Virus record (IMG/VR): IMGVR_UViG_3300028840_001956 | Coordinates: 1 to 54,225 of that record | Source of the DNA: a virus | Direction: 5' to 3' (one strand) | Length of the DNA: 54,225 bases | Made by a program: the position numbers and the translations under genes | The notes under the pieces: generated by a model | Databases searched by the model: none | What the model saw: the letters and a program-made list of their open reading frames with translations, nothing else | Told to the model about the DNA's origin: nothing | Shown: positions 1-54,225 of the stretch, piece after piece | Layout of the letters: every line of letters starts with the position of its first letter | Position numbering within the stretch: the stretch's first letter is position 1

Positions 1-8
1 TCTGACAT
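1..8 (-). CDS. start of a further gene of the minus-strand recombination operon (partial)
   Basis: On the minus strand an ATG lies at bases 8-6, seven bases after a GGGGG ribosome binding site, just beyond the stop codon of the gene at 20-793. Only the first two codons (Met-Ser) and part of a third are inside the window, so no function can be read. The same spacing and G-rich site precede the other two genes of this operon, which supports a real start. A single-strand annealing or recombination protein would be expected beside the nuclease, but that is only a guess from position. Confidence 0.45.
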
Positions 9-19
9 TTGTTTTCCCC

Positions 20-793
20 CTATGATTTGTTTGCTACCATTTTAACTTCGTCGGTGACCTCAATTTTCAGGCCAGGTATTTTCTCTCCGGCCTTGACAGC
101 CTTATTTACCTTGGATGCGATCACGGTTAGGTACTCGCTCGGAACCTTTGTGATATCAGATACCGTCCAGGTATATTTCTTTTCGAGTCCAGCTGAGCCG
201 CTGGCTGTTTTTATCGGGCCACTGACTGCAGGTGCAGGCGGAGCTATCGGTGCCGGAACCTCTGCCGTTGCAAAACCAGGAGTGAGTTCCTGCTGTTCAC
301 CGGCGCTTGCCTTACGCCTTTCTTCTTCAGCCCTGAGGCGCTCGTTTTCCTTTTCCTTCTCCGCAATCATGATAGGCCGGATCTTCTGGCGCAGGCTTTC
401 CTGAATGGCTTCGAGCCTGCTCTGAACACCCTTTGCCAGTTGGTCGAGCTTTTTCCCGAATGCGAGATACGGAGCCTTAACCTCAACCCTGGTTTTTTCG
501 ATTTTGTTGATATACTGTTTGGCCTGGGTACCCATGCCTATTGCCTTTTCCATAGATACGACGTCGATGACCTTGTGTTCGTCTGCCTGCTTCGCCATAT
601 CATCAACGTATTTATGGACCTTCGCAAACATCTGGTTTACCGGAGTTAGATCAAAAGACTGCTTCCTGACCATAACTTCGTCGATCCATACTGTGTCCTT
701 GTCTTCACCGGATTCATCAACCGGAATCTCGACTTTCTCCGGCGCAGGCTCTTCCTTTACTTCTTCTTTTTTCCTCGACAATTTTAAACCCAT
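20..793 (-). CDS. coiled-coil phage protein next to recombination nuclease
   Basis: 257 residues. The N-terminal third is charged (Lys/Glu/Pro), residues about 50-165 are predicted helical and coiled, then comes an Ala/Pro-rich linker (about 175-195). The C-terminal block has a tryptophan-containing 'YTWTVSDITKVPSEYL' stretch and the ending 'KAVKAGEKIPGLKIEV'. That C-terminal pattern is familiar from phage proteins encoded next to RecE/RecT/Erf-type recombination genes; the exact family is not certain. The ATG at 793 follows a GGGGGG site by a few bases, and the gene starts 10 bases after the nuclease gene stops, so the two are co-transcribed. Probable accessory factor of the DNA recombination or repair module; no catalytic motif is visible. 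Confidence 0.75.
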   Translation of the reverse strand: MGLKLSRKKEEVKEEPAPEKVEIPVDESGEDKDTVWIDEVMVRKQSFDLTPVNQMFAKVHKYVDDMAKQADEHKVIDVVSMEKAIGMGTQAKQYINKIEKTRVEVKAPYLAFGKKLDQLAKGVQSRLEAIQESLRQKIRPIMIAEKEKENERLRAEEERRKASAGEQQELTPGFATAEVPAPIAPPAPAVSGPIKTASGSAGLEKKYTWTVSDITKVPSEYLTVIASKVNKAVKAGEKIPGLKIEVTDEVKMVANKS

Positions 794-802
794 GTTTCCC
801 CC

Positions 803-1348
803 CTACAGCATTAAAGTGTGATAGAGATCGTTCGCATACAGGAAGCGGTTTTGGTCAAGCGTGTGATCCAAATACTCGTTAATCAGCGCATTTTTGGTGC
901 CGTCTTCCCTTCCCCTGACTGCTATCCTTACGTCTATCTTTTTGTCAGGGTTATGCTTTTCATAAAGCAATTTGTATCCACCGGTCTGAAGCTTCCAGGT
1001 TTTGCTTTGGGCAACGGCTGTCTTAAAATCAATCAGTGCCAGCCTGCTGTCCACAAGGTACGCAACGACGTCGAGCTTTCCGGTGAATTTATAAAGGTCG
1101 TCCTGATATCTCTTCTCAACCTCGACAACCTCTTTTATATTGGCGTCGCACCAGCGCATGATCGTATCAACATATCCCTGAAACGCTGGGTTGATTGGAG
1201 CAGCCCACGAGTTATTGAGTTTACACCCAACAACTCGGTGGGCTTCGCTCCCTCTTTTTTGATGTATTGGTTTGAACCATCTGGTATCCACAAACGGCGT
1301 CAAGATGTCTGTCACGCTTGGGTACCCTGTATTATTTTCGTATGCCAT
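803..1348 (-). CDS. PD-(D/E)XK-type nuclease (phage recombination exonuclease-like)
   Basis: 181 residues from the ATG at 1348. The core nuclease motif is visible: 'TGKLDVVAYL' gives Asp93, and 'LALIDFKTA' gives Asp107-Phe-Lys109, the D...(D/E)XK signature. It is followed by 'LQTGGY', resembling the Gln/Tyr motif of RecB/lambda-exonuclease-type enzymes. The likely role is cutting or resecting DNA during phage recombination, with the following gene as partner. An upstream in-frame start at 1387 exists but would lie across the promoter; the ATG at 1348 falls six bases after the -10 box at 1355-1360, so the mRNA probably begins at the start codon, with no ribosome binding site. It is a compact member of the fold. 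Confidence 0.8.
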   Translation of the reverse strand: MAYENNTGYPSVTDILTPFVDTRWFKPIHQKRGSEAHRVVGCKLNNSWAAPINPAFQGYVDTIMRWCDANIKEVVEVEKRYQDDLYKFTGKLDVVAYLVDSRLALIDFKTAVAQSKTWKLQTGGYKLLYEKHNPDKKIDVRIAVRGREDGTKNALINEYLDHTLDQNRFLYANDLYHTLML

Positions 1349-1354
1349 AATTAC

Positions 1355-1383
1355 ATTGTAACATAGTCTTCGCCTTTTGTTAA
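1355..1383 (-). promoter_or_regulatory. sigma70-type promoter of the leftward recombination operon (repeat unit copy A)
   Basis: On the minus strand, -35 TTAACA (1383-1378), a 17-base spacer and -10 TACAAT (1360-1355). The spacer begins AAAGGCGAAGACTATGT, which is nearly identical to the spacers of the promoters at 4846 and 9669. The expected transcription start coincides with the ATG at 1348. Confidence 0.8.
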
Positions 1384-1414
1384 CCACTAATTGAAAAAAA
1401 ATTAAAGTTTTTAC

Positions 1415-1443
1415 TTGACAGGCCGATAGTAATAGTGTAATAT
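1415..1443 (+). promoter_or_regulatory. sigma70-type promoter of the rightward early genes
   Basis: -35 TTGACA (1415-1420), 17-base spacer, -10 TAATAT (1438-1443). It is divergent from the leftward promoter 30 bases away; the AT-rich stretch between them is the natural place for shared regulation. It drives the genes from 1475 onward. Its spacer does not share the sequence of the repeated promoter unit. Confidence 0.75.
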
Positions 1444-1474
1444 GAAAACACGATCAAAAATCAAAAGGGGGAAC

Positions 1475-1663
1475 ATGAATCACATTCTAAGCCTTCAACA
1501 ACAAGTCGAAACATTCATCGCTCAGAAACGCGAACTCCAGGAAGGTATCAAGGAGCTAAAGAGCTACCTTCAATCCAGCAAATTCAATTGCGGAGACGAG
1601 CTTGATGGATACGTAAGTATCCAAGACGTCCTGAACCGTTTACCAGAAATCATAGGGGGATAA
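1475..1663 (+). CDS. small helical protein of unknown function
   Basis: 62 residues beginning MNHILSLQQQVETF. The first 45 residues have a heptad-like helical pattern (short coiled coil), so dimer formation is possible. The start is set by an AAGGGGG site at 1464-1471; an upstream in-frame ATG at 1442 lies within the -10 box and cannot be used from this promoter. It is the first gene of the early rightward operon, followed directly by the next gene. I do not recognise the family. Confidence 0.7.
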   Translation: MNHILSLQQQVETFIAQKRELQEGIKELKSYLQSSKFNCGDELDGYVSIQDVLNRLPEIIGG

Positions 1664-1939
1664 ATGCAAAAGTATAATGACACCAGAGTAGCTCAGGGCG
1701 GTAGTGGATCAGGAAGGATGGACAGACGCCAGGCATATGTAGAGATTATGAGGATCGCCGAGGCAGGCACGCCAGGTGAGTTGACAACCACCGTGTGCGA
1801 AGCTGCCGGTATCAGCCTGGACACCTTTCTCCAGTTTGCCCAGCTTGACAAAGAGACCCAGGTCTCTGTGATTCGGAAGCTCGCCAGGAGTATTGAGCTT
1901 CATTACCTTACTGACGTTTACGGACATTGCAGTCAATAA
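1664..1939 (+). CDS. small protein of unknown function
   Basis: 91 residues. The ATG follows the stop codon of the preceding gene directly, and the upstream GGGGGA serves as the binding site. The first 20 residues are polar and glycine-rich; the remainder is predicted helical ('AYVEIMRIAEAG', 'LDTFLQFAQLDKETQVSVIRKLARSIEL'). The helix spacing could be a small HTH-like fold, but no clear recognition helix stands out. Translationally coupled to its upstream neighbour. No known family recognised. Confidence 0.65.
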   Translation: MQKYNDTRVAQGGSGSGRMDRRQAYVEIMRIAEAGTPGELTTTVCEAAGISLDTFLQFAQLDKETQVSVIRKLARSIELHYLTDVYGHCSQ

Positions 1940-1958
1940 TATAACAGGGGGGGGAACC

Positions 1959-2189
1959 ATGAAAAAGTCTCACGCTCATAACGAACTGTCTAATATCAAG
2001 TGTGTCGGAGAAGGCTGTGAAAAACTGATAAAGGCTCGCATGGCCGCGAAGGGGCGCAGGCGCTGTTACGGTTGCTATAAGAAAAAAGAGGCGGCTCGTG
2101 GTCACTTCATTGACATGCACCCCAGGAAGAAGCGTGTCGAAAAAGGGCTGCCGGTAAAAAATTTCAAGAAAATTGCGTCGTGGGGTTGA
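1959..2189 (+). CDS. small basic zinc-binding protein
   Basis: 76 residues, rich in Lys and Arg. Four cysteines arranged as CVGEGC (about residues 16-21) and CYGC (about 37-40) form a probable zinc site, and the tail is strongly basic, so nucleic-acid binding is plausible. The start at 1959 follows an eight-base G run (1947-1954) acting as ribosome binding site. The stop codon overlaps the -35 box of the promoter at 2186, so transcription of the next gene is renewed here. Function unknown. Confidence 0.7.
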   Translation: MKKSHAHNELSNIKCVGEGCEKLIKARMAAKGRRRCYGCYKKKEAARGHFIDMHPRKKRVEKGLPVKNFKKIASWG

Positions 2190-2214
2190 CAAACACAAAA
2201 CCGTGTGTTATAGT
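2186..2214 (+). promoter_or_regulatory. sigma70-type promoter with start codon at +1
   Basis: -35 TTGACA (2186-2191), 17-base spacer, -10 TATAGT (2209-2214). Six bases follow and then the ATG at 2221, so the predicted transcript begins at the start codon. No Shine-Dalgarno sequence is present between the -10 box and the ATG. Confidence 0.8.
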
Positions 2215-2220
2215 GTAAAT

Positions 2221-2907
2221 ATGAATGAGAAAAAAATACATAAATTCGAATTAGCTGGACTCGGGAAAGCACCATTTCGGTGTGTCGGCATGGCTCAGAT
2301 ACCTTCGGCTTCGCTGGCTGAGCATAATCCAGAGGGTTATAACAACATGATGAAAATGGTACCTTCAGCCTACAGGTGCGGAACTTGTAGCTATTGCGGC
2401 CAAGCCATCATGCACTGCTATCTTATTGATTCTGCCGATGGAAATAAGTTTTCAGTCGGATGTGAATGCGTCAGGAAGACGGGAGACGCTGGCCTCGTTA
2501 ACAAACAGAAGGCCCTTAAGCGTCAGGCAGATGCCGAAAAGAGACGTCAGAAACGCCAGGAAGCCTATGAGCGCGAGCTTGACGCCCAGCGCCAGCGGAA
2601 CGGCGGCCTGACCGACTATGAGGTACGCGAGCAAAAGCGTGAGGAAGAGCGCCGGATTGAAAGCCGGAAGGCAGATCGCCGGAAGAACCTACTCCAGGGA
2701 CTCGCTGCCAGAATGCGCGATGGTAAGGGTGGCTTTTGCGACTCCATAGCGCAGACCCTTGCTGAGGGCGGGTTGCCGGTCGGTAGGGGTTTGGACATTA
2801 CCTGCGATATCCTCGCCAAACAGTGTGGACGCAGAAATAGCAAGGCTTACAATAAAGAGTATGATGAAGTCGAGAAAACTCTCGAAGCTGCTGAACTTAT
2901 TAAATAG
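2221..2907 (+). CDS. zinc-ribbon phage protein with basic coiled-coil
   Basis: 228 residues from ATG 2221, beginning MNEKKIHKFELAG. Residues about 50-85 hold a Cys cluster ('YRCGTCSYCGQAI' ... 'GCECVRK') that looks like a zinc ribbon; residues about 90-160 are a highly charged Lys/Arg/Glu/Gln helix. This architecture is common in uncharacterised phage early proteins and suggests nucleic-acid contact. A start 48 bases upstream is possible in frame but lies inside the promoter; the choice of 2221 makes the mRNA leaderless. Followed after 8 bases by the next gene. Function not known. Confidence 0.75.
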   Translation: MNEKKIHKFELAGLGKAPFRCVGMAQIPSASLAEHNPEGYNNMMKMVPSAYRCGTCSYCGQAIMHCYLIDSADGNKFSVGCECVRKTGDAGLVNKQKALKRQADAEKRRQKRQEAYERELDAQRQRNGGLTDYEVREQKREEERRIESRKADRRKNLLQGLAARMRDGKGGFCDSIAQTLAEGGLPVGRGLDITCDILAKQCGRRNSKAYNKEYDEVEKTLEAAELIK

Positions 2908-2915
2908 GGGGATCT

Positions 2916-3260
2916 ATGACAGAACAAAAATTCAACTCACTATCAACAGGACTCTGCGACATTGTTAGTAACTCAGTAAGTGAAATCCGGTCGGCTCTTG
3001 AAATTGCCCAGCCGTTCAACGACTACGAGGAAGATGTTAATCAGGACTTCCTCTCGACAACGAAATATCAGTGCGAGCTTATGCTCGAACTGCTTGCCTC
3101 TCACGAAGAGATTCATAAAAATTTCCTTGAGGCGAGGCGTGTCGGCGAAAAGAAGGAGCGACTATATTGCTTCAGATGCCATGGCAAGGTGACGGTATCG
3201 GCTAATGGATACGTCGGATGTGAAACCTGCGGAACAGACCAGGACAGAAAAGATGACTAA
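2916..3260 (+). CDS. small protein with C-terminal zinc ribbon
   Basis: 114 residues. The first 80 are helical and acidic; the end carries 'LYCFRCHGKVTV' and 'VGCETCG', two CxxC knuckles typical of a rubredoxin-like zinc ribbon. The ATG follows an AGGGGGAT site. The 3' end overlaps the next gene by 8 bases. A DNA- or protein-binding role is plausible; the family is not recognised. Confidence 0.7.
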   Translation: MTEQKFNSLSTGLCDIVSNSVSEIRSALEIAQPFNDYEEDVNQDFLSTTKYQCELMLELLASHEEIHKNFLEARRVGEKKERLYCFRCHGKVTVSANGYVGCETCGTDQDRKDD

Positions 3261-3435
3261 GTTATTATTAACATGGGGGAGCTATCCACCCGAAACAGAG
3301 ACCTGTAAACGAACGCTGCCAGAGTTGCAGCCGAAACAGCCGGTGAAAGTCCAAGCGACTTCTGCTAAGGGTCTCCCCCTGTTAATTCAAGACGGCGACT
3401 ATCGACCAGGTACCAAAATAGACACATACATATAA
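3253..3435 (+). CDS. hypothetical protein, 60 residues
   Basis: Begins MTKLLLTWGSYPPE at an ATG inside the end of the preceding gene (overlap of 8 bases), suggesting translational coupling. The sequence is proline- and lysine-rich without hydrophobic segments or Cys motifs. A longer in-frame ATG at 3205 would overlap much more. Function unknown and coding status less certain than its neighbours. Confidence 0.5.
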   Translation: MTKLLLTWGSYPPETETCKRTLPELQPKQPVKVQATSAKGLPLLIQDGDYRPGTKIDTYI

Positions 3436-3447
3436 GGGGGAATAATT

Positions 3448-3624
3448 ATGGAATGCCCATTTTGCGGTGGACCAGGAGAAGAACTCGGGACGCTCGGTAG
3501 AAACACTTACGAACGGTGCCAGGACTGCGGCGGCGAATTCACAAGCGAAGCCCCCTCTGAGTCCTACGATGAAGAGGGAGATGACCTTTTTGATGACGAG
3601 AATTGGACTAATTGGTGTAACTAA
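3448..3624 (+). CDS. zinc-ribbon protein with acidic tail
   Basis: 58 residues, beginning MECPFCGG and followed by CQDCGG near residue 24: a complete CxxC-CxxC zinc ribbon, then a Glu/Asp-rich tail ending near WCN. The ATG is preceded by AAGGGGGA at normal distance, and the TAA overlaps the ATG at 3624 by one base. Small ribbons with acidic tails often bind partner proteins, but nothing specific can be assigned. Confidence 0.7.
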   Translation: MECPFCGGPGEELGTLGRNTYERCQDCGGEFTSEAPSESYDEEGDDLFDDENWTNWCN

Positions 3625-3722
3625 TGAGATTCAGGAGATTGGGATCGTCGGCATACAGGGATAGGCAGTCACGGATGTTTGAGGCTGCCTGCGTTAAACC
3701 GGAAAAACCACAGGAGAAAATA

Positions 3723-4046
3723 ATGCTAAAAAGCACGATGTATTTCGGAAGAAAAGTCGTTTGGAAGGACTATACCGGAAAGACCATTGAAGATCAGGTC
3801 ACCCAAATGAACTGGATCGCCTTTCTTGAGCAGGTTGTAGAAAAACACTTTTCTGGATACACCTGGTATGATGCCAACGGTGTATGGATGGGCGAGAGGG
3901 AAGAGACCTTCGTCCTTGAGATCATCCACGAGAAGGCTTCTGAACACGCCTCTGCGATTGCTGCGATTGCTGGTGAGTATAGAAAGCTTTTTAACCAGGA
4001 TTCCGTAGCGATAACCGTGACAGAGCTAACATTCGTCCAGGCATAA
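3723..4046 (+). CDS. hypothetical phage protein
   Basis: 107 residues from the ATG at 3723, which has an AGGAG ribosome binding site. An in-frame start at 3624 (140 residues, overlapping the previous stop by one base) is also possible; the extra N-terminus is Arg-rich and irregular, so the shorter form is preferred. The body alternates short strands and helices ('YFGRKVVWKDY', 'WIAFLEQVVEKHFSGYTWYD', 'SVAITVTEL') and looks like a small alpha/beta domain. Last gene before a promoter with an inverted repeat. Family not recognised. Confidence 0.7.
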   Translation: MLKSTMYFGRKVVWKDYTGKTIEDQVTQMNWIAFLEQVVEKHFSGYTWYDANGVWMGEREETFVLEIIHEKASEHASAIAAIAGEYRKLFNQDSVAITVTELTFVQA

Positions 4047-4059
4047 ATTTAAAAATCGC

Positions 4060-4088
4060 TTGACATTAGTTTTCCTTCATGTTACTAT
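4060..4088 (+). promoter_or_regulatory. sigma70-type promoter overlaid by an inverted repeat
   Basis: -35 TTGACA (4060-4065), 17-base spacer, -10 TACTAT (4083-4088). The left arm of a perfect inverted repeat fills most of the spacer, and the right arm starts at about +3, so a bound dimer or loop could block polymerase. Confidence 0.75.
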
Positions 4089-4109
4089 TATTAAAGCATG
4101 AAGGAAAAC
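4069..4109. repeat. 13-bp perfect inverted repeat, candidate operator
   Basis: GTTTTCCTTCATG at 4069-4081 is repeated inverted as CATGAAGGAAAAC at 4097-4109, separated by 15 bases. The left arm lies upstream of the predicted transcription start, so the repeat cannot act as an mRNA hairpin from this promoter and is more likely a DNA site for a regulator. Confidence 0.7.
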
Positions 4110-4130
4110 CAAAATCAAGGGGGATACTCT

Positions 4131-4265
4131 ATGTCAGCAAATGTAATCTTTTTTCCATACGACAAACTGGCTCAGATGGCAGAATTCGTTTCCGCACTCA
4201 GGTTTAACGGTGGAGACTTCACAAGCGAGACCGCCGCCGAGGGCTGGTACATAACCATTCACTAA
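4131..4265 (+). CDS. small hypothetical protein, 44 residues
   Basis: Begins MSANVIFFPYDKLAQ and ends YITIH. The start uses the AAGGGGGAT site at 4117-4123. An in-frame ATG at 4098 would add 11 residues but lies inside the inverted repeat right at the predicted transcription start. It is the first gene after the operator-bearing promoter. The protein has mixed alpha/beta character with no recognisable motif. Confidence 0.6.
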   Translation: MSANVIFFPYDKLAQMAEFVSALRFNGGDFTSETAAEGWYITIH

Positions 4266-4282
4266 AAAAAAGGGGGGGGGAT

Positions 4283-4414
4283 ATGAGTCCACTAACAATA
4301 ACAATTTGCAAGTATATTGCCCTCGGTCTCCAGGTAGGGATCGTCGGCTGCGGAGCCGGTATCTTTGTTTGGCATATGCTCCGGCTGGTGGGGGTGATAA
4401 ATGATGAAGCGTAG
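4283..4414 (+). CDS. small single-span membrane protein
   Basis: 43 residues, MSPLTITICKYIALG. One hydrophobic segment (about residues 11-36) contains two glycine-rich turns and a cysteine. Preceded by an A8-G9 homopolymer pair (4264-4280) whose G run is the ribosome binding site. Overlaps the next small membrane gene by 14 bases. It may be an inner-membrane accessory factor; a holin is possible in principle but nothing points to it specifically. Confidence 0.6.
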   Translation: MSPLTITICKYIALGLQVGIVGCGAGIFVWHMLRLVGVINDEA

Positions 4415-4508
4415 ACCTTCAAAGCTGAGTAAATATATGACATACGGTTTTATGCTTTTAATGGCTTTATTCTCGGCCTTCGCTGGCCTGCTTACGGGGG
4501 GATATTAA
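4401..4508 (+). CDS. small basic membrane protein
   Basis: 35 residues with a basic N-terminus (MMKRRPSKLSK) and one transmembrane helix (about 13-32), predicted N-in by the positive-inside rule. GGTGGGGGTG precedes the start. Its TAA overlaps the next ATG by one base, so it is coupled to the HTH protein downstream. Two ATGs in tandem (4401, 4404) can serve. Function unknown. Confidence 0.55.
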   Translation: MMKRRPSKLSKYMTYGFMLLMALFSAFAGLLTGGY

Positions 4509-4849
4509 TGAGTGATTATACTGATTTAGTCTGGCCTGGTAACAAGGTTGTTTGGGACCCTAAGGAACTTGAAGAGGCATGGAAGGTAGCACACGACGCC
4601 TTCTATAATTTCAAGACAGAGCGCGAGTCCGAATACCAGGACGAGCCGGACAGGGCCGAGGCCACCTTCCAGGAGATAGGAGACGAGCTTGGGATCTCTA
4701 AGGTAATGGCGCTGAAGGTGTATAAGAAGGCGCTCGGAAAAGCTGGACACCTGTTTAAAAAAGCCGGTGTCACGCTGGATTCGATAGCTCCCGACCCTGA
4801 CGCCAGCTATCGGTATGAGCGCGAGATCCATAATTTAATTAATGGTTAA
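4508..4849 (+). CDS. small HTH protein resembling sigma-factor region 4
   Basis: 113 residues. The segment 'ATFQEIGDELGISKVMALKVYKKALGKAG' (about 55-83) reads as a helix-turn-helix of the sigma70 region-4/LuxR type: an initiating helix, the G-I-S turn and a recognition helix with Lys/Tyr. The N-terminal part is acidic and aromatic. It could direct host RNA polymerase to phage promoters or act as a repressor or activator of the early genes. It ends just at the repeated promoter unit at 4846. Identification of the fold is by pattern only. Confidence 0.65.
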   Translation: MSDYTDLVWPGNKVVWDPKELEEAWKVAHDAFYNFKTERESEYQDEPDRAEATFQEIGDELGISKVMALKVYKKALGKAGHLFKKAGVTLDSIAPDPDASYRYEREIHNLING

Positions 4850-4874
4850 CAAAAGGCGAAGAGTGTGTTATACT
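4846..4874 (+). promoter_or_regulatory. sigma70-type promoter before replication module (repeat unit copy B)
   Basis: -35 TTAACA (4846-4851), 17-base spacer AAAGGCGAAGAGTGTGT, -10 TATACT (4869-4874). The spacer matches copies A and C. The predicted start near 4881 leaves only about four bases before ATG 4885, with the G-rich ribosome site (GAGGGGAG) upstream of +1 and so usable only in readthrough mRNA. Confidence 0.8.
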
Positions 4875-4884
4875 GAGGGGAGCT

Positions 4885-5298
4885 ATGGATTTAATTCACA
4901 GAATAAAAATAATACACGGAAAGAAGATCTACGAAGATCCAGCCATGTATGCGTTGGACTTATTAACGCTAAAGCACGATTGGCTGTATGAGCAGATTAT
5001 CCGTAGCATTAAGAAGAAACGAACCGACAGGCAGAATAGATATTATTGGGGTGTTGTCATTGATTATATCGCTCGTCAAATGGGGGAGAGCGATAGGAAT
5101 GAAGTCCATAAGTCCCTCGCCAGGAACTTTCTTGGATTCGAGGAAGAGAGCTACGGCGGCGTATCGTTCGAGAAGGTACCGAGCACCACCAGCTTAAGCA
5201 CAGTCGAATTCACAGAATATATTGAGGCTGTCCGAAGGTGGGCTGCCGAGTTCCTGTATATTAATATACCGGACCCTGACCAGGTGGATTTTATATGA
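4885..5298 (+). CDS. NinB/Orf-like recombination protein
   Basis: 137 residues. The block 'KKKRTDRQNRYYWGVVIDYIARQMG' (about 43-67), with the RT-x-Q-N-x-x-Y/L-W pattern, and the C-terminal 'TEYIEAVRRWAAEFLYINIPDP' match the layout of the NinB family (lambda Orf), a recombination mediator that binds SSB and single-stranded DNA. Length is close to the family's usual 140-150. It overlaps the next gene by four bases (ATGA) and heads the replication operon with its own promoter. A role in loading recombinases onto SSB-coated DNA is inferred from the family. Confidence 0.7.
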   Translation: MDLIHRIKIIHGKKIYEDPAMYALDLLTLKHDWLYEQIIRSIKKKRTDRQNRYYWGVVIDYIARQMGESDRNEVHKSLARNFLGFEEESYGGVSFEKVPSTTSLSTVEFTEYIEAVRRWAAEFLYINIPDPDQVDFI

Positions 5299-5681
5299 GC
5301 CTTACTATCTGTAAAAAGTGTGGAGCCGAAAGGGACGGTGACCTGGACTTCTATAAGTCGAGGCCGAGGGTATGTAAAACCTGCATTAGAGAGCAGGCTC
5401 GATCCTACTACCACGATAACAAGGAAAAATTTATAAAGTGGCAGCGTGAGAACAGAGACCGCACCAGGCAGTACAATAGGAATGACAACAAATTAAAAAG
5501 AAAAGCCAGGTCGAAGGTGGCATATGCCATAAAGACCGGTAAATTATTACGAAAAACGATATGTGAGGAATGTGGAGAGGACGGTAGCCTTCATGCTCAC
5601 CATGATGACTATTCAAAGCCTCTCGACGTCAGGTTTCTCTGCCGGAAATGCCACAGTCTTTTACACAGGAAGGATAAATAA
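5295..5681 (+). CDS. HNH-type zinc-binding endonuclease-like protein
   Basis: 128 residues. An N-terminal CxxC pair ('CKKCG', 'CKTC') forms a zinc ribbon, then a basic helical middle, then a C-terminal module 'CEECG...HAHHDDYSKPLDVRFLCRKCHSLLH' with paired Cys and the H-H...N/D...H layout of HNH nucleases (two His at about 104-105, final His near 124). Such proteins are common in phage replication operons. The catalytic Asn is not clear (Asp/Tyr at that place), so it may be a binding protein rather than an active nuclease. ATGA overlap with the gene before and one-base overlap with the gene after. Confidence 0.7.
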   Translation: MSLTICKKCGAERDGDLDFYKSRPRVCKTCIREQARSYYHDNKEKFIKWQRENRDRTRQYNRNDNKLKRKARSKVAYAIKTGKLLRKTICEECGEDGSLHAHHDDYSKPLDVRFLCRKCHSLLHRKDK

Positions 5682-6643
5682 TGAAGTGGTTTAAACATAT
5701 GTCAGATGCGTCTGATAACCCGCTTTTGCGAGAGATAAGGGAAGAGTATGGGGTTGTTGGAATAGGCCGTTGGTGGCTCATTGTCGAAGCCATAGCAAAG
5801 CAAATGGACCTCTATTCAGATAAAGACTCTGCGTCATATCACGTTAAAGCCTGGAGTCGAATTATCGGAGCAAAGATAAAAACAACAGTAGAATTTATGC
5901 GTTTTTTAGCAGATGATCCCACAAGTAATATGAGTGCCATATTCTACGATAGCAATCAGATCGGTAGCAAGAAACTGTCCGACAAAGAGGTTGATAATCG
6001 CGTCACATTATCGTCACAAAACCGTCACAAAACCGCCACGTTGCGGAAATGCGGCGGTTTTGTTATTGAAATGCGACTTCCTAAGTTACTGGAATTACGG
6101 GATTCAAAGAATGCCGTGAGGACTCACAGAGGAGCCATAGAAGTAGAAGAAGAAGTAGAAAAAGAAAATACTAAAAGAAAAAAACCGGCGAAGGCCAAAA
6201 AAACAAAACCAAAAGCACCCAGGACGGCGCTGAAGGAACACCAGGATATTGTCGATATGTACGAGAACACCGATGACCTTCCTGCCAAGTGGCGGGATTG
6301 GGCAATCAAGAAAGGGGTCACGATAAATCCGAGGATTATCTTTGAGGACTTCTGCCGGAACCACCTGAAGCGTGAAAGCCAATGGGTTGATTGGTACCGC
6401 ACATGGCAAACATGGATAGCTCAATCGCCGGAGATGAATGCCCACTATTTTGCGAAGGCGTCTTCGCTTGACGTTCGCATTGAAAGAATCTATGAACACT
6501 TTGCTGACCAGGGGTTATTTGGAAACGATCCAGAGTTTGTTGAAGTTGATTATCGACAGGCCGTGGGACAGGCCAAGCTTATAGACCCTAACCACAAGCC
6601 ACCTACCATCAACGAATTGAGGGAAAAATATGCCAGAGCTTAA
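5681..6643 (+). CDS. phage replication initiator-like protein (Lin1244/DUF4373-type N-terminus)
   Basis: 320 residues. The N-terminus 'MKWFKHMSDASDNPLLREI...VGIGRWWLIVEAIA' (1-40) is the winged-helix-type domain seen in phage replication proteins of the Lin1244/Lin1753 (DUF4373) group. A Lys/Glu-rich linker lies at about 148-185, and the C-terminal part has aromatic helices typical of helicase-loader regions of DnaD/O-like proteins. The gene lies directly before dnaB, and its own coding sequence contains tandem 11-bp iterons (6001-6044), like lambda O with ori inside. The proposed job is to bind the origin and recruit the helicase. ATG overlaps the previous TAA by one base. Confidence 0.7.
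   Translation: MKWFKHMSDASDNPLLREIREEYGVVGIGRWWLIVEAIAKQMDLYSDKDSASYHVKAWSRIIGAKIKTTVEFMRFLADDPTSNMSAIFYDSNQIGSKKLSDKEVDNRVTLSSQNRHKTATLRKCGGFVIEMRLPKLLELRDSKNAVRTHRGAIEVEEEVEKENTKRKKPAKAKKTKPKAPRTALKEHQDIVDMYENTDDLPAKWRDWAIKKGVTINPRIIFEDFCRNHLKRESQWVDWYRTWQTWIAQSPEMNAHYFAKASSLDVRIERIYEHFADQGLFGNDPEFVEVDYRQAVGQAKLIDPNHKPPTINELREKYARA
6001..6044. repeat. tandem 11-bp iterons inside the initiator gene; candidate replication origin
   Basis: CGTCACATTAT (6001-6011), CGTCACAAAAC (6012-6022), CGTCACAAAAC (6023-6033) and a partial CGCCACGTTGC (6034-6044) follow head to tail. A 9-bp inverted repeat AAAACCGCC/GGCGGTTTT (6029-6037 and 6053-6061) overlaps the last copies, and an A-rich stretch follows at about 6135-6215. 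Iterons followed by an AT-rich region inside the initiator gene is the layout of the lambda origin. Confidence 0.55.
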
Positions 6644-7985
6644 TATAAATCCATCTGTACCGCCGAATGTCCAGGAGATGGAAGAGAGTGTCCTGTGTGC
6701 CTCGCTTATCCACCCTAACGACGTTCTCGATATTGTCGATAGTCTCCAGGCTCACCACTTCTACTCGATTGCTAATCAGAAAATATTTGGTCTGATATCA
6801 GAGCTTGTCCAGAAGGGAGTTGGGCCGGACCTGTCAGCCGTAATGAATGCAGCCACCGAGAGGAACCTTGTCGAGGAAATAGGCGGTGCAATGAAATTAT
6901 CAAGGCTGATAGATTCGCCGCCACCGACAGACCTTGAGCATTACATCGAAAAGATCAAGGAAAAATATACGCTCAGGAAGGGGATCGAAATCTGCAACGC
7001 GATGACGAAAAGCTGTTTTAGGGACGGCGGCGACGCCAGGGAGACGATAGACAGATTTCAGCAAGACATATTCGAACTCGGCTATGGTATGCAGGGGGAG
7101 AGGGTTTCGTCTATGGCCGATATCGTCCAGGGAAGCTTCGACCACTTTGAGGCTCTATTCCAGCGTGGTAAGGGGATAACCGGAATACCGTCAGGGTTTT
7201 ATGATTGGGATTGGACCCTATCCGGCTTCCAGAAAACAGACCTGATAATTCTTGCAGCGAGGCCGAGCATGGGTAAGACATCTCTTGCATTGCAGGCAGG
7301 AGTTAATATCGCGAAGCAGGGAACTCCGGTCTCAGTCTTCTCTCTCGAAATGAGTAAGTCCCAATTGCGCGATAAGGCCATCGCGTTCGAGGCTGGCGTC
7401 GATACAAATAAATTCAGGCAGGGCGGGTTCTCGCTCGACGAGCAGGCGAGGGTTACCAGGTGTCTTGATAAATTCTACCAACTCCCGTTGTATATCGACG
7501 ATACCGCCGCCCTTCATTGGATGGAGATAAAGCGTCGGGCCAGAAAATACAAGGTCAAGTATGGAATCGAGCTTGTGATAATTGACCACCTTCAGTTGGT
7601 CCAGGGTGAAAGGGGAGAGAATAGAAACAACGAATTGGGAGCCATGACAGCCGGATTTAAGGCTATGGCAAAAGACCTTGACATTCCTGTCATTGTACTC
7701 AGTCAGCTAAATAGACAGCTTGAGCAAAGGACAGATCGGCGTCCTCAGTTGGCTGATTTAAGGGAGTCTGGCAACATCGAGCAGGATGCCGACGTATGCT
7801 CATTTCTATATCGCCCTGGTTACTATGGCCTCGAAGAAGAGGTTATGAATCAGACGGACATAATGACGCTGAAGCAGCGCAATGGGCCGACCGGAACCTC
7901 TACGGTGCAATTCCACCCGAGTACAGCGAGCTTTAGGAATATCGAACGAATTATCAGAGAGGAACGTCCGAGGTACAAAGATTGA
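6630..7985 (+). CDS. dnaB: replicative DNA helicase, DnaB family
   Basis: 451 residues, the normal length of the family. The N-terminal DnaB domain ('QEMEESVLCASLIHPND...HHFYSIANQKIFGLISELVQKG') covers about 10-110. The RecA-like C-terminal domain has Walker A 'ARPSMGKTS' with Lys216, the 'VFSLEMSKSQL' helix, Walker B-like 'LVIIDHLQL' (Asp319) and the 'LSQLNRQLEQR' and 'LRESGNIEQDADV' motifs with an arginine finger region. It unwinds DNA 5'-3' at the fork as a hexamer. It starts 14 bases inside the initiator gene and ends overlapping the next gene by four bases, so the three are coupled. Confidence 0.95.
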   Translation: MPELNINPSVPPNVQEMEESVLCASLIHPNDVLDIVDSLQAHHFYSIANQKIFGLISELVQKGVGPDLSAVMNAATERNLVEEIGGAMKLSRLIDSPPPTDLEHYIEKIKEKYTLRKGIEICNAMTKSCFRDGGDARETIDRFQQDIFELGYGMQGERVSSMADIVQGSFDHFEALFQRGKGITGIPSGFYDWDWTLSGFQKTDLIILAARPSMGKTSLALQAGVNIAKQGTPVSVFSLEMSKSQLRDKAIAFEAGVDTNKFRQGGFSLDEQARVTRCLDKFYQLPLYIDDTAALHWMEIKRRARKYKVKYGIELVIIDHLQLVQGERGENRNNELGAMTAGFKAMAKDLDIPVIVLSQLNRQLEQRTDRRPQLADLRESGNIEQDADVCSFLYRPGYYGLEEEVMNQTDIMTLKQRNGPTGTSTVQFHPSTASFRNIERIIREERPRYKD

Positions 7986-8254
7986 AATGTTTACTATGCA
8001 AGAGTGAGGCGCTACCAGGTTATTCGAAATGCAAGGTGTGTCTCGACAGGAATGTGAGATTTATGCGGAAGAAGAGGGCGCTTGATGAAGGATATCGCGA
8101 GCGAGAGAGTGCAAGGTCACGGAATAAGAGGATTCAGTATGTGGCCGAAGGGCGCTGTATACGATGCTCTAAAAAATTAGATCCAGATTGCGATGCCGGA
8201 AAAAAACAATGTCTAAATTGCAGGGAAAGGAGCTACGAATATGCTAAGATTTGA
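7982..8254 (+). CDS. small basic protein with two zinc knuckles
   Basis: 90 residues. 'CLLCKSEALPGYSKCKVC' (3-20) and 'CIRCSKK...CLNC' (about 59-80) give two four-Cys zinc sites around a very basic Arg/Lys helix. It overlaps dnaB by four bases (ATGA) and the next gene by 14 bases, so it belongs to the replication operon and probably binds DNA or RNA. Not assigned to a family. Confidence 0.75.
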   Translation: MKCLLCKSEALPGYSKCKVCLDRNVRFMRKKRALDEGYRERESARSRNKRIQYVAEGRCIRCSKKLDPDCDAGKKQCLNCRERSYEYAKI

Positions 8255-9209
8255 TTTTACATTGCCCCACGAAGATATGAATTTATTTCTTGTGAGCGAC
8301 GATCACGAGGGGTCAGCGAACAGACATCATAACGGTTGGAATATGATGGCCGATATGGTGACATCAAAATGGGACGGGCTGCCGGTCGAGCGCAACAAGG
8401 TTATAGACCACGGCGACTTTATGGAAGCCATACTGGTGAACGACAAACGGTACCAATTCAACAATACAGTTGTGTATGATGACGTCCTGAACGATGAAGT
8501 CAGGCACAACCAGAGCAACTTTAAGACCAAGCGCCTCGTAAAGCGCGAGAACGCAATGGCCCAGCTTGACCAGGCCGTAAAGAACCGCGAGCCGTTTGTG
8601 GATCATATCCTTATGATCCTCGATGGAAATCATCCCCAGCGGCTGCACGCATTCGGAGACTTAACCGGAGAGCTGTGCAGGCGTCTCGGTGTTAACTATG
8701 GGACATACACTTCACATATCACATACCGGTCTCCGTCGTTTCTCGGTGGCGGTCACTTTATGTTTAACCACTTCGCAGGACACGGCTGGAGATCAGTGAA
8801 TTCAAACGTCGAGCCGCCAGAGCGTGCCAAGGTCAATATGCAGATCTCCCTAAAGAATCATCTGAAGGCTCAGGCAGGAGACTGTCTACTTATGTCAATG
8901 GGTCACACTCATAAACTTCTCGTGAAGCCGCCCATATCACAGCTTTACATAGAAGCTGAGGAAGAGGTCCTGGTACAGAAATATACGTCAGCAAAGAAGC
9001 ATGACGGCTTCATACACCCTGATTATCGGTGGTTTGTGAATACCGGAAGCTTCTTAAAACTATATGGGCCGGAAAGCGGTTACGCCGAGCGTGCCGGATA
9101 CCCGCCCAACGAACTCGGCTTCGCACTCGTCGAGATACGAGGGGGTGACATAAAAGCGATCAAGCGTATTGTCGTAGGCTCTACGGGCCTACTTATTTTT
9201 AACGACTAA
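8241..9209 (+). CDS. calcineurin-like metallophosphoesterase
   Basis: 322 residues. The metal-binding motifs of the family appear in order: 'LVSDDHEG' (DxH), 'DHGDFM' (GD), 'LDGNHPQR' (GNH), 'FAGHGW' and 'MGHTHK' (GHxH). Family members include the SbcD/Mre11 nucleases and phage phosphatases; the length and lack of a partner SbcC gene here leave the substrate open (DNA ends, nucleotides or RNA). It sits between dnaB and ssb, so a DNA-processing role is the likeliest. The start at 8241 is preceded by GGAG. Confidence 0.85.
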   Translation: MLRFDFTLPHEDMNLFLVSDDHEGSANRHHNGWNMMADMVTSKWDGLPVERNKVIDHGDFMEAILVNDKRYQFNNTVVYDDVLNDEVRHNQSNFKTKRLVKRENAMAQLDQAVKNREPFVDHILMILDGNHPQRLHAFGDLTGELCRRLGVNYGTYTSHITYRSPSFLGGGHFMFNHFAGHGWRSVNSNVEPPERAKVNMQISLKNHLKAQAGDCLLMSMGHTHKLLVKPPISQLYIEAEEEVLVQKYTSAKKHDGFIHPDYRWFVNTGSFLKLYGPESGYAERAGYPPNELGFALVEIRGGDIKAIKRIVVGSTGLLIFND

Positions 9210-9223
9210 ATGGAGATTGAAAA

Positions 9224-9655
9224 ATGAATAAATGGATTGTCCAGGGTAGATTGGGAAAAGATCCCGAGGTGCGGTACACGCCTTCAGGGACAGCGGTCAC
9301 AAACTTTTCGGTAGCCACTTCGAGGAAGTGGAAGGATAAGAACGGCGCTCCCCAGGAAGAGACAGAATGGACCAATGTTGTATTTTGGGGGAAACGTGCA
9401 GAGGTTATCGGAGAATACTTCAGCAAGGGGAAGATGATCCTGGTTGAAGGTCGCGCACAAACAAGCTCGTGGGAAGGAAAGGACGACGGGATCAAGCGGT
9501 ATAAAACAGAACTCGTTGGAGAAAACTTTTGGTTCTGCGGGGATAAAGGCGGCGGTGGATATACACCGAAGGAGTCAGACTACGGTGGAGCGCCAGGTAC
9601 AGCGCCAGCGCCAGGAACGGGTCCAGGTCCGGTTGACGACGACATCCCGTTTTAA
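9224..9655 (+). CDS. ssb: single-stranded DNA-binding protein
   Basis: 143 residues. The N-terminal OB fold begins 'MNKWIVQGRLGKDPEVRYTPSGTAVTNFSVATSRKW' and includes 'TEWTNVVFWGKRAEV' and 'GKMILVEGR'; the C-terminal tail is Gly/Pro-rich and ends in the acidic tip DDDIPF that docks partner proteins. It coats single-stranded DNA during replication and recombination and is the probable partner of the NinB-like protein. Last gene of the replication operon; a new promoter follows 14 bases after the stop. Confidence 0.95.
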   Translation: MNKWIVQGRLGKDPEVRYTPSGTAVTNFSVATSRKWKDKNGAPQEETEWTNVVFWGKRAEVIGEYFSKGKMILVEGRAQTSSWEGKDDGIKRYKTELVGENFWFCGDKGGGGYTPKESDYGGAPGTAPAPGTGPGPVDDDIPF

Positions 9656-9668
9656 TTTTAAAAACCGG

Positions 9669-9697
9669 TTAACAAAAGGCGAATAGTGTGGTATAAT
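9669..9697 (+). promoter_or_regulatory. sigma70-type promoter (repeat unit copy C)
   Basis: -35 TTAACA (9669-9674), 17-base spacer AAAGGCGAATAGTGTGG, -10 TATAAT (9692-9697). The following AGCTATGGAT (9705-9714) is shared with copy B, where it holds the start codon of the NinB-like gene. Here the ATG opens only a five-codon frame, so copy C looks like a duplicated promoter plus start region now serving the exported protein gene. Confidence 0.8.
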
Positions 9698-9756
9698 AGA
9701 ATTAAGCTATGGATATTGTACCTTAACGATTAATTTTAACAGGGGGATTATTTATC

Positions 9757-10641
9757 ATGAAAAAGCTTTTTGTAGTCTTGGCAATGATCGCAGCGCTTGC
9801 CTTCGCGCCTGTTGCGATTGCAAAGAACGATGGCAACCAGAACAGATGTCACAATATAGCCGGTCTCGTTATCGATTGTTCGGAAACGACCAACGTTGAC
9901 AACTCAATAACCAATAGGTCAACCTCTAACTCGAAATCCGAGGCAACGGTCGTTGGGTTTTTCGACGTCGATAATGAAATCGATATGGACCAGAAACAAA
10001 AACAGGCCCAGGCCCAGGACCAACTTCAGGGCCAGAAACAATCAGCCAATAATGAAGGCGTCGAGCAAAAAACCGACGTCAACATTGAAGGCGACGTCTA
10101 CGAGGCAGCACCCAATCACATTCAAGGCCCTGCCCTGGTTCAACCCGACGCGAAGTTTGCGAAGGGAAAGTCATTTAGCTTCCGCACTAAGGGTAGCTTC
10201 TGGACGACCCATAGCGGCTTAGGAAAAGATGCCGCCTACAACCTCGCCATTGATGCCGATGACGCTAAGGTTGACAGAGCGCTGGCCTATAAATACCCTT
10301 CGACCGAATACGTCCATAAGGGCATGCCGGTCAAAGGCGTAGATATGGGCAGCCTGTACGTTTATCCTGATGGCTCCAGAGTAACTGTCAACGGCCTTGA
10401 GGGTAAGGGGCTGGGGGTCGCCATGAAATATGGTGCCACTCATGCCGTAATTATCTATGACAAGGGTGACGCAGCCGATGGGTCCGCCTGGAATATCGGT
10501 GTTGGCGGCGGCGGCTCGTTCGTCCTGGATGCCGCTGGCAAAATGATGGCCGCACCAAATGGTGGATTTGGTTACGGTGAAGCCCACGCCATTAATTCTG
10601 AACTACCGGCGATGGTGATCAGATGTTTTAGGGCTGAATAA
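9757..10641 (+). CDS. exported Gln-rich protein of unknown function
   Basis: 294 residues. Residues 1-22 form a clear Sec signal peptide (MKKLFVVLAMIAALAFAP...), with cleavage predicted after VAIA. Residues about 83-105 are a Gln/Lys/Ala-rich low-complexity run ('DQKQKQAQAQDQLQGQ'). The C-terminal half is Gly-rich beta-like. The gene has its own host-type promoter, a ribosome site (AGGGGG) and no coupling to neighbours, as expected of a moron-type cargo gene that alters the host envelope. Two Cys near the mature N-terminus may pair. No family recognised. Confidence 0.8.
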   Translation: MKKLFVVLAMIAALAFAPVAIAKNDGNQNRCHNIAGLVIDCSETTNVDNSITNRSTSNSKSEATVVGFFDVDNEIDMDQKQKQAQAQDQLQGQKQSANNEGVEQKTDVNIEGDVYEAAPNHIQGPALVQPDAKFAKGKSFSFRTKGSFWTTHSGLGKDAAYNLAIDADDAKVDRALAYKYPSTEYVHKGMPVKGVDMGSLYVYPDGSRVTVNGLEGKGLGVAMKYGATHAVIIYDKGDAADGSAWNIGVGGGGSFVLDAAGKMMAAPNGGFGYGEAHAINSELPAMVIRCFRAE

Positions 10642-10675
10642 ATATAAGGCGCAGAACCCCGAATTTCAACCGAAA

Positions 10676-10738
10676 GGGCGGCGCTACCGGAAAGATGCGC
10701 CTGGATACGCACCGGTAGAGAGCCAGGTCATGCCGCCC
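10676..10738 (+). ncRNA. candidate pseudoknotted structured RNA
   Basis: In the 118-base gap between two genes, 63 bases fold into nested stems: GGGCGGC/GCCGCCC (10676-10682 with 10732-10738), CTACCGG/CCGGTAG (10684-10690 with 10712-10718) and TGCG/CGCA (10696-10699 with 10708-10711). The apical loop CCTGG (10700-10704) can pair with CCAGG (10723-10727), closing a pseudoknot. Read by eye only; not a tRNA and no T-run follows, so not a simple terminator. It could be a cis element for the gene at 10760 or a free RNA. Confidence 0.5.
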
Positions 10739-10759
10739 TAACAAACGGAAGGACCAGCG

Positions 10760-10951
10760 ATGCCAGATTTATCGAGGCCAGGATTTATGAGGGAATGCAC
10801 CGCTGGGGATAGCAAGGAAGCACAGAAGGGTTGTATATTCTTTGAACGAGATCGCGACGGGAAGTGCATGAATCAAAGGTTTTCAGAATTTTGCCCGTAC
10901 TACGATACTCTGACAGGTAAGGAAACGACATATGCGGATACTTGCAATTGA
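10760..10951 (+). CDS. small Cys-containing protein of unknown function
   Basis: 63 residues beginning MPDLSRPGFMRECTAG. Five cysteines are spread as C13, C25, C36, C45 and C62, possibly a metal site. The ATG lies 9 bases after a GGAAGGA site. It overlaps the resolvase gene by 20 bases. No known family. Confidence 0.6.
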   Translation: MPDLSRPGFMRECTAGDSKEAQKGCIFFERDRDGKCMNQRFSEFCPYYDTLTGKETTYADTCN

Positions 10952-11450
10952 TCCAGGAAACATAGAGTCTGCTTGGGTTTTATTCCAAAAGGAAAAGCTT
11001 AGCTTGAGGGAAGGCGTTATGTTTAAGATATTCAGTTGCGGCAAAGAGCTTAACGACGAGGTTCTCGACAAGCTTGCATATGAAATGTCCTACGACGCAC
11101 TCGCGATGGAAGAGATCGTGGCCTATGGGAAGTGGTCTGGCAGGGAGATTACTGACTCTGCATTTTGGTCAGGTAGATTCTGTCAGGCGTCCACAGCACC
11201 ATTCACCATGATTAATAGATCAAAGGTTAGGTGGCACCTGGGTGGACAGAAAAAGGTAACCGACGCCACAATAATTGAGAGATTGATCGAGAGGTTTTGT
11301 CCCGGGCTTTATTCTAAATACAAGGCCGGAGATCTAACGAAAATGAAAATGATAAACGCCTCTCGCGATGAATACTTCGAAAATTTTCATGACGATATAT
11401 GGCAGGCATTCGCATTAGGCGTTACCTGGTATGATCTAAACGTCCACTAA
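10932..11450 (+). CDS. RuvC-like Holliday junction resolvase
   Basis: 172 residues, the usual RuvC length. RNase H-like acidic residues are placed as expected: 'ILAIDPGN' (Asp7) on the first strand, 'ALAMEEIVAYGK' (Glu about 56-57) in the middle, and 'FHDDIWQAFALG' near the end (Asp about 155-156). The fit is to the phage RuvC/poxvirus A22-like resolvases that cut branched DNA before packaging. The start overlaps the previous gene by 20 bases. Placed between replication and packaging genes, as is usual. Confidence 0.8.
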   Translation: MRILAIDPGNIESAWVLFQKEKLSLREGVMFKIFSCGKELNDEVLDKLAYEMSYDALAMEEIVAYGKWSGREITDSAFWSGRFCQASTAPFTMINRSKVRWHLGGQKKVTDATIIERLIERFCPGLYSKYKAGDLTKMKMINASRDEYFENFHDDIWQAFALGVTWYDLNVH

Positions 11451-11462
11451 AGGGGGAAGTAT

Positions 11463-12155
11463 ATGCTAAGATTCAAAGCAATTAAGGAATTCGCAGATAC
11501 ATTAAGCGATTCGCTCGCGGCGAAGGCCGGTAACCTTGTATTCCCGCCGCCGTACGAAACTGTGCTTAAGACTGATTCTGTCCTGGAGATCTTCTATCCG
11601 AGGGGTTGCGCTGCGCTGTCAAATTATATCCGTGACAATCATGACTTTCTTGTGCCGCCAGGCGTGCTTGAGACAATTACGTTTAGCCACCTTCTCGATA
11701 TTGTCAACGGTCCCAAGGATCTACTTGGGTGTATACCGCCTGAATTCGATCCGGTCACTCACTTCCAAACAACCGATACCGGTATTGAAATTACCCCATA
11801 CAAAGAGCCTGAATATCTTGACGGCGGGTTCGTTAACCCGTTATGGGTAAAGGACAAACTTCACGATGAAAGTCGAGACATCATGGTGAAGAAGAACCAT
11901 GATTATCGGGGCGGCTCGAATGATCCGTATGCAAATTTCAGAGGCTCAAGGGAGTTCGACATTCATCCAGTTATCGGTATCCTTCTTCGGTGCCAGGATA
12001 AATTCAAGCGCATTAAAACCTTCGTCGAGAAGGGTGAGCTTATGGTTAAGGACGAGAGCATTAAAGATGCAGTTCTTGACGTCCACAATTACATGGATCT
12101 AATCTACGGGCTTATCAAAGAGGCCCAGGAAGGCGGGAGCAATGTCAGCAAATAG
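11463..12155 (+). CDS. protein with C-terminal Nmad1 (DUF1599) domain
   Basis: 230 residues. The C-terminal half carries 'DIMVKKNHDYRGGSNDPYANFRG' (about 137-160), 'GILLRCQDKFKRIKTFV' and 'VKDESIKDAVLDVHNYMDLIYGL', the pattern of the nucleotide-modification-associated domain 1 (DUF1599). This family is known by association with phage nucleotide or base-modification genes; its reaction is not established. The N-terminal 120 residues are not recognised. Ribosome site AAGGGGGA; overlaps the next gene by 14 bases. No thymidylate synthase-like gene is seen in the window. Confidence 0.7.
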   Translation: MLRFKAIKEFADTLSDSLAAKAGNLVFPPPYETVLKTDSVLEIFYPRGCAALSNYIRDNHDFLVPPGVLETITFSHLLDIVNGPKDLLGCIPPEFDPVTHFQTTDTGIEITPYKEPEYLDGGFVNPLWVKDKLHDESRDIMVKKNHDYRGGSNDPYANFRGSREFDIHPVIGILLRCQDKFKRIKTFVEKGELMVKDESIKDAVLDVHNYMDLIYGLIKEAQEGGSNVSK

Positions 12156-12834
12156 ACGCGAGAGGGTGCCGGAGCCTGAAGGCTGCGATAGATGCACAAA
12201 CAAAACCTGCCTGATGCCAGGTCCTCGCTATGGTATGCCGTGTGACCTTGTTGAGAATTGGCTCAAGGCCAAGGAGAAGGGGTCAAGCGTTTCAAGGGAG
12301 CATATACTTCTTGTTGGAAACGAGTCGTTCATCGACAAGCTTGCCTTCGATGCCCAGCCGGAGCCGGAGCCTGCCAGCTTAGACCACTTCGGGATAAAGT
12401 CACTCGACGACTTTAAGTTGACCGACAAACAGCGTGAAGCGATAAAGATGTTTTTCTATGACAGCAAGAGGGTATCTCAAATAGCCTCAGAACTCAAGAT
12501 ATCCAGCGAGGCCGTACTCGACCGGATAGAGCATGGTAAATCGAGGATCGAAAAGCAATTAAATCGCACTGTGCTATTCAATAATTACCTACAGGGACAG
12601 CTTATCGACGACATCTTTAGGGGTACGATAAAGAATTCTATGCTTGCAAAGTATATCCTTGAAGCCTATTTCATAGAGTGCCTTCCTGCCGGAGAGATAG
12701 TTGAGAGGCTGCAAGAGTCAAGCCTGTCAACAACTCTCGGGGTTGTATACAAATATGTCAATACGGTGAAGGAATTCCTTGAGCCGATGGTATCTGGAGA
12801 GCACAAGAAAGCCTTGACAAATTTTTCTTATTAA
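12142..12834 (+). CDS. transcription regulator with sigma region 4-like HTH
   Basis: 230 residues. An N-terminal Cys patch 'CDRCTNKTC' (15-23) is followed by a linker. 'LTDKQREAIKMFFYDSKRVSQIASELKISSEAVLDRIEHGKSRIEKQL' (about 93-140) is a textbook sigma70 region-4/ArpU-like helix-turn-helix. It lies upstream of the packaging and morphogenesis genes, where phages often encode the late-gene activator. A role in switching on the late operons through host RNA polymerase is an inference. The Cys patch may bind zinc or iron. Confidence 0.75.
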   Translation: MSANRRERVPEPEGCDRCTNKTCLMPGPRYGMPCDLVENWLKAKEKGSSVSREHILLVGNESFIDKLAFDAQPEPEPASLDHFGIKSLDDFKLTDKQREAIKMFFYDSKRVSQIASELKISSEAVLDRIEHGKSRIEKQLNRTVLFNNYLQGQLIDDIFRGTIKNSMLAKYILEAYFIECLPAGEIVERLQESSLSTTLGVVYKYVNTVKEFLEPMVSGEHKKALTNFSY

Positions 12835-12851
12835 AGCACTTATTTTATTAA

Positions 12852-12933
12852 CCCGCCCAAGCCTGTATTATACAGCAAGGGGCGAAGCGGAACCTCTTAG
12901 AACAATACGCCGCACAAACTTTTAATAGGCGGG
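12852..12933 (+). promoter_or_regulatory. structured leader that can hide the ribosome site of the next gene
   Basis: CCCGCC (12852-12857) pairs with GGCGGG (12928-12933), which lies just before the ATG at 12936 and is its G-rich ribosome site. Inside are two short hairpins, CTGTA/TACAG (12863-12875) and GCGG/CCGC (12887-12913). The arrangement resembles a three-way junction. Weak evidence, from pairing by eye. Confidence 0.35.
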
Positions 12934-12935
12934 AT

Positions 12936-13109
12936 ATGGCTTATACTTACGAGTGCATAAAAAAGAAACATAGATTTTACACAACGCTAAGAGTACCAAA
13001 CCCTAAAATTTATCCTTGTGAAAAATGCTGGACAAAAGGCGTAAAGGAAATCAAAATCAAAAATAAATTTGCTACCGGCCTAAAATACAAGGGGATTGGA
13101 GACGCATGA
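12936..13109 (+). CDS. small zinc-ribbon protein (FmdB-like layout)
   Basis: 57 residues: 'MAYTYECIKKKHRFYTT', then 'YPCEKCWTKG' and a Lys-rich tail. The opening Tyr-Thr-Tyr-Glu-Cys and the later CxxC resemble FmdB-type single zinc ribbons, although the first knuckle has only one Cys. The TGA overlaps the ATG of the protease gene (ATGA), so both are translated together. The region is more AT-rich than its neighbours. Confidence 0.6.
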   Translation: MAYTYECIKKKHRFYTTLRVPNPKIYPCEKCWTKGVKEIKIKNKFATGLKYKGIGDA

Positions 13110-13837
13110 AAGCATTAAAAGTCTTACTACTATCTTGCCTTATCGTCATATTCGGTGCCTGCGCTGCTAACCGTCAGGTCCAGGAGCCTCAACCGGCCAC
13201 GCCCCACGAGGTGGATATTGTCGTTACAATCGACGAGGCTGGCTGCACCTTCATTGAGCCGACGCTCGACGAGAAACTTCTGCACCCTGAATTCGCCGGT
13301 CTGCCGAGGGTCTCAAACCTGTCATGGATAATGGGGGATCATGGGTATATCAAAATTTTCTCCGGCCTGTCGGTTGCCGACGTTACCCGTATGTGGAACG
13401 ACTTCACAATATTCGAATGGCTGGGACTCGAAGATGTTACCATATTTCTGAACTCACCTGGCGGCGACGCTTTCTCCGGCCTTGCACTATCGAATTGGAT
13501 ATTGAAGTTCAGGGAGCGTGGCATGGTTATCAACATCAAGGCGTCCGGTATCGTCGCCTCAGCGGCTGTGCCTATACTCGCCGTGGGATCTCACCGAGAG
13601 GCCCTTAAAGGGACGATCTTTATGGTACATGAGGCTGCCCTATGGAAGTGGCCTGGTCGTGAAACGGCGAGCGATATACGCAGCCAGAACGAGCTTATGA
13701 GGATACTGCGAAATGAATATCTCGGGATATTGGCCGACCATACCAAAACGCCGTTCAGCGAGTGGGAAGAAATGGAAGGCCGCACTACCTGGTTCAATAA
13801 AAAGACGGCTCTCGAACTTGGTTTAATCGACGGATAA
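13106..13837 (+). CDS. ClpP-like serine protease with lipoprotein signal peptide
   Basis: 243 residues. The N-terminus MKALKVLLLSCLIVIFGAC is a lipoprotein signal peptide with Cys19 as the likely lipidated residue (lipobox F-G-A-C, slightly non-standard). The rest is a ClpP/crotonase fold: 'FLNSPGGDAFSGLAL' (oxyanion loop), 'SGIVASAAVPIL' with nucleophile candidate Ser152, 'FMVHEAA' with His175, and 'WFNKKTALELGLIDG' at the end. The place where the third catalytic residue (Asp/Glu before T-W) is expected reads Arg-Thr-Thr-Trp, so activity may be altered. Phage ClpP-like enzymes normally mature proheads in the cytoplasm beside the portal; this one is far from the portal and predicted to be envelope-anchored. 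Target unknown. Confidence 0.8.
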   Translation: MKALKVLLLSCLIVIFGACAANRQVQEPQPATPHEVDIVVTIDEAGCTFIEPTLDEKLLHPEFAGLPRVSNLSWIMGDHGYIKIFSGLSVADVTRMWNDFTIFEWLGLEDVTIFLNSPGGDAFSGLALSNWILKFRERGMVINIKASGIVASAAVPILAVGSHREALKGTIFMVHEAALWKWPGRETASDIRSQNELMRILRNEYLGILADHTKTPFSEWEEMEGRTTWFNKKTALELGLIDG

Positions 13838-13856
13838 AAACTATCGGGGGATAGTA

Positions 13857-14231
13857 ATGGTATCATATTTCAAGGATCAAAAATGGACATCTCCGAAGTA
13901 CCAGGAATTCATAACTCGCCAGGGCGCTTGCTTTAGATGTGGAAGCGCACGCCTGCCTGGTGAACGACTGCACCCGCACCACGAGCGCATTGGTGGACTC
14001 GGCGGGACAGCCCTAAAACCATCTGATGTTTTTCTCCTACCGATATGCGGTGAGTGCCATAATATTAGGCACTCTACCGCATTCGTTACTTTGGCTGACT
14101 TTTTCAAAGATGAAAACCATGGATGGAACGCAGATGTCAGGAAAGAAATGACCAAGGCCCGTCTCTATGCTGCCATGCTCTGGTATCTTAGCTCATTCTT
14201 AACATCGACAAAAATACAGGTGGTGAAATAA
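13857..14231 (+). CDS. HNH-like zinc protein (DUF968/Ref-like layout)
   Basis: 124 residues. 'GACFRCG' and 'ICGECHNIRH' supply two Cys pairs, and 'LHPHHERIGGLGGTALKPSDVFLLPIC' has the His-His and Gly-Gly features of the phage HNH/DUF968 group, which includes RecA-dependent Ref nuclease relatives. It may nick or process phage DNA. Ribosome site CGGGGGAT before the ATG at 13857; the stop overlaps the next ATG by one base. Confidence 0.7.
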   Translation: MVSYFKDQKWTSPKYQEFITRQGACFRCGSARLPGERLHPHHERIGGLGGTALKPSDVFLLPICGECHNIRHSTAFVTLADFFKDENHGWNADVRKEMTKARLYAAMLWYLSSFLTSTKIQVVK

Positions 14232-14392
14232 TGGCCGAACATATCAAAAAAAGAAAAGATAAGTCCTCGACGCCTGAGTTCAGGGCGCATTGGGAAGAGA
14301 CGTTTGGGGGTAAAGATGCTAATATTCAAAATGAAACTGATCGACACGAACGCCGAAGCGGCGGCAAGGCCGATAATGGAAAGGATAGTTGA
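14231..14392 (+). CDS. small polar hypothetical protein
   Basis: 53 residues, MAEHIKKRKDKSS, highly charged with no hydrophobic segment; ends GKDS. It is coupled to the previous gene (TAATG) and overlaps the next one in another frame by 77 bases. The long overlap makes one of the two uncertain, but both have start signals. Function unknown. Confidence 0.45.
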   Translation: MAEHIKKRKDKSSTPEFRAHWEETFGGKDANIQNETDRHERRSGGKADNGKDS

Positions 14393-14501
14393 GCTTAACT
14401 ATAACGGTCCTGAGGACAGGCCAGCCGTCGTGAATGTCATCACTCAGGCGTTCACTGAATTTAAAAATCTGATATCTCAGTTGTTAAGAGTATCCATTTA
14501 G
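14316..14501 (+). CDS. small hypothetical protein
   Basis: 61 residues starting MLIFKMKLIDTNAEAA at an ATG preceded by a GGGGGT site; an in-frame TTG lies 12 bases upstream. Predicted helical with a beta start. Lies between the HNH-like gene and the ASCH-like gene. It overlaps the 53-residue frame upstream. Not recognised. Confidence 0.55.
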   Translation: MLIFKMKLIDTNAEAAARPIMERIVELNYNGPEDRPAVVNVITQAFTEFKNLISQLLRVSI

Positions 14502-14531
14502 GACCAAAATTAAACAAGGGGGATTATATTA

Positions 14532-14915
14532 ATGGCAGACAAGAAACCGCAAAATCAGAGCCAATTGGCTCTCGGCAAGGGATTCGATCCAGAGTATATC
14601 ATTAAGTTTGGCAACCCGTCATTTCGGAAGGGACAAAACTTCACGGTGCGCGATGGCATAAAGCACGCCACCCTGAGTGACAGGATCGGAGACACAATCG
14701 GTTTGGCAGATGTCCAGGGCAATATTGTCGGCACCGGCATACTGACCAATGTCACTGTATGCTCGTTGATCGAGATACCGGACTTCGTGCTGAAGAATGA
14801 GCATGATCTCGACTGCGTGAAGCCGATCGGCCTGATGCACGTTCTTCAGGTTGTTTATGACCGAAAATTTTTGCCGCAGGATGTAGTTACCTGCGTGGGA
14901 TTCAATCTACTGTGA
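14532..14915 (+). CDS. ASCH/PUA-like domain protein
   Basis: 127 residues. 'FGNPSFRKGQNFTVRDGIKHATLSDRIGDTIGLADVQGNIVGTGILTNVTVCSL' has the strand pattern and the K/R-x-x-T-V-R-x-G...GD...G motif of ASCH (PUA-like) domains, which bind RNA or modified nucleotides. The assignment is by pattern. The gene overlaps the small terminase gene by four bases (GTGA), so the two are translationally coupled. An RNA-binding regulatory role is conceivable. Confidence 0.55.
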   Translation: MADKKPQNQSQLALGKGFDPEYIIKFGNPSFRKGQNFTVRDGIKHATLSDRIGDTIGLADVQGNIVGTGILTNVTVCSLIEIPDFVLKNEHDLDCVKPIGLMHVLQVVYDRKFLPQDVVTCVGFNLL

Positions 14916-15487
14916 AGAAACTAACTCCACAACAACTCGTATTTTGTAACAACATTCTACAGGTGGGGCAGGACGGCCTTAAGTCTATGAAGAGTTACGA
15001 GGCTTACCAGCTTGCTTATCCTTCGGCGTCCAAAAATGCAGCCAAGTCAGGTGCCTCACGGACGCTGAAGCTGCCCCACGTTGTTGAATACCTTGCCCAG
15101 CAACGTGGTGCCTTCGAGAAGGAGACAGCGGAGAGGGTTGCTATTACCAAGGATCGGATACTCCAGGAAGAGGGTACCATAGCGTTCCACGATATAGGCC
15201 AGCTATTCGATCCTGATACCGGAGAGCTATGCAATATCCACGAACTGCCTGAAGATGTTCGCAGGGCCATCGCTTCGGTTGAGGTTATCGAGACAACCGT
15301 ATCCGGAGTGAAGACCAAAAAGCTGAAGATCAAACTGAATGACAAGGGTGGCAGCCTGAACCGTCTTGAGAAGTGCTTTGGGATGCAGAGAGAGGCGCTT
15401 GACGTCGATGCGGTCATCACCGTCAAGGGACTCCTGGAAGAGATCGACGGGACCACCAGGGGGAAGCTGCCGATAGAAATGGAATAG
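14912..15487 (+). CDS. terS: terminase small subunit
   Basis: 191 residues with GTG start overlapping the previous TGA. 'KKLTPQQLVFCNNIL...SYEAYQLAYPSASKNAAKSGASRTLKLPHVVEYLAQ' (1-65) is the HTH DNA-recognition domain of the Terminase_2 family; 'ITKDRILQEEGTIAFHDIGQLFD' and 'LPEDVRRAIASVEV' and 'LNRLEKCFGMQ' are the usual oligomerisation features. It recognises the packaging site on phage DNA and brings in the large subunit. Unusually, the large subunit gene is more than 5 kb away, behind a block of small genes. Confidence 0.85.
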   Translation: MKKLTPQQLVFCNNILQVGQDGLKSMKSYEAYQLAYPSASKNAAKSGASRTLKLPHVVEYLAQQRGAFEKETAERVAITKDRILQEEGTIAFHDIGQLFDPDTGELCNIHELPEDVRRAIASVEVIETTVSGVKTKKLKIKLNDKGGSLNRLEKCFGMQREALDVDAVITVKGLLEEIDGTTRGKLPIEME

Positions 15488-15497
15488 AGGGGGATCT

Positions 15498-15671
15498 ATG
15501 CCAGATATCGAAGCCACGAGGATCGGAGAAACGCCGGTCGGTAAATGTCCAGAGTGCGGTGAGTGGTGCGCCCTCGACGAAATCGTCGGAAAGCCTCACC
15601 TGTATGAGCTTGAGCATTGCAGTAAAAGATATGCACTGTGCGCGAAGCCAGAAGGGGGGAAATCAAAATGA
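15498..15671 (+). CDS. small Cys-rich zinc-binding protein
   Basis: 57 residues: MPDIEATRIGETPVGKCPECGEWCALDE. 'CPECGEWC' and later Cys41 and Cys48 with His34/His40 form a zinc site. Ribosome site AGGGGGAT; its stop overlaps the next start (ATGA). Unknown function; one of many small Cys proteins here. Confidence 0.6.
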   Translation: MPDIEATRIGETPVGKCPECGEWCALDEIVGKPHLYELEHCSKRYALCAKPEGGKSK

Positions 15672-15895
15672 AAACAAAAGAGACGTTTTATTATATACCT
15701 ACGTTTGGAAGCCATACCACGAAAGTCTTTGCCGGTACCATACCAGGACAGCATGGGGTTCACGAGGTCGAGAACACCAGGTATTTTATAGGATTCCTGG
15801 ATAACATATGGAGAATTAAAGACAGAGACGTCAATCCGTACATATTGCCCCTGCTTCTCTTGGCCACTATCATCGCCGGAATTATCTTTTTTTAA
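15668..15895 (+). CDS. small C-tail-anchored membrane protein
   Basis: 75 residues from the ATG at 15668, which follows a GGGGGG site and overlaps the previous stop by four bases. The soluble part is polar and the last 18 residues ('YILPLLLLATIIAGIIFF') form a C-terminal membrane anchor. Possibly involved in host-envelope interaction or lysis timing, but nothing specific supports that. Last gene before the promoter at 15904. Confidence 0.65.
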   Translation: MKTKETFYYIPTFGSHTTKVFAGTIPGQHGVHEVENTRYFIGFLDNIWRIKDRDVNPYILPLLLLATIIAGIIFF

Positions 15896-15903
15896 AATAG
15901 TGG

Positions 15904-15932
15904 TTAACAAAACACGAATAGTATGTTATAAT
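15904..15932 (+). promoter_or_regulatory. sigma70-type promoter (repeat unit copy D)
   Basis: -35 TTAACA (15904-15909), 17-base spacer AAACACGAATAGTATGT, -10 TATAAT (15927-15932). The spacer is a diverged version of copies A-C. The -10 box lies in the left arm of an inverted repeat (15923-15962). Confidence 0.8.
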
Positions 15933-15962
15933 GTTTTTAGATTGAGAAATAAATTATAACAT
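15923..15962. repeat. 10-bp inverted repeat over promoter -10 box, candidate operator
   Basis: ATGTTATAAT (15923-15932) and its exact reverse complement ATTATAACAT (15953-15962), 20 bases apart. The left arm contains the -10 box. The arm upstream of +1 is not transcribed from this promoter, which favours a DNA-level operator. Confidence 0.6.
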
Positions 15963-15977
15963 AGTGGGGGGGGGAAA

Positions 15978-16238
15978 ATGATTGAAACTAATCAACGACA
16001 GGACCTCGAAGCCTTCAGGAAAATGTGTACAAGGTGGGAGAAGCATGGTACGGGCCGGAAGTGTGTGGCAGCGTGCGAAAAGCTTGATGGAGATCGCTGC
16101 TCTGCTTATTCTCGGCCTTATGCCAGGTTCAGGGTTGGCGGCTGCGCTCTATGTTCTATACCGCCTGAGACGGTTAAACGCACCAAGCAAACTGTAAATG
16201 CCCTGAAGGCTTCCAAGCGTGCAGCGAGGGGGAACTGA
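15978..16238 (+). CDS. small basic Cys-rich protein
   Basis: 86 residues: MIETNQRQDLEAFRKMCTRW. Six cysteines ('CVAACEKLDGDRC', 'CALC') suggest a metal site or disulfides, and the tail is Lys/Arg-rich. The start follows a nine-base G run (15966-15974). The stop overlaps the next ATG by one base. First gene of the cargo block under promoter copy D. Confidence 0.65.
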   Translation: MIETNQRQDLEAFRKMCTRWEKHGTGRKCVAACEKLDGDRCSAYSRPYARFRVGGCALCSIPPETVKRTKQTVNALKASKRAARGN

Positions 16239-16606
16239 TGGGCGGCGGTACGATGGCGACTCCAGAGGAATACCAGCGGGAGAAGAATCGACTGGCTCGC
16301 GATGCCCTCGACAAGGTTGCTGTACATCCTGGACCAATGATATTTTGCGACGCCAAGCTTGATGATGCAGAAGATTATGATTTGAGGCCGTGGAAGGTTT
16401 GGCGAACCAAGCCGACGACCGCAACGGGAATATTTAATGTCAGGGCCTATGTCGAGGCCAACACTATCCATAAGTCCACCGACCTTGATATCAGCGACAT
16501 CCTCAAGGGTGCAGAGTGGCCTTCCATAGATCGGGGGATCAGATGGACAAACCTAATAATCCTAACAGCGACGGCTCTATTCATGGCGGCGATAGGACTC
16601 ATGTAG
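16238..16606 (+). CDS. hypothetical protein with C-terminal membrane anchor
   Basis: 122 residues; ATG overlaps the previous TGA by one base (a later in-frame ATG is at 16253). The soluble part is charged and the last 20 residues ('NLIILTATALFMAAIGLM') form a transmembrane anchor. The last 64 bases overlap the next frame. Function unknown. Confidence 0.6.
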   Translation: MGGGTMATPEEYQREKNRLARDALDKVAVHPGPMIFCDAKLDDAEDYDLRPWKVWRTKPTTATGIFNVRAYVEANTIHKSTDLDISDILKGAEWPSIDRGIRWTNLIILTATALFMAAIGLM

Positions 16607-16818
16607 GCCTCAGTGAGTCCTCACAAGAAAGTGCTTCTGTGGGTAAATCGGGCAGTTACAGCGTCACGTTTCGAAAACGAACCACAAACGAATTGAGAAA
16701 AGGGGTCATCCAGGTAAACCAGGGTGAACTGAGGGGTATCATGGACACCTTCTACGGGTACGGCTGGGGATTAATCAAAATCAAAAAGGTCGGGGGGATA
16801 AAGAAGGGTTTGGTATAG
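16543..16818 (+). CDS. hypothetical protein, 91 residues
   Basis: The start MDKPNNPNSDGSIHGG is chosen because a CGGGGGAT site lies directly upstream; an in-frame ATG at 16516 lacks one. The N-terminus is low-complexity and polar (Ser/Asn/Gly). The second half looks beta-rich ('SYSVTFRKRTTNELRKGVIQV', 'YGWGLIKIKKV'). Overlaps the preceding gene by 64 bases in another frame. Not recognised. Confidence 0.55.
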   Translation: MDKPNNPNSDGSIHGGDRTHVGLSESSQESASVGKSGSYSVTFRKRTTNELRKGVIQVNQGELRGIMDTFYGYGWGLIKIKKVGGIKKGLV

Positions 16819-16819
16819 A

Positions 16820-17065
16820 GTGAAAAATGACTTGACAACCATATTAGGTACCAGGGCATTTAACGACATTTGCTGTTTGCGAATGCCGAATGAAGACCTC
16901 GCAAGGATCATTGAGGCGGCCGTAGAGCAACTTTATTTGAATGGTGGGCCTGACATACGCCTTGCCGTGAGAAAGCCCCTGGAAGAGCTTCTCAGTAAGC
17001 CAAAACAGCAAAAGAAAGACGATCCTGTGAATGATCACGGGAGATGGTGGAAGATGGTGCCATGA
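16820..17065 (+). CDS. small helical hypothetical protein
   Basis: 81 residues with GTG start. A helical body ('NEDLARIIEAAVEQLYLNGG...AVRKPLEELLSK') is followed by a charged tail. It overlaps the next gene by four bases (ATGA). The ribosome site is weak. Function unknown. Confidence 0.55.
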   Translation: MKNDLTTILGTRAFNDICCLRMPNEDLARIIEAAVEQLYLNGGPDIRLAVRKPLEELLSKPKQQKKDDPVNDHGRWWKMVP

Positions 17066-17232
17066 AGACTAAACCTGACCTGAACGGAAAATACAGATGG
17101 TGGGCTTTCGAGCTTTCCTTGTGGGGTCTGGTTTTTTTATATGGAATTCTCAGGGTGGTTTCGTGGTTCGAGCCACGGAAGGTACCAAAAAGGACCATTA
17201 AAGCGCCTCAAAAGCGCTTAATGCGTCATTAA
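17062..17232 (+). CDS. small single-span membrane protein
   Basis: 56 residues from the ATG in the ATGA overlap: MKTKPDLNGKYRWWAFEL, one transmembrane helix (about 13-32) and a basic tail (KVPKRTIKAPQKRLMRH). By charge the C-terminus is likely cytoplasmic. No family recognised. Confidence 0.6.
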   Translation: MKTKPDLNGKYRWWAFELSLWGLVFLYGILRVVSWFEPRKVPKRTIKAPQKRLMRH

Positions 17233-17246
17233 AGGTACATTATAGT
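17218..17246 (+). promoter_or_regulatory. weak promoter candidate
   Basis: TTAATG (17218-17223), 17 bases, TATAGT (17241-17246). The -35 match is poor, but spacing is right and it precedes the gene at 17288. Confidence 0.3.
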
Positions 17247-17287
17247 GAATAATCGGGCTATGCCCACGGGATAGGAAAGGATGGGCA

Positions 17288-17461
17288 ATGGAGCCTACTG
17301 TTACGGACGAGGTGAGGGTTGCTGCTATTCGATCGATGTTGATCGAGGCCGAGAATCAAATTCGAAAATGCAATAAGATCCTGGACTTTATGATAGACAG
17401 CAAGACTGCAGACGAAACGGCTGCTGAATATATCAAGGCCCAGGACGTCTGTGAGGACTGA
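17288..17461 (+). CDS. small helical hypothetical protein
   Basis: 57 residues: MEPTVTDEVRVAAIRSML, a predicted two-helix protein with acidic character and two cysteines (about residues 28 and 55). AGGAAAGG precedes it. An alternative ATG seven bases upstream in another frame ends quickly. Unknown function. Confidence 0.5.
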   Translation: MEPTVTDEVRVAAIRSMLIEAENQIRKCNKILDFMIDSKTADETAAEYIKAQDVCED

Positions 17462-17527
17462 GGGTAAGATTTCCGGCCAGGTGGCCGAGAAACTTTCTTA
17501 AACAGGAAAATAGGGGGATATAAGAAA

Positions 17528-18544
17528 ATGAGAATCGCAATAATCGACGGGATGGTTTATGATATCGATGACAGCCTGATGGATAAGCTGTCCAAGTTCT
17601 TTGACGCCAGCCCGAGGGCAGAGAGGGTCGGAGCAGTGATCAGCACTCATAATGGTCCAAGTTCGAAAAGGCTCTACTTTACGAATGAAAAGCGCCAGGA
17701 GCTTGAGGATAAGATCGAAGAGCTTGAGCGCGACGCCGGAGCCTTCGAGCAAATGTGCAGCGAATGCGTGATAGGCCATAATGAGCATATTGATGCACTC
17801 GGGAAGGAGATAGAAAGGCTCACCCGGGACAATGAGTGTAAGGAGTGTGGCGATTGTTGCGAGTGCGGAGACGAACTGAACCTGACAGCCCAGGAAGAAA
17901 TCGCCCTGTTAAAGGTCCGTGTAGTTGAGCTTGAGACAGAGGGCCTCGCCAAGCTTGAAGAATTGGAAGGTATGGTCAGGTCATTAGAAAGGGACTATGA
18001 CGCTAATGCAGAGAGCGCCATTCATGTAGAGAGCGTCATTCAGGAGATCGACGACCTGAGGGAAGAGAACTCCGAGAAGGGCCTTCTTATCAGTAGGCTT
18101 ACCAGCCAGAACAGGGCCTATATTTCAGCCCTCGAAGTAAAGGATGGGATCATAACGGCCAAACTGAATGAAATCGAAAGGCTGAAGAGCCGCCTCAGCG
18201 AACTTGAGGATGTTATCAAGCAGGCCGAGACAGCCGACCATTCCCAGGCGAAATGGGTACGGGAGCAATACTACAAGGTCCAGAGTTATGTCCTTAGGGA
18301 AAACCTTCATGCCGGTCACCACGACGACTCTACCCACGCCGACATTATTATCTCCGAGCACGCATTCCAGGCACGATATGGAAAGAATATGGCACTGAGG
18401 GCGCAGGCTGCCGAGGACGAGCTTCTGGCTTTGAAGAGGCAGATCTTGTGGGCCGACGAGTGTGGCCTCACCCTTGCAGAGCTTATGGACTCCTACGAAC
18501 GGATGGGGCTGAAAATGAGCGTGATAAATAGTGGTGGATTCTAA
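17528..18544 (+). CDS. long coiled-coil protein with Cys cluster
   Basis: 338 residues. Residues about 55-100 and 120-235 have strong heptad patterns (Leu/Ile with Glu/Lys), so a long dimeric coiled coil is likely. Between them is a Cys-rich knot, 'CKECGDCCECGDE' (about 104-116), likely a zinc hook or ribbon at a hinge. The C-terminus has His-rich 'HAGHHDDSTH'. The layout of two coiled arms around a Cys motif recalls structural zinc-hook proteins, but no ATPase heads are present. Ribosome site AGGGGGAT. Function unknown. Confidence 0.7.
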   Translation: MRIAIIDGMVYDIDDSLMDKLSKFFDASPRAERVGAVISTHNGPSSKRLYFTNEKRQELEDKIEELERDAGAFEQMCSECVIGHNEHIDALGKEIERLTRDNECKECGDCCECGDELNLTAQEEIALLKVRVVELETEGLAKLEELEGMVRSLERDYDANAESAIHVESVIQEIDDLREENSEKGLLISRLTSQNRAYISALEVKDGIITAKLNEIERLKSRLSELEDVIKQAETADHSQAKWVREQYYKVQSYVLRENLHAGHHDDSTHADIIISEHAFQARYGKNMALRAQAAEDELLALKRQILWADECGLTLAELMDSYERMGLKMSVINSGGF

Positions 18545-18563
18545 CAAGAAAGGGGTATGCGAT

Positions 18564-18734
18564 ATGGACGTTAGCATGATTATTGATATAGGCTTCACAA
18601 CAAAGGACAATTTCGGTCCTCAGCTTACCTGGCGCGAGTGGTGTATAGACGCCGAATTCAGGTCGGGCGAAGGGTACTTTGACATCGCGTTCAGGCTGTT
18701 AGGTCTCAAATTTCAGTTCGGGCTTGATTGGTAA
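18564..18734 (+). CDS. small hypothetical protein
   Basis: 56 residues from ATG 18564 (MDVSMIIDIGFTT), preceded by AAAGGGG; a longer in-frame start at 18531 overlaps the previous gene. The sequence has alternating aromatic and polar residues, ending 'FRLLGLKFQFGLDW', suggesting a small beta domain. Not recognised. Confidence 0.55.
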   Translation: MDVSMIIDIGFTTKDNFGPQLTWREWCIDAEFRSGEGYFDIAFRLLGLKFQFGLDW

Positions 18735-18758
18735 TGGTCCATAGTGAAGGGGGATGCT

Positions 18759-18929
18759 ATGTATGAATTAATTGCTGGTGCTATCCAGGGCCTGTCACAA
18801 TTGTCCGTCGTGCTTCTGGCTTCGACTGCTGTGCTGTTTACGGTTAGCGAGTTAAGCCTCAGGGAAATAGGATATGTGCTAATTGGTGTGGCCGCTGCCT
18901 TCCTGAACGTATTATTATGGTATGCCTGA
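18759..18929 (+). CDS. small two-span membrane protein
   Basis: 56 residues from the ATG at 18759 after an AAGGGGG site. Two hydrophobic helices (about 3-28 and 36-55) are joined by a short 'SELSLREIG' turn. Size and topology would suit a class II holin, but no endolysin is adjacent, so this stays open. Last plus-strand gene before the convergent terminator. Confidence 0.6.
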   Translation: MYELIAGAIQGLSQLSVVLLASTAVLFTVSELSLREIGYVLIGVAAAFLNVLLWYA

Positions 18930-19003
18930 AGGGGTAAAAGGGGTCAAAATGGCTATCGTTTGGTAACTTTTTTTCAAACAAAAGGGACCTGCTCCAAATG
19001 AAA

Positions 19004-19042
19004 AGGGCGGTATCTCTGATGAATCATTGAGAATACCGCCCT
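19004..19042. terminator. bidirectional hairpin terminator between convergent operons
   Basis: AGGGCGGTAT (19004-19013) pairs with ATACCGCCCT (19033-19042). The minus-strand side is followed by TTTTCATTT and the plus side by CTTCGTTT. It lies between a plus-strand operon ending at 18929 and a minus-strand operon ending at 19074. Confidence 0.75.
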
Positions 19043-19073
19043 CTTCGTTTGATGTTAACCGGCTCTTTACTCG

Positions 19074-19313
19074 CTAACCGAGGTTGATACCGTTCTTTCT
19101 GGCAAGATTATCCACTATATCCCTGACCTGTCTCAGGGTGTATTCGATGGCGTTCTTTTTACAGTTGTCCCATGGCGGTAGGTCGAACTCACCCTTATTC
19201 ATGCGGGAGAGTTCAGCGAGTTCTTCGGCTAACAACTCAAGGTCGTTCGGAGCGTCAAGGCCAGTGTTCTCAATTTCAAGTTTAACCGTCTTGCATTTTG
19301 TGATTGTGTGCAT
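19074..19313 (-). CDS. small hypothetical protein of the PAPS-reductase-like operon
   Basis: 79 residues: MHTITKCKTVKLEIENTGLD, then an acidic helical part ('NDLELLAEELAELSRMNKGEF') and a C-terminal helix. It follows the reductase-like gene after 22 bases with an AAAGGAT site and shares its promoter. It may be an accessory subunit, but no motif shows it. Confidence 0.65.
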   Translation of the reverse strand: MHTITKCKTVKLEIENTGLDAPNDLELLAEELAELSRMNKGEFDLPPWDNCKKNAIEYTLRQVRDIVDNLARKNGINLG

Positions 19314-19335
19314 GGTATATCCTTTCAGTTTGAGG

Positions 19336-20103
19336 TTAGACAGCTTTGATGCCGGTGATTTCTTCGAGGAACTTAGGCTCCTGATTTTTCTTCGGCATGA
19401 TCATAGTATAGTTTATTTTCTTTTCGAGGTCAACTATTTTCTTATAATTCTCAGGTGCCAGGACAGCGGCTACCTGAAGATCTTTAACTGAGGCCATAAT
19501 GCAGAATTGGCAGCTTAATCTTTCCATACCCATGTGGTATGCCCAGTGGACGGCTTCGCCATGATCCAAGATCTCAGCGTAGACTTCTTCTTCAGTCCAG
19601 TTGTGGATAGGGCTATAATCGTACCACTCGCGCCCAGCCTTGCTGTTACGTTTGTTAAAGGCGAACACCTTCCCTTTTGCGCGACCAGGAGACTCTTCTG
19701 CGCGGAGACCCATGCAGTTGACGATCAGGCCGTCCAGATCGTTGTCTTTTATATGGTGCCTGACTGCCTTCGTGATAGGGTCTCTCTTAAGGTCGCTGGT
19801 GCATTGACGATATTTGGGACTCGGGAACATACCGCGACGTTCAACCATATCAAAGAAGGTCTTGCCAGCGACAACCATTCTACAATCAAGATCAGCACAG
19901 GTATCGGTGACGAGATCCCAGCAACCGTCCCAATCTACGCCAGGCAGGTCAGCGTGGATTACCAGGAGTTGAGAAGCCGGTACCAGGCGTCGGAGTTTAA
20001 TGGTCATGGCTTGGCTATCTTTTCCGCCGCTGTGATTGACGATGAAGAGAGCGCCTCTGTTTATCAGGTCGGTGATTTCTTTTGGTGCGGTATAGTCGGC
20101 CAT
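19336..20103 (-). CDS. PAPS reductase/PP-loop ATPase family protein
   Basis: 255 residues from the ATG at 20103, set by an AAGGGAGAT site; a 16-codon longer TTG start lies in the operator and is rejected. 'VNHSGGKDSQAM' is the PP-loop (SGGxDS) that adenylates substrates, and 'YRQCTSDLKRDPI' and 'SCQFCIMAS' provide Cys residues as in CysH/DndC-like proteins. Known relatives reduce adenylyl sulfates or, as DndC, help put sulfur on DNA. Phage copies are common and their reaction is usually unknown. No DndA/B/D/E partners are seen here. Expressed from its own promoter with a palindromic operator, isolated on the minus strand. Confidence 0.8.
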   Translation of the reverse strand: MADYTAPKEITDLINRGALFIVNHSGGKDSQAMTIKLRRLVPASQLLVIHADLPGVDWDGCWDLVTDTCADLDCRMVVAGKTFFDMVERRGMFPSPKYRQCTSDLKRDPITKAVRHHIKDNDLDGLIVNCMGLRAEESPGRAKGKVFAFNKRNSKAGREWYDYSPIHNWTEEEVYAEILDHGEAVHWAYHMGMERLSCQFCIMASVKDLQVAAVLAPENYKKIVDLEKKINYTMIMPKKNQEPKFLEEITGIKAV

Positions 20104-20136
20104 GTAGTTGATCTCCCTTAAAATTTGTTCTTGTTT

Positions 20137-20152
20137 TTTGTTTATAAACAAA
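20137..20152. promoter_or_regulatory. 16-bp perfect palindrome at the promoter start, candidate operator
   Basis: TTTGTTTATAAACAAA is self-complementary and abuts the -10 box of the minus-strand promoter (20152-20157), covering the expected +1. A dimeric repressor would block the PAPS-reductase-like operon from here. Confidence 0.65.
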
Positions 20153-20180
20153 TTTTACCACGAATGAAAATTAATGTCAA
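20152..20180 (-). promoter_or_regulatory. sigma70-type promoter of the minus-strand island
   Basis: On the minus strand, -35 TTGACA (20180-20175), 17-base spacer, -10 TAAAAT (20157-20152). It drives the two genes at 20103-19074. Confidence 0.8.
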
Positions 20181-20214
20181 CACTTTTTTATGGGGTACAA
20201 AGCCAAAGGGGGGG

Positions 20215-20796
20215 ATGATGCCAGTAATATCGACCGAGGGAATATATTTTATGGGTCAGTCATTCAGGCGAGTGGTGCGGGTACTCGCTGATGGCTATTT
20301 TCATATCAGGCTGCCGCATGCTGTACAAAATCACTACGATATTAAAGAGGTCAGAGAGAAGACCCTGGATGAAGCTATGCGGGAGTGGAAGCGCATATGC
20401 GGTGAATACCAGGACTCAGTGACCACCAGCCGGAAGGTTATCATTTATGAGATCCAGGGCGACAACCACTTCGCCCATGGGTGCCAGATATCCTTAGCAG
20501 CCCAGGTCTTCAATGAATTCAAGGTCGTAAGCCCGTCCTGCGATATCAGATATCGCTATGAGAAGGTTGACCATGAAGAAGATCTGCCTATCCAGATCCG
20601 GTATGGTGGCCTAAAACCGAGACCTGGTGACCAGGAGACGGAATGTATCCTTGAGTGGAGCCAGGAGCGCCATGATTTCTTCGTCGGCCTCGCGGTGGCC
20701 ATGGAAGGGTTGAAGAAGAAGCTGATGTTACTCGGCAACGATCGTGAAATCCTGGAAGCTGCCATCGCCGATAGGTATGAATTGCTGACAGTATAA
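20215..20796 (+). CDS. hypothetical protein before the large terminase
   Basis: 193 residues from ATG 20215 (a second ATG follows at once), after a seven-base G run. An in-frame extension to 20125 would run through the divergent promoter and is rejected. Mixed alpha/beta, with 'RRVVRVLADGYFHIRLP' and a helical C-terminus 'FFVGLAVAMEGLKKKLMLL'. No motif recognised. It is separated from terL by two hairpins. No clear plus-strand promoter was found upstream. Confidence 0.7.
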   Translation: MMPVISTEGIYFMGQSFRRVVRVLADGYFHIRLPHAVQNHYDIKEVREKTLDEAMREWKRICGEYQDSVTTSRKVIIYEIQGDNHFAHGCQISLAAQVFNEFKVVSPSCDIRYRYEKVDHEEDLPIQIRYGGLKPRPGDQETECILEWSQERHDFFVGLAVAMEGLKKKLMLLGNDREILEAAIADRYELLTV

Positions 20797-20822
20797 TTTA
20801 TTTGTGACAACATAAAATAACC

Positions 20823-20890
20823 CTGACATCCTCGCTATGTCAGAGGCTATCTATCCAGGGGGGATACCTGTTTACAGGGTCTCCCCTTTT
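20823..20890 (+). terminator. hairpin pair upstream of terL, terminator or attenuator
   Basis: CTGACAT/ATGTCAG (20823-20829 with 20837-20843) makes a short hairpin. A second one pairs GGGGA with TCCCC (20860-20864 with 20882-20886) around an inner CCTG/CAGG stem, followed by TTTTGC. It could end transcripts from 20215 or tune entry into the late operon. Confidence 0.55.
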
Positions 20891-20911
20891 GCGCTCACAG
20901 AGGGGGATTAA

Positions 20912-22495
20912 TTGCTAAACCTATCGAATACAAGCGCCCGGGTACAGGAGACCGTTGACGACGAGATACAGGACCTCGATGAACTGAGGAAGATCCTGAA
21001 ATCTCAGCGTAAACGGCTCGATAGTTTGTATTGGATCAAGGATGCCTACGGCGAGCGTATCAAGTTCCAGATGAACTTCTCGCAGAAGAACCTGTATCTC
21101 GGGCTATGGTACTTCAACAATGTGCTTAAGGCACGCCAGGTGGGGATCACCACGTTCAGTTGTATCTTCGGCCTTGACCTGTGTATGTTCAATTCGAACA
21201 CTCAGGCGCTTATCGTGGCTCATAACAAGGACGATGCCGAGGAATTCTTTCACCAGAAGGTGAAATATGCCTACGATCAGCTACCACCAGCCCTGAAAGC
21301 TGCGAGGCCGGTCGATACCAAGAGGGCCAATAGGTTACGCTTCGATAATGGTTCGAGTATCAGGGTGGCGACCTCAGGGCGCTCAGGCACGTTTCAGTTT
21401 ATTCACATATCTGAGTTCGGAAAGATATGCGCGAAGTACCCCGAGAAGGCCAAGGAAATAGTCTCCGGTACCCTCAACGCTATCCACCCAGGTATGATCG
21501 TTGTTATCGAGTCCACCGCTGAAGGTCGAGAGGGTTTCTTTTACGACTATTGCGAGGTGGGCAAGAAGCTAAAGGACGAGGGCGCAAAGCTGACAGCCCT
21601 TGACCCTAAGTTCTTTTTCTTTCCATGGTGGAAGAACCCGCTGAATGTGTTGGAGCCTGAGGGGGTAACACTCTATGCTCACAATCTTAAATACTTTGAG
21701 GATCTCGAACTTAAACATGGTATCAAGCTCAGTCCACGGCGAAGAGCATGGTACGCTAAGAAGCTGGCCCAAATGGGTCAGGACCTCATGTGGCAGGAAC
21801 ATCCCTCTATACCTGAGGAAGCCTTCTATGCTGCTATCGAGGGAGCTTACTTCAAAGAGCAGATCAGGAAGCTCCGGCGTGAGAAGCGGATATGCGCTGT
21901 GCCTTACAACCCTGCCTATCTCGTCGATACCTGGTGGGATCTTGGGTACAACGACATAAACGCCATATGGTTCACACAGAACGTAGGGCGAGAGCTTCAC
22001 GTTATCAACTATTACGAAAACTCAGGTGAGGGCCTGCTGCATTACATCTCGAAGCTTAATGAGATGAAGGAAGAGCTTGAATACCGGTATGGGAGCCATA
22101 CAGCGCCGCATGATATCTTGGTCCACGAGTACACCAGCGGAAAGACCAGGAAGGCGTTCGCCAGGGAATCTGGCCTGATATTCAAGGTCTGCCCGAGAAC
22201 GTCCAAAGACGCACAGATAGAGGCGTCGCGGCGTTTCCTTAACATCGTACTCATAGACGAGGTACTCTGCGACAGGGGTATCAAATGTCTTGAGTCATAC
22301 CGGAAGGAATGGGATGAAAAGAAAGGCACTTATAAAAACAACCCTTATCACGATTGGGCTTCTAATGGAGCCGATGCTTGGCATACTATGTCCATAGCCC
22401 ATAAGTGGGCCGCCAACGCTGCACAGTTGGCAGACGCAATGGAAGCCAGGGCGAGTAGGCACGCCGAGAAAAAAGATAAGAAGGGGTGGACATAA
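20912..22495 (+). CDS. terL: terminase large subunit (packaging ATPase/nuclease)
   Basis: 527 residues, TTG start after an AGGGGGAT site. Walker A 'KARQVGITT' (about 73-81), Walker B-like 'IHISEFG' with Glu168, and the coupling motif 'VVIESTAEG' mark the ATPase. The C-terminal RNase H-like nuclease begins at 'TWWDLGYNDIN' (Asp343) and includes 'VHEYTSGKTR' and 'HDWASNGADAWHTM'. It translocates DNA into the prohead through the portal and cuts it. First gene of the morphogenesis block; overlaps the next gene by one base. Confidence 0.9.
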   Translation: MLNLSNTSARVQETVDDEIQDLDELRKILKSQRKRLDSLYWIKDAYGERIKFQMNFSQKNLYLGLWYFNNVLKARQVGITTFSCIFGLDLCMFNSNTQALIVAHNKDDAEEFFHQKVKYAYDQLPPALKAARPVDTKRANRLRFDNGSSIRVATSGRSGTFQFIHISEFGKICAKYPEKAKEIVSGTLNAIHPGMIVVIESTAEGREGFFYDYCEVGKKLKDEGAKLTALDPKFFFFPWWKNPLNVLEPEGVTLYAHNLKYFEDLELKHGIKLSPRRRAWYAKKLAQMGQDLMWQEHPSIPEEAFYAAIEGAYFKEQIRKLRREKRICAVPYNPAYLVDTWWDLGYNDINAIWFTQNVGRELHVINYYENSGEGLLHYISKLNEMKEELEYRYGSHTAPHDILVHEYTSGKTRKAFARESGLIFKVCPRTSKDAQIEASRRFLNIVLIDEVLCDRGIKCLESYRKEWDEKKGTYKNNPYHDWASNGADAWHTMSIAHKWAANAAQLADAMEARASRHAEKKDKKGWT

Positions 22496-22701
22496 TGGTT
22501 ATACAAGAATTTGCATTCAGCGGTACAAAGGCGCAGGCAGATCCGCACAAATGCCGACGAATTGACAAGAAGGAAGACACAGAATGCTCCGGTGGCGTCA
22601 GGGCATGGCCCTATGGTTTCTTTCCGAAACCTTGTGGGCCTGAGCCAAGGCCGGTACATCCTGGTTTTAAACCCAACACCCAAGGCGAGAAGGTGATCTA
22701 A
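22495..22701 (+). CDS. small hypothetical protein between terL and portal
   Basis: 68 residues beginning MVIQEFAFSGTKAQ at an ATG overlapping the terL stop. It has three Cys, several His and many prolines ('GFFPKPCGPEPRPVHPGFKP'). The position suggests a packaging or portal accessory. A different overlapping frame of similar length exists but lacks a start signal. Confidence 0.55.
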   Translation: MVIQEFAFSGTKAQADPHKCRRIDKKEDTECSGGVRAWPYGFFPKPCGPEPRPVHPGFKPNTQGEKVI

Positions 22702-22702
22702 T

Positions 22703-24841
22703 ATGGCAGGTGCAATTGATATGGGACCGAAGGGTGAGGGCCTTGTACGTTTCGTTGGCAATGAAGAGATAGAGGCCAAGGAAGCCGCGAAGATGGCTGC
22801 TGAGAAAGAGCAAAACAGCGTGCTTAATCTCGGGTTGTCCGGCCACCTTCTGAAGAAGTGGGAAAAGGCCAAGATCAATAAGTGGTCGATCGAGGAGAAG
22901 CTGTTGGTATCCAAGCGGATGCGGAAGGGTAAATATAACCCTGAAGACCTCGCTCAGATAGAGAAGTTTGGCGGCTCCAATATATTCATGATGATAACCA
23001 ACGTGAAGTGTAGGGCTATCGAGTCATGGGTCAAGGACGTAATGCTCCCGTCCGGCGAGAAGCCCTGGACCATAGACCCAACGCCTGTTCCAGATCTCGG
23101 TGTTGATATCGAGAGGGCCATCGCAGCCCAGGTAGAGACCGAGGCGAAAGAGATCATGATGTCTCAGGGTATCCAGACGGTTAACCTTGATATGATCGAA
23201 GAGCGAATTGACGAGATCCGTGAAGACATAAAGCGCGACCTGATGCAGAAGGCCGTAAAGCAGACGATACAGATGGAAGACAGCCTCGAAGATGATCTCG
23301 TTGAGGGTGGTTTCTATGAAGCGTTCAGTGACTTCATTAAAGACTTCGCGACATACCAGACAGCCTTTATCAAAGGGCCTGTCATCCGTATGCGTGACGT
23401 TCTGAAATGGGAGAACGATCCGGTAAACCCAGGTTTAAAAACTCCTGTCGTCAGGAAGGTACTGAAGAGGGAATGGAATAGGGTATCTCCATTTGATATG
23501 TACCCAGGCCCTTCATCTAAAAACCTGAACGACGGCTACCTCTGTGAACGTATGCGTATCAGGCCCTCAGAGCTAATGGCCTTCAGGAACGTACCTGGCT
23601 TCAGCGCTCCGTCTATTGATATGATCCTAAGCCAGCACCGTATGGGACATCTTCGCAATTGGCTATGGACGGATCAGGAGCGTGCCAATCTTGATGATCG
23701 TCCGAATGAACTTGAGGATACCGGCGACGTTATCGAGGTCGTATGCTTCAATGGCCCTGTGCAGGGCAAGCTTCTGAAGGAGTGGGGGATTAAAGAGGAC
23801 ATCCAGGACGCCTTCGATTACGAGGTAATAGCATGGCTGGTCGATAGCTATGTTATTATGGCCCGTATCAATAGACACCCGCTTGGTGGGCGCAATTATT
23901 ATGGGGCTTCCTTCGAGGTCAACCCTGATTCTATATGGGGGTTGTCACCGCCCGAGCTACTTGAAGACTGCCAGCGTATATGTAACGCCGCCGCCCGGGC
24001 TGTCGTGAATAACATGGCTATCGCTTCAGGCCCTCAGGTAGAGGTGCATGAAGATAGGGTCGATCCCAAAGAGGATATCGAGGACATCTACCCATGGAAG
24101 GTATGGAAAACCAAGAGTGATGAACTCGGTAAAGGCACGCAGGCTGTGTATTTCCACCAGCCAAATGCCATGACCCAGGAGTTACTGCTGGTCTACGATC
24201 AATTCTTTAAACAGGCTGGCGAACAGTTGGGAGTCCCTGCCTATGAGCATGGCTCCCCTCAGGTCGGCGGTGCTGGCAAAACAGCCCATGGCCTGTCGAT
24301 GCTTATGAGCGCTTCCTCGAAGATCATGAAGGATGCCATAGGCAACATAGACAAGACCATTATAAAGCCCATAATCAAGGAACTGTGGCTCAACAAGATG
24401 CAATACGACGAAGATTTTAACCGGAATAACAAGGGTGATATCGACGTCGTTGCACGAGCCTCTGAATACCTGGTCATCGCAGAGCAACTGCAGATCAGGC
24501 GTGCTGAGTTCCTTAGCATGACCATGAACCAGTTTGATATGCAGATCATAGGCATGGCTGGTCGTGCCAAGATCCTCAAGGAAGTGTTGAAAACCTTGAA
24601 GATGCCGGACGAGATTATCCCTGATGAAATGATAGACGCGATGGATGTCGCGCAGGGTGGTCCGGCACAACCAGGCGCTCCAGGCATGATGCCAGGTGGC
24701 GCTCCAGGGCAGCCAGGTGTACCGGAGATGGGTGGCACAGCCATTCCCAATGCTCCAGGTGCAATGGCTCCAAACCCAGGCGAACCAGGTGGGCCGCCAG
24801 GTGGCGCTCTACCCGAATTGAATAAGCCAGAGAATCTCTAA
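22703..24841 (+). CDS. portal protein
   Basis: 712 residues, typical of short-tailed phages. Helical N-terminal part ('RAIESWVKDVMLPSGEKPWTIDPTP', about 108-132), acidic helices at about 150-210, a mid part with 'VSPFDMYPGPSSKNL' and 'LADCQ'-like 'ELLEDCQRICNAAARAVVNNMA', and helical C-terminal part typical of P22-type portals. The last 60 residues are a Gly/Pro/Met/Ala collagen-like tail ('GAPGMMPGGAPGQPGVPEM'). It forms the dodecameric ring for DNA entry and the tail joint. Follows terL directly. Confidence 0.85.
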   Translation: MAGAIDMGPKGEGLVRFVGNEEIEAKEAAKMAAEKEQNSVLNLGLSGHLLKKWEKAKINKWSIEEKLLVSKRMRKGKYNPEDLAQIEKFGGSNIFMMITNVKCRAIESWVKDVMLPSGEKPWTIDPTPVPDLGVDIERAIAAQVETEAKEIMMSQGIQTVNLDMIEERIDEIREDIKRDLMQKAVKQTIQMEDSLEDDLVEGGFYEAFSDFIKDFATYQTAFIKGPVIRMRDVLKWENDPVNPGLKTPVVRKVLKREWNRVSPFDMYPGPSSKNLNDGYLCERMRIRPSELMAFRNVPGFSAPSIDMILSQHRMGHLRNWLWTDQERANLDDRPNELEDTGDVIEVVCFNGPVQGKLLKEWGIKEDIQDAFDYEVIAWLVDSYVIMARINRHPLGGRNYYGASFEVNPDSIWGLSPPELLEDCQRICNAAARAVVNNMAIASGPQVEVHEDRVDPKEDIEDIYPWKVWKTKSDELGKGTQAVYFHQPNAMTQELLLVYDQFFKQAGEQLGVPAYEHGSPQVGGAGKTAHGLSMLMSASSKIMKDAIGNIDKTIIKPIIKELWLNKMQYDEDFNRNNKGDIDVVARASEYLVIAEQLQIRRAEFLSMTMNQFDMQIIGMAGRAKILKEVLKTLKMPDEIIPDEMIDAMDVAQGGPAQPGAPGMMPGGAPGQPGVPEMGGTAIPNAPGAMAPNPGEPGGPPGGALPELNKPENL

Positions 24842-24857
24842 GAAAGGTGGTGTTACC

Positions 24858-24986
24858 ATGAAGAAGAAAAAGAAAGCAGGCTGGAAGTCCGTCCGTGATC
24901 AGAAAGACGTATTGGGGTCCGAGAAGGGTGGAGACGACGGCCACAAAGTCGTTGAAAAATTCGGCAATAAGGGTGTGAAAAAATAA
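24858..24986 (+). CDS. very small basic virion-region protein
   Basis: 42 residues: MKKKKKAGWKSVRDQ, Lys/Gly-rich, preceded by AAAGGTGG. It overlaps the next ATG by one base. First of three tiny basic genes after the portal. Probably disordered and nucleic-acid binding; function unknown. Confidence 0.6.
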   Translation: MKKKKKAGWKSVRDQKDVLGSEKGGDDGHKVVEKFGNKGVKK

Positions 24987-25159
24987 TGTCAGATCCATCG
25001 ACAACTCCCAAAGACGTAGAGGTGCCTAAGGTCGTGCCATTAAAGGAAACCTTCTGGCAGAAATTCAAACGCTCTCAAGCCGCCTCTGGCAGGCGTATGC
25101 GGAAGATCAAGGAGAAGCAAAGAGGTATCCGAGATCCTGCCAGGAGCCTGAGGAAATAA
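24986..25159 (+). CDS. very small basic protein
   Basis: 57 residues, MSDPSTTPKDVEVPKV then a cationic C-terminus ('KRSQAASGRRMRKIKEKQRGIRD'). Start overlaps the previous TAA. The strong positive charge suggests DNA or scaffold contact in the prohead; inference only. Confidence 0.6.
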   Translation: MSDPSTTPKDVEVPKVVPLKETFWQKFKRSQAASGRRMRKIKEKQRGIRDPARSLRK

Positions 25160-25160
25160 C

Positions 25161-25310
25161 ATGCCTGATAAAAAAATTTTATCGTCTTCCAGCCCTACAT
25201 GGTATGGCGGGAAGGCAAAGAAGTCCAAGAAGAAGGTCAGGGCTGGCAGCTACGACAAAAAGAAGCGCAAGGGCTATGAGAAAATGCTCTCGGATGCTGG
25301 CAAGATCTAA
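25161..25310 (+). CDS. very small basic protein
   Basis: 49 residues, MPDKKILSSSSPTWYGG followed by Lys-rich runs ('KAKKSKKKVRAGSYDKKKRKG'). Starts two bases after the preceding stop. Same cationic character as its two neighbours, so the three may share a role in capsid DNA binding. Confidence 0.6.
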   Translation: MPDKKILSSSSPTWYGGKAKKSKKKVRAGSYDKKKRKGYEKMLSDAGKI

Positions 25311-25328
25311 GTTGTAAGGGGGGATAGG

Positions 25329-25592
25329 ATGATAGATTATCCGGACAATAAAGTCGTTGAGTCTATGGCTCGTTTGCGCCACGATCCTGATTTTTCAAGG
25401 ATCGTTGATTGGCTGGCAGACGAAGAAGAAAGTGTGGCAAGGCGTTCGATGGTTATGAACGACAAGGATTTTGTTAGGATGCAGGGTGCATACCTTACAA
25501 TTAGTGAGATCCTCAGGGTCGTGAACGACGCAGCCGCCATCATAGATGCAGCACATGAGCGCAAGAAGCGCCCACGAAAACATATCCCCTAA
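25329..25592 (+). CDS. small helical virion-region protein
   Basis: 87 residues. 'LRHDPDFSRIVDWLADEEESVARRSMVMNDKDFVRMQGAYLTISEILRVV' resembles a small conserved protein found near portal and scaffold genes of many podoviruses, whose role is not known. Start follows AAGGGGGGAT. Helical, with a basic tail. Confidence 0.65.
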   Translation: MIDYPDNKVVESMARLRHDPDFSRIVDWLADEEESVARRSMVMNDKDFVRMQGAYLTISEILRVVNDAAAIIDAAHERKKRPRKHIP

Positions 25593-25664
25593 AGGGGCTT
25601 GGAATAAGGGCTGAGGGCAACCCATGGCCTTTGCTCCAGGTTTAAAAACAACAAGGAGATTGCA

Positions 25665-27248
25665 ATGAGTTGGAGAAACGAATTAACGGTAGGCATTATG
25701 CGTGCCGAAAGACTTTTTTATGGTACCGCCAATGGTGGTCTTGGGTCCGAGCTTTCAGTTACCGAGTTGGGCTACCTCGATGGTATCACGCCTGGTACAG
25801 CCGCTGCAAGCAAGGCCTTGATCCTTGATTCAAGCGCAGACATTACAAGCGGAATCAATGACTTTGCCGTTGATAACACCCTGACTGTCGGAGAGGACGA
25901 CCTGGTATACGGCAAGCTTTACATCTACGGTGGTCCCGAGGCTGCTAACCAGGGTGGATTCATTCGCCTGTATACATCCGACGAGCATGATGCCGACGAT
26001 GAATATTTCGCGGTAAATGTGACGTCCGCCCTTATGTGGATCGGTGCCGAGAATGATCTCGACCAGTTTATCATATACGGTTCAGCGGCTGCCAACGGAG
26101 CGTACGCCGGTACGATCAGGTCTACCGTAGCTGCCACGTTCGATGATGCAGTTGATATCGGGGGTGCGCTCGAAGTAACCGGTAATGCCGATGTACTCGG
26201 CGGGACAGTTCAGGTCGGTGTTGATGTCACAACCGATGGCGAGCTTATTGCATATGGTGGGTCTGGCTCCGTCGGTGGAAGTCTGAAGCTGTATAACAGC
26301 GCGGATGGCGACACCACCATTACCTACTACCTTTTCAGAGAGGACGGCCTCGGTGACCTTCAGATCGGTCCCGATACTGATCCGGACAGCCTCGTCTATG
26401 GTGCAGACAGGGATGCCTGGTTGTTTAACGGCGTCGCTCCGCAGGTTGAGCTTGGTACACAGGACACTGTGAAAGGTGGTCTGTATATCAACGCCGCCGA
26501 CACCCTTGCTGGCGCTGAGATGCGGATGTACGTTCCCGCAGACGTTCCCGCACCAGAATATTACAAGTTCCTCGTGTCCGATGCCGGTGCTCTGACTATC
26601 GGGCCAGATACCGATCCAGACGCTTTGACCTACGACGCTGGGTGGCTGATACCATCCGGAAGCTCGTTTGATATAGTCGGAACATTCAATATCGGTGGTG
26701 TCGCTGTTACCGCAACTGCAGCCGAGTTGAACTTCCTGGCGTCCGCTACCGCTGGCACTCAGGTTGCTTCCAAGGCCGTCATCGCAGATGCCAATATTAA
26801 TATCGGCGTGTCCAAAGTGACAGAACTCCATATCGGCGCTACCGGCTCTGAGACTCAGGTGACCGCAACTGGTGCCGAGTTGAATCTCAATGATAACCAG
26901 GCAGCGAGCGTGGCTTTCGCTCCTACCGGTGGGGCTGCGTCTGGTACGGTTACCACGACCTTCTCAGACGCAAACGGCGTGCAGATGGCTACGCCTTCTG
27001 CCTTTACCTTCTGGTTCTCCAGTGTCTCAACCGGCTTGGACTTCTTGCCGATTACGACTTCTGTTGTTGCCAATAAGGGAGCCGTTGACAAAGAGGGCGC
27101 TGTCGCTGGTGCCGATGTATTCCACGGTATTACCGATGCTGCCGGTGAGTTTGATGTCACCGTTACTGCCGCCGCCGATGACTATTACATGGTCATCCAG
27201 TTACCGAATGGCAAGCTGAATATCGCTTCCGTATTAACGATAACCTAA
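25665..27248 (+). CDS. repeat-containing virion protein, fibre- or decoration-like
   Basis: 527 residues. Three copies of a roughly 90-residue module share 'GG.L.LY...D....YY.F' and 'IGPDTDPD(S/A)LxY'. At both ends are 'TELGYLDGITPGTAAASKALI' and 'AELNFLASATAGTQVASKAVI' repeats, the 'T-A-E-L-N' motif common in phage structural beta-repeat proteins. A C-terminal beta domain with Thr/Val strands follows. Position between portal and scaffold, where some podoviruses encode head fibres or capsid decorations, supports a surface virion role. SD AAGGAG. Exact attachment is unknown. Confidence 0.65.
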   Translation: MSWRNELTVGIMRAERLFYGTANGGLGSELSVTELGYLDGITPGTAAASKALILDSSADITSGINDFAVDNTLTVGEDDLVYGKLYIYGGPEAANQGGFIRLYTSDEHDADDEYFAVNVTSALMWIGAENDLDQFIIYGSAAANGAYAGTIRSTVAATFDDAVDIGGALEVTGNADVLGGTVQVGVDVTTDGELIAYGGSGSVGGSLKLYNSADGDTTITYYLFREDGLGDLQIGPDTDPDSLVYGADRDAWLFNGVAPQVELGTQDTVKGGLYINAADTLAGAEMRMYVPADVPAPEYYKFLVSDAGALTIGPDTDPDALTYDAGWLIPSGSSFDIVGTFNIGGVAVTATAAELNFLASATAGTQVASKAVIADANINIGVSKVTELHIGATGSETQVTATGAELNLNDNQAASVAFAPTGGAASGTVTTTFSDANGVQMATPSAFTFWFSSVSTGLDFLPITTSVVANKGAVDKEGAVAGADVFHGITDAAGEFDVTVTAAADDYYMVIQLPNGKLNIASVLTIT

Positions 27249-27303
27249 GATGCGTAGGGCCATAACGGTAAGGTCCTTAATTCATAGGCATATGCCGGAC
27301 TAT

Positions 27304-27329
27304 AATGGGGGGCTGAAATGCCCCTCATT
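27304..27329. repeat. hairpin after the fibre-like gene
   Basis: AATGGGGG (27304-27311) pairs with CCCCTCATT (27321-27329) with one bulged base. No T-run follows, so its role may be mRNA stability or partial termination. Confidence 0.4.
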
Positions 27330-27374
27330 GTTACCTTAGAATTTACAGGTAAACATCTCAGCACAGAATAACCT

Positions 27375-27406
27375 TAGCATACCCGTATGGGTAGATGCTA
27401 ATTTTA
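27375..27406 (+). terminator. hairpin with T-rich tail, probable terminator
   Basis: TAGCATACCC (27375-27384) pairs with GGGT..ATGCTA (27389-27400) over a four-base loop, followed by ATTTTAT. It lies between the repeat-containing virion gene and 27437. Confidence 0.55.
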
Positions 27407-27436
27407 TGTTAACTTACAATTTACAAGGGGGATATT

Positions 27437-27802
27437 ATGGCAGAAGGAATTGTTGGACCGAATGGTGCGCCGTTGAATACCGATGGCGCGAAAATGATTA
27501 TGGGCGACGATCAGCTTCGGGCGAAACAGGCAGCCGAGGAAATTCGGGTTATCCTGGACGCATATGACGCAGAGCTTTTTCCCGTCATGATGCTGTCACC
27601 GAGGGGTGTCGTCGGCGTTACCGTTGACATCATTCCGAAACAACGCCCACAGATGCCGCAGGGTCCCGTCGCGACTGAAAACGTTAAGGAAGAAAAGGCA
27701 CCCGCCGAAGACGGTGTGGTCACGCCCGACGAACCGGAAAGTGCGACGGTGTCCCAGGAAGACAGTGCTCCCAAAGCTGAAGTCGAACCGGACGTCGCCT
27801 AA
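27437..27802 (+). CDS. hypothetical protein with acidic disordered tail
   Basis: 121 residues. The first 70 form a small alpha/beta segment ('QLRAKQAAEEIRVILDAYDAELFPVMMLS'), the rest is Pro/Glu/Ala/Val-rich and likely disordered ('PAEDGVVTPDEPESATV'). ATG after AAGGGGGAT; stop overlaps the next start (TAATG). In the head region; could assist assembly. Not recognised. Confidence 0.65.
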   Translation: MAEGIVGPNGAPLNTDGAKMIMGDDQLRAKQAAEEIRVILDAYDAELFPVMMLSPRGVVGVTVDIIPKQRPQMPQGPVATENVKEEKAPAEDGVVTPDEPESATVSQEDSAPKAEVEPDVA

Positions 27803-28203
27803 TGCCGCACGAACACAAAGACGATACCCTCGACGACCTGAAGTGGAAGGACGTTGATAATCTTGAATCGGTTATGAAGGGGCGGGTACGCCGCCTCTTC
27901 GATTCAAGGCACGCCTACACTCAGTTTATGTCGGCCATGGTCTTCGGATCGCTGGAAAAGATAGGGATGAAAATGAACCCTTCTATCACCGGCGAACAGG
28001 CTCAGAAGATCATGAGTGAAAAGGGTATCAAAATAGAGCCTCGTGGCAATTACCAGGGTGACGACATCTGGAGAGCAGGCACCTATATTTACAAAAACAA
28101 TGAGATCGTGACCTTTATCGGTGGCGCACGACTCAATAAAATTGCAATGAAATGGGAAGCATGGGCAGCCAGCACAGTAATGGATGTAGCGGAGCGTGCA
28201 TAG
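27802..28203 (+). CDS. hypothetical protein
   Basis: 133 residues with coupled start. Helical ('NLESVMKGRVRRLFDSRHAYTQFMSAMVFGSLEKIG') followed by a beta-hairpin-like end ('DDIWRAGTYIYKNNEIVTFIGGARLNKIAM'). Sits between the portal and scaffold genes. Function unknown. Confidence 0.65.
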   Translation: MPHEHKDDTLDDLKWKDVDNLESVMKGRVRRLFDSRHAYTQFMSAMVFGSLEKIGMKMNPSITGEQAQKIMSEKGIKIEPRGNYQGDDIWRAGTYIYKNNEIVTFIGGARLNKIAMKWEAWAASTVMDVAERA

Positions 28204-28214
28204 ATACTGACGCG

Positions 28215-28355
28215 ATGTTTATGTCTGGAAATATCATGGTCCCTCTGTACCGTTGGCCGTTGGGCCAGTGGGAGTTGGGCATGGTTGATCCGGCTGAGAA
28301 TCTCAGAACAATGATGGGGGGCGCAGATGAAGGACAGGCTCGATCTTCTGATTGA
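28215..28355 (+). CDS. possible very small protein
   Basis: 46 residues starting MFMSGNIMVPLYRW, rich in Met and Trp. There is no good ribosome site, and it overlaps the next start by 29 bases in another frame. It could be spurious; listed because the gap of 120 bases is otherwise unexplained. Confidence 0.3.
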   Translation: MFMSGNIMVPLYRWPLGQWELGMVDPAENLRTMMGGADEGQARSSD

Positions 28356-28425
28356 AGCCCTTCTTCGCATTGCAAAATTTGCCGTAAAGATGCTTGATAA
28401 GGTTGCGAAGGGGGAACAACTTTGA
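28327..28425 (+). CDS. very small amphipathic-helix protein
   Basis: 32 residues, MKDRLDLLIEALLRIAKF, an amphipathic helix with Lys faces. A GGGGGG run precedes the ATG, and its stop TGA overlaps the TTG start of the next gene. Function unknown. Confidence 0.5.
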   Translation: MKDRLDLLIEALLRIAKFAVKMLDKVAKGEQL

Positions 28426-28760
28426 CGACAGATCCAAATTTAGGGTGCGGTAAGCCTACCAGGGAAGATGTAGAAACTCGCCTTGCTACGCAGCCAGCGC
28501 CCACGGGACACTATCAATTATTTCTCGAAGCCCTTAAGAAGGGTGTTTATTCCGGCGTCACAGGGGAGATCGCTAAGATCGCTCACGAGGCCGGAATAAG
28601 GCTTGAACGGGCAATTAAAATGCAAGCGGCTCAGATAGCGCTTCAAATATCAGAACAGGTTTCCATATCCTCAAATAGCAGGAAGATCACAATAGAACTT
28701 GAGATCCCTGATTTCGATGTTGATGGGATTGTAAGTGAAACCAAGCATGACCTGAAGTAA
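28422..28760 (+). CDS. hypothetical protein, 112 residues
   Basis: TTG start in a TTGA overlap, with AAGGGGG 8 bases before. Helical middle ('EIAKIAHEAGIRLERAIKMQAAQIALQISEQVS') and beta-rich acidic end ('RKITIELEIPDFDVDGI'). Last gene before a strong terminator, so it ends a transcript. Not recognised. Confidence 0.6.
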   Translation: MTTDPNLGCGKPTREDVETRLATQPAPTGHYQLFLEALKKGVYSGVTGEIAKIAHEAGIRLERAIKMQAAQIALQISEQVSISSNSRKITIELEIPDFDVDGIVSETKHDLK

Positions 28761-28808
28761 CCTGTACCATTCTCTAACGACTCTGGTATAGTTGTAAATT
28801 GGACTCGC

Positions 28809-28845
28809 AAACGCCTCTCCAATAGGATTGGCGTTTTTTATTTTA
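28809..28845 (+). terminator. Rho-independent terminator
   Basis: AAACGCC (28809-28815) pairs with GGCGTTT (28830-28836), followed by a T-rich tail (TTTTTTATTTT overlapping the stem end). An alternative inner stem CCAAT/ATTGG also exists. It separates the upstream head genes from the scaffold-coat operon; 28846-28941 holds no other gene and no clear promoter. Confidence 0.85.
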
Positions 28846-28941
28846 ATCCCATGTGGCAGCGGGAACACCTTTGAGAAGAAGGCTCCCAAGGCAACACGAG
28901 AACACCTTAGAGGATAAGGCTCTCGGAAAGGATCACGACTA

Positions 28942-30123
28942 ATGGCGCAAAAGAAGAAGAAAGCCAAGATCACGAAAAAGGCAAGTGACGGAGTACCAAA
29001 CAAGGTTGCACAGCAAGAGGCCGAAGCCGAGGAATTGCAACGGCGTCTCGCAGCCGGAGAGCCTCTTGAGGGCGAGAAGGTTAAAGATGTGACCGAGAAC
29101 CCCGATGGGACATTCAGCGTTGATCCTGACGCGACTCCCGCAGCCGAAGAGCCTATTCCTGCTCCTGCTGCTGCCGCTGCGAGTGAGCCTGCACCGGCGA
29201 AAGAATTCCCAAGGGTTGACCCGGGAAGTGTTGATGTCACGCCTGCTGCACCCGCAGCCGGTGATGATGACCTGGCGAAGCTTCAAAGTAGGTTCGATGT
29301 CCTTGAAGGTAAGTACAACACTGAGATTGCCCGTTTGTCAACGGCGCTTCAGACATCTCAGAATATCATCGAACAGCAAGAGGCTCTCATTAAGAATATC
29401 CAGGCAGGCGGCGGCGCTGCGAATGAACCTGCAGCCGAGGCCACGACCTTTAAGAAGTTGAACCCTGACGACTATTCGAGCTATGGCTCCGAGATGGAGC
29501 AAATGGCGGCGACGGTCAATAACCTGATTGCAGAGAATCAGCGGCTTGTCACTCAGATCAAGACAGGCGGCTCCGCACCAGGGACTCAGGGGGAGAATGA
29601 GCGTATAGCCAAGGTCGAACAAACTGTCAAGAACTTGTCTGGTACCGTACAGATGTCAGCAAAGCAGTCATATTACGCCGCACTCGATAGCGCAATCGTC
29701 GATTCAAACAACCGGCCCGATTGGGAGAGAATTAACCATGATCCCAAGTTCGCCGAATGGCTGGCCCAGGATGAACCGCTGACCGGAATACCGCGCAAGG
29801 CTATTCTGTTAAAGGCCAATAAGGACCAGAATGCCGAGCGAGTGATCTCTATCTTCTCTGAATTTAAGCGCTCCCTGCAAGGCGGCCAGATGCCCAACAC
29901 CTCGAATTCTGAAAGTGGCCTCGCAAGTCAGGCCCAACCAGGTACCGCCGCCGCAGCCGGTGACGAGATAGATAATGCACAGAACACGCAGGGCCTCGTA
30001 ACCACCGAGATGTTTTTAAAGGCTAAGAATGATTACGTCCAGGGCCGTATCACTGAGACGCAGTTTGACGAAATTTCAGGAAACTATCAACGCTCCATAG
30101 CTAAGGGACAGATTCAGCCTTAA
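28942..30123 (+). CDS. capsid scaffolding protein
   Basis: 393 residues. A basic start (MAQKKKKAKITKK), a Pro/Ala/Glu-rich linker (about 60-105), a central coiled coil ('LQSRFDVLEGKYNTEIARLSTALQ' to about 155, again 'QMAATVNNLIAENQRLVTQI'), and a C-terminal charged helical part ending 'GQIQP'. This acidic coiled-coil layout directly upstream of the coat gene is that of podovirus scaffolds, which template prohead assembly through the C-terminus. Assigned by position and composition. Confidence 0.7.
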   Translation: MAQKKKKAKITKKASDGVPNKVAQQEAEAEELQRRLAAGEPLEGEKVKDVTENPDGTFSVDPDATPAAEEPIPAPAAAAASEPAPAKEFPRVDPGSVDVTPAAPAAGDDDLAKLQSRFDVLEGKYNTEIARLSTALQTSQNIIEQQEALIKNIQAGGGAANEPAAEATTFKKLNPDDYSSYGSEMEQMAATVNNLIAENQRLVTQIKTGGSAPGTQGENERIAKVEQTVKNLSGTVQMSAKQSYYAALDSAIVDSNNRPDWERINHDPKFAEWLAQDEPLTGIPRKAILLKANKDQNAERVISIFSEFKRSLQGGQMPNTSNSESGLASQAQPGTAAAAGDEIDNAQNTQGLVTTEMFLKAKNDYVQGRITETQFDEISGNYQRSIAKGQIQP

Positions 30124-30129
30124 ACCGCG

Positions 30130-30169
30130 AACCCCTTCCAGCTATGGATACAAACAATAAGGAAGGGTT
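30130..30169 (+). promoter_or_regulatory. hairpin covering the ribosome site of the coat gene
   Basis: AACCCCTTCC (30130-30139) can pair with GGAAGGGTT (30161-30169) with one bulged C. The right arm contains the AAGGAAGG ribosome site of the coat gene at 30176. Confidence 0.45.
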
Positions 30170-30175
30170 AGAATT

Positions 30176-31099
30176 ATGATTACTGCTGCTGCTGGGACTC
30201 CGCAATATAGTGGAATTTTCATTCCCGAGATTTGGTCGGGTAAGTTGCTTGTTAAATTTTATGCCGCCACCGTAATTGCCGGTATCACCAATACCGACTA
30301 CGAGGGCGAGATCAAAGATAAGGGCGACGTCGTTAAGATTCGCCAGGTGCCGGACATCCAGATCCGCGACTACTCGAAGGGCCAGAATCTCGTGATTCAG
30401 CGTCCCGAGAGTTCGGTCGTTGAGTTTCCGATCGAGAAGGCGAAATATTTCAACTTCATCTGTGATGATATCGACAAACACCAGACCGATATCGCTCTGA
30501 TGGACTCCTGGTCCGTCGATGCTTCCGAGCAGATGAAAATCGTCGTTGACGAAGAGTTCCTGGCCGACGTTTACGCCGACGCCCACTCTTCCAATAAGGG
30601 CCTGACCGCAGGCGCGAAAACTTCCGGCTACAACATGGGAGCCGCAGGCTCTCCGGTTGCCCTTACAAAGGTAAATATCCTTGACACATTGGTAGATGTA
30701 GGGAGTGTTTTGGATGAACAGAATGTCCCGTCCGACAGCCGGTCCATCGTACTGCCGCCCTTCGCGTGTGGTATGATTAAAAAGTCCGACCTGAAGGACG
30801 CCAGCCTCTCCGGTGACGGTACCAGTATGCTTCGGAATGGTCGTGTCGGCCAGGTCGATCGCTTCATGATCTACCACTCGAACTTGCTGACCGCAGTTTC
30901 CGATGGTGGTGGTGAGACCGCATGGCATATTATCGCCTGCCAGCGCCACGCCATCACGTTCGCCGCACAGATGACCAAGATGGAAAGCCTTCGGGCAGAG
31001 TCCACCTTCGGTACCCTGGTCCGTGGCCTGAACGTATACGATTATAATGTGCTGAAACCCACGGCACTCGTTGACCTGTATGTGTATAAGGCCAACTAA
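30176..31099 (+). CDS. major capsid protein
   Basis: 307 residues. 'PQYSGIFIPEIWSGKLLVKFYAATVIAGI...YEGEIKDKGDVVKIRQVPDIQIRDYSKGQNL' is the N-arm and early strands of HK97-fold coat proteins of the short-tailed phage type, and 'IDKHQTDIALMDSWSVDASEQMKIVVDEEFLADVYADA' is the spine helix region. Position just after the scaffold confirms it. Builds the icosahedral shell. Hairpins lie on both sides of the gene, which may set its level. Confidence 0.85.
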   Translation: MITAAAGTPQYSGIFIPEIWSGKLLVKFYAATVIAGITNTDYEGEIKDKGDVVKIRQVPDIQIRDYSKGQNLVIQRPESSVVEFPIEKAKYFNFICDDIDKHQTDIALMDSWSVDASEQMKIVVDEEFLADVYADAHSSNKGLTAGAKTSGYNMGAAGSPVALTKVNILDTLVDVGSVLDEQNVPSDSRSIVLPPFACGMIKKSDLKDASLSGDGTSMLRNGRVGQVDRFMIYHSNLLTAVSDGGGETAWHIIACQRHAITFAAQMTKMESLRAESTFGTLVRGLNVYDYNVLKPTALVDLYVYKAN

Positions 31100-31114
31100 A
31101 CCAGCTATCCCCCT

Positions 31115-31164
31115 GAGTCCCTGGCGTTGACGGCGGCTTGATAACCCGCAATAGTCAGGGACTC
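31115..31164 (+). terminator. hairpin after the coat gene, attenuator or processing site
   Basis: GAGTCCCTG (31115-31123) pairs exactly with CAGGGACTC (31156-31164). It is not followed by a T-run, so partial termination or RNA processing between coat and the next gene is more likely than full termination. Confidence 0.5.
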
Positions 31165-31207
31165 TAAACCAATAACCAGTTTCTAAGATTGTTAGGAGAA
31201 AATAAAC

Positions 31208-31753
31208 ATGGCTGATACTACCTATTGTTTCAAAGGAAAAGGTCCGGCGCTGCCTTACGATTCGATGTTCGCCGTACTGAAACGCAAAATCAATCTTCCC
31301 GCCCTGATATCCACCGACTACGGTAAGCTGGCCCTGGCCTCGGCACCGAATGTGTCCCTGTCCAGCTTCTCCGGCTTCGTACAGAACGATGTCCTGGAGC
31401 TTTTCGAAGTTCCCAAGGGTACCGTCATTGTCGGCTCCGGCTGCCGTGTATCGACCGCTGAGGGTGCCACCGCTGCCGCCGAGTTGGGTTTCGACTCCGC
31501 GACGCAGACCGCACTCGGTGTGGCCGCAACCGCTTCAGATCCGAATGCCTATGGCACCTTTGATTTGAATAGCGAGAAAACCCTGGCTATCCCGCAGATC
31601 GCGCTGGATGGTACGGTCGAGGGCTTCGGTGATTGTTATGTTACCGATGGCTCCATCGACTTAACCTTCACCACCAATGACACCTATGCCGCCGCAATAT
31701 TCGACATATGGGTGACGGTCTTCAGGGCATATGAGGACACCGACGCTCAATAA
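31208..31753 (+). CDS. capsid decoration-like or virion structural protein
   Basis: 181 residues, Ala/Thr/Ser/Gly-rich with repeated beta-strand patterns ('PNVSLSSFSGFVQNDVLELFEVPKGTVIVGSGCRVS', 'IDLTFTTNDTYAAAIFDIWVTVF'). Proteins of this size and make-up after the coat gene are often trimeric decorations. SD TAGGAG. Exact role not shown by the sequence. Confidence 0.6.
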   Translation: MADTTYCFKGKGPALPYDSMFAVLKRKINLPALISTDYGKLALASAPNVSLSSFSGFVQNDVLELFEVPKGTVIVGSGCRVSTAEGATAAAELGFDSATQTALGVAATASDPNAYGTFDLNSEKTLAIPQIALDGTVEGFGDCYVTDGSIDLTFTTNDTYAAAIFDIWVTVFRAYEDTDAQ

Positions 31754-31781
31754 TAGTTTCTAAATGTAAACTATAATTTTA

Positions 31782-31814
31782 AAAGGTGGGGTCTCTCGGT
31801 GAGGCTCCACCTTT
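31782..31814 (+). terminator. hairpin between structural genes, possible terminator
   Basis: AAAGGTGG (31782-31789) pairs with CCACCTTT (31807-31814), extended by an inner CTC/GAG. The T-run after it is weak (TTTATTC), so it may be a bidirectional or partial terminator. Confidence 0.5.
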
Positions 31815-31836
31815 ATTCAAAAAGGGGGAAACGATT

Positions 31837-32373
31837 ATGCCGAGAACACTTCGTAGGTTTCGTGACCGCACGAAACCAAAGACAAAGTATCTTGTCCAGG
31901 AACGCGACGGTATGGATGACGTCGTTTATATTCACACAGACGACCTTGCTAAACGTGGTGATATGCACCCGATTTCAGAGGAAGAGGCCATGGAATTTTT
32001 AGGAGACCAATGGCCTGAATTCTACGAACAGGTGGCCGAAAATGGTGACGAAGCAACCGTCGCGCCAGAGGTACCCGTCGAAGAGACAGGAGCCGATGTC
32101 ATTGCAGATCTCGCAGATGCAGTCCATGTAGAGACTGAGGACGACTTCATTCAGGTACCGGAGCCGATCGTACCCAAGACAGATCCGAAGAACGTCATTG
32201 GCGTTGACCGTGACACTGACCCTGAATGCCAGCTTATCGAGTCCTTCACCAAAAAGAACCAGGTCGAACACTATCTGCTTGCAACTCACCAGTTAGAGAT
32301 AGATACCAAAGACCGCAAACTTCTTGAACTCAAAGAGGAAGCTATCTCTGCTGTAATTGCCAAGCGCCTTTAG
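31837..32373 (+). CDS. hypothetical structural-region protein
   Basis: 178 residues from ATG 31837 with an AAGGGGG site; an in-frame GTG 51 bases upstream lies inside the hairpin and is rejected. Basic N-terminus (MPRTLRRFRDRTKPK), an acidic centre ('EVPVEETGADVIADLADAVH') and a helical end ('LLATHQLEIDTKDRKLLELKEEAISAV'). Lies between the decoration-like and adaptor genes. Perhaps a head-completion factor; unproven. Confidence 0.6.
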   Translation: MPRTLRRFRDRTKPKTKYLVQERDGMDDVVYIHTDDLAKRGDMHPISEEEAMEFLGDQWPEFYEQVAENGDEATVAPEVPVEETGADVIADLADAVHVETEDDFIQVPEPIVPKTDPKNVIGVDRDTDPECQLIESFTKKNQVEHYLLATHQLEIDTKDRKLLELKEEAISAVIAKRL

Positions 32374-32382
32374 GAGTAATTC

Positions 32383-33096
32383 ATGGCGAGTAAAAATATT
32401 GCTGATTGGCAAACCGAGATAGGATATTACGTTAAAGGGCCTTCGACGACGCTCATGGATTGGGCTGCGCTTGAGGCCCTTCGTGATTTCTGCTCTCATA
32501 CCGGCCTATGGCGCTATACCCTAACGCCTATTTCTATCGTTGCCGATACTGCCGAATACGACTTCACTGACATCGACACTGACGGGAAGAATGTCCTCGA
32601 TGCGCTGATATGGGCAAAGTATAAACAGAACGGTGATGACGATGACCAGTATGTCGATCTTGAAATAATGGAGTTCGACAACGAGGAACTAAACAGGCGA
32701 GCCGCTTGGGAGTTCGAAGAATCAACCACTCCATTCGGAATCATGGTCACCAATGAAAAGAAATTCAGGGTATACCCAATACCGACAGTCGCCAGCGTTA
32801 GTGGTCTTTATCTTAAGGTCCAGGTAAAGCCAGCCACCGACGCAACAAAGGTGCCGCTGTTTTTGTACGATGATTACCATAAGGGTATAACCCATGGCGC
32901 TGTGTCAATCCTTCAGAACATGACCAATAAGCCATGGAGTAATAAAGACCAGGCGAAGGATAGCTGGAATCAATATCGTGCCATTCGTGAGAACGCAAAG
33001 GCCGACAGGCAGTATGGTCGTGCCGCCAGGGTGCTGAGGGTAAAGCCTCGCTTCTGGTCCGGCTCCAGGAGTAATTCTACCCTCAGGAGATTCTAA
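32383..33096 (+). CDS. head-to-tail adaptor-like protein
   Basis: 237 residues. 'EALRDFCSHTGLWRYTLTPISIVADTAEYDF' and 'FRVYPIPTVASVSGLYLKVQVKPATD' are features of podovirus adaptors (T7 gp11 / P22 gp4-like type), which bind under the portal; the C-terminus is basic and positions the tail. It precedes the nozzle-like gene, overlapping it by one base, as in T7. Assigned from pattern and order. Confidence 0.65.
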   Translation: MASKNIADWQTEIGYYVKGPSTTLMDWAALEALRDFCSHTGLWRYTLTPISIVADTAEYDFTDIDTDGKNVLDALIWAKYKQNGDDDDQYVDLEIMEFDNEELNRRAAWEFEESTTPFGIMVTNEKKFRVYPIPTVASVSGLYLKVQVKPATDATKVPLFLYDDYHKGITHGAVSILQNMTNKPWSNKDQAKDSWNQYRAIRENAKADRQYGRAARVLRVKPRFWSGSRSNSTLRRF

Positions 33097-36000
33097 TGGA
33101 AGGTTGGAGACGACAGGAACAACCGAAGGATGGTTTTACGCCATTCTCTTCTAATGTAGTGACTTACCAGGAACGTGCGCTGCTCCCCATGGGTACCTAT
33201 TCTGTGAGCCAGAACACAAGGGATTATAGACCTGGACTGAAGAAGAGGGCTGGACTCGACCGCCTTGACATATACCCATACCTCGGTGACGTCGTAGACG
33301 TCCGGCCAGCATACAATGATCCGGCCAATGACGAAGGCACATTCGATTTCATGATTATAAATGGAATCAATCTTCCATTCTATCCTTCTATTGCTGCTTG
33401 CCAAACCGGTACCGCAGATATCACGGTTGATGCAGAAGATGACTCCGGTAATTATGGTCCTGGAGTATACACCACAGGAGATGGGACGGGGTGGGGTATG
33501 GGCCGGTTGGCTACCTCATACAATCTTAAACGATTTGCCGGATATACACCGACAGTGATCGCCGCCTCTATGTTTATCCTTCTCGTCGATAATCCATCCC
33601 TTGCTACGGGTGCCGCAGATTTTGGGCTTATGCTCTGCGAAGGTACCTGGCCGCCGCCAGATGTATGCTCCGACGATAAACCGGATTGGCGTGATACATT
33701 CAATGTAGGGAATGCCTGGTCAGACAGAAAGTCAATAACCATAGCCGAATATCTCGATGACTATATCGTAGAGATACCGTTCAACGCTGCTGGCATTGCG
33801 GCTATAAACGCCGAGATAGCGAATGATACAAATGTCCTCACTGTCGTTCAAAGAGAATATGATATTGAGTATTCCACCGATGATGATGGTCTTGGGTTTA
33901 CGCTGGATACAGATGCTCACTATATCGAGCAGAGGATGGACAGATACTTCCCGTTCATAAGGCTCACGTTTGATGAAGCGCCTGCATGCACCTCTATATT
34001 TCAATACAACCAAATGAGATCCGGCAACCAGGAGATATTGGCATACTTCTCAAATGGTGACATCCTGACAGGTTATAATGACGGAGATACCGCAGTCACT
34101 GATTCGAGAACGTCTGCTACCGGTGGCGATAACAGTGGATATTATCCATGGAGCGACGGAACCCCTTCCTCTTCACGAGGTCGAGAATTATCAAGGGCTG
34201 GCGCACCATCGTATGATTCGAAGTGGGGAGATTTTGCATATAGGGTTGGCGGCCTGAGCGCCCAGCAAGATTGGGAGAATTGCCCGAGTCCAGAACCTAC
34301 AATATCGAATTCGCCGCCATCGTGGGGAGTCCTCGATGACGTACTTATAATAGCTGACGGCCAGGGCTATGCAAAATTCTATGGTGGAGAAGCCGGACAG
34401 CCTGTAAAGGCCTCTATAGTAAGAGAGACAGACGCAACGGACACAGGAATATTCAATGACGAATGGGATGCCGATGGAATATCAGTTGACATCCCTTCTG
34501 GCTGGGCTGGCAATACATCTGCGTTCTACCTGTTCACTCCAATATGGGCAACAAGATTTCTTGTCACCATGACTTCTGCGAACTCTGGCTCTGGAGTCCT
34601 TGCCGTGTCAACATGGAATGGTGCAGCTTGGGCCGGAGTGGCTGAGGAAGACGTACTTGATGGAACCGAAGTAGCTGGCAGTACCTTGAAGCAGACGGGC
34701 CAGATAGATATATATCCCTCAGCGGTCGGGAAGCCAACTCGATTAAATGGGCTTACCGGCTATTGGCTGAAGTTCACGACAGACAGCGCGACGACATACG
34801 CAACATTCACAGTCAAGGCCCTATATGACTTTCAGGAGCTTACTAATATATGGGATGGTATCCTGGTTGACGCAGTTGAATCAAAATACTTTGACAATTC
34901 AGTTGGTGCCAGCGGTACCTATTTCACATATGCGAACACGGCTATAGATGTCAGTCTTATGACTTCGAGTGATTATGTTTATTTCTCGACATTCGACAAG
35001 CCTGAGCAATTATATTTTGATGTTGGATCTACCCCAAACTCGGGCGCTGTGATACCTACCCTTGCATTCGAATATTATGACGGTGATTCGTGGGTAACGT
35101 GGGACGTCGTTAAAGATAATACCAATGGATTGACGAGATCCGGCTTCGTTGTTATGGATTGGACAGATGTCGATCTATCTCAAAAGCAAGCATTCCAGGG
35201 AAGCTTATGGTCTTCCCATTGGTTCAGAATGTCTGTAAATCAAACAATGGGCGACGATATGCGGATATCGATTCAGTATTATCCGATATTGGACATCGCT
35301 GATTTTGGAACCAATACTGAGTGCATGGCCGTATGGAAGGAGAGGTGTGTCTATTCATTTGATAAATATCCTTCCTGGATCTATGTGACGAAAAATGGCA
35401 CATTTAATGTGTTGAATGGAGATGATTACGCTGTACTCCAGGCAGGCGATGGACGCCGCCATTCAGTCGTAGCGATGCACAAATTCCATAATGAGTTGAT
35501 GGTATGGCAGGAAGAGAAAGGTAAGGAAGGTGGCTGCCTGACGCTGTTTGAGGGGTATTCTCCGGCAACATTCGGAAAGCTTGTCCTCAGTTCTAAAATA
35601 GGGACCCTAAATGCTCAGTCGGTCGTAATTATCGACGGCGCTCTCGAAGCTTCCAGGACTGATTACAAGGCTGCGACAGTTGCCTATTTCATAAGCAATT
35701 ACGGAATCTATATGTCAGACGGCCAAACGGTCGTTTCCATATCTGCTGCTATACAAAATTATTTTGATCCAGGTAGCTCTGAATGTATCAGGAATGGATA
35801 CCAGGATAAGTGCTGGCTTGCACATGACCCAACTCACCAGGTTTTACGGATGGGCCTCGTTACCGGAAGCACCGCAACGGAGCCGAATATCTTTCCGGTA
35901 TATGACCTAATCACAAGGCGCTGGTCGTTCGATGCCTATGGTGGATCTCGGGTTGTGCGCTGCATATCTGAAGTGAGTGGATCTTCGAGTTCAGCCGTAC

Positions 36001-36410
36001 AGGTTATAGTTATGGCCGGTACCTCTGATGGCAAGATTTACAATGCCTCTTCAACAAACCTGAATGATGGTGGCGATACGGCTATAGATATGCAGGTAAG
36101 GATAGAGCTAAACGACGGCGGTAAGCTTCTCAACTTAAGCGAGGTGGCTGTCAGGCTGAAGCGCCAGGCACTCGGAAATTGCCTATTCACGGCGTATGAG
36201 AATGGTGTTCTCAATACGGAATACAGCAAGACGGTCGATATGACCGGTGGCAGCGATTATGTTGTAGGCGATGAAAATGTCGTCGAAAGGCTGATATTAG
36301 CTGTCAACCAGGAAGATATGATATCAATCAATTTCGGGAATGCTGTGATTGACCAGGATATGTATCTGTTTGATTTCTGGCTCGACGCAGATGCCCTGCA
36401 GAATAGATAA
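33096..36410 (+). CDS. tail nozzle-like / packaged-DNA stabilisation-type protein
   Basis: 1104 residues. N-terminus 'GWRRQEQPKDGFTPFSSNV...YSVSQNTRDYRPGLKKRAGL' is the opening of P22 gp10/T7 gp12-like nozzle proteins. The second half has beta-propeller-type repeats ('MAVWKERCVYSF', 'GTSDGKIYNASSTNL', 'YFISNYGIYMSDGQTVVSIS'). The middle (about 130-650) is inserted beta-rich domains with Gly/Asp/Thr, making it longer than the 470-800 residues usual for relatives. It forms or caps the tail tube. Follows the adaptor gene directly. Confidence 0.65.
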   Translation: MEGWRRQEQPKDGFTPFSSNVVTYQERALLPMGTYSVSQNTRDYRPGLKKRAGLDRLDIYPYLGDVVDVRPAYNDPANDEGTFDFMIINGINLPFYPSIAACQTGTADITVDAEDDSGNYGPGVYTTGDGTGWGMGRLATSYNLKRFAGYTPTVIAASMFILLVDNPSLATGAADFGLMLCEGTWPPPDVCSDDKPDWRDTFNVGNAWSDRKSITIAEYLDDYIVEIPFNAAGIAAINAEIANDTNVLTVVQREYDIEYSTDDDGLGFTLDTDAHYIEQRMDRYFPFIRLTFDEAPACTSIFQYNQMRSGNQEILAYFSNGDILTGYNDGDTAVTDSRTSATGGDNSGYYPWSDGTPSSSRGRELSRAGAPSYDSKWGDFAYRVGGLSAQQDWENCPSPEPTISNSPPSWGVLDDVLIIADGQGYAKFYGGEAGQPVKASIVRETDATDTGIFNDEWDADGISVDIPSGWAGNTSAFYLFTPIWATRFLVTMTSANSGSGVLAVSTWNGAAWAGVAEEDVLDGTEVAGSTLKQTGQIDIYPSAVGKPTRLNGLTGYWLKFTTDSATTYATFTVKALYDFQELTNIWDGILVDAVESKYFDNSVGASGTYFTYANTAIDVSLMTSSDYVYFSTFDKPEQLYFDVGSTPNSGAVIPTLAFEYYDGDSWVTWDVVKDNTNGLTRSGFVVMDWTDVDLSQKQAFQGSLWSSHWFRMSVNQTMGDDMRISIQYYPILDIADFGTNTECMAVWKERCVYSFDKYPSWIYVTKNGTFNVLNGDDYAVLQAGDGRRHSVVAMHKFHNELMVWQEEKGKEGGCLTLFEGYSPATFGKLVLSSKIGTLNAQSVVIIDGALEASRTDYKAATVAYFISNYGIYMSDGQTVVSISAAIQNYFDPGSSECIRNGYQDKCWLAHDPTHQVLRMGLVTGSTATEPNIFPVYDLITRRWSFDAYGGSRVVRCISEVSGSSSSAVQVIVMAGTSDGKIYNASSTNLNDGGDTAIDMQVRIELNDGGKLLNLSEVAVRLKRQALGNCLFTAYENGVLNTEYSKTVDMTGGSDYVVGDENVVERLILAVNQEDMISINFGNAVIDQDMYLFDFWLDADALQNR

Positions 36411-38278
36411 TGGGCGACAATACAGACAGGCTGGACCCAAGCGCAACAAGGGATTCGAACTACTCAAGGAAGGGGATTAAGGAAGGGACATACCCCGAAG
36501 CCGCGAGGTCCGTCTCTGCGAAGTCAGTCTATAACAATGTTATAGACCAGATACCATGGTACAGCGAATTCAAGAGCGCAGGCCCTAAGCCGTCTCAGGC
36601 TATTCAAAGGGCTTATGAAGTTTATATGCGTCAGTCTGAATTCAAGAAGCCATATAAATCTGGCGGCTATACCGAGATGGAGACAAACGCAGATCCACCG
36701 CCAGGATACAGTAGCACTGCCTATGAAGGCCCAGGAGTACCGGATATAAACGAGCCTATAATTCCACCTGGCGGCGGCGGCGCTCCTGTCAGTGTCTCGT
36801 TTTTTGTTCAACTTGATAAGACCTATGAATACGGCGGCTTTTGCAGGGGTAACACTACGAATATAAGGCTATTCTGCCAGGAGCCAGTTTATGGGTATAC
36901 AGCAACATTCACTGAGGCAGGGACTTCGGTCAATTATGTGAGTGGCTATGGAACTAATACCCTGATACTCCAGGTCGTAGCTGCGAATAATCAGTTTGGG
37001 TATTTCAGGTTAAACGTAGAGATGCGCTCCGTTGAGGGTCTGCAAGGTACCTCTGGAGTTATAATAAGAGAGGCGGTCTGCGAGGAATATTTCGTCCTCA
37101 GGATGCAAAGTGGTGCGGTAGATAACGTGACTGTTTGGGCCATGAGCGCTGGTGCGGTAGCTACGAATATACCGGACAATGCCGGTACAGGGGTGGTTGC
37201 ATTTCCGGCTGCATATGCCGATATAGCAAATTGGCTGGCCAATTCGACATTGATATCTGTGAGCGCACTCGCTAATTTCTCAACGCCAGCTTGGGTATCT
37301 TCCGGCATTGATATTAGGAACCCGGGACAATACTACACGACGTCATGCAGTAGCAGCTATAATGCTTTTATTGGTGGCTCATGGCCTAAGGTCGAGATAG
37401 ATACCTCAGTGTCTTCCGGCAGCAATGGTATTCCAGATTGCGAGACGATAAGCGGAGAGACGGATACCAAGCACAGGGAATATACCGCTTATATGACGGT
37501 TAACTGTCCGGCTGCGACAATTGATTCTTCTCCACTATGGAGACAGAGTTATGAGAAACAGGAATCATTTTATGCGAACGATCCCATAACCCAGATAGCT
37601 GTCTCGGCCAATCTCGTTTCTAAGACAATGGTATTCAGGACAGAGGCGCAGGGCGAAAGTTATTGGTATTGGCAAGAGGACGCAGATTATACAGCGCCGC
37701 CGCCGTTCGATTTGGGTAGCGGGAACTCATGGGCTTACCTCGACTATGAGTTCAACGTCTATGGCTCAATAGATCCGTCCAATCCGATCGTGACATATTA
37801 CCATAAGTTTGATAATGTGGAAACTTGGGACGATAATTTTACAATAAAGGGATCGGTAACAAATTTTGCAAGGACAATCACATGGGAAGATTCGGTCCCG
37901 AGGAACGTAACCGCTATAAGGGCTGGCGGCAACAGTGTTTACGGAAGACACAGCGCAATTTTATACTATCTAACAGAGGTGTTGCAAGTCAGTGTTGGGA
38001 ATGACACATACCAGGGTGGATCAATTGGCGGTGGCCTATTGGGCGGCTGGGAAACGAATGCAAACCTGTCGGTAGCCTACGAAACACCATTACTCGGCGT
38101 TCATGCAGCGCCGTCTTTTTCTGAAGATTACGCAGATAACCTTGACATATGCACAATGTCAAGGGACACTGATTTGGAAACAGCAATTAAAGCTCTATGG
38201 AATGAATGCCGGTCAGATTTATCGCTTGCAGATTCAGCCTTGATGACAGTCACCACCAGCTTATCTATTAGGCTATAG
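36410..38278 (+). CDS. virion structural protein of unknown role
   Basis: 622 residues, start overlapping the previous stop by one base. The first 130 residues are polar with Pro/Gly runs ('EPIIPPGGGGAPVSVSF'). The rest is beta-rich with many Thr/Ser/Tyr/Gly and Cys pairs ('TNIRLFCQEPVYGYTATFTEAGT', 'VEIDTSVSSGSNGIPDCETISG'), consistent with a tail or appendage protein. Encoded between the nozzle and internal proteins. No named family recognised. Confidence 0.6.
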   Translation: MGDNTDRLDPSATRDSNYSRKGIKEGTYPEAARSVSAKSVYNNVIDQIPWYSEFKSAGPKPSQAIQRAYEVYMRQSEFKKPYKSGGYTEMETNADPPPGYSSTAYEGPGVPDINEPIIPPGGGGAPVSVSFFVQLDKTYEYGGFCRGNTTNIRLFCQEPVYGYTATFTEAGTSVNYVSGYGTNTLILQVVAANNQFGYFRLNVEMRSVEGLQGTSGVIIREAVCEEYFVLRMQSGAVDNVTVWAMSAGAVATNIPDNAGTGVVAFPAAYADIANWLANSTLISVSALANFSTPAWVSSGIDIRNPGQYYTTSCSSSYNAFIGGSWPKVEIDTSVSSGSNGIPDCETISGETDTKHREYTAYMTVNCPAATIDSSPLWRQSYEKQESFYANDPITQIAVSANLVSKTMVFRTEAQGESYWYWQEDADYTAPPPFDLGSGNSWAYLDYEFNVYGSIDPSNPIVTYYHKFDNVETWDDNFTIKGSVTNFARTITWEDSVPRNVTAIRAGGNSVYGRHSAILYYLTEVLQVSVGNDTYQGGSIGGGLLGGWETNANLSVAYETPLLGVHAAPSFSEDYADNLDICTMSRDTDLETAIKALWNECRSDLSLADSALMTVTTSLSIRL

Positions 38279-38287
38279 GAGATAATT

Positions 38288-39370
38288 ATGGAAGGAATGT
38301 TTGACAACCAGATGGCTCCGGTAAAAAAACAGCCGAGTACAAATGCTGCCGTACCAATGAGTCCAAACTCAATACCGGCACCAAGTTCGTTCGGGGCAAT
38401 GCCGACCTATAATTGGTCTCAGGGACATGAGGACCAGAGGCTTGCCCAAAAGAACGTGACGAACCCAAATTCATTGCAGGTTAATAATCCTGATTATTGG
38501 GATATGAGTGGAAGCTCAAAGATCTATAAAAAACCTGACGGTAGTTTCGCAGATAACTCCAGAGACGAACAACCACCCAATGAAAACGTTGACTTCAATA
38601 TGGAAAACTGGATGAATGAGGTCAATAGGGATTGGGAGCGCAGTATGGCTGCCGAAGCGAGTCGCACAGCAGGATTCAATGCCGCAGAAGATAGACGCCT
38701 CGCGCAGATTCAGGCTGAAGAGGATGCGGCGTGGAATGCAGCAACTCAGGGCGGTAGCGGTGGAATGCGCGGTGGGTCTGCCGGTGGTGGTACTGGTGGA
38801 ACGGCTTACGGTGGACCTGTCTTCTCTTACCCTGAATATAATAGCCCTGGTGAATTCCAATTTGGCGCTTCCCTCGATCTTCCAGACTACGAGCCGCCTG
38901 AATATGATGATGACAGAGAGCGTGCCGTCAGAGAGGAATACATCCAAACCAATAAGGGCGCACTGAGTAAAGCGGCGCAGTCTGCAATTCTTGGTAGCGC
39001 CAATGTGAATAACCCTCAGGCAAGAGGGCAGATAATCAAGGCGGCCCTGGAAGGCTTCGGGGATGCGCTCGGACAGACGACTCTTGCCGGTAGTAAAGAG
39101 GGCCGCAGGACCGCAGAGAGAGAACAGGCCACGGAGACCGGCATTTATCAGGCAAAGTTTCAGATCGAAAGCCAGCAAGCCATGGCTAAATATGACAAAG
39201 AAATGAAAGAAGACATTATGAATTGGGAGTTGCAGATGCAGCAAGCAGACAGGGATTACAGCGAACAGCTTTCGAACTGGAACTCGATGCCCAATGATTA
39301 TAAAGCCGCTTCTATGCCTGGTGCCAATGTCAACAGGGGAACCGCAGGAAAGCCTACGAGGTACATATAA
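38288..39370 (+). CDS. internal virion / ejection protein-like
   Basis: 360 residues. N-terminus rich in Pro/Ser/Asn/Met; a helical centre ('ENWMNEVNRDWERSMAAEASRTAGFNAAEDRRLAQIQAEEDAAW'), a Gly-rich hinge (about 155-178), and a long helical tail ('SKAAQSAILGSANVNNPQARGQIIKAALEGFGDAL', 'KFQIESQQAMAKYDKEMKED'). This helical, Ala/Gln-rich make-up and the place before larger internal proteins suit T7 gp14/P22 gp7-like ejection proteins. One-base overlap with the next gene. Confidence 0.55.
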   Translation: MEGMFDNQMAPVKKQPSTNAAVPMSPNSIPAPSSFGAMPTYNWSQGHEDQRLAQKNVTNPNSLQVNNPDYWDMSGSSKIYKKPDGSFADNSRDEQPPNENVDFNMENWMNEVNRDWERSMAAEASRTAGFNAAEDRRLAQIQAEEDAAWNAATQGGSGGMRGGSAGGGTGGTAYGGPVFSYPEYNSPGEFQFGASLDLPDYEPPEYDDDRERAVREEYIQTNKGALSKAAQSAILGSANVNNPQARGQIIKAALEGFGDALGQTTLAGSKEGRRTAEREQATETGIYQAKFQIESQQAMAKYDKEMKEDIMNWELQMQQADRDYSEQLSNWNSMPNDYKAASMPGANVNRGTAGKPTRYI

Positions 39371-40344
39371 TGAGCCAGATAAAAGACTATCTCGAACAAG
39401 GGAGAGCCGGTAAGGTTTATGATCCTAACCAGGGGCTGTACATGGACCCTGCGTCCGGCAAGGCATTCGTGCCTACCTTTACGAACGTGCAGAATTCAAA
39501 CATCCAGGGCGAGGTTGAAAGTCAGATGGGCGGTGCCTCAAGGGTGCAGGCCGACCCATACCTTGTCAGCGATAAAGGCCAGGGTGCCATGCCTGGACCA
39601 CAGGAGCCAGCCGGACCACTGAAGCCAGATGGAAGAGACCCATGGGCAATGGCCCAGGAGCATACGAAGTCACCTGAGTTTAAAAACGAGGTGTACAGGG
39701 AAATGTTCGGTCGAGATCCTCAATCTGGATTCAGGGACGAAGCTGAACGTAACAGGTTTTATGCTGGCCTTAAGAGCGCCAGGAATATTATAGTTGACCG
39801 GCTCAAATGGCAGATCGACCGCAAGGACAGACAGGAGAAGGAGTCACTCAAGAGTGCCGCCAAGAAAATGAGCCACAAAGAAATGATGGACTCCATAATC
39901 GAGCTTAAGGAAAAATATAAAACCATGCAGGACGAAGACGCTGCCGGATGGGAAATGCGATATGGCGGTAAGAGTCCAGAGGATATGGCAAAGCAAGAAT
40001 TCCTTGACAATATAAAGCTTATGGAGTCCCTGTATTCTGACGTAGATAAAAAAGGCGGTTCAGGTATGCCTGGACGAGAGGAAAGCGGCGGCGCTATTGA
40101 TATGGGTAAGCCTGAGCCGGATTCACCTAAGATTGATTTTAGAAAGCTCGAACCTGGTGACGCTGCGAAGGCTTATTCGTGGGCAACAAAAAAAGCTCAG
40201 GAGACAGGTGCAGATCCAAAGGCCCTGCTGCGCGGGATGACACAAGCAGACCTTGACGAAGCAACCGGAAAGAAACCCGCCGAGAGCAAGGCTCCGGCTA
40301 ACAATAACAGCCTTAATGAGTATGATGATTTAGTAATGAGTTAA
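39370..40344 (+). CDS. internal virion protein-like, Lys/Asp-rich
   Basis: 324 residues, highly charged and helical in the middle ('LKWQIDRKDRQEKESLKSAAKKMSHKEMMDSIIELKEKYKTMQ'), with a disordered Gly/Pro/Ser C-terminal linker region ending 'EYDDLVMS'. Follows the ejection-like gene and precedes the giant polyvalent protein, which fits a third internal virion component. No enzymatic motif seen. Confidence 0.55.
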   Translation: MSQIKDYLEQGRAGKVYDPNQGLYMDPASGKAFVPTFTNVQNSNIQGEVESQMGGASRVQADPYLVSDKGQGAMPGPQEPAGPLKPDGRDPWAMAQEHTKSPEFKNEVYREMFGRDPQSGFRDEAERNRFYAGLKSARNIIVDRLKWQIDRKDRQEKESLKSAAKKMSHKEMMDSIIELKEKYKTMQDEDAAGWEMRYGGKSPEDMAKQEFLDNIKLMESLYSDVDKKGGSGMPGREESGGAIDMGKPEPDSPKIDFRKLEPGDAAKAYSWATKKAQETGADPKALLRGMTQADLDEATGKKPAESKAPANNNSLNEYDDLVMS

Positions 40345-40362
40345 AAAAGAGGAAATAAAAAA

Positions 40363-43300
40363 ATGGCAGACCCTAAGTACGGAGATTCAGCCATGCCGGT
40401 GAACCGTTTCAAATACGGTGACGACCTATCGGCATATAAGACTCAACCTTCACCCGCCGACGCTCCTGCGTCTTCAACCGGTGAAACGGTTGATCCTAAT
40501 TACAAACCAACAGTTTTTGAGAGTATGTCCAACGACCAGTTCATTGACTTTCTTGTGGACAAGGCAGGGCCTGAGATGGATTTCGAGATGCAATTCCAGA
40601 AGGCCAAGCATTTCACAGATAGCCACAGGGAGAGGTACGCAGCATATGAGTCACAGCCTCAGTGGAAGAAGGACGTAGCACGCTCTCAGGGTGTACAGGA
40701 CCTCTATAATATACTGCCAGAAGCCGGTGGCTTTAAGAAATTTATGGCCCTGGCCCAAGACATAAAGACCCGCATAACAGGCTCTGAGCAGGATAAATAT
40801 CTATCCGAATTATTTGACAAGACAAAGCACGAACAGCTTGGTGCCGCAGCTATCGCAGAACTTCAGGAAAAATACGACATAAAAGAATTCCCAGGGAAAG
40901 AGCCTGGAGATCTTATATTCGATCAAGCCGTCCACGAAGGATTTAAGCAGGTTCAGTCTGGATATGATTGGACAGCCAGATCGGTGCGAGACCTTATCGT
41001 CAAAGAGTTTGAGCAGGGTACCGCGACTGACGATCTAATATCTGAAGACGCCAAAGCTCAAATGAGAATTGGTGATGCCTATATGGATAAACTACTTGAT
41101 CCTACTCAAAGTTATCAAGAGAACACCTATCTCATGGGCAAAACGGAGAAGTTTATAAATGACTTCGTTCAGATGGGACCGCAGCTTCTCGGTCAGGTTG
41201 CCGCTGGCAGTATTGGCGGCTTCGCTGGTGGTGCGCTGTTTATGTTCCCTCAGATCTACGGAGCAAAATATCGCAGAGTCAGGGAACTCGGCGGGACCGT
41301 AGAGGATGCCGTGTTCTCCGGCCTTATAGATGGTGCCTTGCAGGGATCTCTTGAATCATTGAGCATGGGCTTCGCCCTGAGGGGTGTTCCTAAGAAATGG
41401 CTCGGTAATAGGTTTTTCAAGAGCGTAGCAGACAGGGTTGCAGCCGGTGGCTCAGAGATGGTTACTGAATATGTTCAATCATTCATTGACGATTTCACAG
41501 AGGCCATAGGTGATCCTGGATTTAAAGAAAAGTTTCAATCTAAAGATTGGGCCGGTAAGGTCAAATTAATAAAAGAAAGAATGGGGAGCGCCAGCGCCGC
41601 AGGCGTACACGAGGGCCTTGTGGCTGGTCTATGGGGGATGGTACTCGGTGGCGCTCATGCTGATTCAGAAGTTAGCAGACGCTTCGGAAAAGAAGTCGAT
41701 GCAAGGGTTCAGGAAAGAATGGGTACCGCCGTCTCAGAGGATATCCTATCAAGGGCGGGTAAGGTGGCAAAGGCTGTACCACAGGAAGTCAAGGTCAGTG
41801 CAGATGCCAGGGAGATCCTCGACAACGCCGTGACCATCGTCGAGGGAGAGACTGCCAAAGCTGAGACCGCAGAGCGAATGGCTGCGATGCCTACCGACAG
41901 GGCTATCGAGGCTCCAGAGGGACTCGGCCAGCCGATTGTAGAAGGCGAGCCTGTAATGGCCGCCACCGATGCCGGAATCGCAACAGAGGGAGAGCTTGAA
42001 GTAGAACCAGAGGCTGCCGCACCAATGGCCGCCCGGGAAAGATTTCCAGGAACCATTTGGGACCTGAAGGGCGCTGAGAAGCCTACACCAGGTGGACCGG
42101 TATTACCGCCAGAGATCGAGGCCCTTAAGGACACGGACCCTGATGCCTATCAATTAGCGGTTGATATAGCGAAGACCAAGGAGACACCAAAAACTAAAGA
42201 GGCTCCGGCACCAAAAGCCAAAGAGGCTCCGGCGCTACTGAAGGAAAAAGGAAAGCTGTCATCTCGCGATAAGATCGAGCGCCTATGGTCCAGGATCGAC
42301 GAAACCCAGCGCTCAAAGGTTAAGGATCTATACGACGGCAAGATCGGTGATATGGATGATTATACCACCTATCAGATGATGGCCGCAGATCTTGTCAGTA
42401 AGGGTGTTGATATAGCTGTGCAAAGTAGACCGACACTCGCTGAGTGGCGTGTTAATCCCCAGGTCCGTCCGGCTGGAGTTCAGAAGGGAATTGGCAAAAA
42501 AGTCTATATGCCTGGTGAAACCGGAAGGACCGCAAAACAGATTAATCGTGGCATAGATGTTGCATATGGGACCACCTTCGGAGAGGCCGCATATAACGAA
42601 GAGCTAAAACTCGCTGAGAGCCGTCAGGTTGAACGCAAGGTCGAAGGGAAGCCGGTAGCACCAAGAGAGGCGAGAACGTCTCGGAAACAAGCTCCTGTGA
42701 AGCGAGAACCGGCAAAAGAGGGCAAGACCAGCACCGCAATATTCGAGAAATTCGTGGCCAGGATATCGTCCAAGGGCGAGGCTAAGGAACTGAGGGGCAT
42801 AAAAGCCAGTGAAATCAAACAGGTAACTAAGCTCACCAAGGTCCAACAGGCTGTCAATCAGATTTCGATAGTACTATATGGTACTCCGGTTGCATATTAC
42901 AATACGAGCAACCCTGTCCTGGACGCTTCCAATGGATATTACATGGAAGGTGCCGGACAGCTTTTGAATGCGAAAAAGCCAGAGGGCGCTCTATTGGCCC
43001 TATTCGGCCATGAATCATGGCACGATATGTCGGTTAACGAGCCGGTGCTCGCTGCTGCCGTAAAGAAGATATTCTGGCAGAACGTCAATAAGCAGGAGTG
43101 GAAAGATTATATTGATACCCTGTCTGCTGCGAGATATGAAGTCGGGCTTGGTGACCTCGATGAAGCTGGCATGAAGGAAGAGTTTGAGGCCGACTTTATT
43201 TCATCTAAATGGGCAGACCCTGAGTTCCTGAACAAATTGATAGATGCCCTTAATAAGAAGAATCCTGGACTCGCACTTAACCTGTTTAATCTGTTAAATA

Positions 43301-46300
43301 AAGCCCTGGCAAAGATCAAGGCTGCTATCCAGGCAGAGCTATGGACATATCTCAGGAAGGATGTAGAGGCCGTCGAGAATGTGTTAATAGACTTCTACGT
43401 CAAGCTGTCCGAGAAGAATAAGGCCAAGATCCCACTCGCTGCCGTCGATGCCATTACGATAAAAATGTCCATTGATGTCGGCAAGGTTGAGGCTATCAGG
43501 ACTCCGGCCTCAATGCACACGCCGTCCGGAAAGATCTACGAGGGCGCTATGCACTCGGTCGCCTTCGAGAAGATGGAAGCTGAACACGGTGATGTCAACT
43601 ATGTCTTAGAGGTCGAAGACGGATACATGACCACGTTTGAGAGGTTCGTCGATAGGGACGAAGGCAACGCCATTGCTGAGAATGCTAACCAGGTATCAAA
43701 GGATCGAGAGAGATCTTATCTGATTTCAGAGGACTTGATAAAGGATATCTCGGACACATACATCATAGACGGTGACGGCCATATCGTCGCAATGGCCCAT
43801 GTTAAGGGTGACGACGCCGCACTTGGGATGATAGATGCAATAGTGAAGGGGCATGACAGCCTTCTCGCTTATGACTCTGATGGTCTTGGGGTGATAGCAG
43901 AGTCTCTCGGTTTCGAACTCGAAAGCGAGGTTGACGGTAGACAGATATATAAATACAAGGGAGAAATATACGATGCAAACATCATTGCGGGACGTTTTGC
44001 GGCTACTTGGAATAAAGACCTCAGGGCTGACGAACGCACAGCAACGCTACTTGACGCGATCACTGAGCAGGCTCGCACCGAAGGGTCCAGAGTGGTTGGC
44101 GGCAAACAAGGCAAAGCTGAAGAAAAGCTTATTGAGTACCTTAACAGGTCTTGGAAGAGCTACGCCGCTGGCGAAAAGGTAACCGGCACAACCGATGTTC
44201 CCACAAAGAATGTGAGGGTTAAGGGTGGCAAGTCTACAATGGCTATGATCCAGGTTTCCTCTCTTCGTGGTCGTGAGCAGGCTACGGCCAGGGGCGACAA
44301 ATATTTCGACCTTCTGTACTCGAAGGTTGAGGGATACGAGAGACCAACTGACTTTTGGGAAGTACCGACCTGGATGGCCCACGGAGCAAAGAGCTTCAAG
44401 AACGCTGACGCCTATATCGTCAGGAATGTAGAAGAGGCGAAGGCTTATCTGAGGAACTCTGGATATGAGTCGATCATGTTCTCGGCCATGGATGCCAATA
44501 AGCATTTTATTAAAGAGTTGGCCGGAAGCTTCTCCGGTGATATTATAATTGGGGGGTACGTTGATCCCGGCTACTTTGCTGGGATTAAAAATATCAAGTT
44601 CGCGGATAGCATGGAAGCTGCTGCGAAACTGTTAAAGGTGCCGTTTAAACAGGGCGTTGATTACCGCCAGTTTAAAGGCACCAGGGTTATCCCTCGCCTT
44701 GAGATGTCAAAAGGCTGCAAGCATAAATGTGCATTCTGTACAGTGCCAAAGAAAATTGAGATGGCCGATGATATTGCTGACCAGGTTAAATCCATGGCCG
44801 GTCTCGGGCATAAACTGATATATCTAAACGATAAGACCTTCGGGCAGGCCGAGAACTATAAGGACCTGGTGAAGATCAATGAGCAGGTGAAGGCGCAGAA
44901 CCCCGAATTTCAAGGGTTTATAATCCAGACCACCGCACCGGCATTTAACAAGATGGATGACGAGTTCATCAAAGAGTCCGGTATTAAATATGTTGAGCTT
45001 GGGATGGAATCGTTTAACGATGATATCCTTGAGAAAATAAATAAGCCGCACCGACAGAAACATATAGTCGAGGCCGCCGATAAGATTCGCAGGCTTGGTC
45101 TTAGATTCATACCTAACGTGATGGTAGGATTGGCAGGGGTTGACAAGAAAGGTGACCTCTGGACTGAGACCGCAGAGTCTTATCGAAATACCCTGACATT
45201 CCTGGAGCAAAACAAGGATATCATATCACACACAAACTCATACATTCTGGCTACCTACGAGGGAACCGAGACGGGCAAGCAACTCGGGACGGATAATGAG
45301 ATTGATGGTGATGAAAATGTGGTGCAGAAATCATGGCTCCAAAACCGAGAGCTACATGATATATTCTACCGAAGGCTTCTTGAATTCAGCGAGAGGCAGA
45401 TCGAACAGCCGGACGTCAAGGCTTCCATCCTCGTTGCCAGAAAGGAAGATCCGGTCGTGCTGCCTGGTGAGATTCAGGAAGACCCCGATACGGTGGATAT
45501 GGACCCAAGGGATATTGACGAAGAGTACGCATACGCAGCTATCAAAATGGTTCATTACCTTGAGCTTAAGTCACAGGCGTATAAGAAGATACCGGATGAT
45601 AAGCACGACGCCTTCTCGAAGCACTACCAAAAACAGACCGATAGCGAACTTGGTGTATATTCTGATAGGGTTATCGGCTACCTTAAGAGCGTTTATAAAG
45701 ATTGGCTCAGTCGCCATCGTGGTCCCGAGGGCTGGTTTAAAAGTATGTTCATGGAAGAATATGACTATGGCATGGAGCCTTCCCAATATTTTACCAATGA
45801 AAAGATTGGCTTCATCAAAATGGGTGACTTTTGGGAATTCGACGTATCCAAGGATATCATTGACGCCGTAGAGGAAAAGGCCACGAGGCCTTATGTTCCC
45901 CAGGAGCGTGATGAACTTATCGAATTCTTCAAGGACGAATTAGATATCGAACTTAGCGACCTCGCCCTGAAGGAGTACGATGACGATATGCTGCTTGATA
46001 AGGCAGAAGAAATGGTTTACAACAAATACCCTGCCTGGTACTTTTGGCCTGATACTGTCGAACTCTCTGATATCAAGGGTCTTCTGAACCTGGATGGCTG
46101 GGACTCGCCGTTCGGCAAGATCGTTAGAGAGGTCATGGAAACAAAGGGCTGGGAAGCATGGAGAGCAAACTTCCCGAGTATGGGTGCCACAGAGGTGCGT
46201 GTTGAAGAACAGTACAAACGCCTGAAGGACGCAAAGGACCAGGCAGCCAAAATGACGGCTATCTCCCTGGCCCTAAATGAATCCCATGTTTACGGCACTA

Positions 46301-49300
46301 TGTCTGAACACGCTGGCCTTGCCAATACAGAGCTTCAGGAAATTAATAACATAGCCGATGGTGTATACAAATTTGAGGATATGCTCCGGCGTCAGTATAA
46401 ACCTGGTGAGGGAGAGGCACAGCTTAAGCAATCCCTGGACCTGAAGAAGGCCCTGAGTGGAAAGGCCATTAAGGTCAAGGTGGCCGGTAAAACATATGTC
46501 GTAAATGAACAGCGCCAGAGTATCGAGAAGCTGCTTGAAATTACCGGTGGTGCTGCCAGCCTTAAAAAGTTCCTGACCGACAATGGCGTCGATAAGATTC
46601 AGGCCGGTCGTATCCAGGCCATTGCAAAGAGTATGGAAGAGTATCCGTTTCCTTCCCCCGAGGAGACCGCCACAGCGCTCCTGGCGTTCGATAAAAAGAA
46701 TCCCGATGTAAAGGGTTGGTATGATAATATCAGCTACCTGAGGACCGTATTTGAGAATGACGATGACCTGAATCTATTCATAGGATTGGCAATGCTTTCC
46801 CATACCAGCCGCAACAAAGGGACCCTGGCGAACATGGGCGAGTTTATTAAATTCAGGATGCTTCAACGGGCCGGACAGGTTGACAAGAAATCTAAGTTCG
46901 GCCTGGTAGATCAGGCTACGGTTGACAGGGTGCTGAGTGCCGAGAGCATTGACGAAATGTTCAACATTGATTTCACGGCTCTTCAGTTCAAGAAGGGCGA
47001 GGTCAAGGTAAAGGCTTTTGCTGAAACATTCGCCGCAATTATGCGAGATCCAGAATCCCGCAATGCTATCGAGTCCGTTGTTGATATATGGGTCGGCCGG
47101 TACTTCTTCCCGTCGAAGACGAGTGGGGGGGTTGTCGATACCAGCGATACCGTGATGGCTATGTCACCCGTGCAGCACCTTCTGGTGCAGCGTCACATGA
47201 GAGACACCGAGGCCATCATGACGGAGAAGTCCGGTATAACCTGGCACCCTGATATGGCCCAGGCTGTATTGTGGTTCTATATCCGCAAACAGTGGGAAGA
47301 TGTGAGGGGTGATAAGACGGGACAGAAGGGCTATACCTTCGACGAAACCCTGAACGTATATGCCGAGAGATGGTCCGGCGCTCTGGACCTCGATGACCGC
47401 CAGGTAGAGGCTTATATAAAATACAAACTCAGGGACCCTGACGTCAGGCACATTCTCGACCTGTATTCGCAGGACAAGGACCTGAACGTATTCGATATGG
47501 TTAAGGCTGACGAGCCTCTGATTCTACAGCTATTCGATGCTGCCAAGCTGCCGAAGGACTATGACATCTCAGGTAAAACGAGGCACCGAGTTGTAATAGA
47601 GACCAATAAAATATACGATGCTGACGCAGATCCTGACGGGCTGATTGACAAGGGCTTCGACCCTAATGATATCACGACCTTGATGGATTTCGAAAAAAGG
47701 CTACGAGACGCAGGTTGGGTCGGGCTGCGCTCTGGCGAGATGACCATCCTGTTAGAGCCTGTCAGAACTGAGGCTATGAAGACGGGCGCTCTCGCGATCA
47801 GTCCGATGGTATCTCCAGAGGTTGTCGAGATATTTAAAAACAACTTTCCTGATAAATACAGGAAGATGATAAGATACCAGAAATGGTACGATGACGGAAA
47901 TATAGAAGCTCTCGATAACGCCATGCGCTCAGAGCTTACAAGGGTGTTCGCTAACCCGCTTATTGATATCCGTAGTATTGGTCCGGCTGAAGGGCGCTGG
48001 TCCGGTGGCCGCGAATATGCTCCGAGAGTAGATCTTGATTATGCCAACATCGACATAGCCAAGGGGCTGCTGGCTCAGTTCCTAAAGGACAATGGTCAGT
48101 ATGAGGGCGTGCTATCCGAAAGGGTGTCCGGCTGGAATGATAAGCAACGACCGAAGGGTATAGCCAAGGACCAGGCACCGAGTATAATGCTGAAATTTAA
48201 GAAGCCGCTGACGGAAGAGCAAGTCTCCGAAATAGTCGAGACCCTTGATAACAGTGGCATACCTGGCTCCGTGTACTCTCAGGAGATAAACGCACTCACC
48301 ATTCATCACCTGAAATACAGACACAGGGAAAAGACAGTTGGTCCGGCGCTCATGCTCGATGGGAATATTATATACGGCACCAAGAAGGATGACGGTAAAC
48401 TTGACGCGAAAAGCTACGAAGGTCTGTACAAGAAGGCCGGAACGACATTTAAAAAACTGCGCGAGGCTGGTGGGGAGAAGGGCTTCATAACCAATTTTGG
48501 AAATTTTGTAAACAACCAAAAGGCCAAGGAATTAAAGGCTAACTTCGGTAAGGTGAAGCAGAAAGATGTCGATTTCCTGAAGTCCGTCATTGATGCTGTC
48601 AGGGCTATTCAGGCCAAGTTCAATGAATACGAGGGCCTTGGGCAGGTATGGTACAACCATCATATCCTCGAAAATAATTGGTTGAAAAACCGGAAGGGTC
48701 AGGAGTATGACAAGTCAATCGAAAAGGCGCGACAGGTATCAAGAAATATGGGACTTATCGCAGAGCCAAAAGTTGTCTCAGGGAAGTACCGCAAAGGTAC
48801 GGAACTATTTAAAGGACAGGAAGGGTACCGCATTGGCGAGGGGCGCAAGATCTCTTCGGAGTCGGTCAAACTCATTAAGGAATTCATTAAGGCAGAACCG
48901 ATAGAAGGGCTTATAGACGCTAATCAGGCCGCACAGTATCGCACCTGGATTGCCTCTGGTATCAACATAGGGCCTGCCAGGATGAAACAGCTTGAGAAAT
49001 TCGATGCCGGAGAAGTCAAGCCAATAGCCGGTGAGCAGGCCGGTCTATTCGCCAGCGTGCCGATGGACAGGGCTGCAGCGTATAAGGCTGGAGAGGCTTA
49101 CGCGAAGGCTCCCAACAATCTGCTTGGGTTTAGTAAAGATCCGTTTGTTCAGAAGGGTTTCTATGATCAGAACTATTCCTATATCGCAGAGGTAGAGGTC
49201 ACATATCCGAAGACCGACCTGGCTCCAGAAACAAAATGGAGAGATAAGATCAGGGGTCTCAATATGAAGCAGGCCCTCGAACGTGCGCGACGCAATTGGG

Positions 49301-52300
49301 AAGGTGCTACCATTAAGTTCATTAAGGGGTATAAAGTCACAGATCGCAAGCAAGATGTCATGGGGTCAGTGACTGTCTATCACGGCACCGGCACTGAGTT
49401 TAAGCAATATGATCTTTCCTATATGAGTACCGGCGAGGGCTTTCAGGCATTCGGGTGGGGGCAGTATTTCACATATAGCAAGCGTATCGCAAGAGACTAT
49501 GCTGAGAAGCTCTCTAAGGGTGGGAAGCTTGGAACCCTACAGATAAACCTTCCACCGATAGCCCCTGCGAATGAATACCATCCAGGTGTTTCGGTTGATT
49601 ATGAACTCGTTAAGGATGGGGAGTGGGTAAAGCCAAAATTCTACAAGGTGAATGCCAATGATGATGGCTCTATAAAGAGCATTATCGGACCAGACGGAGA
49701 ATCAACGAGCGTTGAGTTTGCGAGAAATTTTGTCCACAGATATGTGAAGGCGTATATGGAAAATAAGATGCTTCTCGCAGTTAACAACGGAACGAAGATC
49801 GACGAGGACAAATTACTTGACTACCTATCGGACTCATTTGTAGAGTTGAGTTCAGATATAGAAGATGCCCGGGAACATATCCATTCTGAATATATGAGAA
49901 CGAAGAGAATGCCATTTATTAAAAAGCTAAAAGAAAAGCTCAACCTGGGAGACTCCGAAACGTCATCGAACGCTGCAGCTGCAATTAATAAATTCGACGA
50001 AAAGCATTACAATGAATTTATGGACCAGGTGTTTGACATTAAAGGTCTTGGGAAAATGAATGATATCATGCTAAGTGATATTAGCAGTGAGGTTGACGCC
50101 TGGGAAGATGTCTTCGCCAATAGCAGGGAATATATGGAAATGACCGGTGGGATTAAGGTCGTATATGTTACCGAGCTTCATGACGACTTGAAATTTCTCG
50201 ATTGGTATAAAACCATGAAGAGAGAAGACATTAAGAAAGTTATCTCAAGCCTGAGGGAAAGTCCAGATGTTGATCTCCTGCTATTAGATTCACTGAATAC
50301 AAGGCTCACAGAGGGGATGGTAGCACCGCTGGTTAAGAATGTATATGGGGAACTCCAGGCGCTTCTTGGATCTAAGAAGGCAGCCTCTATAGCTCTTGAG
50401 CAGGCAGGATTTGATGGTATTCGCTACGAGGCGAACAGTCTTTATGGTGGTATGCCGAAGGCGGTTGAATTCGAGCAGGACCTCGTTATGGAAGAGCTTG
50501 TTAGATATAAATCACTTCTACCGCCAAGGCTCAGGGATGTCCATTTTACAATGAGCAAAATTATTGACCACGATCCAGAGATTGTCGAGCAGGTCAAAGA
50601 ACATATAGACCCTGAGATGATAGACCGGCTGCACGAAGTTATCGAGACTGAATGGGGCAAGAATTATGTCCTGTTTTATAAGACTGAAGATCCCAAGTAT
50701 GCCACGATAACAGACAAGGTTTACCTGAGCCTCGATGCCTTCAGGGTGCAGGAGCAAGGCGCTGTGCAATACCTGAATTCAAAGGTTGGGAAGTCCGACA
50801 CCTCATTGACCGAAAAGCTGAATTCGACTTTCGGGTATTTTACAGGGGTTGGCGAAGACCGCAGTAACTGGCGGTACCTTATGTTCGATAAGCTTGATCC
50901 CATTGGTCAGTGGTTCGGACACGACAGCCACGCATACATGAAGGCCAGGGGTGTACCTGGGGCAGTTGGTTCATTGGCAGCATTCCTGGAGCATGGCAAA
51001 TTATATTGGGATAAGACCATGACTCTCGGGGTCCAGAAAGATCCGGCCACGAAACAGATCTCAAGGAAGAAGGGGTTTATCCCATGGGTCAAGGCTCTTG
51101 GTCCCAATGATGGTGTGAAATTCTTTTATTGGCTGATAGCCAAGAGAGCAGATGCTCTTGACGCAGAGGGCCGTGAGCACTGGCTCAAGGCTCCAGACAG
51201 GGCGAAGATCCTTGCATGGGTTGGCGTCCCTGAGAATAAACGTGGTCTAAGCTGGGAAGAAATCAATACCGAGTTTCAGGCATTCAATAAAAATATACTT
51301 GACATAGCTGAGAAGGCAGGCGTTGTAAGTAAGGCGTCCAGGGCTGATTGGGAATCGGATCTTTATATCCCATTTTATCGCGTTATTGAGAATCCGGTTA
51401 CAGCCGCAGAGTTTTGGAGAACGCCGCCGAGGTCCAAGGATTTTCTGAGCGCCGGTATCAAAAGGCTTACCGGTGGTGAGTCTAAGATCGGTGATCCGAT
51501 GGAAAATATAATGAAGAATTGGACCCACTTGCTTAATACGTCGATCACGAATGTCGCCAGGGGTTCGAGCGTCAAGTACGCCGTAGACAATAAGGTTATG
51601 ACCGGAATGACGAAGCTCATGAAGGTCAACGAATTCTCAGTATTCAACCCCGTGACCGGCACAACCCTCGATGTTTTTGATACCCGTAAAGAGGCCCAGG
51701 AATATATCAGGGACGAGATTACCAGCAACGACCTCTTCAAGAAAAAGGATATTAAAATAGTGAAGCATACCTCTGAGGTCGAGGTACCCATACCTGTCAT
51801 TGAAGAGGTACCATGGTCTCAGACGGTCGTAATGAAGGCTCAGAAGGACAAAAAGGGAAAGGCTACCGGTGCTATCTATATTCACAAAAAGACCGGAGAA
51901 CAGCTTCTCGGCTATCAGAAAGCCGGTAAAATGCAATATTTCAAGGTGAATGATCCTGAGCTTTACGTCGCTATCTCCGGCATGAACCCGCACCAGTTTG
52001 ATAATGCTGTTATGGAATTCTTCAGGACGTCAAAGAGATGGCTGACATACGGTGCCACCTTCGGTCCTGGCTTCAAGATTGCGAATGCCGTGAGGGACAC
52101 ATTGCATACGTCCCTTATTTCAAAGTCGTTCATCCCGTTCGTCGATACCATGCGTGGCTTCTGGAAGGCGTGGGCGCAGAATGAAGCTTATGTGAGCTAT
52201 CTGGCTTCCGGCCATGCGTTCGGCGGCGACTACATTAAATCTGAAGATCCAGCGGTGCTGGCTAAATACATAAAGAAACAGCTTAAGGGGCAAAACTTCG

Positions 52301-53565
52301 CTGATAAATTTATCAACAGTTTAACAGGAACTGAAGGTAAAACTATCATAGGCCGGATACTCGACACTCCTGGTAAGATGCTTGATTTTTGGGAGAGGCT
52401 CGGGTCTGCCTCTGAGAGTGCCGCCAGGGTGCAGTTAGCTGAGAACTTGAAGGCCAAGGGAGAATCAACGGCTAAAGCTTATTTTGCTTCAAGGGATCTA
52501 ATGGACTTTCAGATGTCAGGTGCTGCCGGTATTGTCCAGTTCCTGATTCAAACGATACCATTTCTGAACGCTCGCGCACAAGGACTTTACAAGATGGGAC
52601 GAGCAGTGAAGGAGAACCCGTCTCACTTTGCAATGAAGGCTTTCGCTATAGCCCTGGCGTCTCTCGGGTTGTGGCTTATATACAAGGACGACGACCGGTA
52701 CAAGGAGCTTGAGGATTGGGACCGGTTTGCATACTACCACTTTTGGGTTGGCGATCTTCACTTTAGGGTGCCGAAGCCATTCGAGACCGGTGTTCTGTTT
52801 TCTACTTCTGTAGAGGCCGCAGGCAACGTGATGGTGGGCAATGAGGACCTTGACCACTTGTGGACGTACATGAAACACGCAACCACAGAGACGTTCGCTT
52901 TCAATCCTATCCTCGGCATTCAGTCTGTAAAGCCGCTGGCCGAGCAATGGGCGAACAAGGTCAGCTTTACCGGGAGACCGATAGAGGGGCAAGGACTTAG
53001 CGGTCTGCGATGGGGAGAGCGCTATGATCCATGGACTTCAGAGACCATGCGCCTTATCGGTGGAACGCTGAACTTACCGCCTAAACGAATGGAGCATTTG
53101 GTCAGAGGGTATACCGGCACGTTCGGTATGTTTATACTCGGCGGTGCTGATCTATTCACCAGGAATGTATTCGACTTTCCAGAGAGACCGGCGATGACCT
53201 GGAACGAAATGCCAGGACTCACAAGGTTCATAAAGAGTGGCGAGGCAAGGAATACAAAATATATGACTCGCTTCTACGACCACTATAACGAGATGTCGAA
53301 GCTCGTCAGGACTGTGAACTATTATGATAAGCTCGGGGATATGACTATGGTCCGTAAGCTTGTCAGAGACAATAAAGAATTCTACGCACTCAAAAAGGAA
53401 TTTAACAAGGCCAGATCGAGTTTGGTAAAAATCAATCGTGATATCCGACTCGTGTGGCTAAACAACCGAATGGGAAGCGACGAGAAGAGACGGCGGATCG
53501 AAGTTTTATACGGGAAGCGGAATAAGATCGTTCGCTCAATCTATTCAAAATATAAAGAGAGGTAA
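40363..53565 (+). CDS. giant polyvalent internal virion protein: zincin, B12-like/radical SAM, ADP-ribosyltransferase, LPD38
   Basis: 4400 residues in one uninterrupted frame. N-terminal helical part with a hydrophobic Gly-rich segment (274-295); Pro/Ala/Glu linker (about 490-640); zincin 'GHESWHDM' (His883, Glu884, His887) with 'EEFEAD' (about 939-944) as third ligand region; a phage beta module near 1040-1130 and a GNAT-like stretch to about 1190; Rossmann B12-binding-like segment (about 1347-1430); radical SAM core with 'CKHKCAFC' (Cys1452, 1456, 1459), 'ELGMES' (1545-1550) and 'VGLAG' (1588-1592); a helical phage module with 'KGWYD' (2117) and 'VDIWVGR' (2240-2246); ADP-ribosyltransferase 'VYHGTG' (3005-3010), 'GWGQYFT' (3031-3037), 'GFDGIRYE' (3349-3356); LPD38-like C-terminus (about 3870-4300) with a transmembrane helix near 4091-4107. 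Position suggests ejection into the host with the DNA. Confidence 0.85.
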   Translation: MADPKYGDSAMPVNRFKYGDDLSAYKTQPSPADAPASSTGETVDPNYKPTVFESMSNDQFIDFLVDKAGPEMDFEMQFQKAKHFTDSHRERYAAYESQPQWKKDVARSQGVQDLYNILPEAGGFKKFMALAQDIKTRITGSEQDKYLSELFDKTKHEQLGAAAIAELQEKYDIKEFPGKEPGDLIFDQAVHEGFKQVQSGYDWTARSVRDLIVKEFEQGTATDDLISEDAKAQMRIGDAYMDKLLDPTQSYQENTYLMGKTEKFINDFVQMGPQLLGQVAAGSIGGFAGGALFMFPQIYGAKYRRVRELGGTVEDAVFSGLIDGALQGSLESLSMGFALRGVPKKWLGNRFFKSVADRVAAGGSEMVTEYVQSFIDDFTEAIGDPGFKEKFQSKDWAGKVKLIKERMGSASAAGVHEGLVAGLWGMVLGGAHADSEVSRRFGKEVDARVQERMGTAVSEDILSRAGKVAKAVPQEVKVSADAREILDNAVTIVEGETAKAETAERMAAMPTDRAIEAPEGLGQPIVEGEPVMAATDAGIATEGELEVEPEAAAPMAARERFPGTIWDLKGAEKPTPGGPVLPPEIEALKDTDPDAYQLAVDIAKTKETPKTKEAPAPKAKEAPALLKEKGKLSSRDKIERLWSRIDETQRSKVKDLYDGKIGDMDDYTTYQMMAADLVSKGVDIAVQSRPTLAEWRVNPQVRPAGVQKGIGKKVYMPGETGRTAKQINRGIDVAYGTTFGEAAYNEELKLAESRQVERKVEGKPVAPREARTSRKQAPVKREPAKEGKTSTAIFEKFVARISSKGEAKELRGIKASEIKQVTKLTKVQQAVNQISIVLYGTPVAYYNTSNPVLDASNGYYMEGAGQLLNAKKPEGALLALFGHESWHDMSVNEPVLAAAVKKIFWQNVNKQEWKDYIDTLSAARYEVGLGDLDEAGMKEEFEADFISSKWADPEFLNKLIDALNKKNPGLALNLFNLLNKALAKIKAAIQAELWTYLRKDVEAVENVLIDFYVKLSEKNKAKIPLAAVDAITIKMSIDVGKVEAIRTPASMHTPSGKIYEGAMHSVAFEKMEAEHGDVNYVLEVEDGYMTTFERFVDRDEGNAIAENANQVSKDRERSYLISEDLIKDISDTYIIDGDGHIVAMAHVKGDDAALGMIDAIVKGHDSLLAYDSDGLGVIAESLGFELESEVDGRQIYKYKGEIYDANIIAGRFAATWNKDLRADERTATLLDAITEQARTEGSRVVGGKQGKAEEKLIEYLNRSWKSYAAGEKVTGTTDVPTKNVRVKGGKSTMAMIQVSSLRGREQATARGDKYFDLLYSKVEGYERPTDFWEVPTWMAHGAKSFKNADAYIVRNVEEAKAYLRNSGYESIMFSAMDANKHFIKELAGSFSGDIIIGGYVDPGYFAGIKNIKFADSMEAAAKLLKVPFKQGVDYRQFKGTRVIPRLEMSKGCKHKCAFCTVPKKIEMADDIADQVKSMAGLGHKLIYLNDKTFGQAENYKDLVKINEQVKAQNPEFQGFIIQTTAPAFNKMDDEFIKESGIKYVELGMESFNDDILEKINKPHRQKHIVEAADKIRRLGLRFIPNVMVGLAGVDKKGDLWTETAESYRNTLTFLEQNKDIISHTNSYILATYEGTETGKQLGTDNEIDGDENVVQKSWLQNRELHDIFYRRLLEFSERQIEQPDVKASILVARKEDPVVLPGEIQEDPDTVDMDPRDIDEEYAYAAIKMVHYLELKSQAYKKIPDDKHDAFSKHYQKQTDSELGVYSDRVIGYLKSVYKDWLSRHRGPEGWFKSMFMEEYDYGMEPSQYFTNEKIGFIKMGDFWEFDVSKDIIDAVEEKATRPYVPQERDELIEFFKDELDIELSDLALKEYDDDMLLDKAEEMVYNKYPAWYFWPDTVELSDIKGLLNLDGWDSPFGKIVREVMETKGWEAWRANFPSMGATEVRVEEQYKRLKDAKDQAAKMTAISLALNESHVYGTMSEHAGLANTELQEINNIADGVYKFEDMLRRQYKPGEGEAQLKQSLDLKKALSGKAIKVKVAGKTYVVNEQRQSIEKLLEITGGAASLKKFLTDNGVDKIQAGRIQAIAKSMEEYPFPSPEETATALLAFDKKNPDVKGWYDNISYLRTVFENDDDLNLFIGLAMLSHTSRNKGTLANMGEFIKFRMLQRAGQVDKKSKFGLVDQATVDRVLSAESIDEMFNIDFTALQFKKGEVKVKAFAETFAAIMRDPESRNAIESVVDIWVGRYFFPSKTSGGVVDTSDTVMAMSPVQHLLVQRHMRDTEAIMTEKSGITWHPDMAQAVLWFYIRKQWEDVRGDKTGQKGYTFDETLNVYAERWSGALDLDDRQVEAYIKYKLRDPDVRHILDLYSQDKDLNVFDMVKADEPLILQLFDAAKLPKDYDISGKTRHRVVIETNKIYDADADPDGLIDKGFDPNDITTLMDFEKRLRDAGWVGLRSGEMTILLEPVRTEAMKTGALAISPMVSPEVVEIFKNNFPDKYRKMIRYQKWYDDGNIEALDNAMRSELTRVFANPLIDIRSIGPAEGRWSGGREYAPRVDLDYANIDIAKGLLAQFLKDNGQYEGVLSERVSGWNDKQRPKGIAKDQAPSIMLKFKKPLTEEQVSEIVETLDNSGIPGSVYSQEINALTIHHLKYRHREKTVGPALMLDGNIIYGTKKDDGKLDAKSYEGLYKKAGTTFKKLREAGGEKGFITNFGNFVNNQKAKELKANFGKVKQKDVDFLKSVIDAVRAIQAKFNEYEGLGQVWYNHHILENNWLKNRKGQEYDKSIEKARQVSRNMGLIAEPKVVSGKYRKGTELFKGQEGYRIGEGRKISSESVKLIKEFIKAEPIEGLIDANQAAQYRTWIASGINIGPARMKQLEKFDAGEVKPIAGEQAGLFASVPMDRAAAYKAGEAYAKAPNNLLGFSKDPFVQKGFYDQNYSYIAEVEVTYPKTDLAPETKWRDKIRGLNMKQALERARRNWEGATIKFIKGYKVTDRKQDVMGSVTVYHGTGTEFKQYDLSYMSTGEGFQAFGWGQYFTYSKRIARDYAEKLSKGGKLGTLQINLPPIAPANEYHPGVSVDYELVKDGEWVKPKFYKVNANDDGSIKSIIGPDGESTSVEFARNFVHRYVKAYMENKMLLAVNNGTKIDEDKLLDYLSDSFVELSSDIEDAREHIHSEYMRTKRMPFIKKLKEKLNLGDSETSSNAAAAINKFDEKHYNEFMDQVFDIKGLGKMNDIMLSDISSEVDAWEDVFANSREYMEMTGGIKVVYVTELHDDLKFLDWYKTMKREDIKKVISSLRESPDVDLLLLDSLNTRLTEGMVAPLVKNVYGELQALLGSKKAASIALEQAGFDGIRYEANSLYGGMPKAVEFEQDLVMEELVRYKSLLPPRLRDVHFTMSKIIDHDPEIVEQVKEHIDPEMIDRLHEVIETEWGKNYVLFYKTEDPKYATITDKVYLSLDAFRVQEQGAVQYLNSKVGKSDTSLTEKLNSTFGYFTGVGEDRSNWRYLMFDKLDPIGQWFGHDSHAYMKARGVPGAVGSLAAFLEHGKLYWDKTMTLGVQKDPATKQISRKKGFIPWVKALGPNDGVKFFYWLIAKRADALDAEGREHWLKAPDRAKILAWVGVPENKRGLSWEEINTEFQAFNKNILDIAEKAGVVSKASRADWESDLYIPFYRVIENPVTAAEFWRTPPRSKDFLSAGIKRLTGGESKIGDPMENIMKNWTHLLNTSITNVARGSSVKYAVDNKVMTGMTKLMKVNEFSVFNPVTGTTLDVFDTRKEAQEYIRDEITSNDLFKKKDIKIVKHTSEVEVPIPVIEEVPWSQTVVMKAQKDKKGKATGAIYIHKKTGEQLLGYQKAGKMQYFKVNDPELYVAISGMNPHQFDNAVMEFFRTSKRWLTYGATFGPGFKIANAVRDTLHTSLISKSFIPFVDTMRGFWKAWAQNEAYVSYLASGHAFGGDYIKSEDPAVLAKYIKKQLKGQNFADKFINSLTGTEGKTIIGRILDTPGKMLDFWERLGSASESAARVQLAENLKAKGESTAKAYFASRDLMDFQMSGAAGIVQFLIQTIPFLNARAQGLYKMGRAVKENPSHFAMKAFAIALASLGLWLIYKDDDRYKELEDWDRFAYYHFWVGDLHFRVPKPFETGVLFSTSVEAAGNVMVGNEDLDHLWTYMKHATTETFAFNPILGIQSVKPLAEQWANKVSFTGRPIEGQGLSGLRWGERYDPWTSETMRLIGGTLNLPPKRMEHLVRGYTGTFGMFILGGADLFTRNVFDFPERPAMTWNEMPGLTRFIKSGEARNTKYMTRFYDHYNEMSKLVRTVNYYDKLGDMTMVRKLVRDNKEFYALKKEFNKARSSLVKINRDIRLVWLNNRMGSDEKRRRIEVLYGKRNKIVRSIYSKYKER

Positions 53566-53570
53566 TACAA

Positions 53571-53991
53571 ATGGCTTCAGTAAGTTCTATCAGAGTGTTC
53601 AACGCACGCACTATTGCAGCGAGTGGATCGTTAACGTCCCAGGCTTTTAAACTCGGATCTTACTCCGACATCCAGGGATACTTTTCACTCCATGTTGAAT
53701 TGTCTGGTGACGGAACGGGTAAGTTTCAAGCCGCCGTATCCAACAAAATTGTCTGGTGACGGAACGGGTAAGTTTCAAGCCGCCGTATCCAACAATAATT
53801 CAAACTTCATCATATCGTCTGATTCCTCGGACGATATTGTAACCGCGCACACGAAGACCAGTGGACCTGGATCTGATGGTGTGCAGATTTATCAGTTCAG
53901 CCCCATCACCTGCCAGTGGTTGAAAATAAAGGTGACGGAGACTGGCGGAGTAAATCCGATAACCGTAAGCGCCTGGCTTGCAATTCAATAA
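53571..53991 (+). pseudogene. small virion-type beta protein, frameshifted by a tandem duplication
   Basis: The frame from ATG 53571 (MASVSSIRVFNARTIA) runs 62 residues to a TGA at 53757-53759; the rest of the protein continues in another frame to 53991 ('NNSNFIISSDSSDDIVTAHTK' onward, ending 'VSAWLAIQ'). Removing one copy of the 49-bp repeat gives a single 123-residue protein. It is beta-rich, with no signal peptide, similar in style to small capsid or tail attachment proteins. It follows the giant gene by 5 bases. Whether it is broken in nature or by assembly error is open; a short N-terminal product would still be made. Confidence 0.7.
53698..53795. repeat. exact 49-bp tandem duplication
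   Basis: Copy 1 is 53698-53746 and copy 2 is 53747-53795; they are identical (beginning AATTGTCTGGTGACGG, ending CCGTATCCAACAA). Because 49 is not a multiple of three, the reading frame shifts. Confidence 0.95.
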
Positions 53992-54003
53992 GGGAGAAAT
54001 GAA

Positions 54004-54225
54004 ATGAGTGGAAAACCTGGCCGGTGGGCCAATATAAATGATGCTATCGAAGACGGCGACTCAGATGTGATCGTTGAGGACACAGGGTCCGGAACCGTCA
54101 CGATCAATATTGATGGTAGTCCGGTTGGGGTGTTTGATTCAAGTGGCCTTACCGTTACCGGAGACATCTCTTCAGACACGAAGCCGACAATACTATATTA
54201 TCTGGACGGTACATATTCCGCAAGG
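54004..54225 (+). CDS. fibre- or tail-type protein, 5' part only
   Basis: The frame starts at ATG 54004 (MSGKPGRWANINDAIEDGD) after an AAGGGAGAA site and runs off the window after 74 codons. 'VIVEDTGSGTVTINIDGSPVGVFDSSGLTVTGDI' is a beta-strand pattern often found at the start of phage tail fibre and spike proteins that fold as trimeric beta-structures. Partial, so the function stays tentative. Confidence 0.55.
   Translation, partial: MSGKPGRWANINDAIEDGDSDVIVEDTGSGTVTINIDGSPVGVFDSSGLTVTGDISSDTKPTILYYLDGTYSAR

Follow-up and report, generated by a model that had tools for sequence, protein, structure and literature searches.

Does the gap between the genes for a 294-aa protein (ending at 10641) and a 63-aa protein (starting at 10760) of this phage genome hold a functional RNA and, if so, of what kind? 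In the window, here the whole 54,225-nt stretch that was analysed, the gap contains the sequence AGGGCGGC G CTACCGG AAAGA TGCG CCTGG ATA CGCA CCGGTAG AGAG CCAGG TCAT GCCGCCCT, in which direct reading reveals a structured RNA element of 65 bases on the + strand, at 10675-10739 (Table 1). A preliminary description had reported a compact nested layout of 63 bases with two perfect 7-bp stems. The layout is present, both stems are fully paired and P2 does have 7 bp, but P1 has 8 bp and the extent of the element was adjusted because of this. The 4-bp apical stem (P3, TGCG/CGCA) and the match between CCTGG in the loop and CCAGG in the junction are present as first described.

Table 1. Coordinates in the window of the parts of the element and of neighbouring features
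Feature	Position	Strand	Remarks
P1 5′ strand, AGGGCGGC	10675..10682	+	8 pairs
P1 3′ strand, GCCGCCCT	10732..10739	+	partner of 10675..10682
P2 5′ strand, CTACCGG	10684..10690	+	7 pairs
P2 3′ strand, CCGGTAG	10712..10718	+	partner of 10684..10690
P3 5′ strand, TGCG	10696..10699	+	4 bp; same in L003
P3 3′ strand, CGCA	10708..10711	+	partner of 10696..10699
Apical loop segment CCTGG, proposed pseudoknot 5′ strand	10700..10704	+	free in nested ensemble
Junction segment CCAGG, proposed pseudoknot 3′ strand	10723..10727	+	CCATGG in L003
Downstream gene, 63 aa, Cys-rich	10760..10951	+	conserved in L003 and L004
RuvC-like Holliday junction resolvase gene, next in operon	10932..11450	+	phrog_1770, E 1.6e-8
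Sigma-70-type promoter TTAACA-17-TATAAT	9669..9697	+	upstream of gene 9757; same in L003
SSB gene	9224-9655		two genes upstream

The minimum free energy structure predicted by RNAfold consists of P1, P2 and P3 on either strand, with -31.1 kcal/mol (z -2.8) on the + strand, a value equalled by 1 of 200 shuffled sequences. When corrected for GC content, the folding z at the element is -2.6 and many sites in the genome have lower values, so that the element is no extreme of structure. By the same GC-corrected measure, the strongest-folding 70-nt stretches genome-wide are 18991-19060, 31751-31820 and 4056-4125, the first and last of which lie in long gaps. The layout had been judged unlikely to arise by chance, and this estimate held. 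A search for a perfect P1 of at least 7, P2 of at least 7, P3 of at least 4 and a loop-junction match of at least 5, all within 75 nt, identified this element as the sole site within the window and 12 sites in 4,000 first-order Markov genomes, one strand each (~0.003 per strand, or ~0.3% of shuffled genomes). The nested stems and P3 account for most of this rarity; once the stems are in place, a 5-nt match between loop and junction is expected in ~3-4% of cases (4 x 9 / 1024).

The window phage is an orphan: the phage collection searched contains nothing close to it, and a DNA similarity search of phages and plasmids returned chance pieces only. Two relatives that share its gene order, designated L003 and L004, are present in IMG/VR, with metallophosphoesterases 81% and 61% identical, respectively, to that of the window. 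Scans for further relatives with the RuvC-like and ClpP-like proteins returned just distant relatives of single proteins. When IMG/VR and GTDB genomes were searched for the core pattern, the flanking stems were found only in L003 among the matches listed and checked. Model R1 had no match at loci encoding ClpP-like proteins, and had two weak matches, of 22 and 19 bits, at RuvC-related loci that were taken as chance; the one of these displayed is without the P3 region.

Comparison with L003 supports a conserved structured RNA with its stems kept. The element is 83% identical in the two phages, against 42% and 45% in the two flanking parts of the gap and 50-74% in the surrounding genes; of its 66 columns, 4 of the 48 paired and 7 of the 18 unpaired ones differ (Fisher p 0.007). 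With the pseudoknot included, a U being bulged, 23 of the 24 pairs are standard in L003. On the + strand, two pairs in P1 have become G-U and one C-G pair in P2 has become U-G, there is one mismatch in P1, and no pair is altered on both sides. Compensatory changes, proposed earlier as support for the stems, are thus not seen as double changes, but the stems do stay paired. The orientation is that of a + strand RNA, with P1, P2 and P3 retained in the predicted fold of this strand of L003 and not in that of the minus strand. Relative to L003 there is also one deletion and one insertion that break any frame, so that no reading frame is shared through the element; the overlapping conserved coding frame, named at the outset as one of two findings that would speak against an RNA, is absent. 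Conservation in L003 backs the original proposal of a compact structured RNA in the intergenic gap, and supports selection on it.

The syntenic gap of L004, compared with that of the window by hand, has a P1 of 10-14 bp of different sequence, an extra hairpin and CTACCGTCGCCTGGCGGTAG. This stable structure (z -3.6) precedes the same Cys-rich gene. Between P1 and the start codon lie 20 nt (window), 19 nt (L003) or ~21-25 nt (L004; 21-25 nt for the gap structure as a whole). A CTACCG...CGGTAG hairpin is the sole part shared by L004 and the window element. As a pattern designed post hoc, this motif with CCWGG four bases downstream was found only in L004 in all IMG/VR. Because model R1 scores just 1.4 bits on L004, homology there rests on position and one hairpin. 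The gene upstream of the gap in L004 is unrelated, no match to the 294-aa protein having been found in that phage, and the structured element therefore travels with the downstream genes.

The loop-to-junction pseudoknot is possible and weakly supported. A CCTGG/CCAGG duplex is predicted to contribute -6.7 kcal/mol in the window, where both segments are free in the nested fold, versus -2.9 in L003, where the junction CCATGG pairs with a bulge and competes with a local GGC/GCC hairpin. In the hairpin of L004, CCTGG is largely absorbed by a stem of 8 bp capped by a GCCU loop. As 4 nt link the junction strand to P2, its pairing would, in addition, demand a tight turn at the AAAGA bulge. Because the pairing weakens in L003 and is not evident in L004, and such a turn would be needed, the pseudoknot is unproven though possible; of the earlier claim there remains a pairing that could form in the window, with no compensatory change in the relatives.

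What might such an RNA do? The search for terminator-like sites found none on the + strand here; after P1 comes AACAAACG, without the U tract expected of an intrinsic terminator. The Shine-Dalgarno sequence is unpaired in the predicted fold, and so there is no visible switching mechanism. The sigma-70-type promoter listed in Table 1 is the nearest good promoter ahead of the element. On balance we lean towards a cis-acting intercistronic mRNA element, on the + strand, that affects the Cys-rich and RuvC-like cistrons; its probable role is to control or process the message of the genes downstream, the 63-aa Cys-rich gene being the cistron likely served. A polycistronic phage mRNA would start at the promoter at 9669 and fold, within the gap, into a hairpin of stacked P1, P2 and P3 that the loop-to-junction contact may close. 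Positioned a short way ahead of the ribosome-binding site of the Cys-rich gene, which the RuvC-like gene follows, the folded RNA would set the expression of these cistrons. It would do so most likely as an operator of translation to which a protein binds, or as a 5′-end boundary after mRNA cleavage, these being the likeliest modes because there is no U tract, terminator or paired Shine-Dalgarno sequence and because the spacing to the start codon is near-constant. That there is one clear homolog only, in L003, counts against this reading, as do the lack of pairs altered on both sides, the low R1 score on L004 and the unpaired Shine-Dalgarno sequence.

Precedents in phages match in part. In T-even phages, the T4 gene 32 operator is a ~28-nt pseudoknot followed by UUAAA/UAAA repeats, located before the SSB gene itself (PMC535899). 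In the element, P1 ends 20 nt ahead of the ATG, and the putative pseudoknot, if it forms, would likewise lie 5′ of a ribosome-binding site; the element has 65 nt and three stems, lies before the Cys-rich and RuvC-like genes, and has no such repeats that could be seen. The putRNA antiterminator of HK022, also a phage cis RNA of ~70 nt, has two side-by-side stem-loops downstream of early promoters (PMC9378689), whereas the element is one stacked hairpin ~1 kb past a promoter.

A tenable but doubtful alternative is a hairpin for mRNA processing or stability. Its double-stranded stem, interrupted by an asymmetric internal loop, would be cut by a host RNase (RNase III type) or would block exonucleases, so that the upstream and downstream messages are parted; the pseudoknot would then be incidental. 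The intercistronic position and a long irregular stem in all three phages fit this, as do the divergent sequence of P1 in L004 and the fading of the loop-junction pairing in both relatives, but the conservation of the loop and P3 between the window and L003 exceeds what a generic hairpin would need. That the sequence functions instead as DNA, an operator or repeat with CCWGG motifs, is unlikely. CCTGG and CCAGG are indeed the same double-stranded site and the stems are inverted repeats, but the three G-U changes in L003 spoil the symmetry of the DNA while preserving pairing in the RNA, and CCWGG has become CCATGG.

A new self-cleaving ribozyme or ligand-binding riboswitch is quite unlikely. 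The preliminary description saw a likeness to known small RNAs of these types while matching no known consensus with confidence. The latter was borne out, as Rfam 15 returned nothing for the window at the gathering cut-off or at E<=10, and just sub-threshold, chance-level matches for L003 and L004. The likeness was not supported, with no such match and no twister U-A step. Twister ribozymes are defined by a J1/2 with the U-A scissile step adjoining P1 (PMC5408937), and it is their P1, P2 and P4 with the L4-to-L1 contact T1 that the compact element recalls: three stacked stems with an apical loop that would contact the internal loop between P1 and P2 on its 3′ side, a topology shared in part in the window, with the pairing weakened in L003. 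The element differs, however, in having no second pseudoknot T2 that could be seen and no U-A step adjoining P1 in a 5′ L1 segment; its J1/2 consists of one G (A in L003), and the U-A step together with the ~10 conserved L1/L4 nucleotides of twister was not found. The poor retention of the pseudoknot in the relatives, and the single clear homolog, also argue against a ribozyme or riboswitch. In HDV ribozymes, the 3′ strand of P1 comes after P3 and P2 closes last, whereas P1 of the element encloses everything; direct reading of both strands did not reveal the HDV-like nested double pseudoknot order, and there was no CM match. Compactness, a phage genome and a proposed pseudoknot are nevertheless shared with the HDV-like and theta ribozymes carried by phages (PMC10879173); a further difference from these is that the window has no tRNA.

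A chance fold inside a stretch conserved for another reason is very unlikely since, modest as the thermodynamic excess is and with no covariation, the layout is rare in shuffled genomes and conservation is concentrated at paired positions. Two further candidates were rejected: a type III toxin-antitoxin RNA, as there are no tandem repeats and no ToxN-like gene was recognised, and stop-codon readthrough, as the frame past the stop at 10639 closes at once.

With this element, a phage lineage without an Rfam-matching RNA gains a structured RNA that is conserved and unnamed. A second intergenic RNA, at 12850-12936 (+) in the window, 12574-12662 in L003 and 9324-9400 in L004, is better supported than the element at 10675-10739. 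It is 88% identical to L004 over 66 nt and is predicted to form a hairpin plus an H-type pseudoknot (AAGGGG/CCTCTT with GCGG/CCGC), and its P1, CCCGCC/GGCGGG, overlaps the Shine-Dalgarno region of a 57-aa gene in the window and L003. Three pairs have changed on both sides among the three sequences, and 98% of cells pair versus 37-52% for slid versions. Model R2 identified this RNA only in the window, L003 and L004 among the loci scanned, and Rfam has nothing beyond chance for it; it looks riboswitch-like. A third structured intergenic element, at 27249-27345 (+), corresponds to 14718-14790 of the reversed L004 contig, with 81% identity, a strong hairpin at its end and no Rfam family. Together, the three suggest that the lineage may run several genes via structured leaders. 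It is improbable that the element at 10675-10739 represents a new class of small functional RNA, a ribozyme or ligand-sensing leader, limited to one uncharacterised phage genus, and improbable, taken jointly, that such a class is one among several pseudoknotted leaders of the same genome.

A perfect 24-nt direct repeat is present at 10646-10669, in the gap just 5′ of the element, and at 44890-44913. It is a piece of the radical-SAM-like part of a 4400-aa gene, copied into the gap; no longer dispersed exact repeat was seen in the genome. A guide RNA, considered for this copy beside the element, was rejected as the copy is absent from L003 and the neighbours searched include no recognisable TnpB- or IscB-like gene. 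An extended promoter sequence, GGTTAACAAAA...TATAAT, occurs in four copies, at 1354-1395 (-) and at 4834-4875, 9657-9698 and 15892-15933 (+), possibly as co-regulated phage promoters. There is also a perfect 49-bp tandem duplication at 53698-53795, inside a short open frame.

Follow-up and report, generated by a model that had tools for sequence, protein, structure and literature searches.

Can a protein that a phage encodes among its virion genes harbor a complete radical enzyme, and, if so, on what would that enzyme act? The question is raised by a 54,225-base virus record (the window, meaning here the whole stretch of DNA that was analysed), in which a sequence-only reading had placed a radical-SAM (rSAM) enzyme with a B12-binding-like front end inside a 4400-residue polyvalent protein. 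That reading had also suggested that the enzyme is delivered at infection, as a new type of phage weapon.

The giant protein and its radical-SAM module

The giant ORF belongs to a gene block that also holds portal, head, and presumed tail genes, and lies downstream of the genes for the terminase large subunit, an SU10-type portal with its adaptor, and the major head protein; Table 1. As is typical of polyvalent proteins, unrelated domains (LPD38, rSAM, an ART-like stretch, an HEXXH motif, and a DUF7178-like domain) are carried on one giant chain encoded among virion genes. The single ORF and the LPD38 domain thus bear out the proposed embedding of the rSAM domain in a polyvalent protein. The last 540 residues match phrog_18222 (275 bits), and a protein of 4596 residues in another record (L002) is a full-length relative. 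Neighbors of the other rSAM-bearing giants encode head, tail, DNA-transfer, and internal virion proteins, as well as endolysins and thymidylate synthases. We infer that the 4400-residue giant probably travels in the virus particle and is injected along with the DNA.

Table 1. Positions of the giant protein, of its recognized parts, and of virion genes in the window
Feature	Position (nt)	Strand	Basis
Giant polyvalent protein, 4400 aa	40363..53565	+	Uninterrupted single frame
HESWH, zincin-type metallopeptidase motif, aa 883-887	43009..43023	+	Read from sequence
rSAM module, aa ~1290-1675	44230..45387	+	AlphaFold, conserved island, 24-29 phage homologues
N-terminal Rossmann (cobalamin-domain-like) half, aa ~1290-1440	44230..44682	+	Model, structural alignments, invariant positions
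Pfam Radical_SAM core, aa 1447-1594	44701..45144	+	PF04055
CX3CX2C [4Fe-4S] motif, C1452/C1456/C1459	44716..44739	+	Translation and conservation
DUF7178-like domain, divergent copy, aa ~2100-2335	46660..47367	+	Iterated profile
ART-PolyVal-like stretch, aa 3004-3059	49372..49539	+	25.6 bits, under Pfam cut-off 31.2
LPD38 (large polyvalent protein associated domain), aa 4110-4285	52690..53217	+	Pfam, 123 bits
Terminase large subunit (context)	20912..22495	+	phrog_2, 97 bits
SU10-type portal (context)	22703..24841	+	PF23899, 42.3 bits
Major head protein (context)	30176..31099	+	phrog_267, 184 bits

The giant shares with the polyvalent proteins of Iyer et al. 2017 (PMC5512222) its size and multidomain architecture, its position near virion genes, LPD38, the ART-like stretch, and the HEXXH motif, zincins of this kind being typical of such proteins (PMC5512222). 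It differs in having an rSAM domain, whereas the main text of that paper mentions neither a radical-SAM nor a glycosylase domain (zero occurrences of 'radical', 'B12', or 'glycosylase'). The region around HESWH matched no family.

The segment is a genuine and complete radical-SAM module. It matches the Pfam Radical_SAM family with an E-value of 3e-15 (57.2 bits for the segment alone and 54 bits in the whole protein, cut-off 29.5). Re-translation of positions 44401-45410 gave a protein identical to the one read before, with C-K-H-K-C-A-F-C at residues 1452-1459, and with the motifs assigned to later core strands at residues 1544-1550 (VELGMES) and 1583-1592 (IPNVMVGLAG). None of the three cysteines varies in the first set of homologues (29/29 sequences), all three are present in all 72 loci collected, and an invariant GGY at residues 1397-1399 (GGYVDP, residues 1397-1402) marks the Rossmann half. 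The span 44401-45410, first proposed for the module, had its place right and its size too small, as the module is slightly larger and starts near residue 1290.

Between residues 1316 and 1700, the protein is 77% identical to its nearest relative (L002/L037), even though 59% of the four-fold-degenerate sites differ, and identity drops to about 47-56% on either side. This pattern indicates strong purifying selection on the rSAM module. A chance motif was ruled out by the Pfam score and the conservation, and a frame error or separate gene by the single unbroken frame, found both in the window and in the relative. A recent cellular insert of odd composition was likewise rejected, the G+C content of the segment (0.46-0.48) being similar to that of its surroundings.

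Several other parts of the window and of its relatives can be recorded here. Residues 1130-1280 (nt about 43750-44202), just ahead of the module, read like an acetyltransferase (GNAT) fold; this stretch matched no family, and other rSAM giants do match GNAT families. The L002 giant has about 200 extra residues after the position of window residue 2014, with a YHGT-like motif of the ADP-ribosyltransferase type (VVFHGTRAQKDFAIF). This segment is absent from the window giant, so that modules appear to be gained or lost between close relatives. Elsewhere in the window are a PAPS-reductase-type PP-loop protein (19336-20151, minus strand, opposite to the surrounding genes; PF01507, E 4e-12) and a ClpP-type protease domain whose N-terminus seems to carry a lipoprotein-like signal (13106-13837, plus strand).

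Fold of the module and the cobalamin question

An AlphaFold model of residues 1285-1690, built from a profile of 24 sequences, reached a mean pLDDT of 90.1 and a pTM of 0.87, and revealed a full barrel preceded by a Rossmann fold resembling a cobalamin domain. The Rossmann half consists of five alternating strands and helices, with the strands at model positions 9-14, 64-69, 86-91, 109-114, and 127-129. Class B (cobalamin-dependent) rSAM enzymes are characterized by an N-terminal five-stranded Rossmann domain ahead of the barrel (PMC13331322), and the same arrangement is present in the model. Structural re-alignment against the PDB gave Z-scores of 23.2 for AprD4 (359 residues), 22.6 for MgmA, 21.1 for CysS, 20.6 for MiaB, 20.4 for RimO, 20.0 for MtaB, 19.6 for OxsB, and 18.6 for TsrM, with Foldseek E-values for the structural neighbors of about 1e-11 to 1e-16. 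These matches, to solved full-length radical-SAM enzymes, cover 314-359 residues and take in both the barrel and the Rossmann half; the alignments to OxsB, TsrM, CysS, MgmA, and AprD4 all extend over the Rossmann half.

The proposal of a radical-SAM domain was therefore confirmed by the Pfam score, the predicted barrel, and the retained Cys triad, and neither a missing barrel nor a loss of the triad in homologues, either of which would have spoken against it, was encountered. The B12-binding-like front end is correct as a statement about fold. Cobalamin is at most a candidate cofactor, for AprD4, MiaB, and RimO match the model about as closely as the cobalamin enzymes do, and a diagnostic cobalamin motif is unavailable. 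The module shares with class-B-type enzymes (PhpK, HpnJ, CysS, TsrM, OxsB, and MgmA) the Rossmann-then-barrel order and the fold over its whole length, but its front end is cobalamin-domain-like by predicted fold only, and it sits inside a phage polyprotein. AprD4, a diol dehydratase (6fd2) with the top structural score, differs in being an antibiotic-biosynthesis enzyme with 15% identity to the module, which scores 16 bits against the NCBIfam AprD4 model (cut-off 500).

Family searches did not narrow the assignment further. The best NCBIfam match was the PhpK P-methyltransferase (55 bits, cut-off 600), followed by other B12-binding/rSAM families, all of them far under their cut-offs, and the best PDB profile matches were RimO and TM_1862. 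No conserved cysteine beyond those of CX3CX2C was found in the family alignment. A methylthiotransferase of the MiaB/RimO type was rejected, as the set of three N-terminal-domain cysteines for the second cluster is absent from that alignment. A search of viral structures returned only generic phage or giant-virus rSAM proteins. Spore photoproduct lyase was not among the fold matches listed, which excludes nothing.

A phage enzyme family with a recurrent glycosylase-like partner

Used as the only query, the window sequence returned a single relative, giving the module the look of an orphan; the family was opened by the motif YLNDKTFG, present in 33 viral stretches, of which 32 encode this protein. 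Profile searching extended the set to 68 viral loci and four loci in bacterial genome assemblies. Among the 68 viral loci, 47 carry the module in an ORF of 713-4989 residues (some cut by contig ends), and the other 21 in a short ORF, mostly of 380-560 residues (two cut by contig ends). The existence of short-ORF forms shows that it also functions outside a giant protein. In a maximum-likelihood tree, the deeper branches are short-ORF forms and the embedded forms are nested, which forces at least two switches between the two. Only three of the 52 giants that share the C-terminal module of the window protein have rSAM, marking it as an optional, modular domain. Searches by tblastn with three members against 50,697 isolated-phage records yielded no close relative, only two weak, partial hits in fragments lacking annotation.

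Cellular occurrence is sparse (1/297 genomes in one order and 2/294 in another), and the cellular relatives are 31-38% identical and lie on long branches. Judged by sequence, this is a previously unrecognized phage rSAM family, nearly absent from cellular genomes.

The relative in Rhizobium smilacinae (L105:5703-14815) lies in what looks like a small-molecule biosynthesis operon, with genes for a class II aldolase, an aldehyde dehydrogenase, a cobalamin adenosyltransferase, a nucleoside-phosphorylase-type protein, and an ATP-grasp protein. An aldolase, dehydrogenase, cobalamin-adenosyltransferase, and phosphorylase-type set could remove 5′-deoxyadenosine and supply cobalamin. Such a gene set would fit an active radical enzyme, while leaving room for a small-molecule substrate. 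A relative from Streptomycetales, the order to which Streptomyces jumonjinensis belongs, likewise lies in an apparent small-molecule biosynthesis operon (L248:8757-14503), with genes taken by eye for those of a kinase, an acyltransferase, and an MFS exporter. No DUF7178 was seen in the operons of the cellular relatives.

Clustering of the neighbors of the short-ORF rSAM genes yielded one recurrent protein, Pfam DUF7178, at 8/21 loci. It lies within 3.3 kb of the short-ORF rSAM at nine loci, in some cases much closer, the two genes being three bases apart in L066 and overlapping in L095. The two domains are fused in one giant ORF in 24 fetched loci and in the window, always with rSAM on the N-terminal side. 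The window copy is very divergent (12% identity to that of L095) and was matched at residues 2109-2323 (E 1.5e-6) only after iteration of a profile from which the window and L037 had been held out.

The association was compared between records with and without rSAM. Pfam's own DUF7178 model matched 20/42 rSAM-bearing records and 0/33 terminase-related phages that are likewise negative with the rSAM profile (Fisher p 7e-7). Among the 52 giants with the window's C-terminal module, DUF7178 was found in 3/3 with rSAM and 2/49 without (p 5e-4), a comparison that is partly circular, rSAM loci having supplied the training set of its profile. About half of the rSAM-bearing records, some of them fragments, show no DUF7178, and 124 isolated-phage records have DUF7178 but no rSAM. 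The genetic link between rSAM and DUF7178 is thus strong and well supported, yet not obligatory. In isolated phages, the lone DUF7178 genes lie near genome ends or in early regions.

Two phage lineages, represented by contigs of 106-291 kb, have a D12 N6-adenine DNA methyltransferase gene immediately upstream of the rSAM gene (L098, 9150-9950; L100, 1256-2062, and L101). A small window gene (3624-4046, plus strand) encodes a 140-residue protein (DUF3574, phrog_16022) that is kin to small genes near the short-ORF rSAM and DUF7178 genes of L083, L085, L093, L095, and L107. One such small gene weakly resembles a phage S-AdoMet lyase. A lyase-like third partner was considered and dropped, as the match was weak (17.9 bits, cut-off 28) and the small-gene profile also matches the window protein that Pfam calls DUF3574.

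DUF7178 appears, from a predicted model, to have the fold of OGG2/HhH-GPD DNA glycosylases. The model, made from the L095 protein rather than the window copy, has a pLDDT of 91.7, and all 50 PDB entries listed for it are HhH-GPD DNA glycosylases or homologues. Its structural re-alignment gave Z-scores of 12.2 for MjOgg (173 residues), 12.1 for SsOgg, 11.6 for TmOgg, and 9.7 for endonuclease III, a Z of 12 being moderately safe at most for an all-helical fold. With Foldseek alone, the E-values were not significant (best about 0.5-1) and the leading matches included OGG1 chains, and profile searches against PDB sequences ranked MjOgg first at a sub-threshold E of 0.04-0.06.

Conserved residues and independent annotations point the same way. 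The Trp-Tyr, Lys, Asp, Gln, and Trp positions of DUF7178 are nearly or fully invariant over 28 sequences, with K109, D129, Q175, and W179 present in 28/28, the window copy included. An alignment that is ungapped and sub-threshold pairs the invariant Asp with that of the OGG2 motif IIDRH and puts the invariant Lys no more than one residue from the Lys that is Gln in 3knt. Annotators of isolated phages have named DUF7178 relatives 'DNA glycosylase', 'N-glycosylase/DNA lyase', or 'glycosylase'. DUF7178 resembles the OGG2 8-oxoguanine DNA glycosylases (MjOgg, SsOgg, and TmOgg) in predicted fold and tentatively in the aligned Asp, with the Lys off by one residue, but is only about 10-14% identical to them, with a sub-threshold sequence match (E 0.04), and is listed by Pfam as of 'unknown function'. 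No mention of DUF7178 was found in the open-access papers searched.

Substrate and proposed action in the infected cell

The sequence-only reading had named rRNA, tRNA, protein, or a metabolite as the target. The genomic context favors DNA instead, which is the better-supported substrate because the recurrent partner has a putative DNA-glycosylase fold and a D12 methyltransferase gene lies upstream in two phage lineages. We tentatively favor, at somewhat short of even confidence, a pair of enzymes acting on DNA bases, namely the rSAM with its cobalamin-domain-like front end, inserted in a probably ejected giant, and the glycosylase-fold DUF7178 domain. If the protein enters with the genome, both enzymes would be present ahead of phage gene expression. 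The [4Fe-4S] cluster would be built into C1452, C1456, and C1459 in the host by the host Fe-S machinery, with SAM and an electron donor also drawn from the host; assembly inside the host is probable because ejected proteins pass through a narrow tail. The radical released by SAM cleavage would then modify or repair a base, and DUF7178 may flip out the same base and process it through its invariant Lys and Asp. Counting against this reading are the divergence of the window's DUF7178 copy, the small-molecule-type operons around the distant cellular rSAM relatives, and the lack of a recognized base-modification pathway in the window phage. Among the possible outcomes, modification or repair of phage DNA ranks above damage to host DNA, and the role of a phage weapon is a guess.

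Two other readings place the substrate elsewhere, and both are unlikely. The rSAM might modify host RNA or protein early in infection, by methylation or methylthiolation in the manner of MiaB, RimO, or MgmA, with DUF7178 as an independent module. MiaB, RimO, MtaB, and MgmA are structural neighbors (Z 20.0-22.6), RimO and TM_1862 lead the PDB profile matches, and unrelated activities are combined in polyvalent proteins (PMC5512222). However, the second Cys cluster is absent, with the CX3CX2C cysteines alone conserved, the conserved module stops near residue 1675 with no RNA-binding appendage identified, and the recurrent partner appears to be a DNA glycosylase by fold. Alternatively, and with the same low probability, the enzyme might act on a small molecule (a nucleoside, sugar, or amino acid), for example, making or destroying a signalling or antiviral nucleotide. 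Such a role draws on the top structural match to AprD4, a sugar diol dehydratase, on the metabolic gene neighbors of the Rhizobium relative, and on the kinase, acyltransferase, and exporter genes beside the L248 relative, whereas the cellular relatives are rare and distant, their operons lack DUF7178, and the phage contexts indicate DNA.

A more specific reading, a repair kit in which the rSAM reverses or converts one lesion on incoming phage DNA and DUF7178 removes others in an OGG-like manner, so that damaged genomes can start, is less likely still. The OGG2-like predicted fold of DUF7178 and its placement near genome ends or in early regions of isolated phages would suit it, and radical-SAM repair of a lesion has a precedent in spore photoproduct lyase; that enzyme is not known to have a Rossmann front end, however, and was not among the structural neighbors listed. 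Finally, a decaying or purely structural remnant serving as scaffold in the giant is highly improbable, for although the majority of giants sharing the C-terminal module do without rSAM, making it dispensable for the core role of the protein, its catalytic cysteines and SAM-barrel motifs are strictly conserved over 72 loci, and amino-acid identity is high against the four-fold-site divergence.

For a pair acting on DNA bases, one of the closest known systems is phage thymidine hypermodification, in which radical-SAM isomerases work with aGPT-Pplase proteins. The likeness, a phage rSAM together with a protein of DNA-glycosylase fold on DNA bases, can serve as a lead only. In contrast to that system, no hydroxymethyl-dU pathway genes, and no other recognized base-modification pathway, were found in the window phage, and the window rSAM is fused in a polyvalent protein. 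Polyvalent proteins and rSAM enzymes with cobalamin domains are individually known in kind. The combination of rSAM with a polyvalent protein, the rSAM family, and the glycosylase-fold assignment of the partner were not found in the main texts of the open-access papers searched.

ADP-ribosyltransferases, proteases, nucleases, RNA polymerases, and methylases are among the known injected phage effectors. Were a radical enzyme, with its fragile metal cluster and its need for SAM and a reductant, carried on an ejected polypeptide, it would represent new chemistry at the opening of infection, and would raise the question of how the cofactor is loaded after entry. It is possible, if doubtful, that many uncultivated phages inject a premade rSAM and glycosylase-fold pair on one polypeptide, for a new radical modification or repair of DNA bases at the onset of infection, with the cluster rebuilt by the host. 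The widespread pairing with a DNA-glycosylase-like partner is a hint that DNA bases may undergo radical chemistry during infection. It makes one testable system of two unknowns, and points to a phage DNA-base chemistry that may be as yet undescribed.
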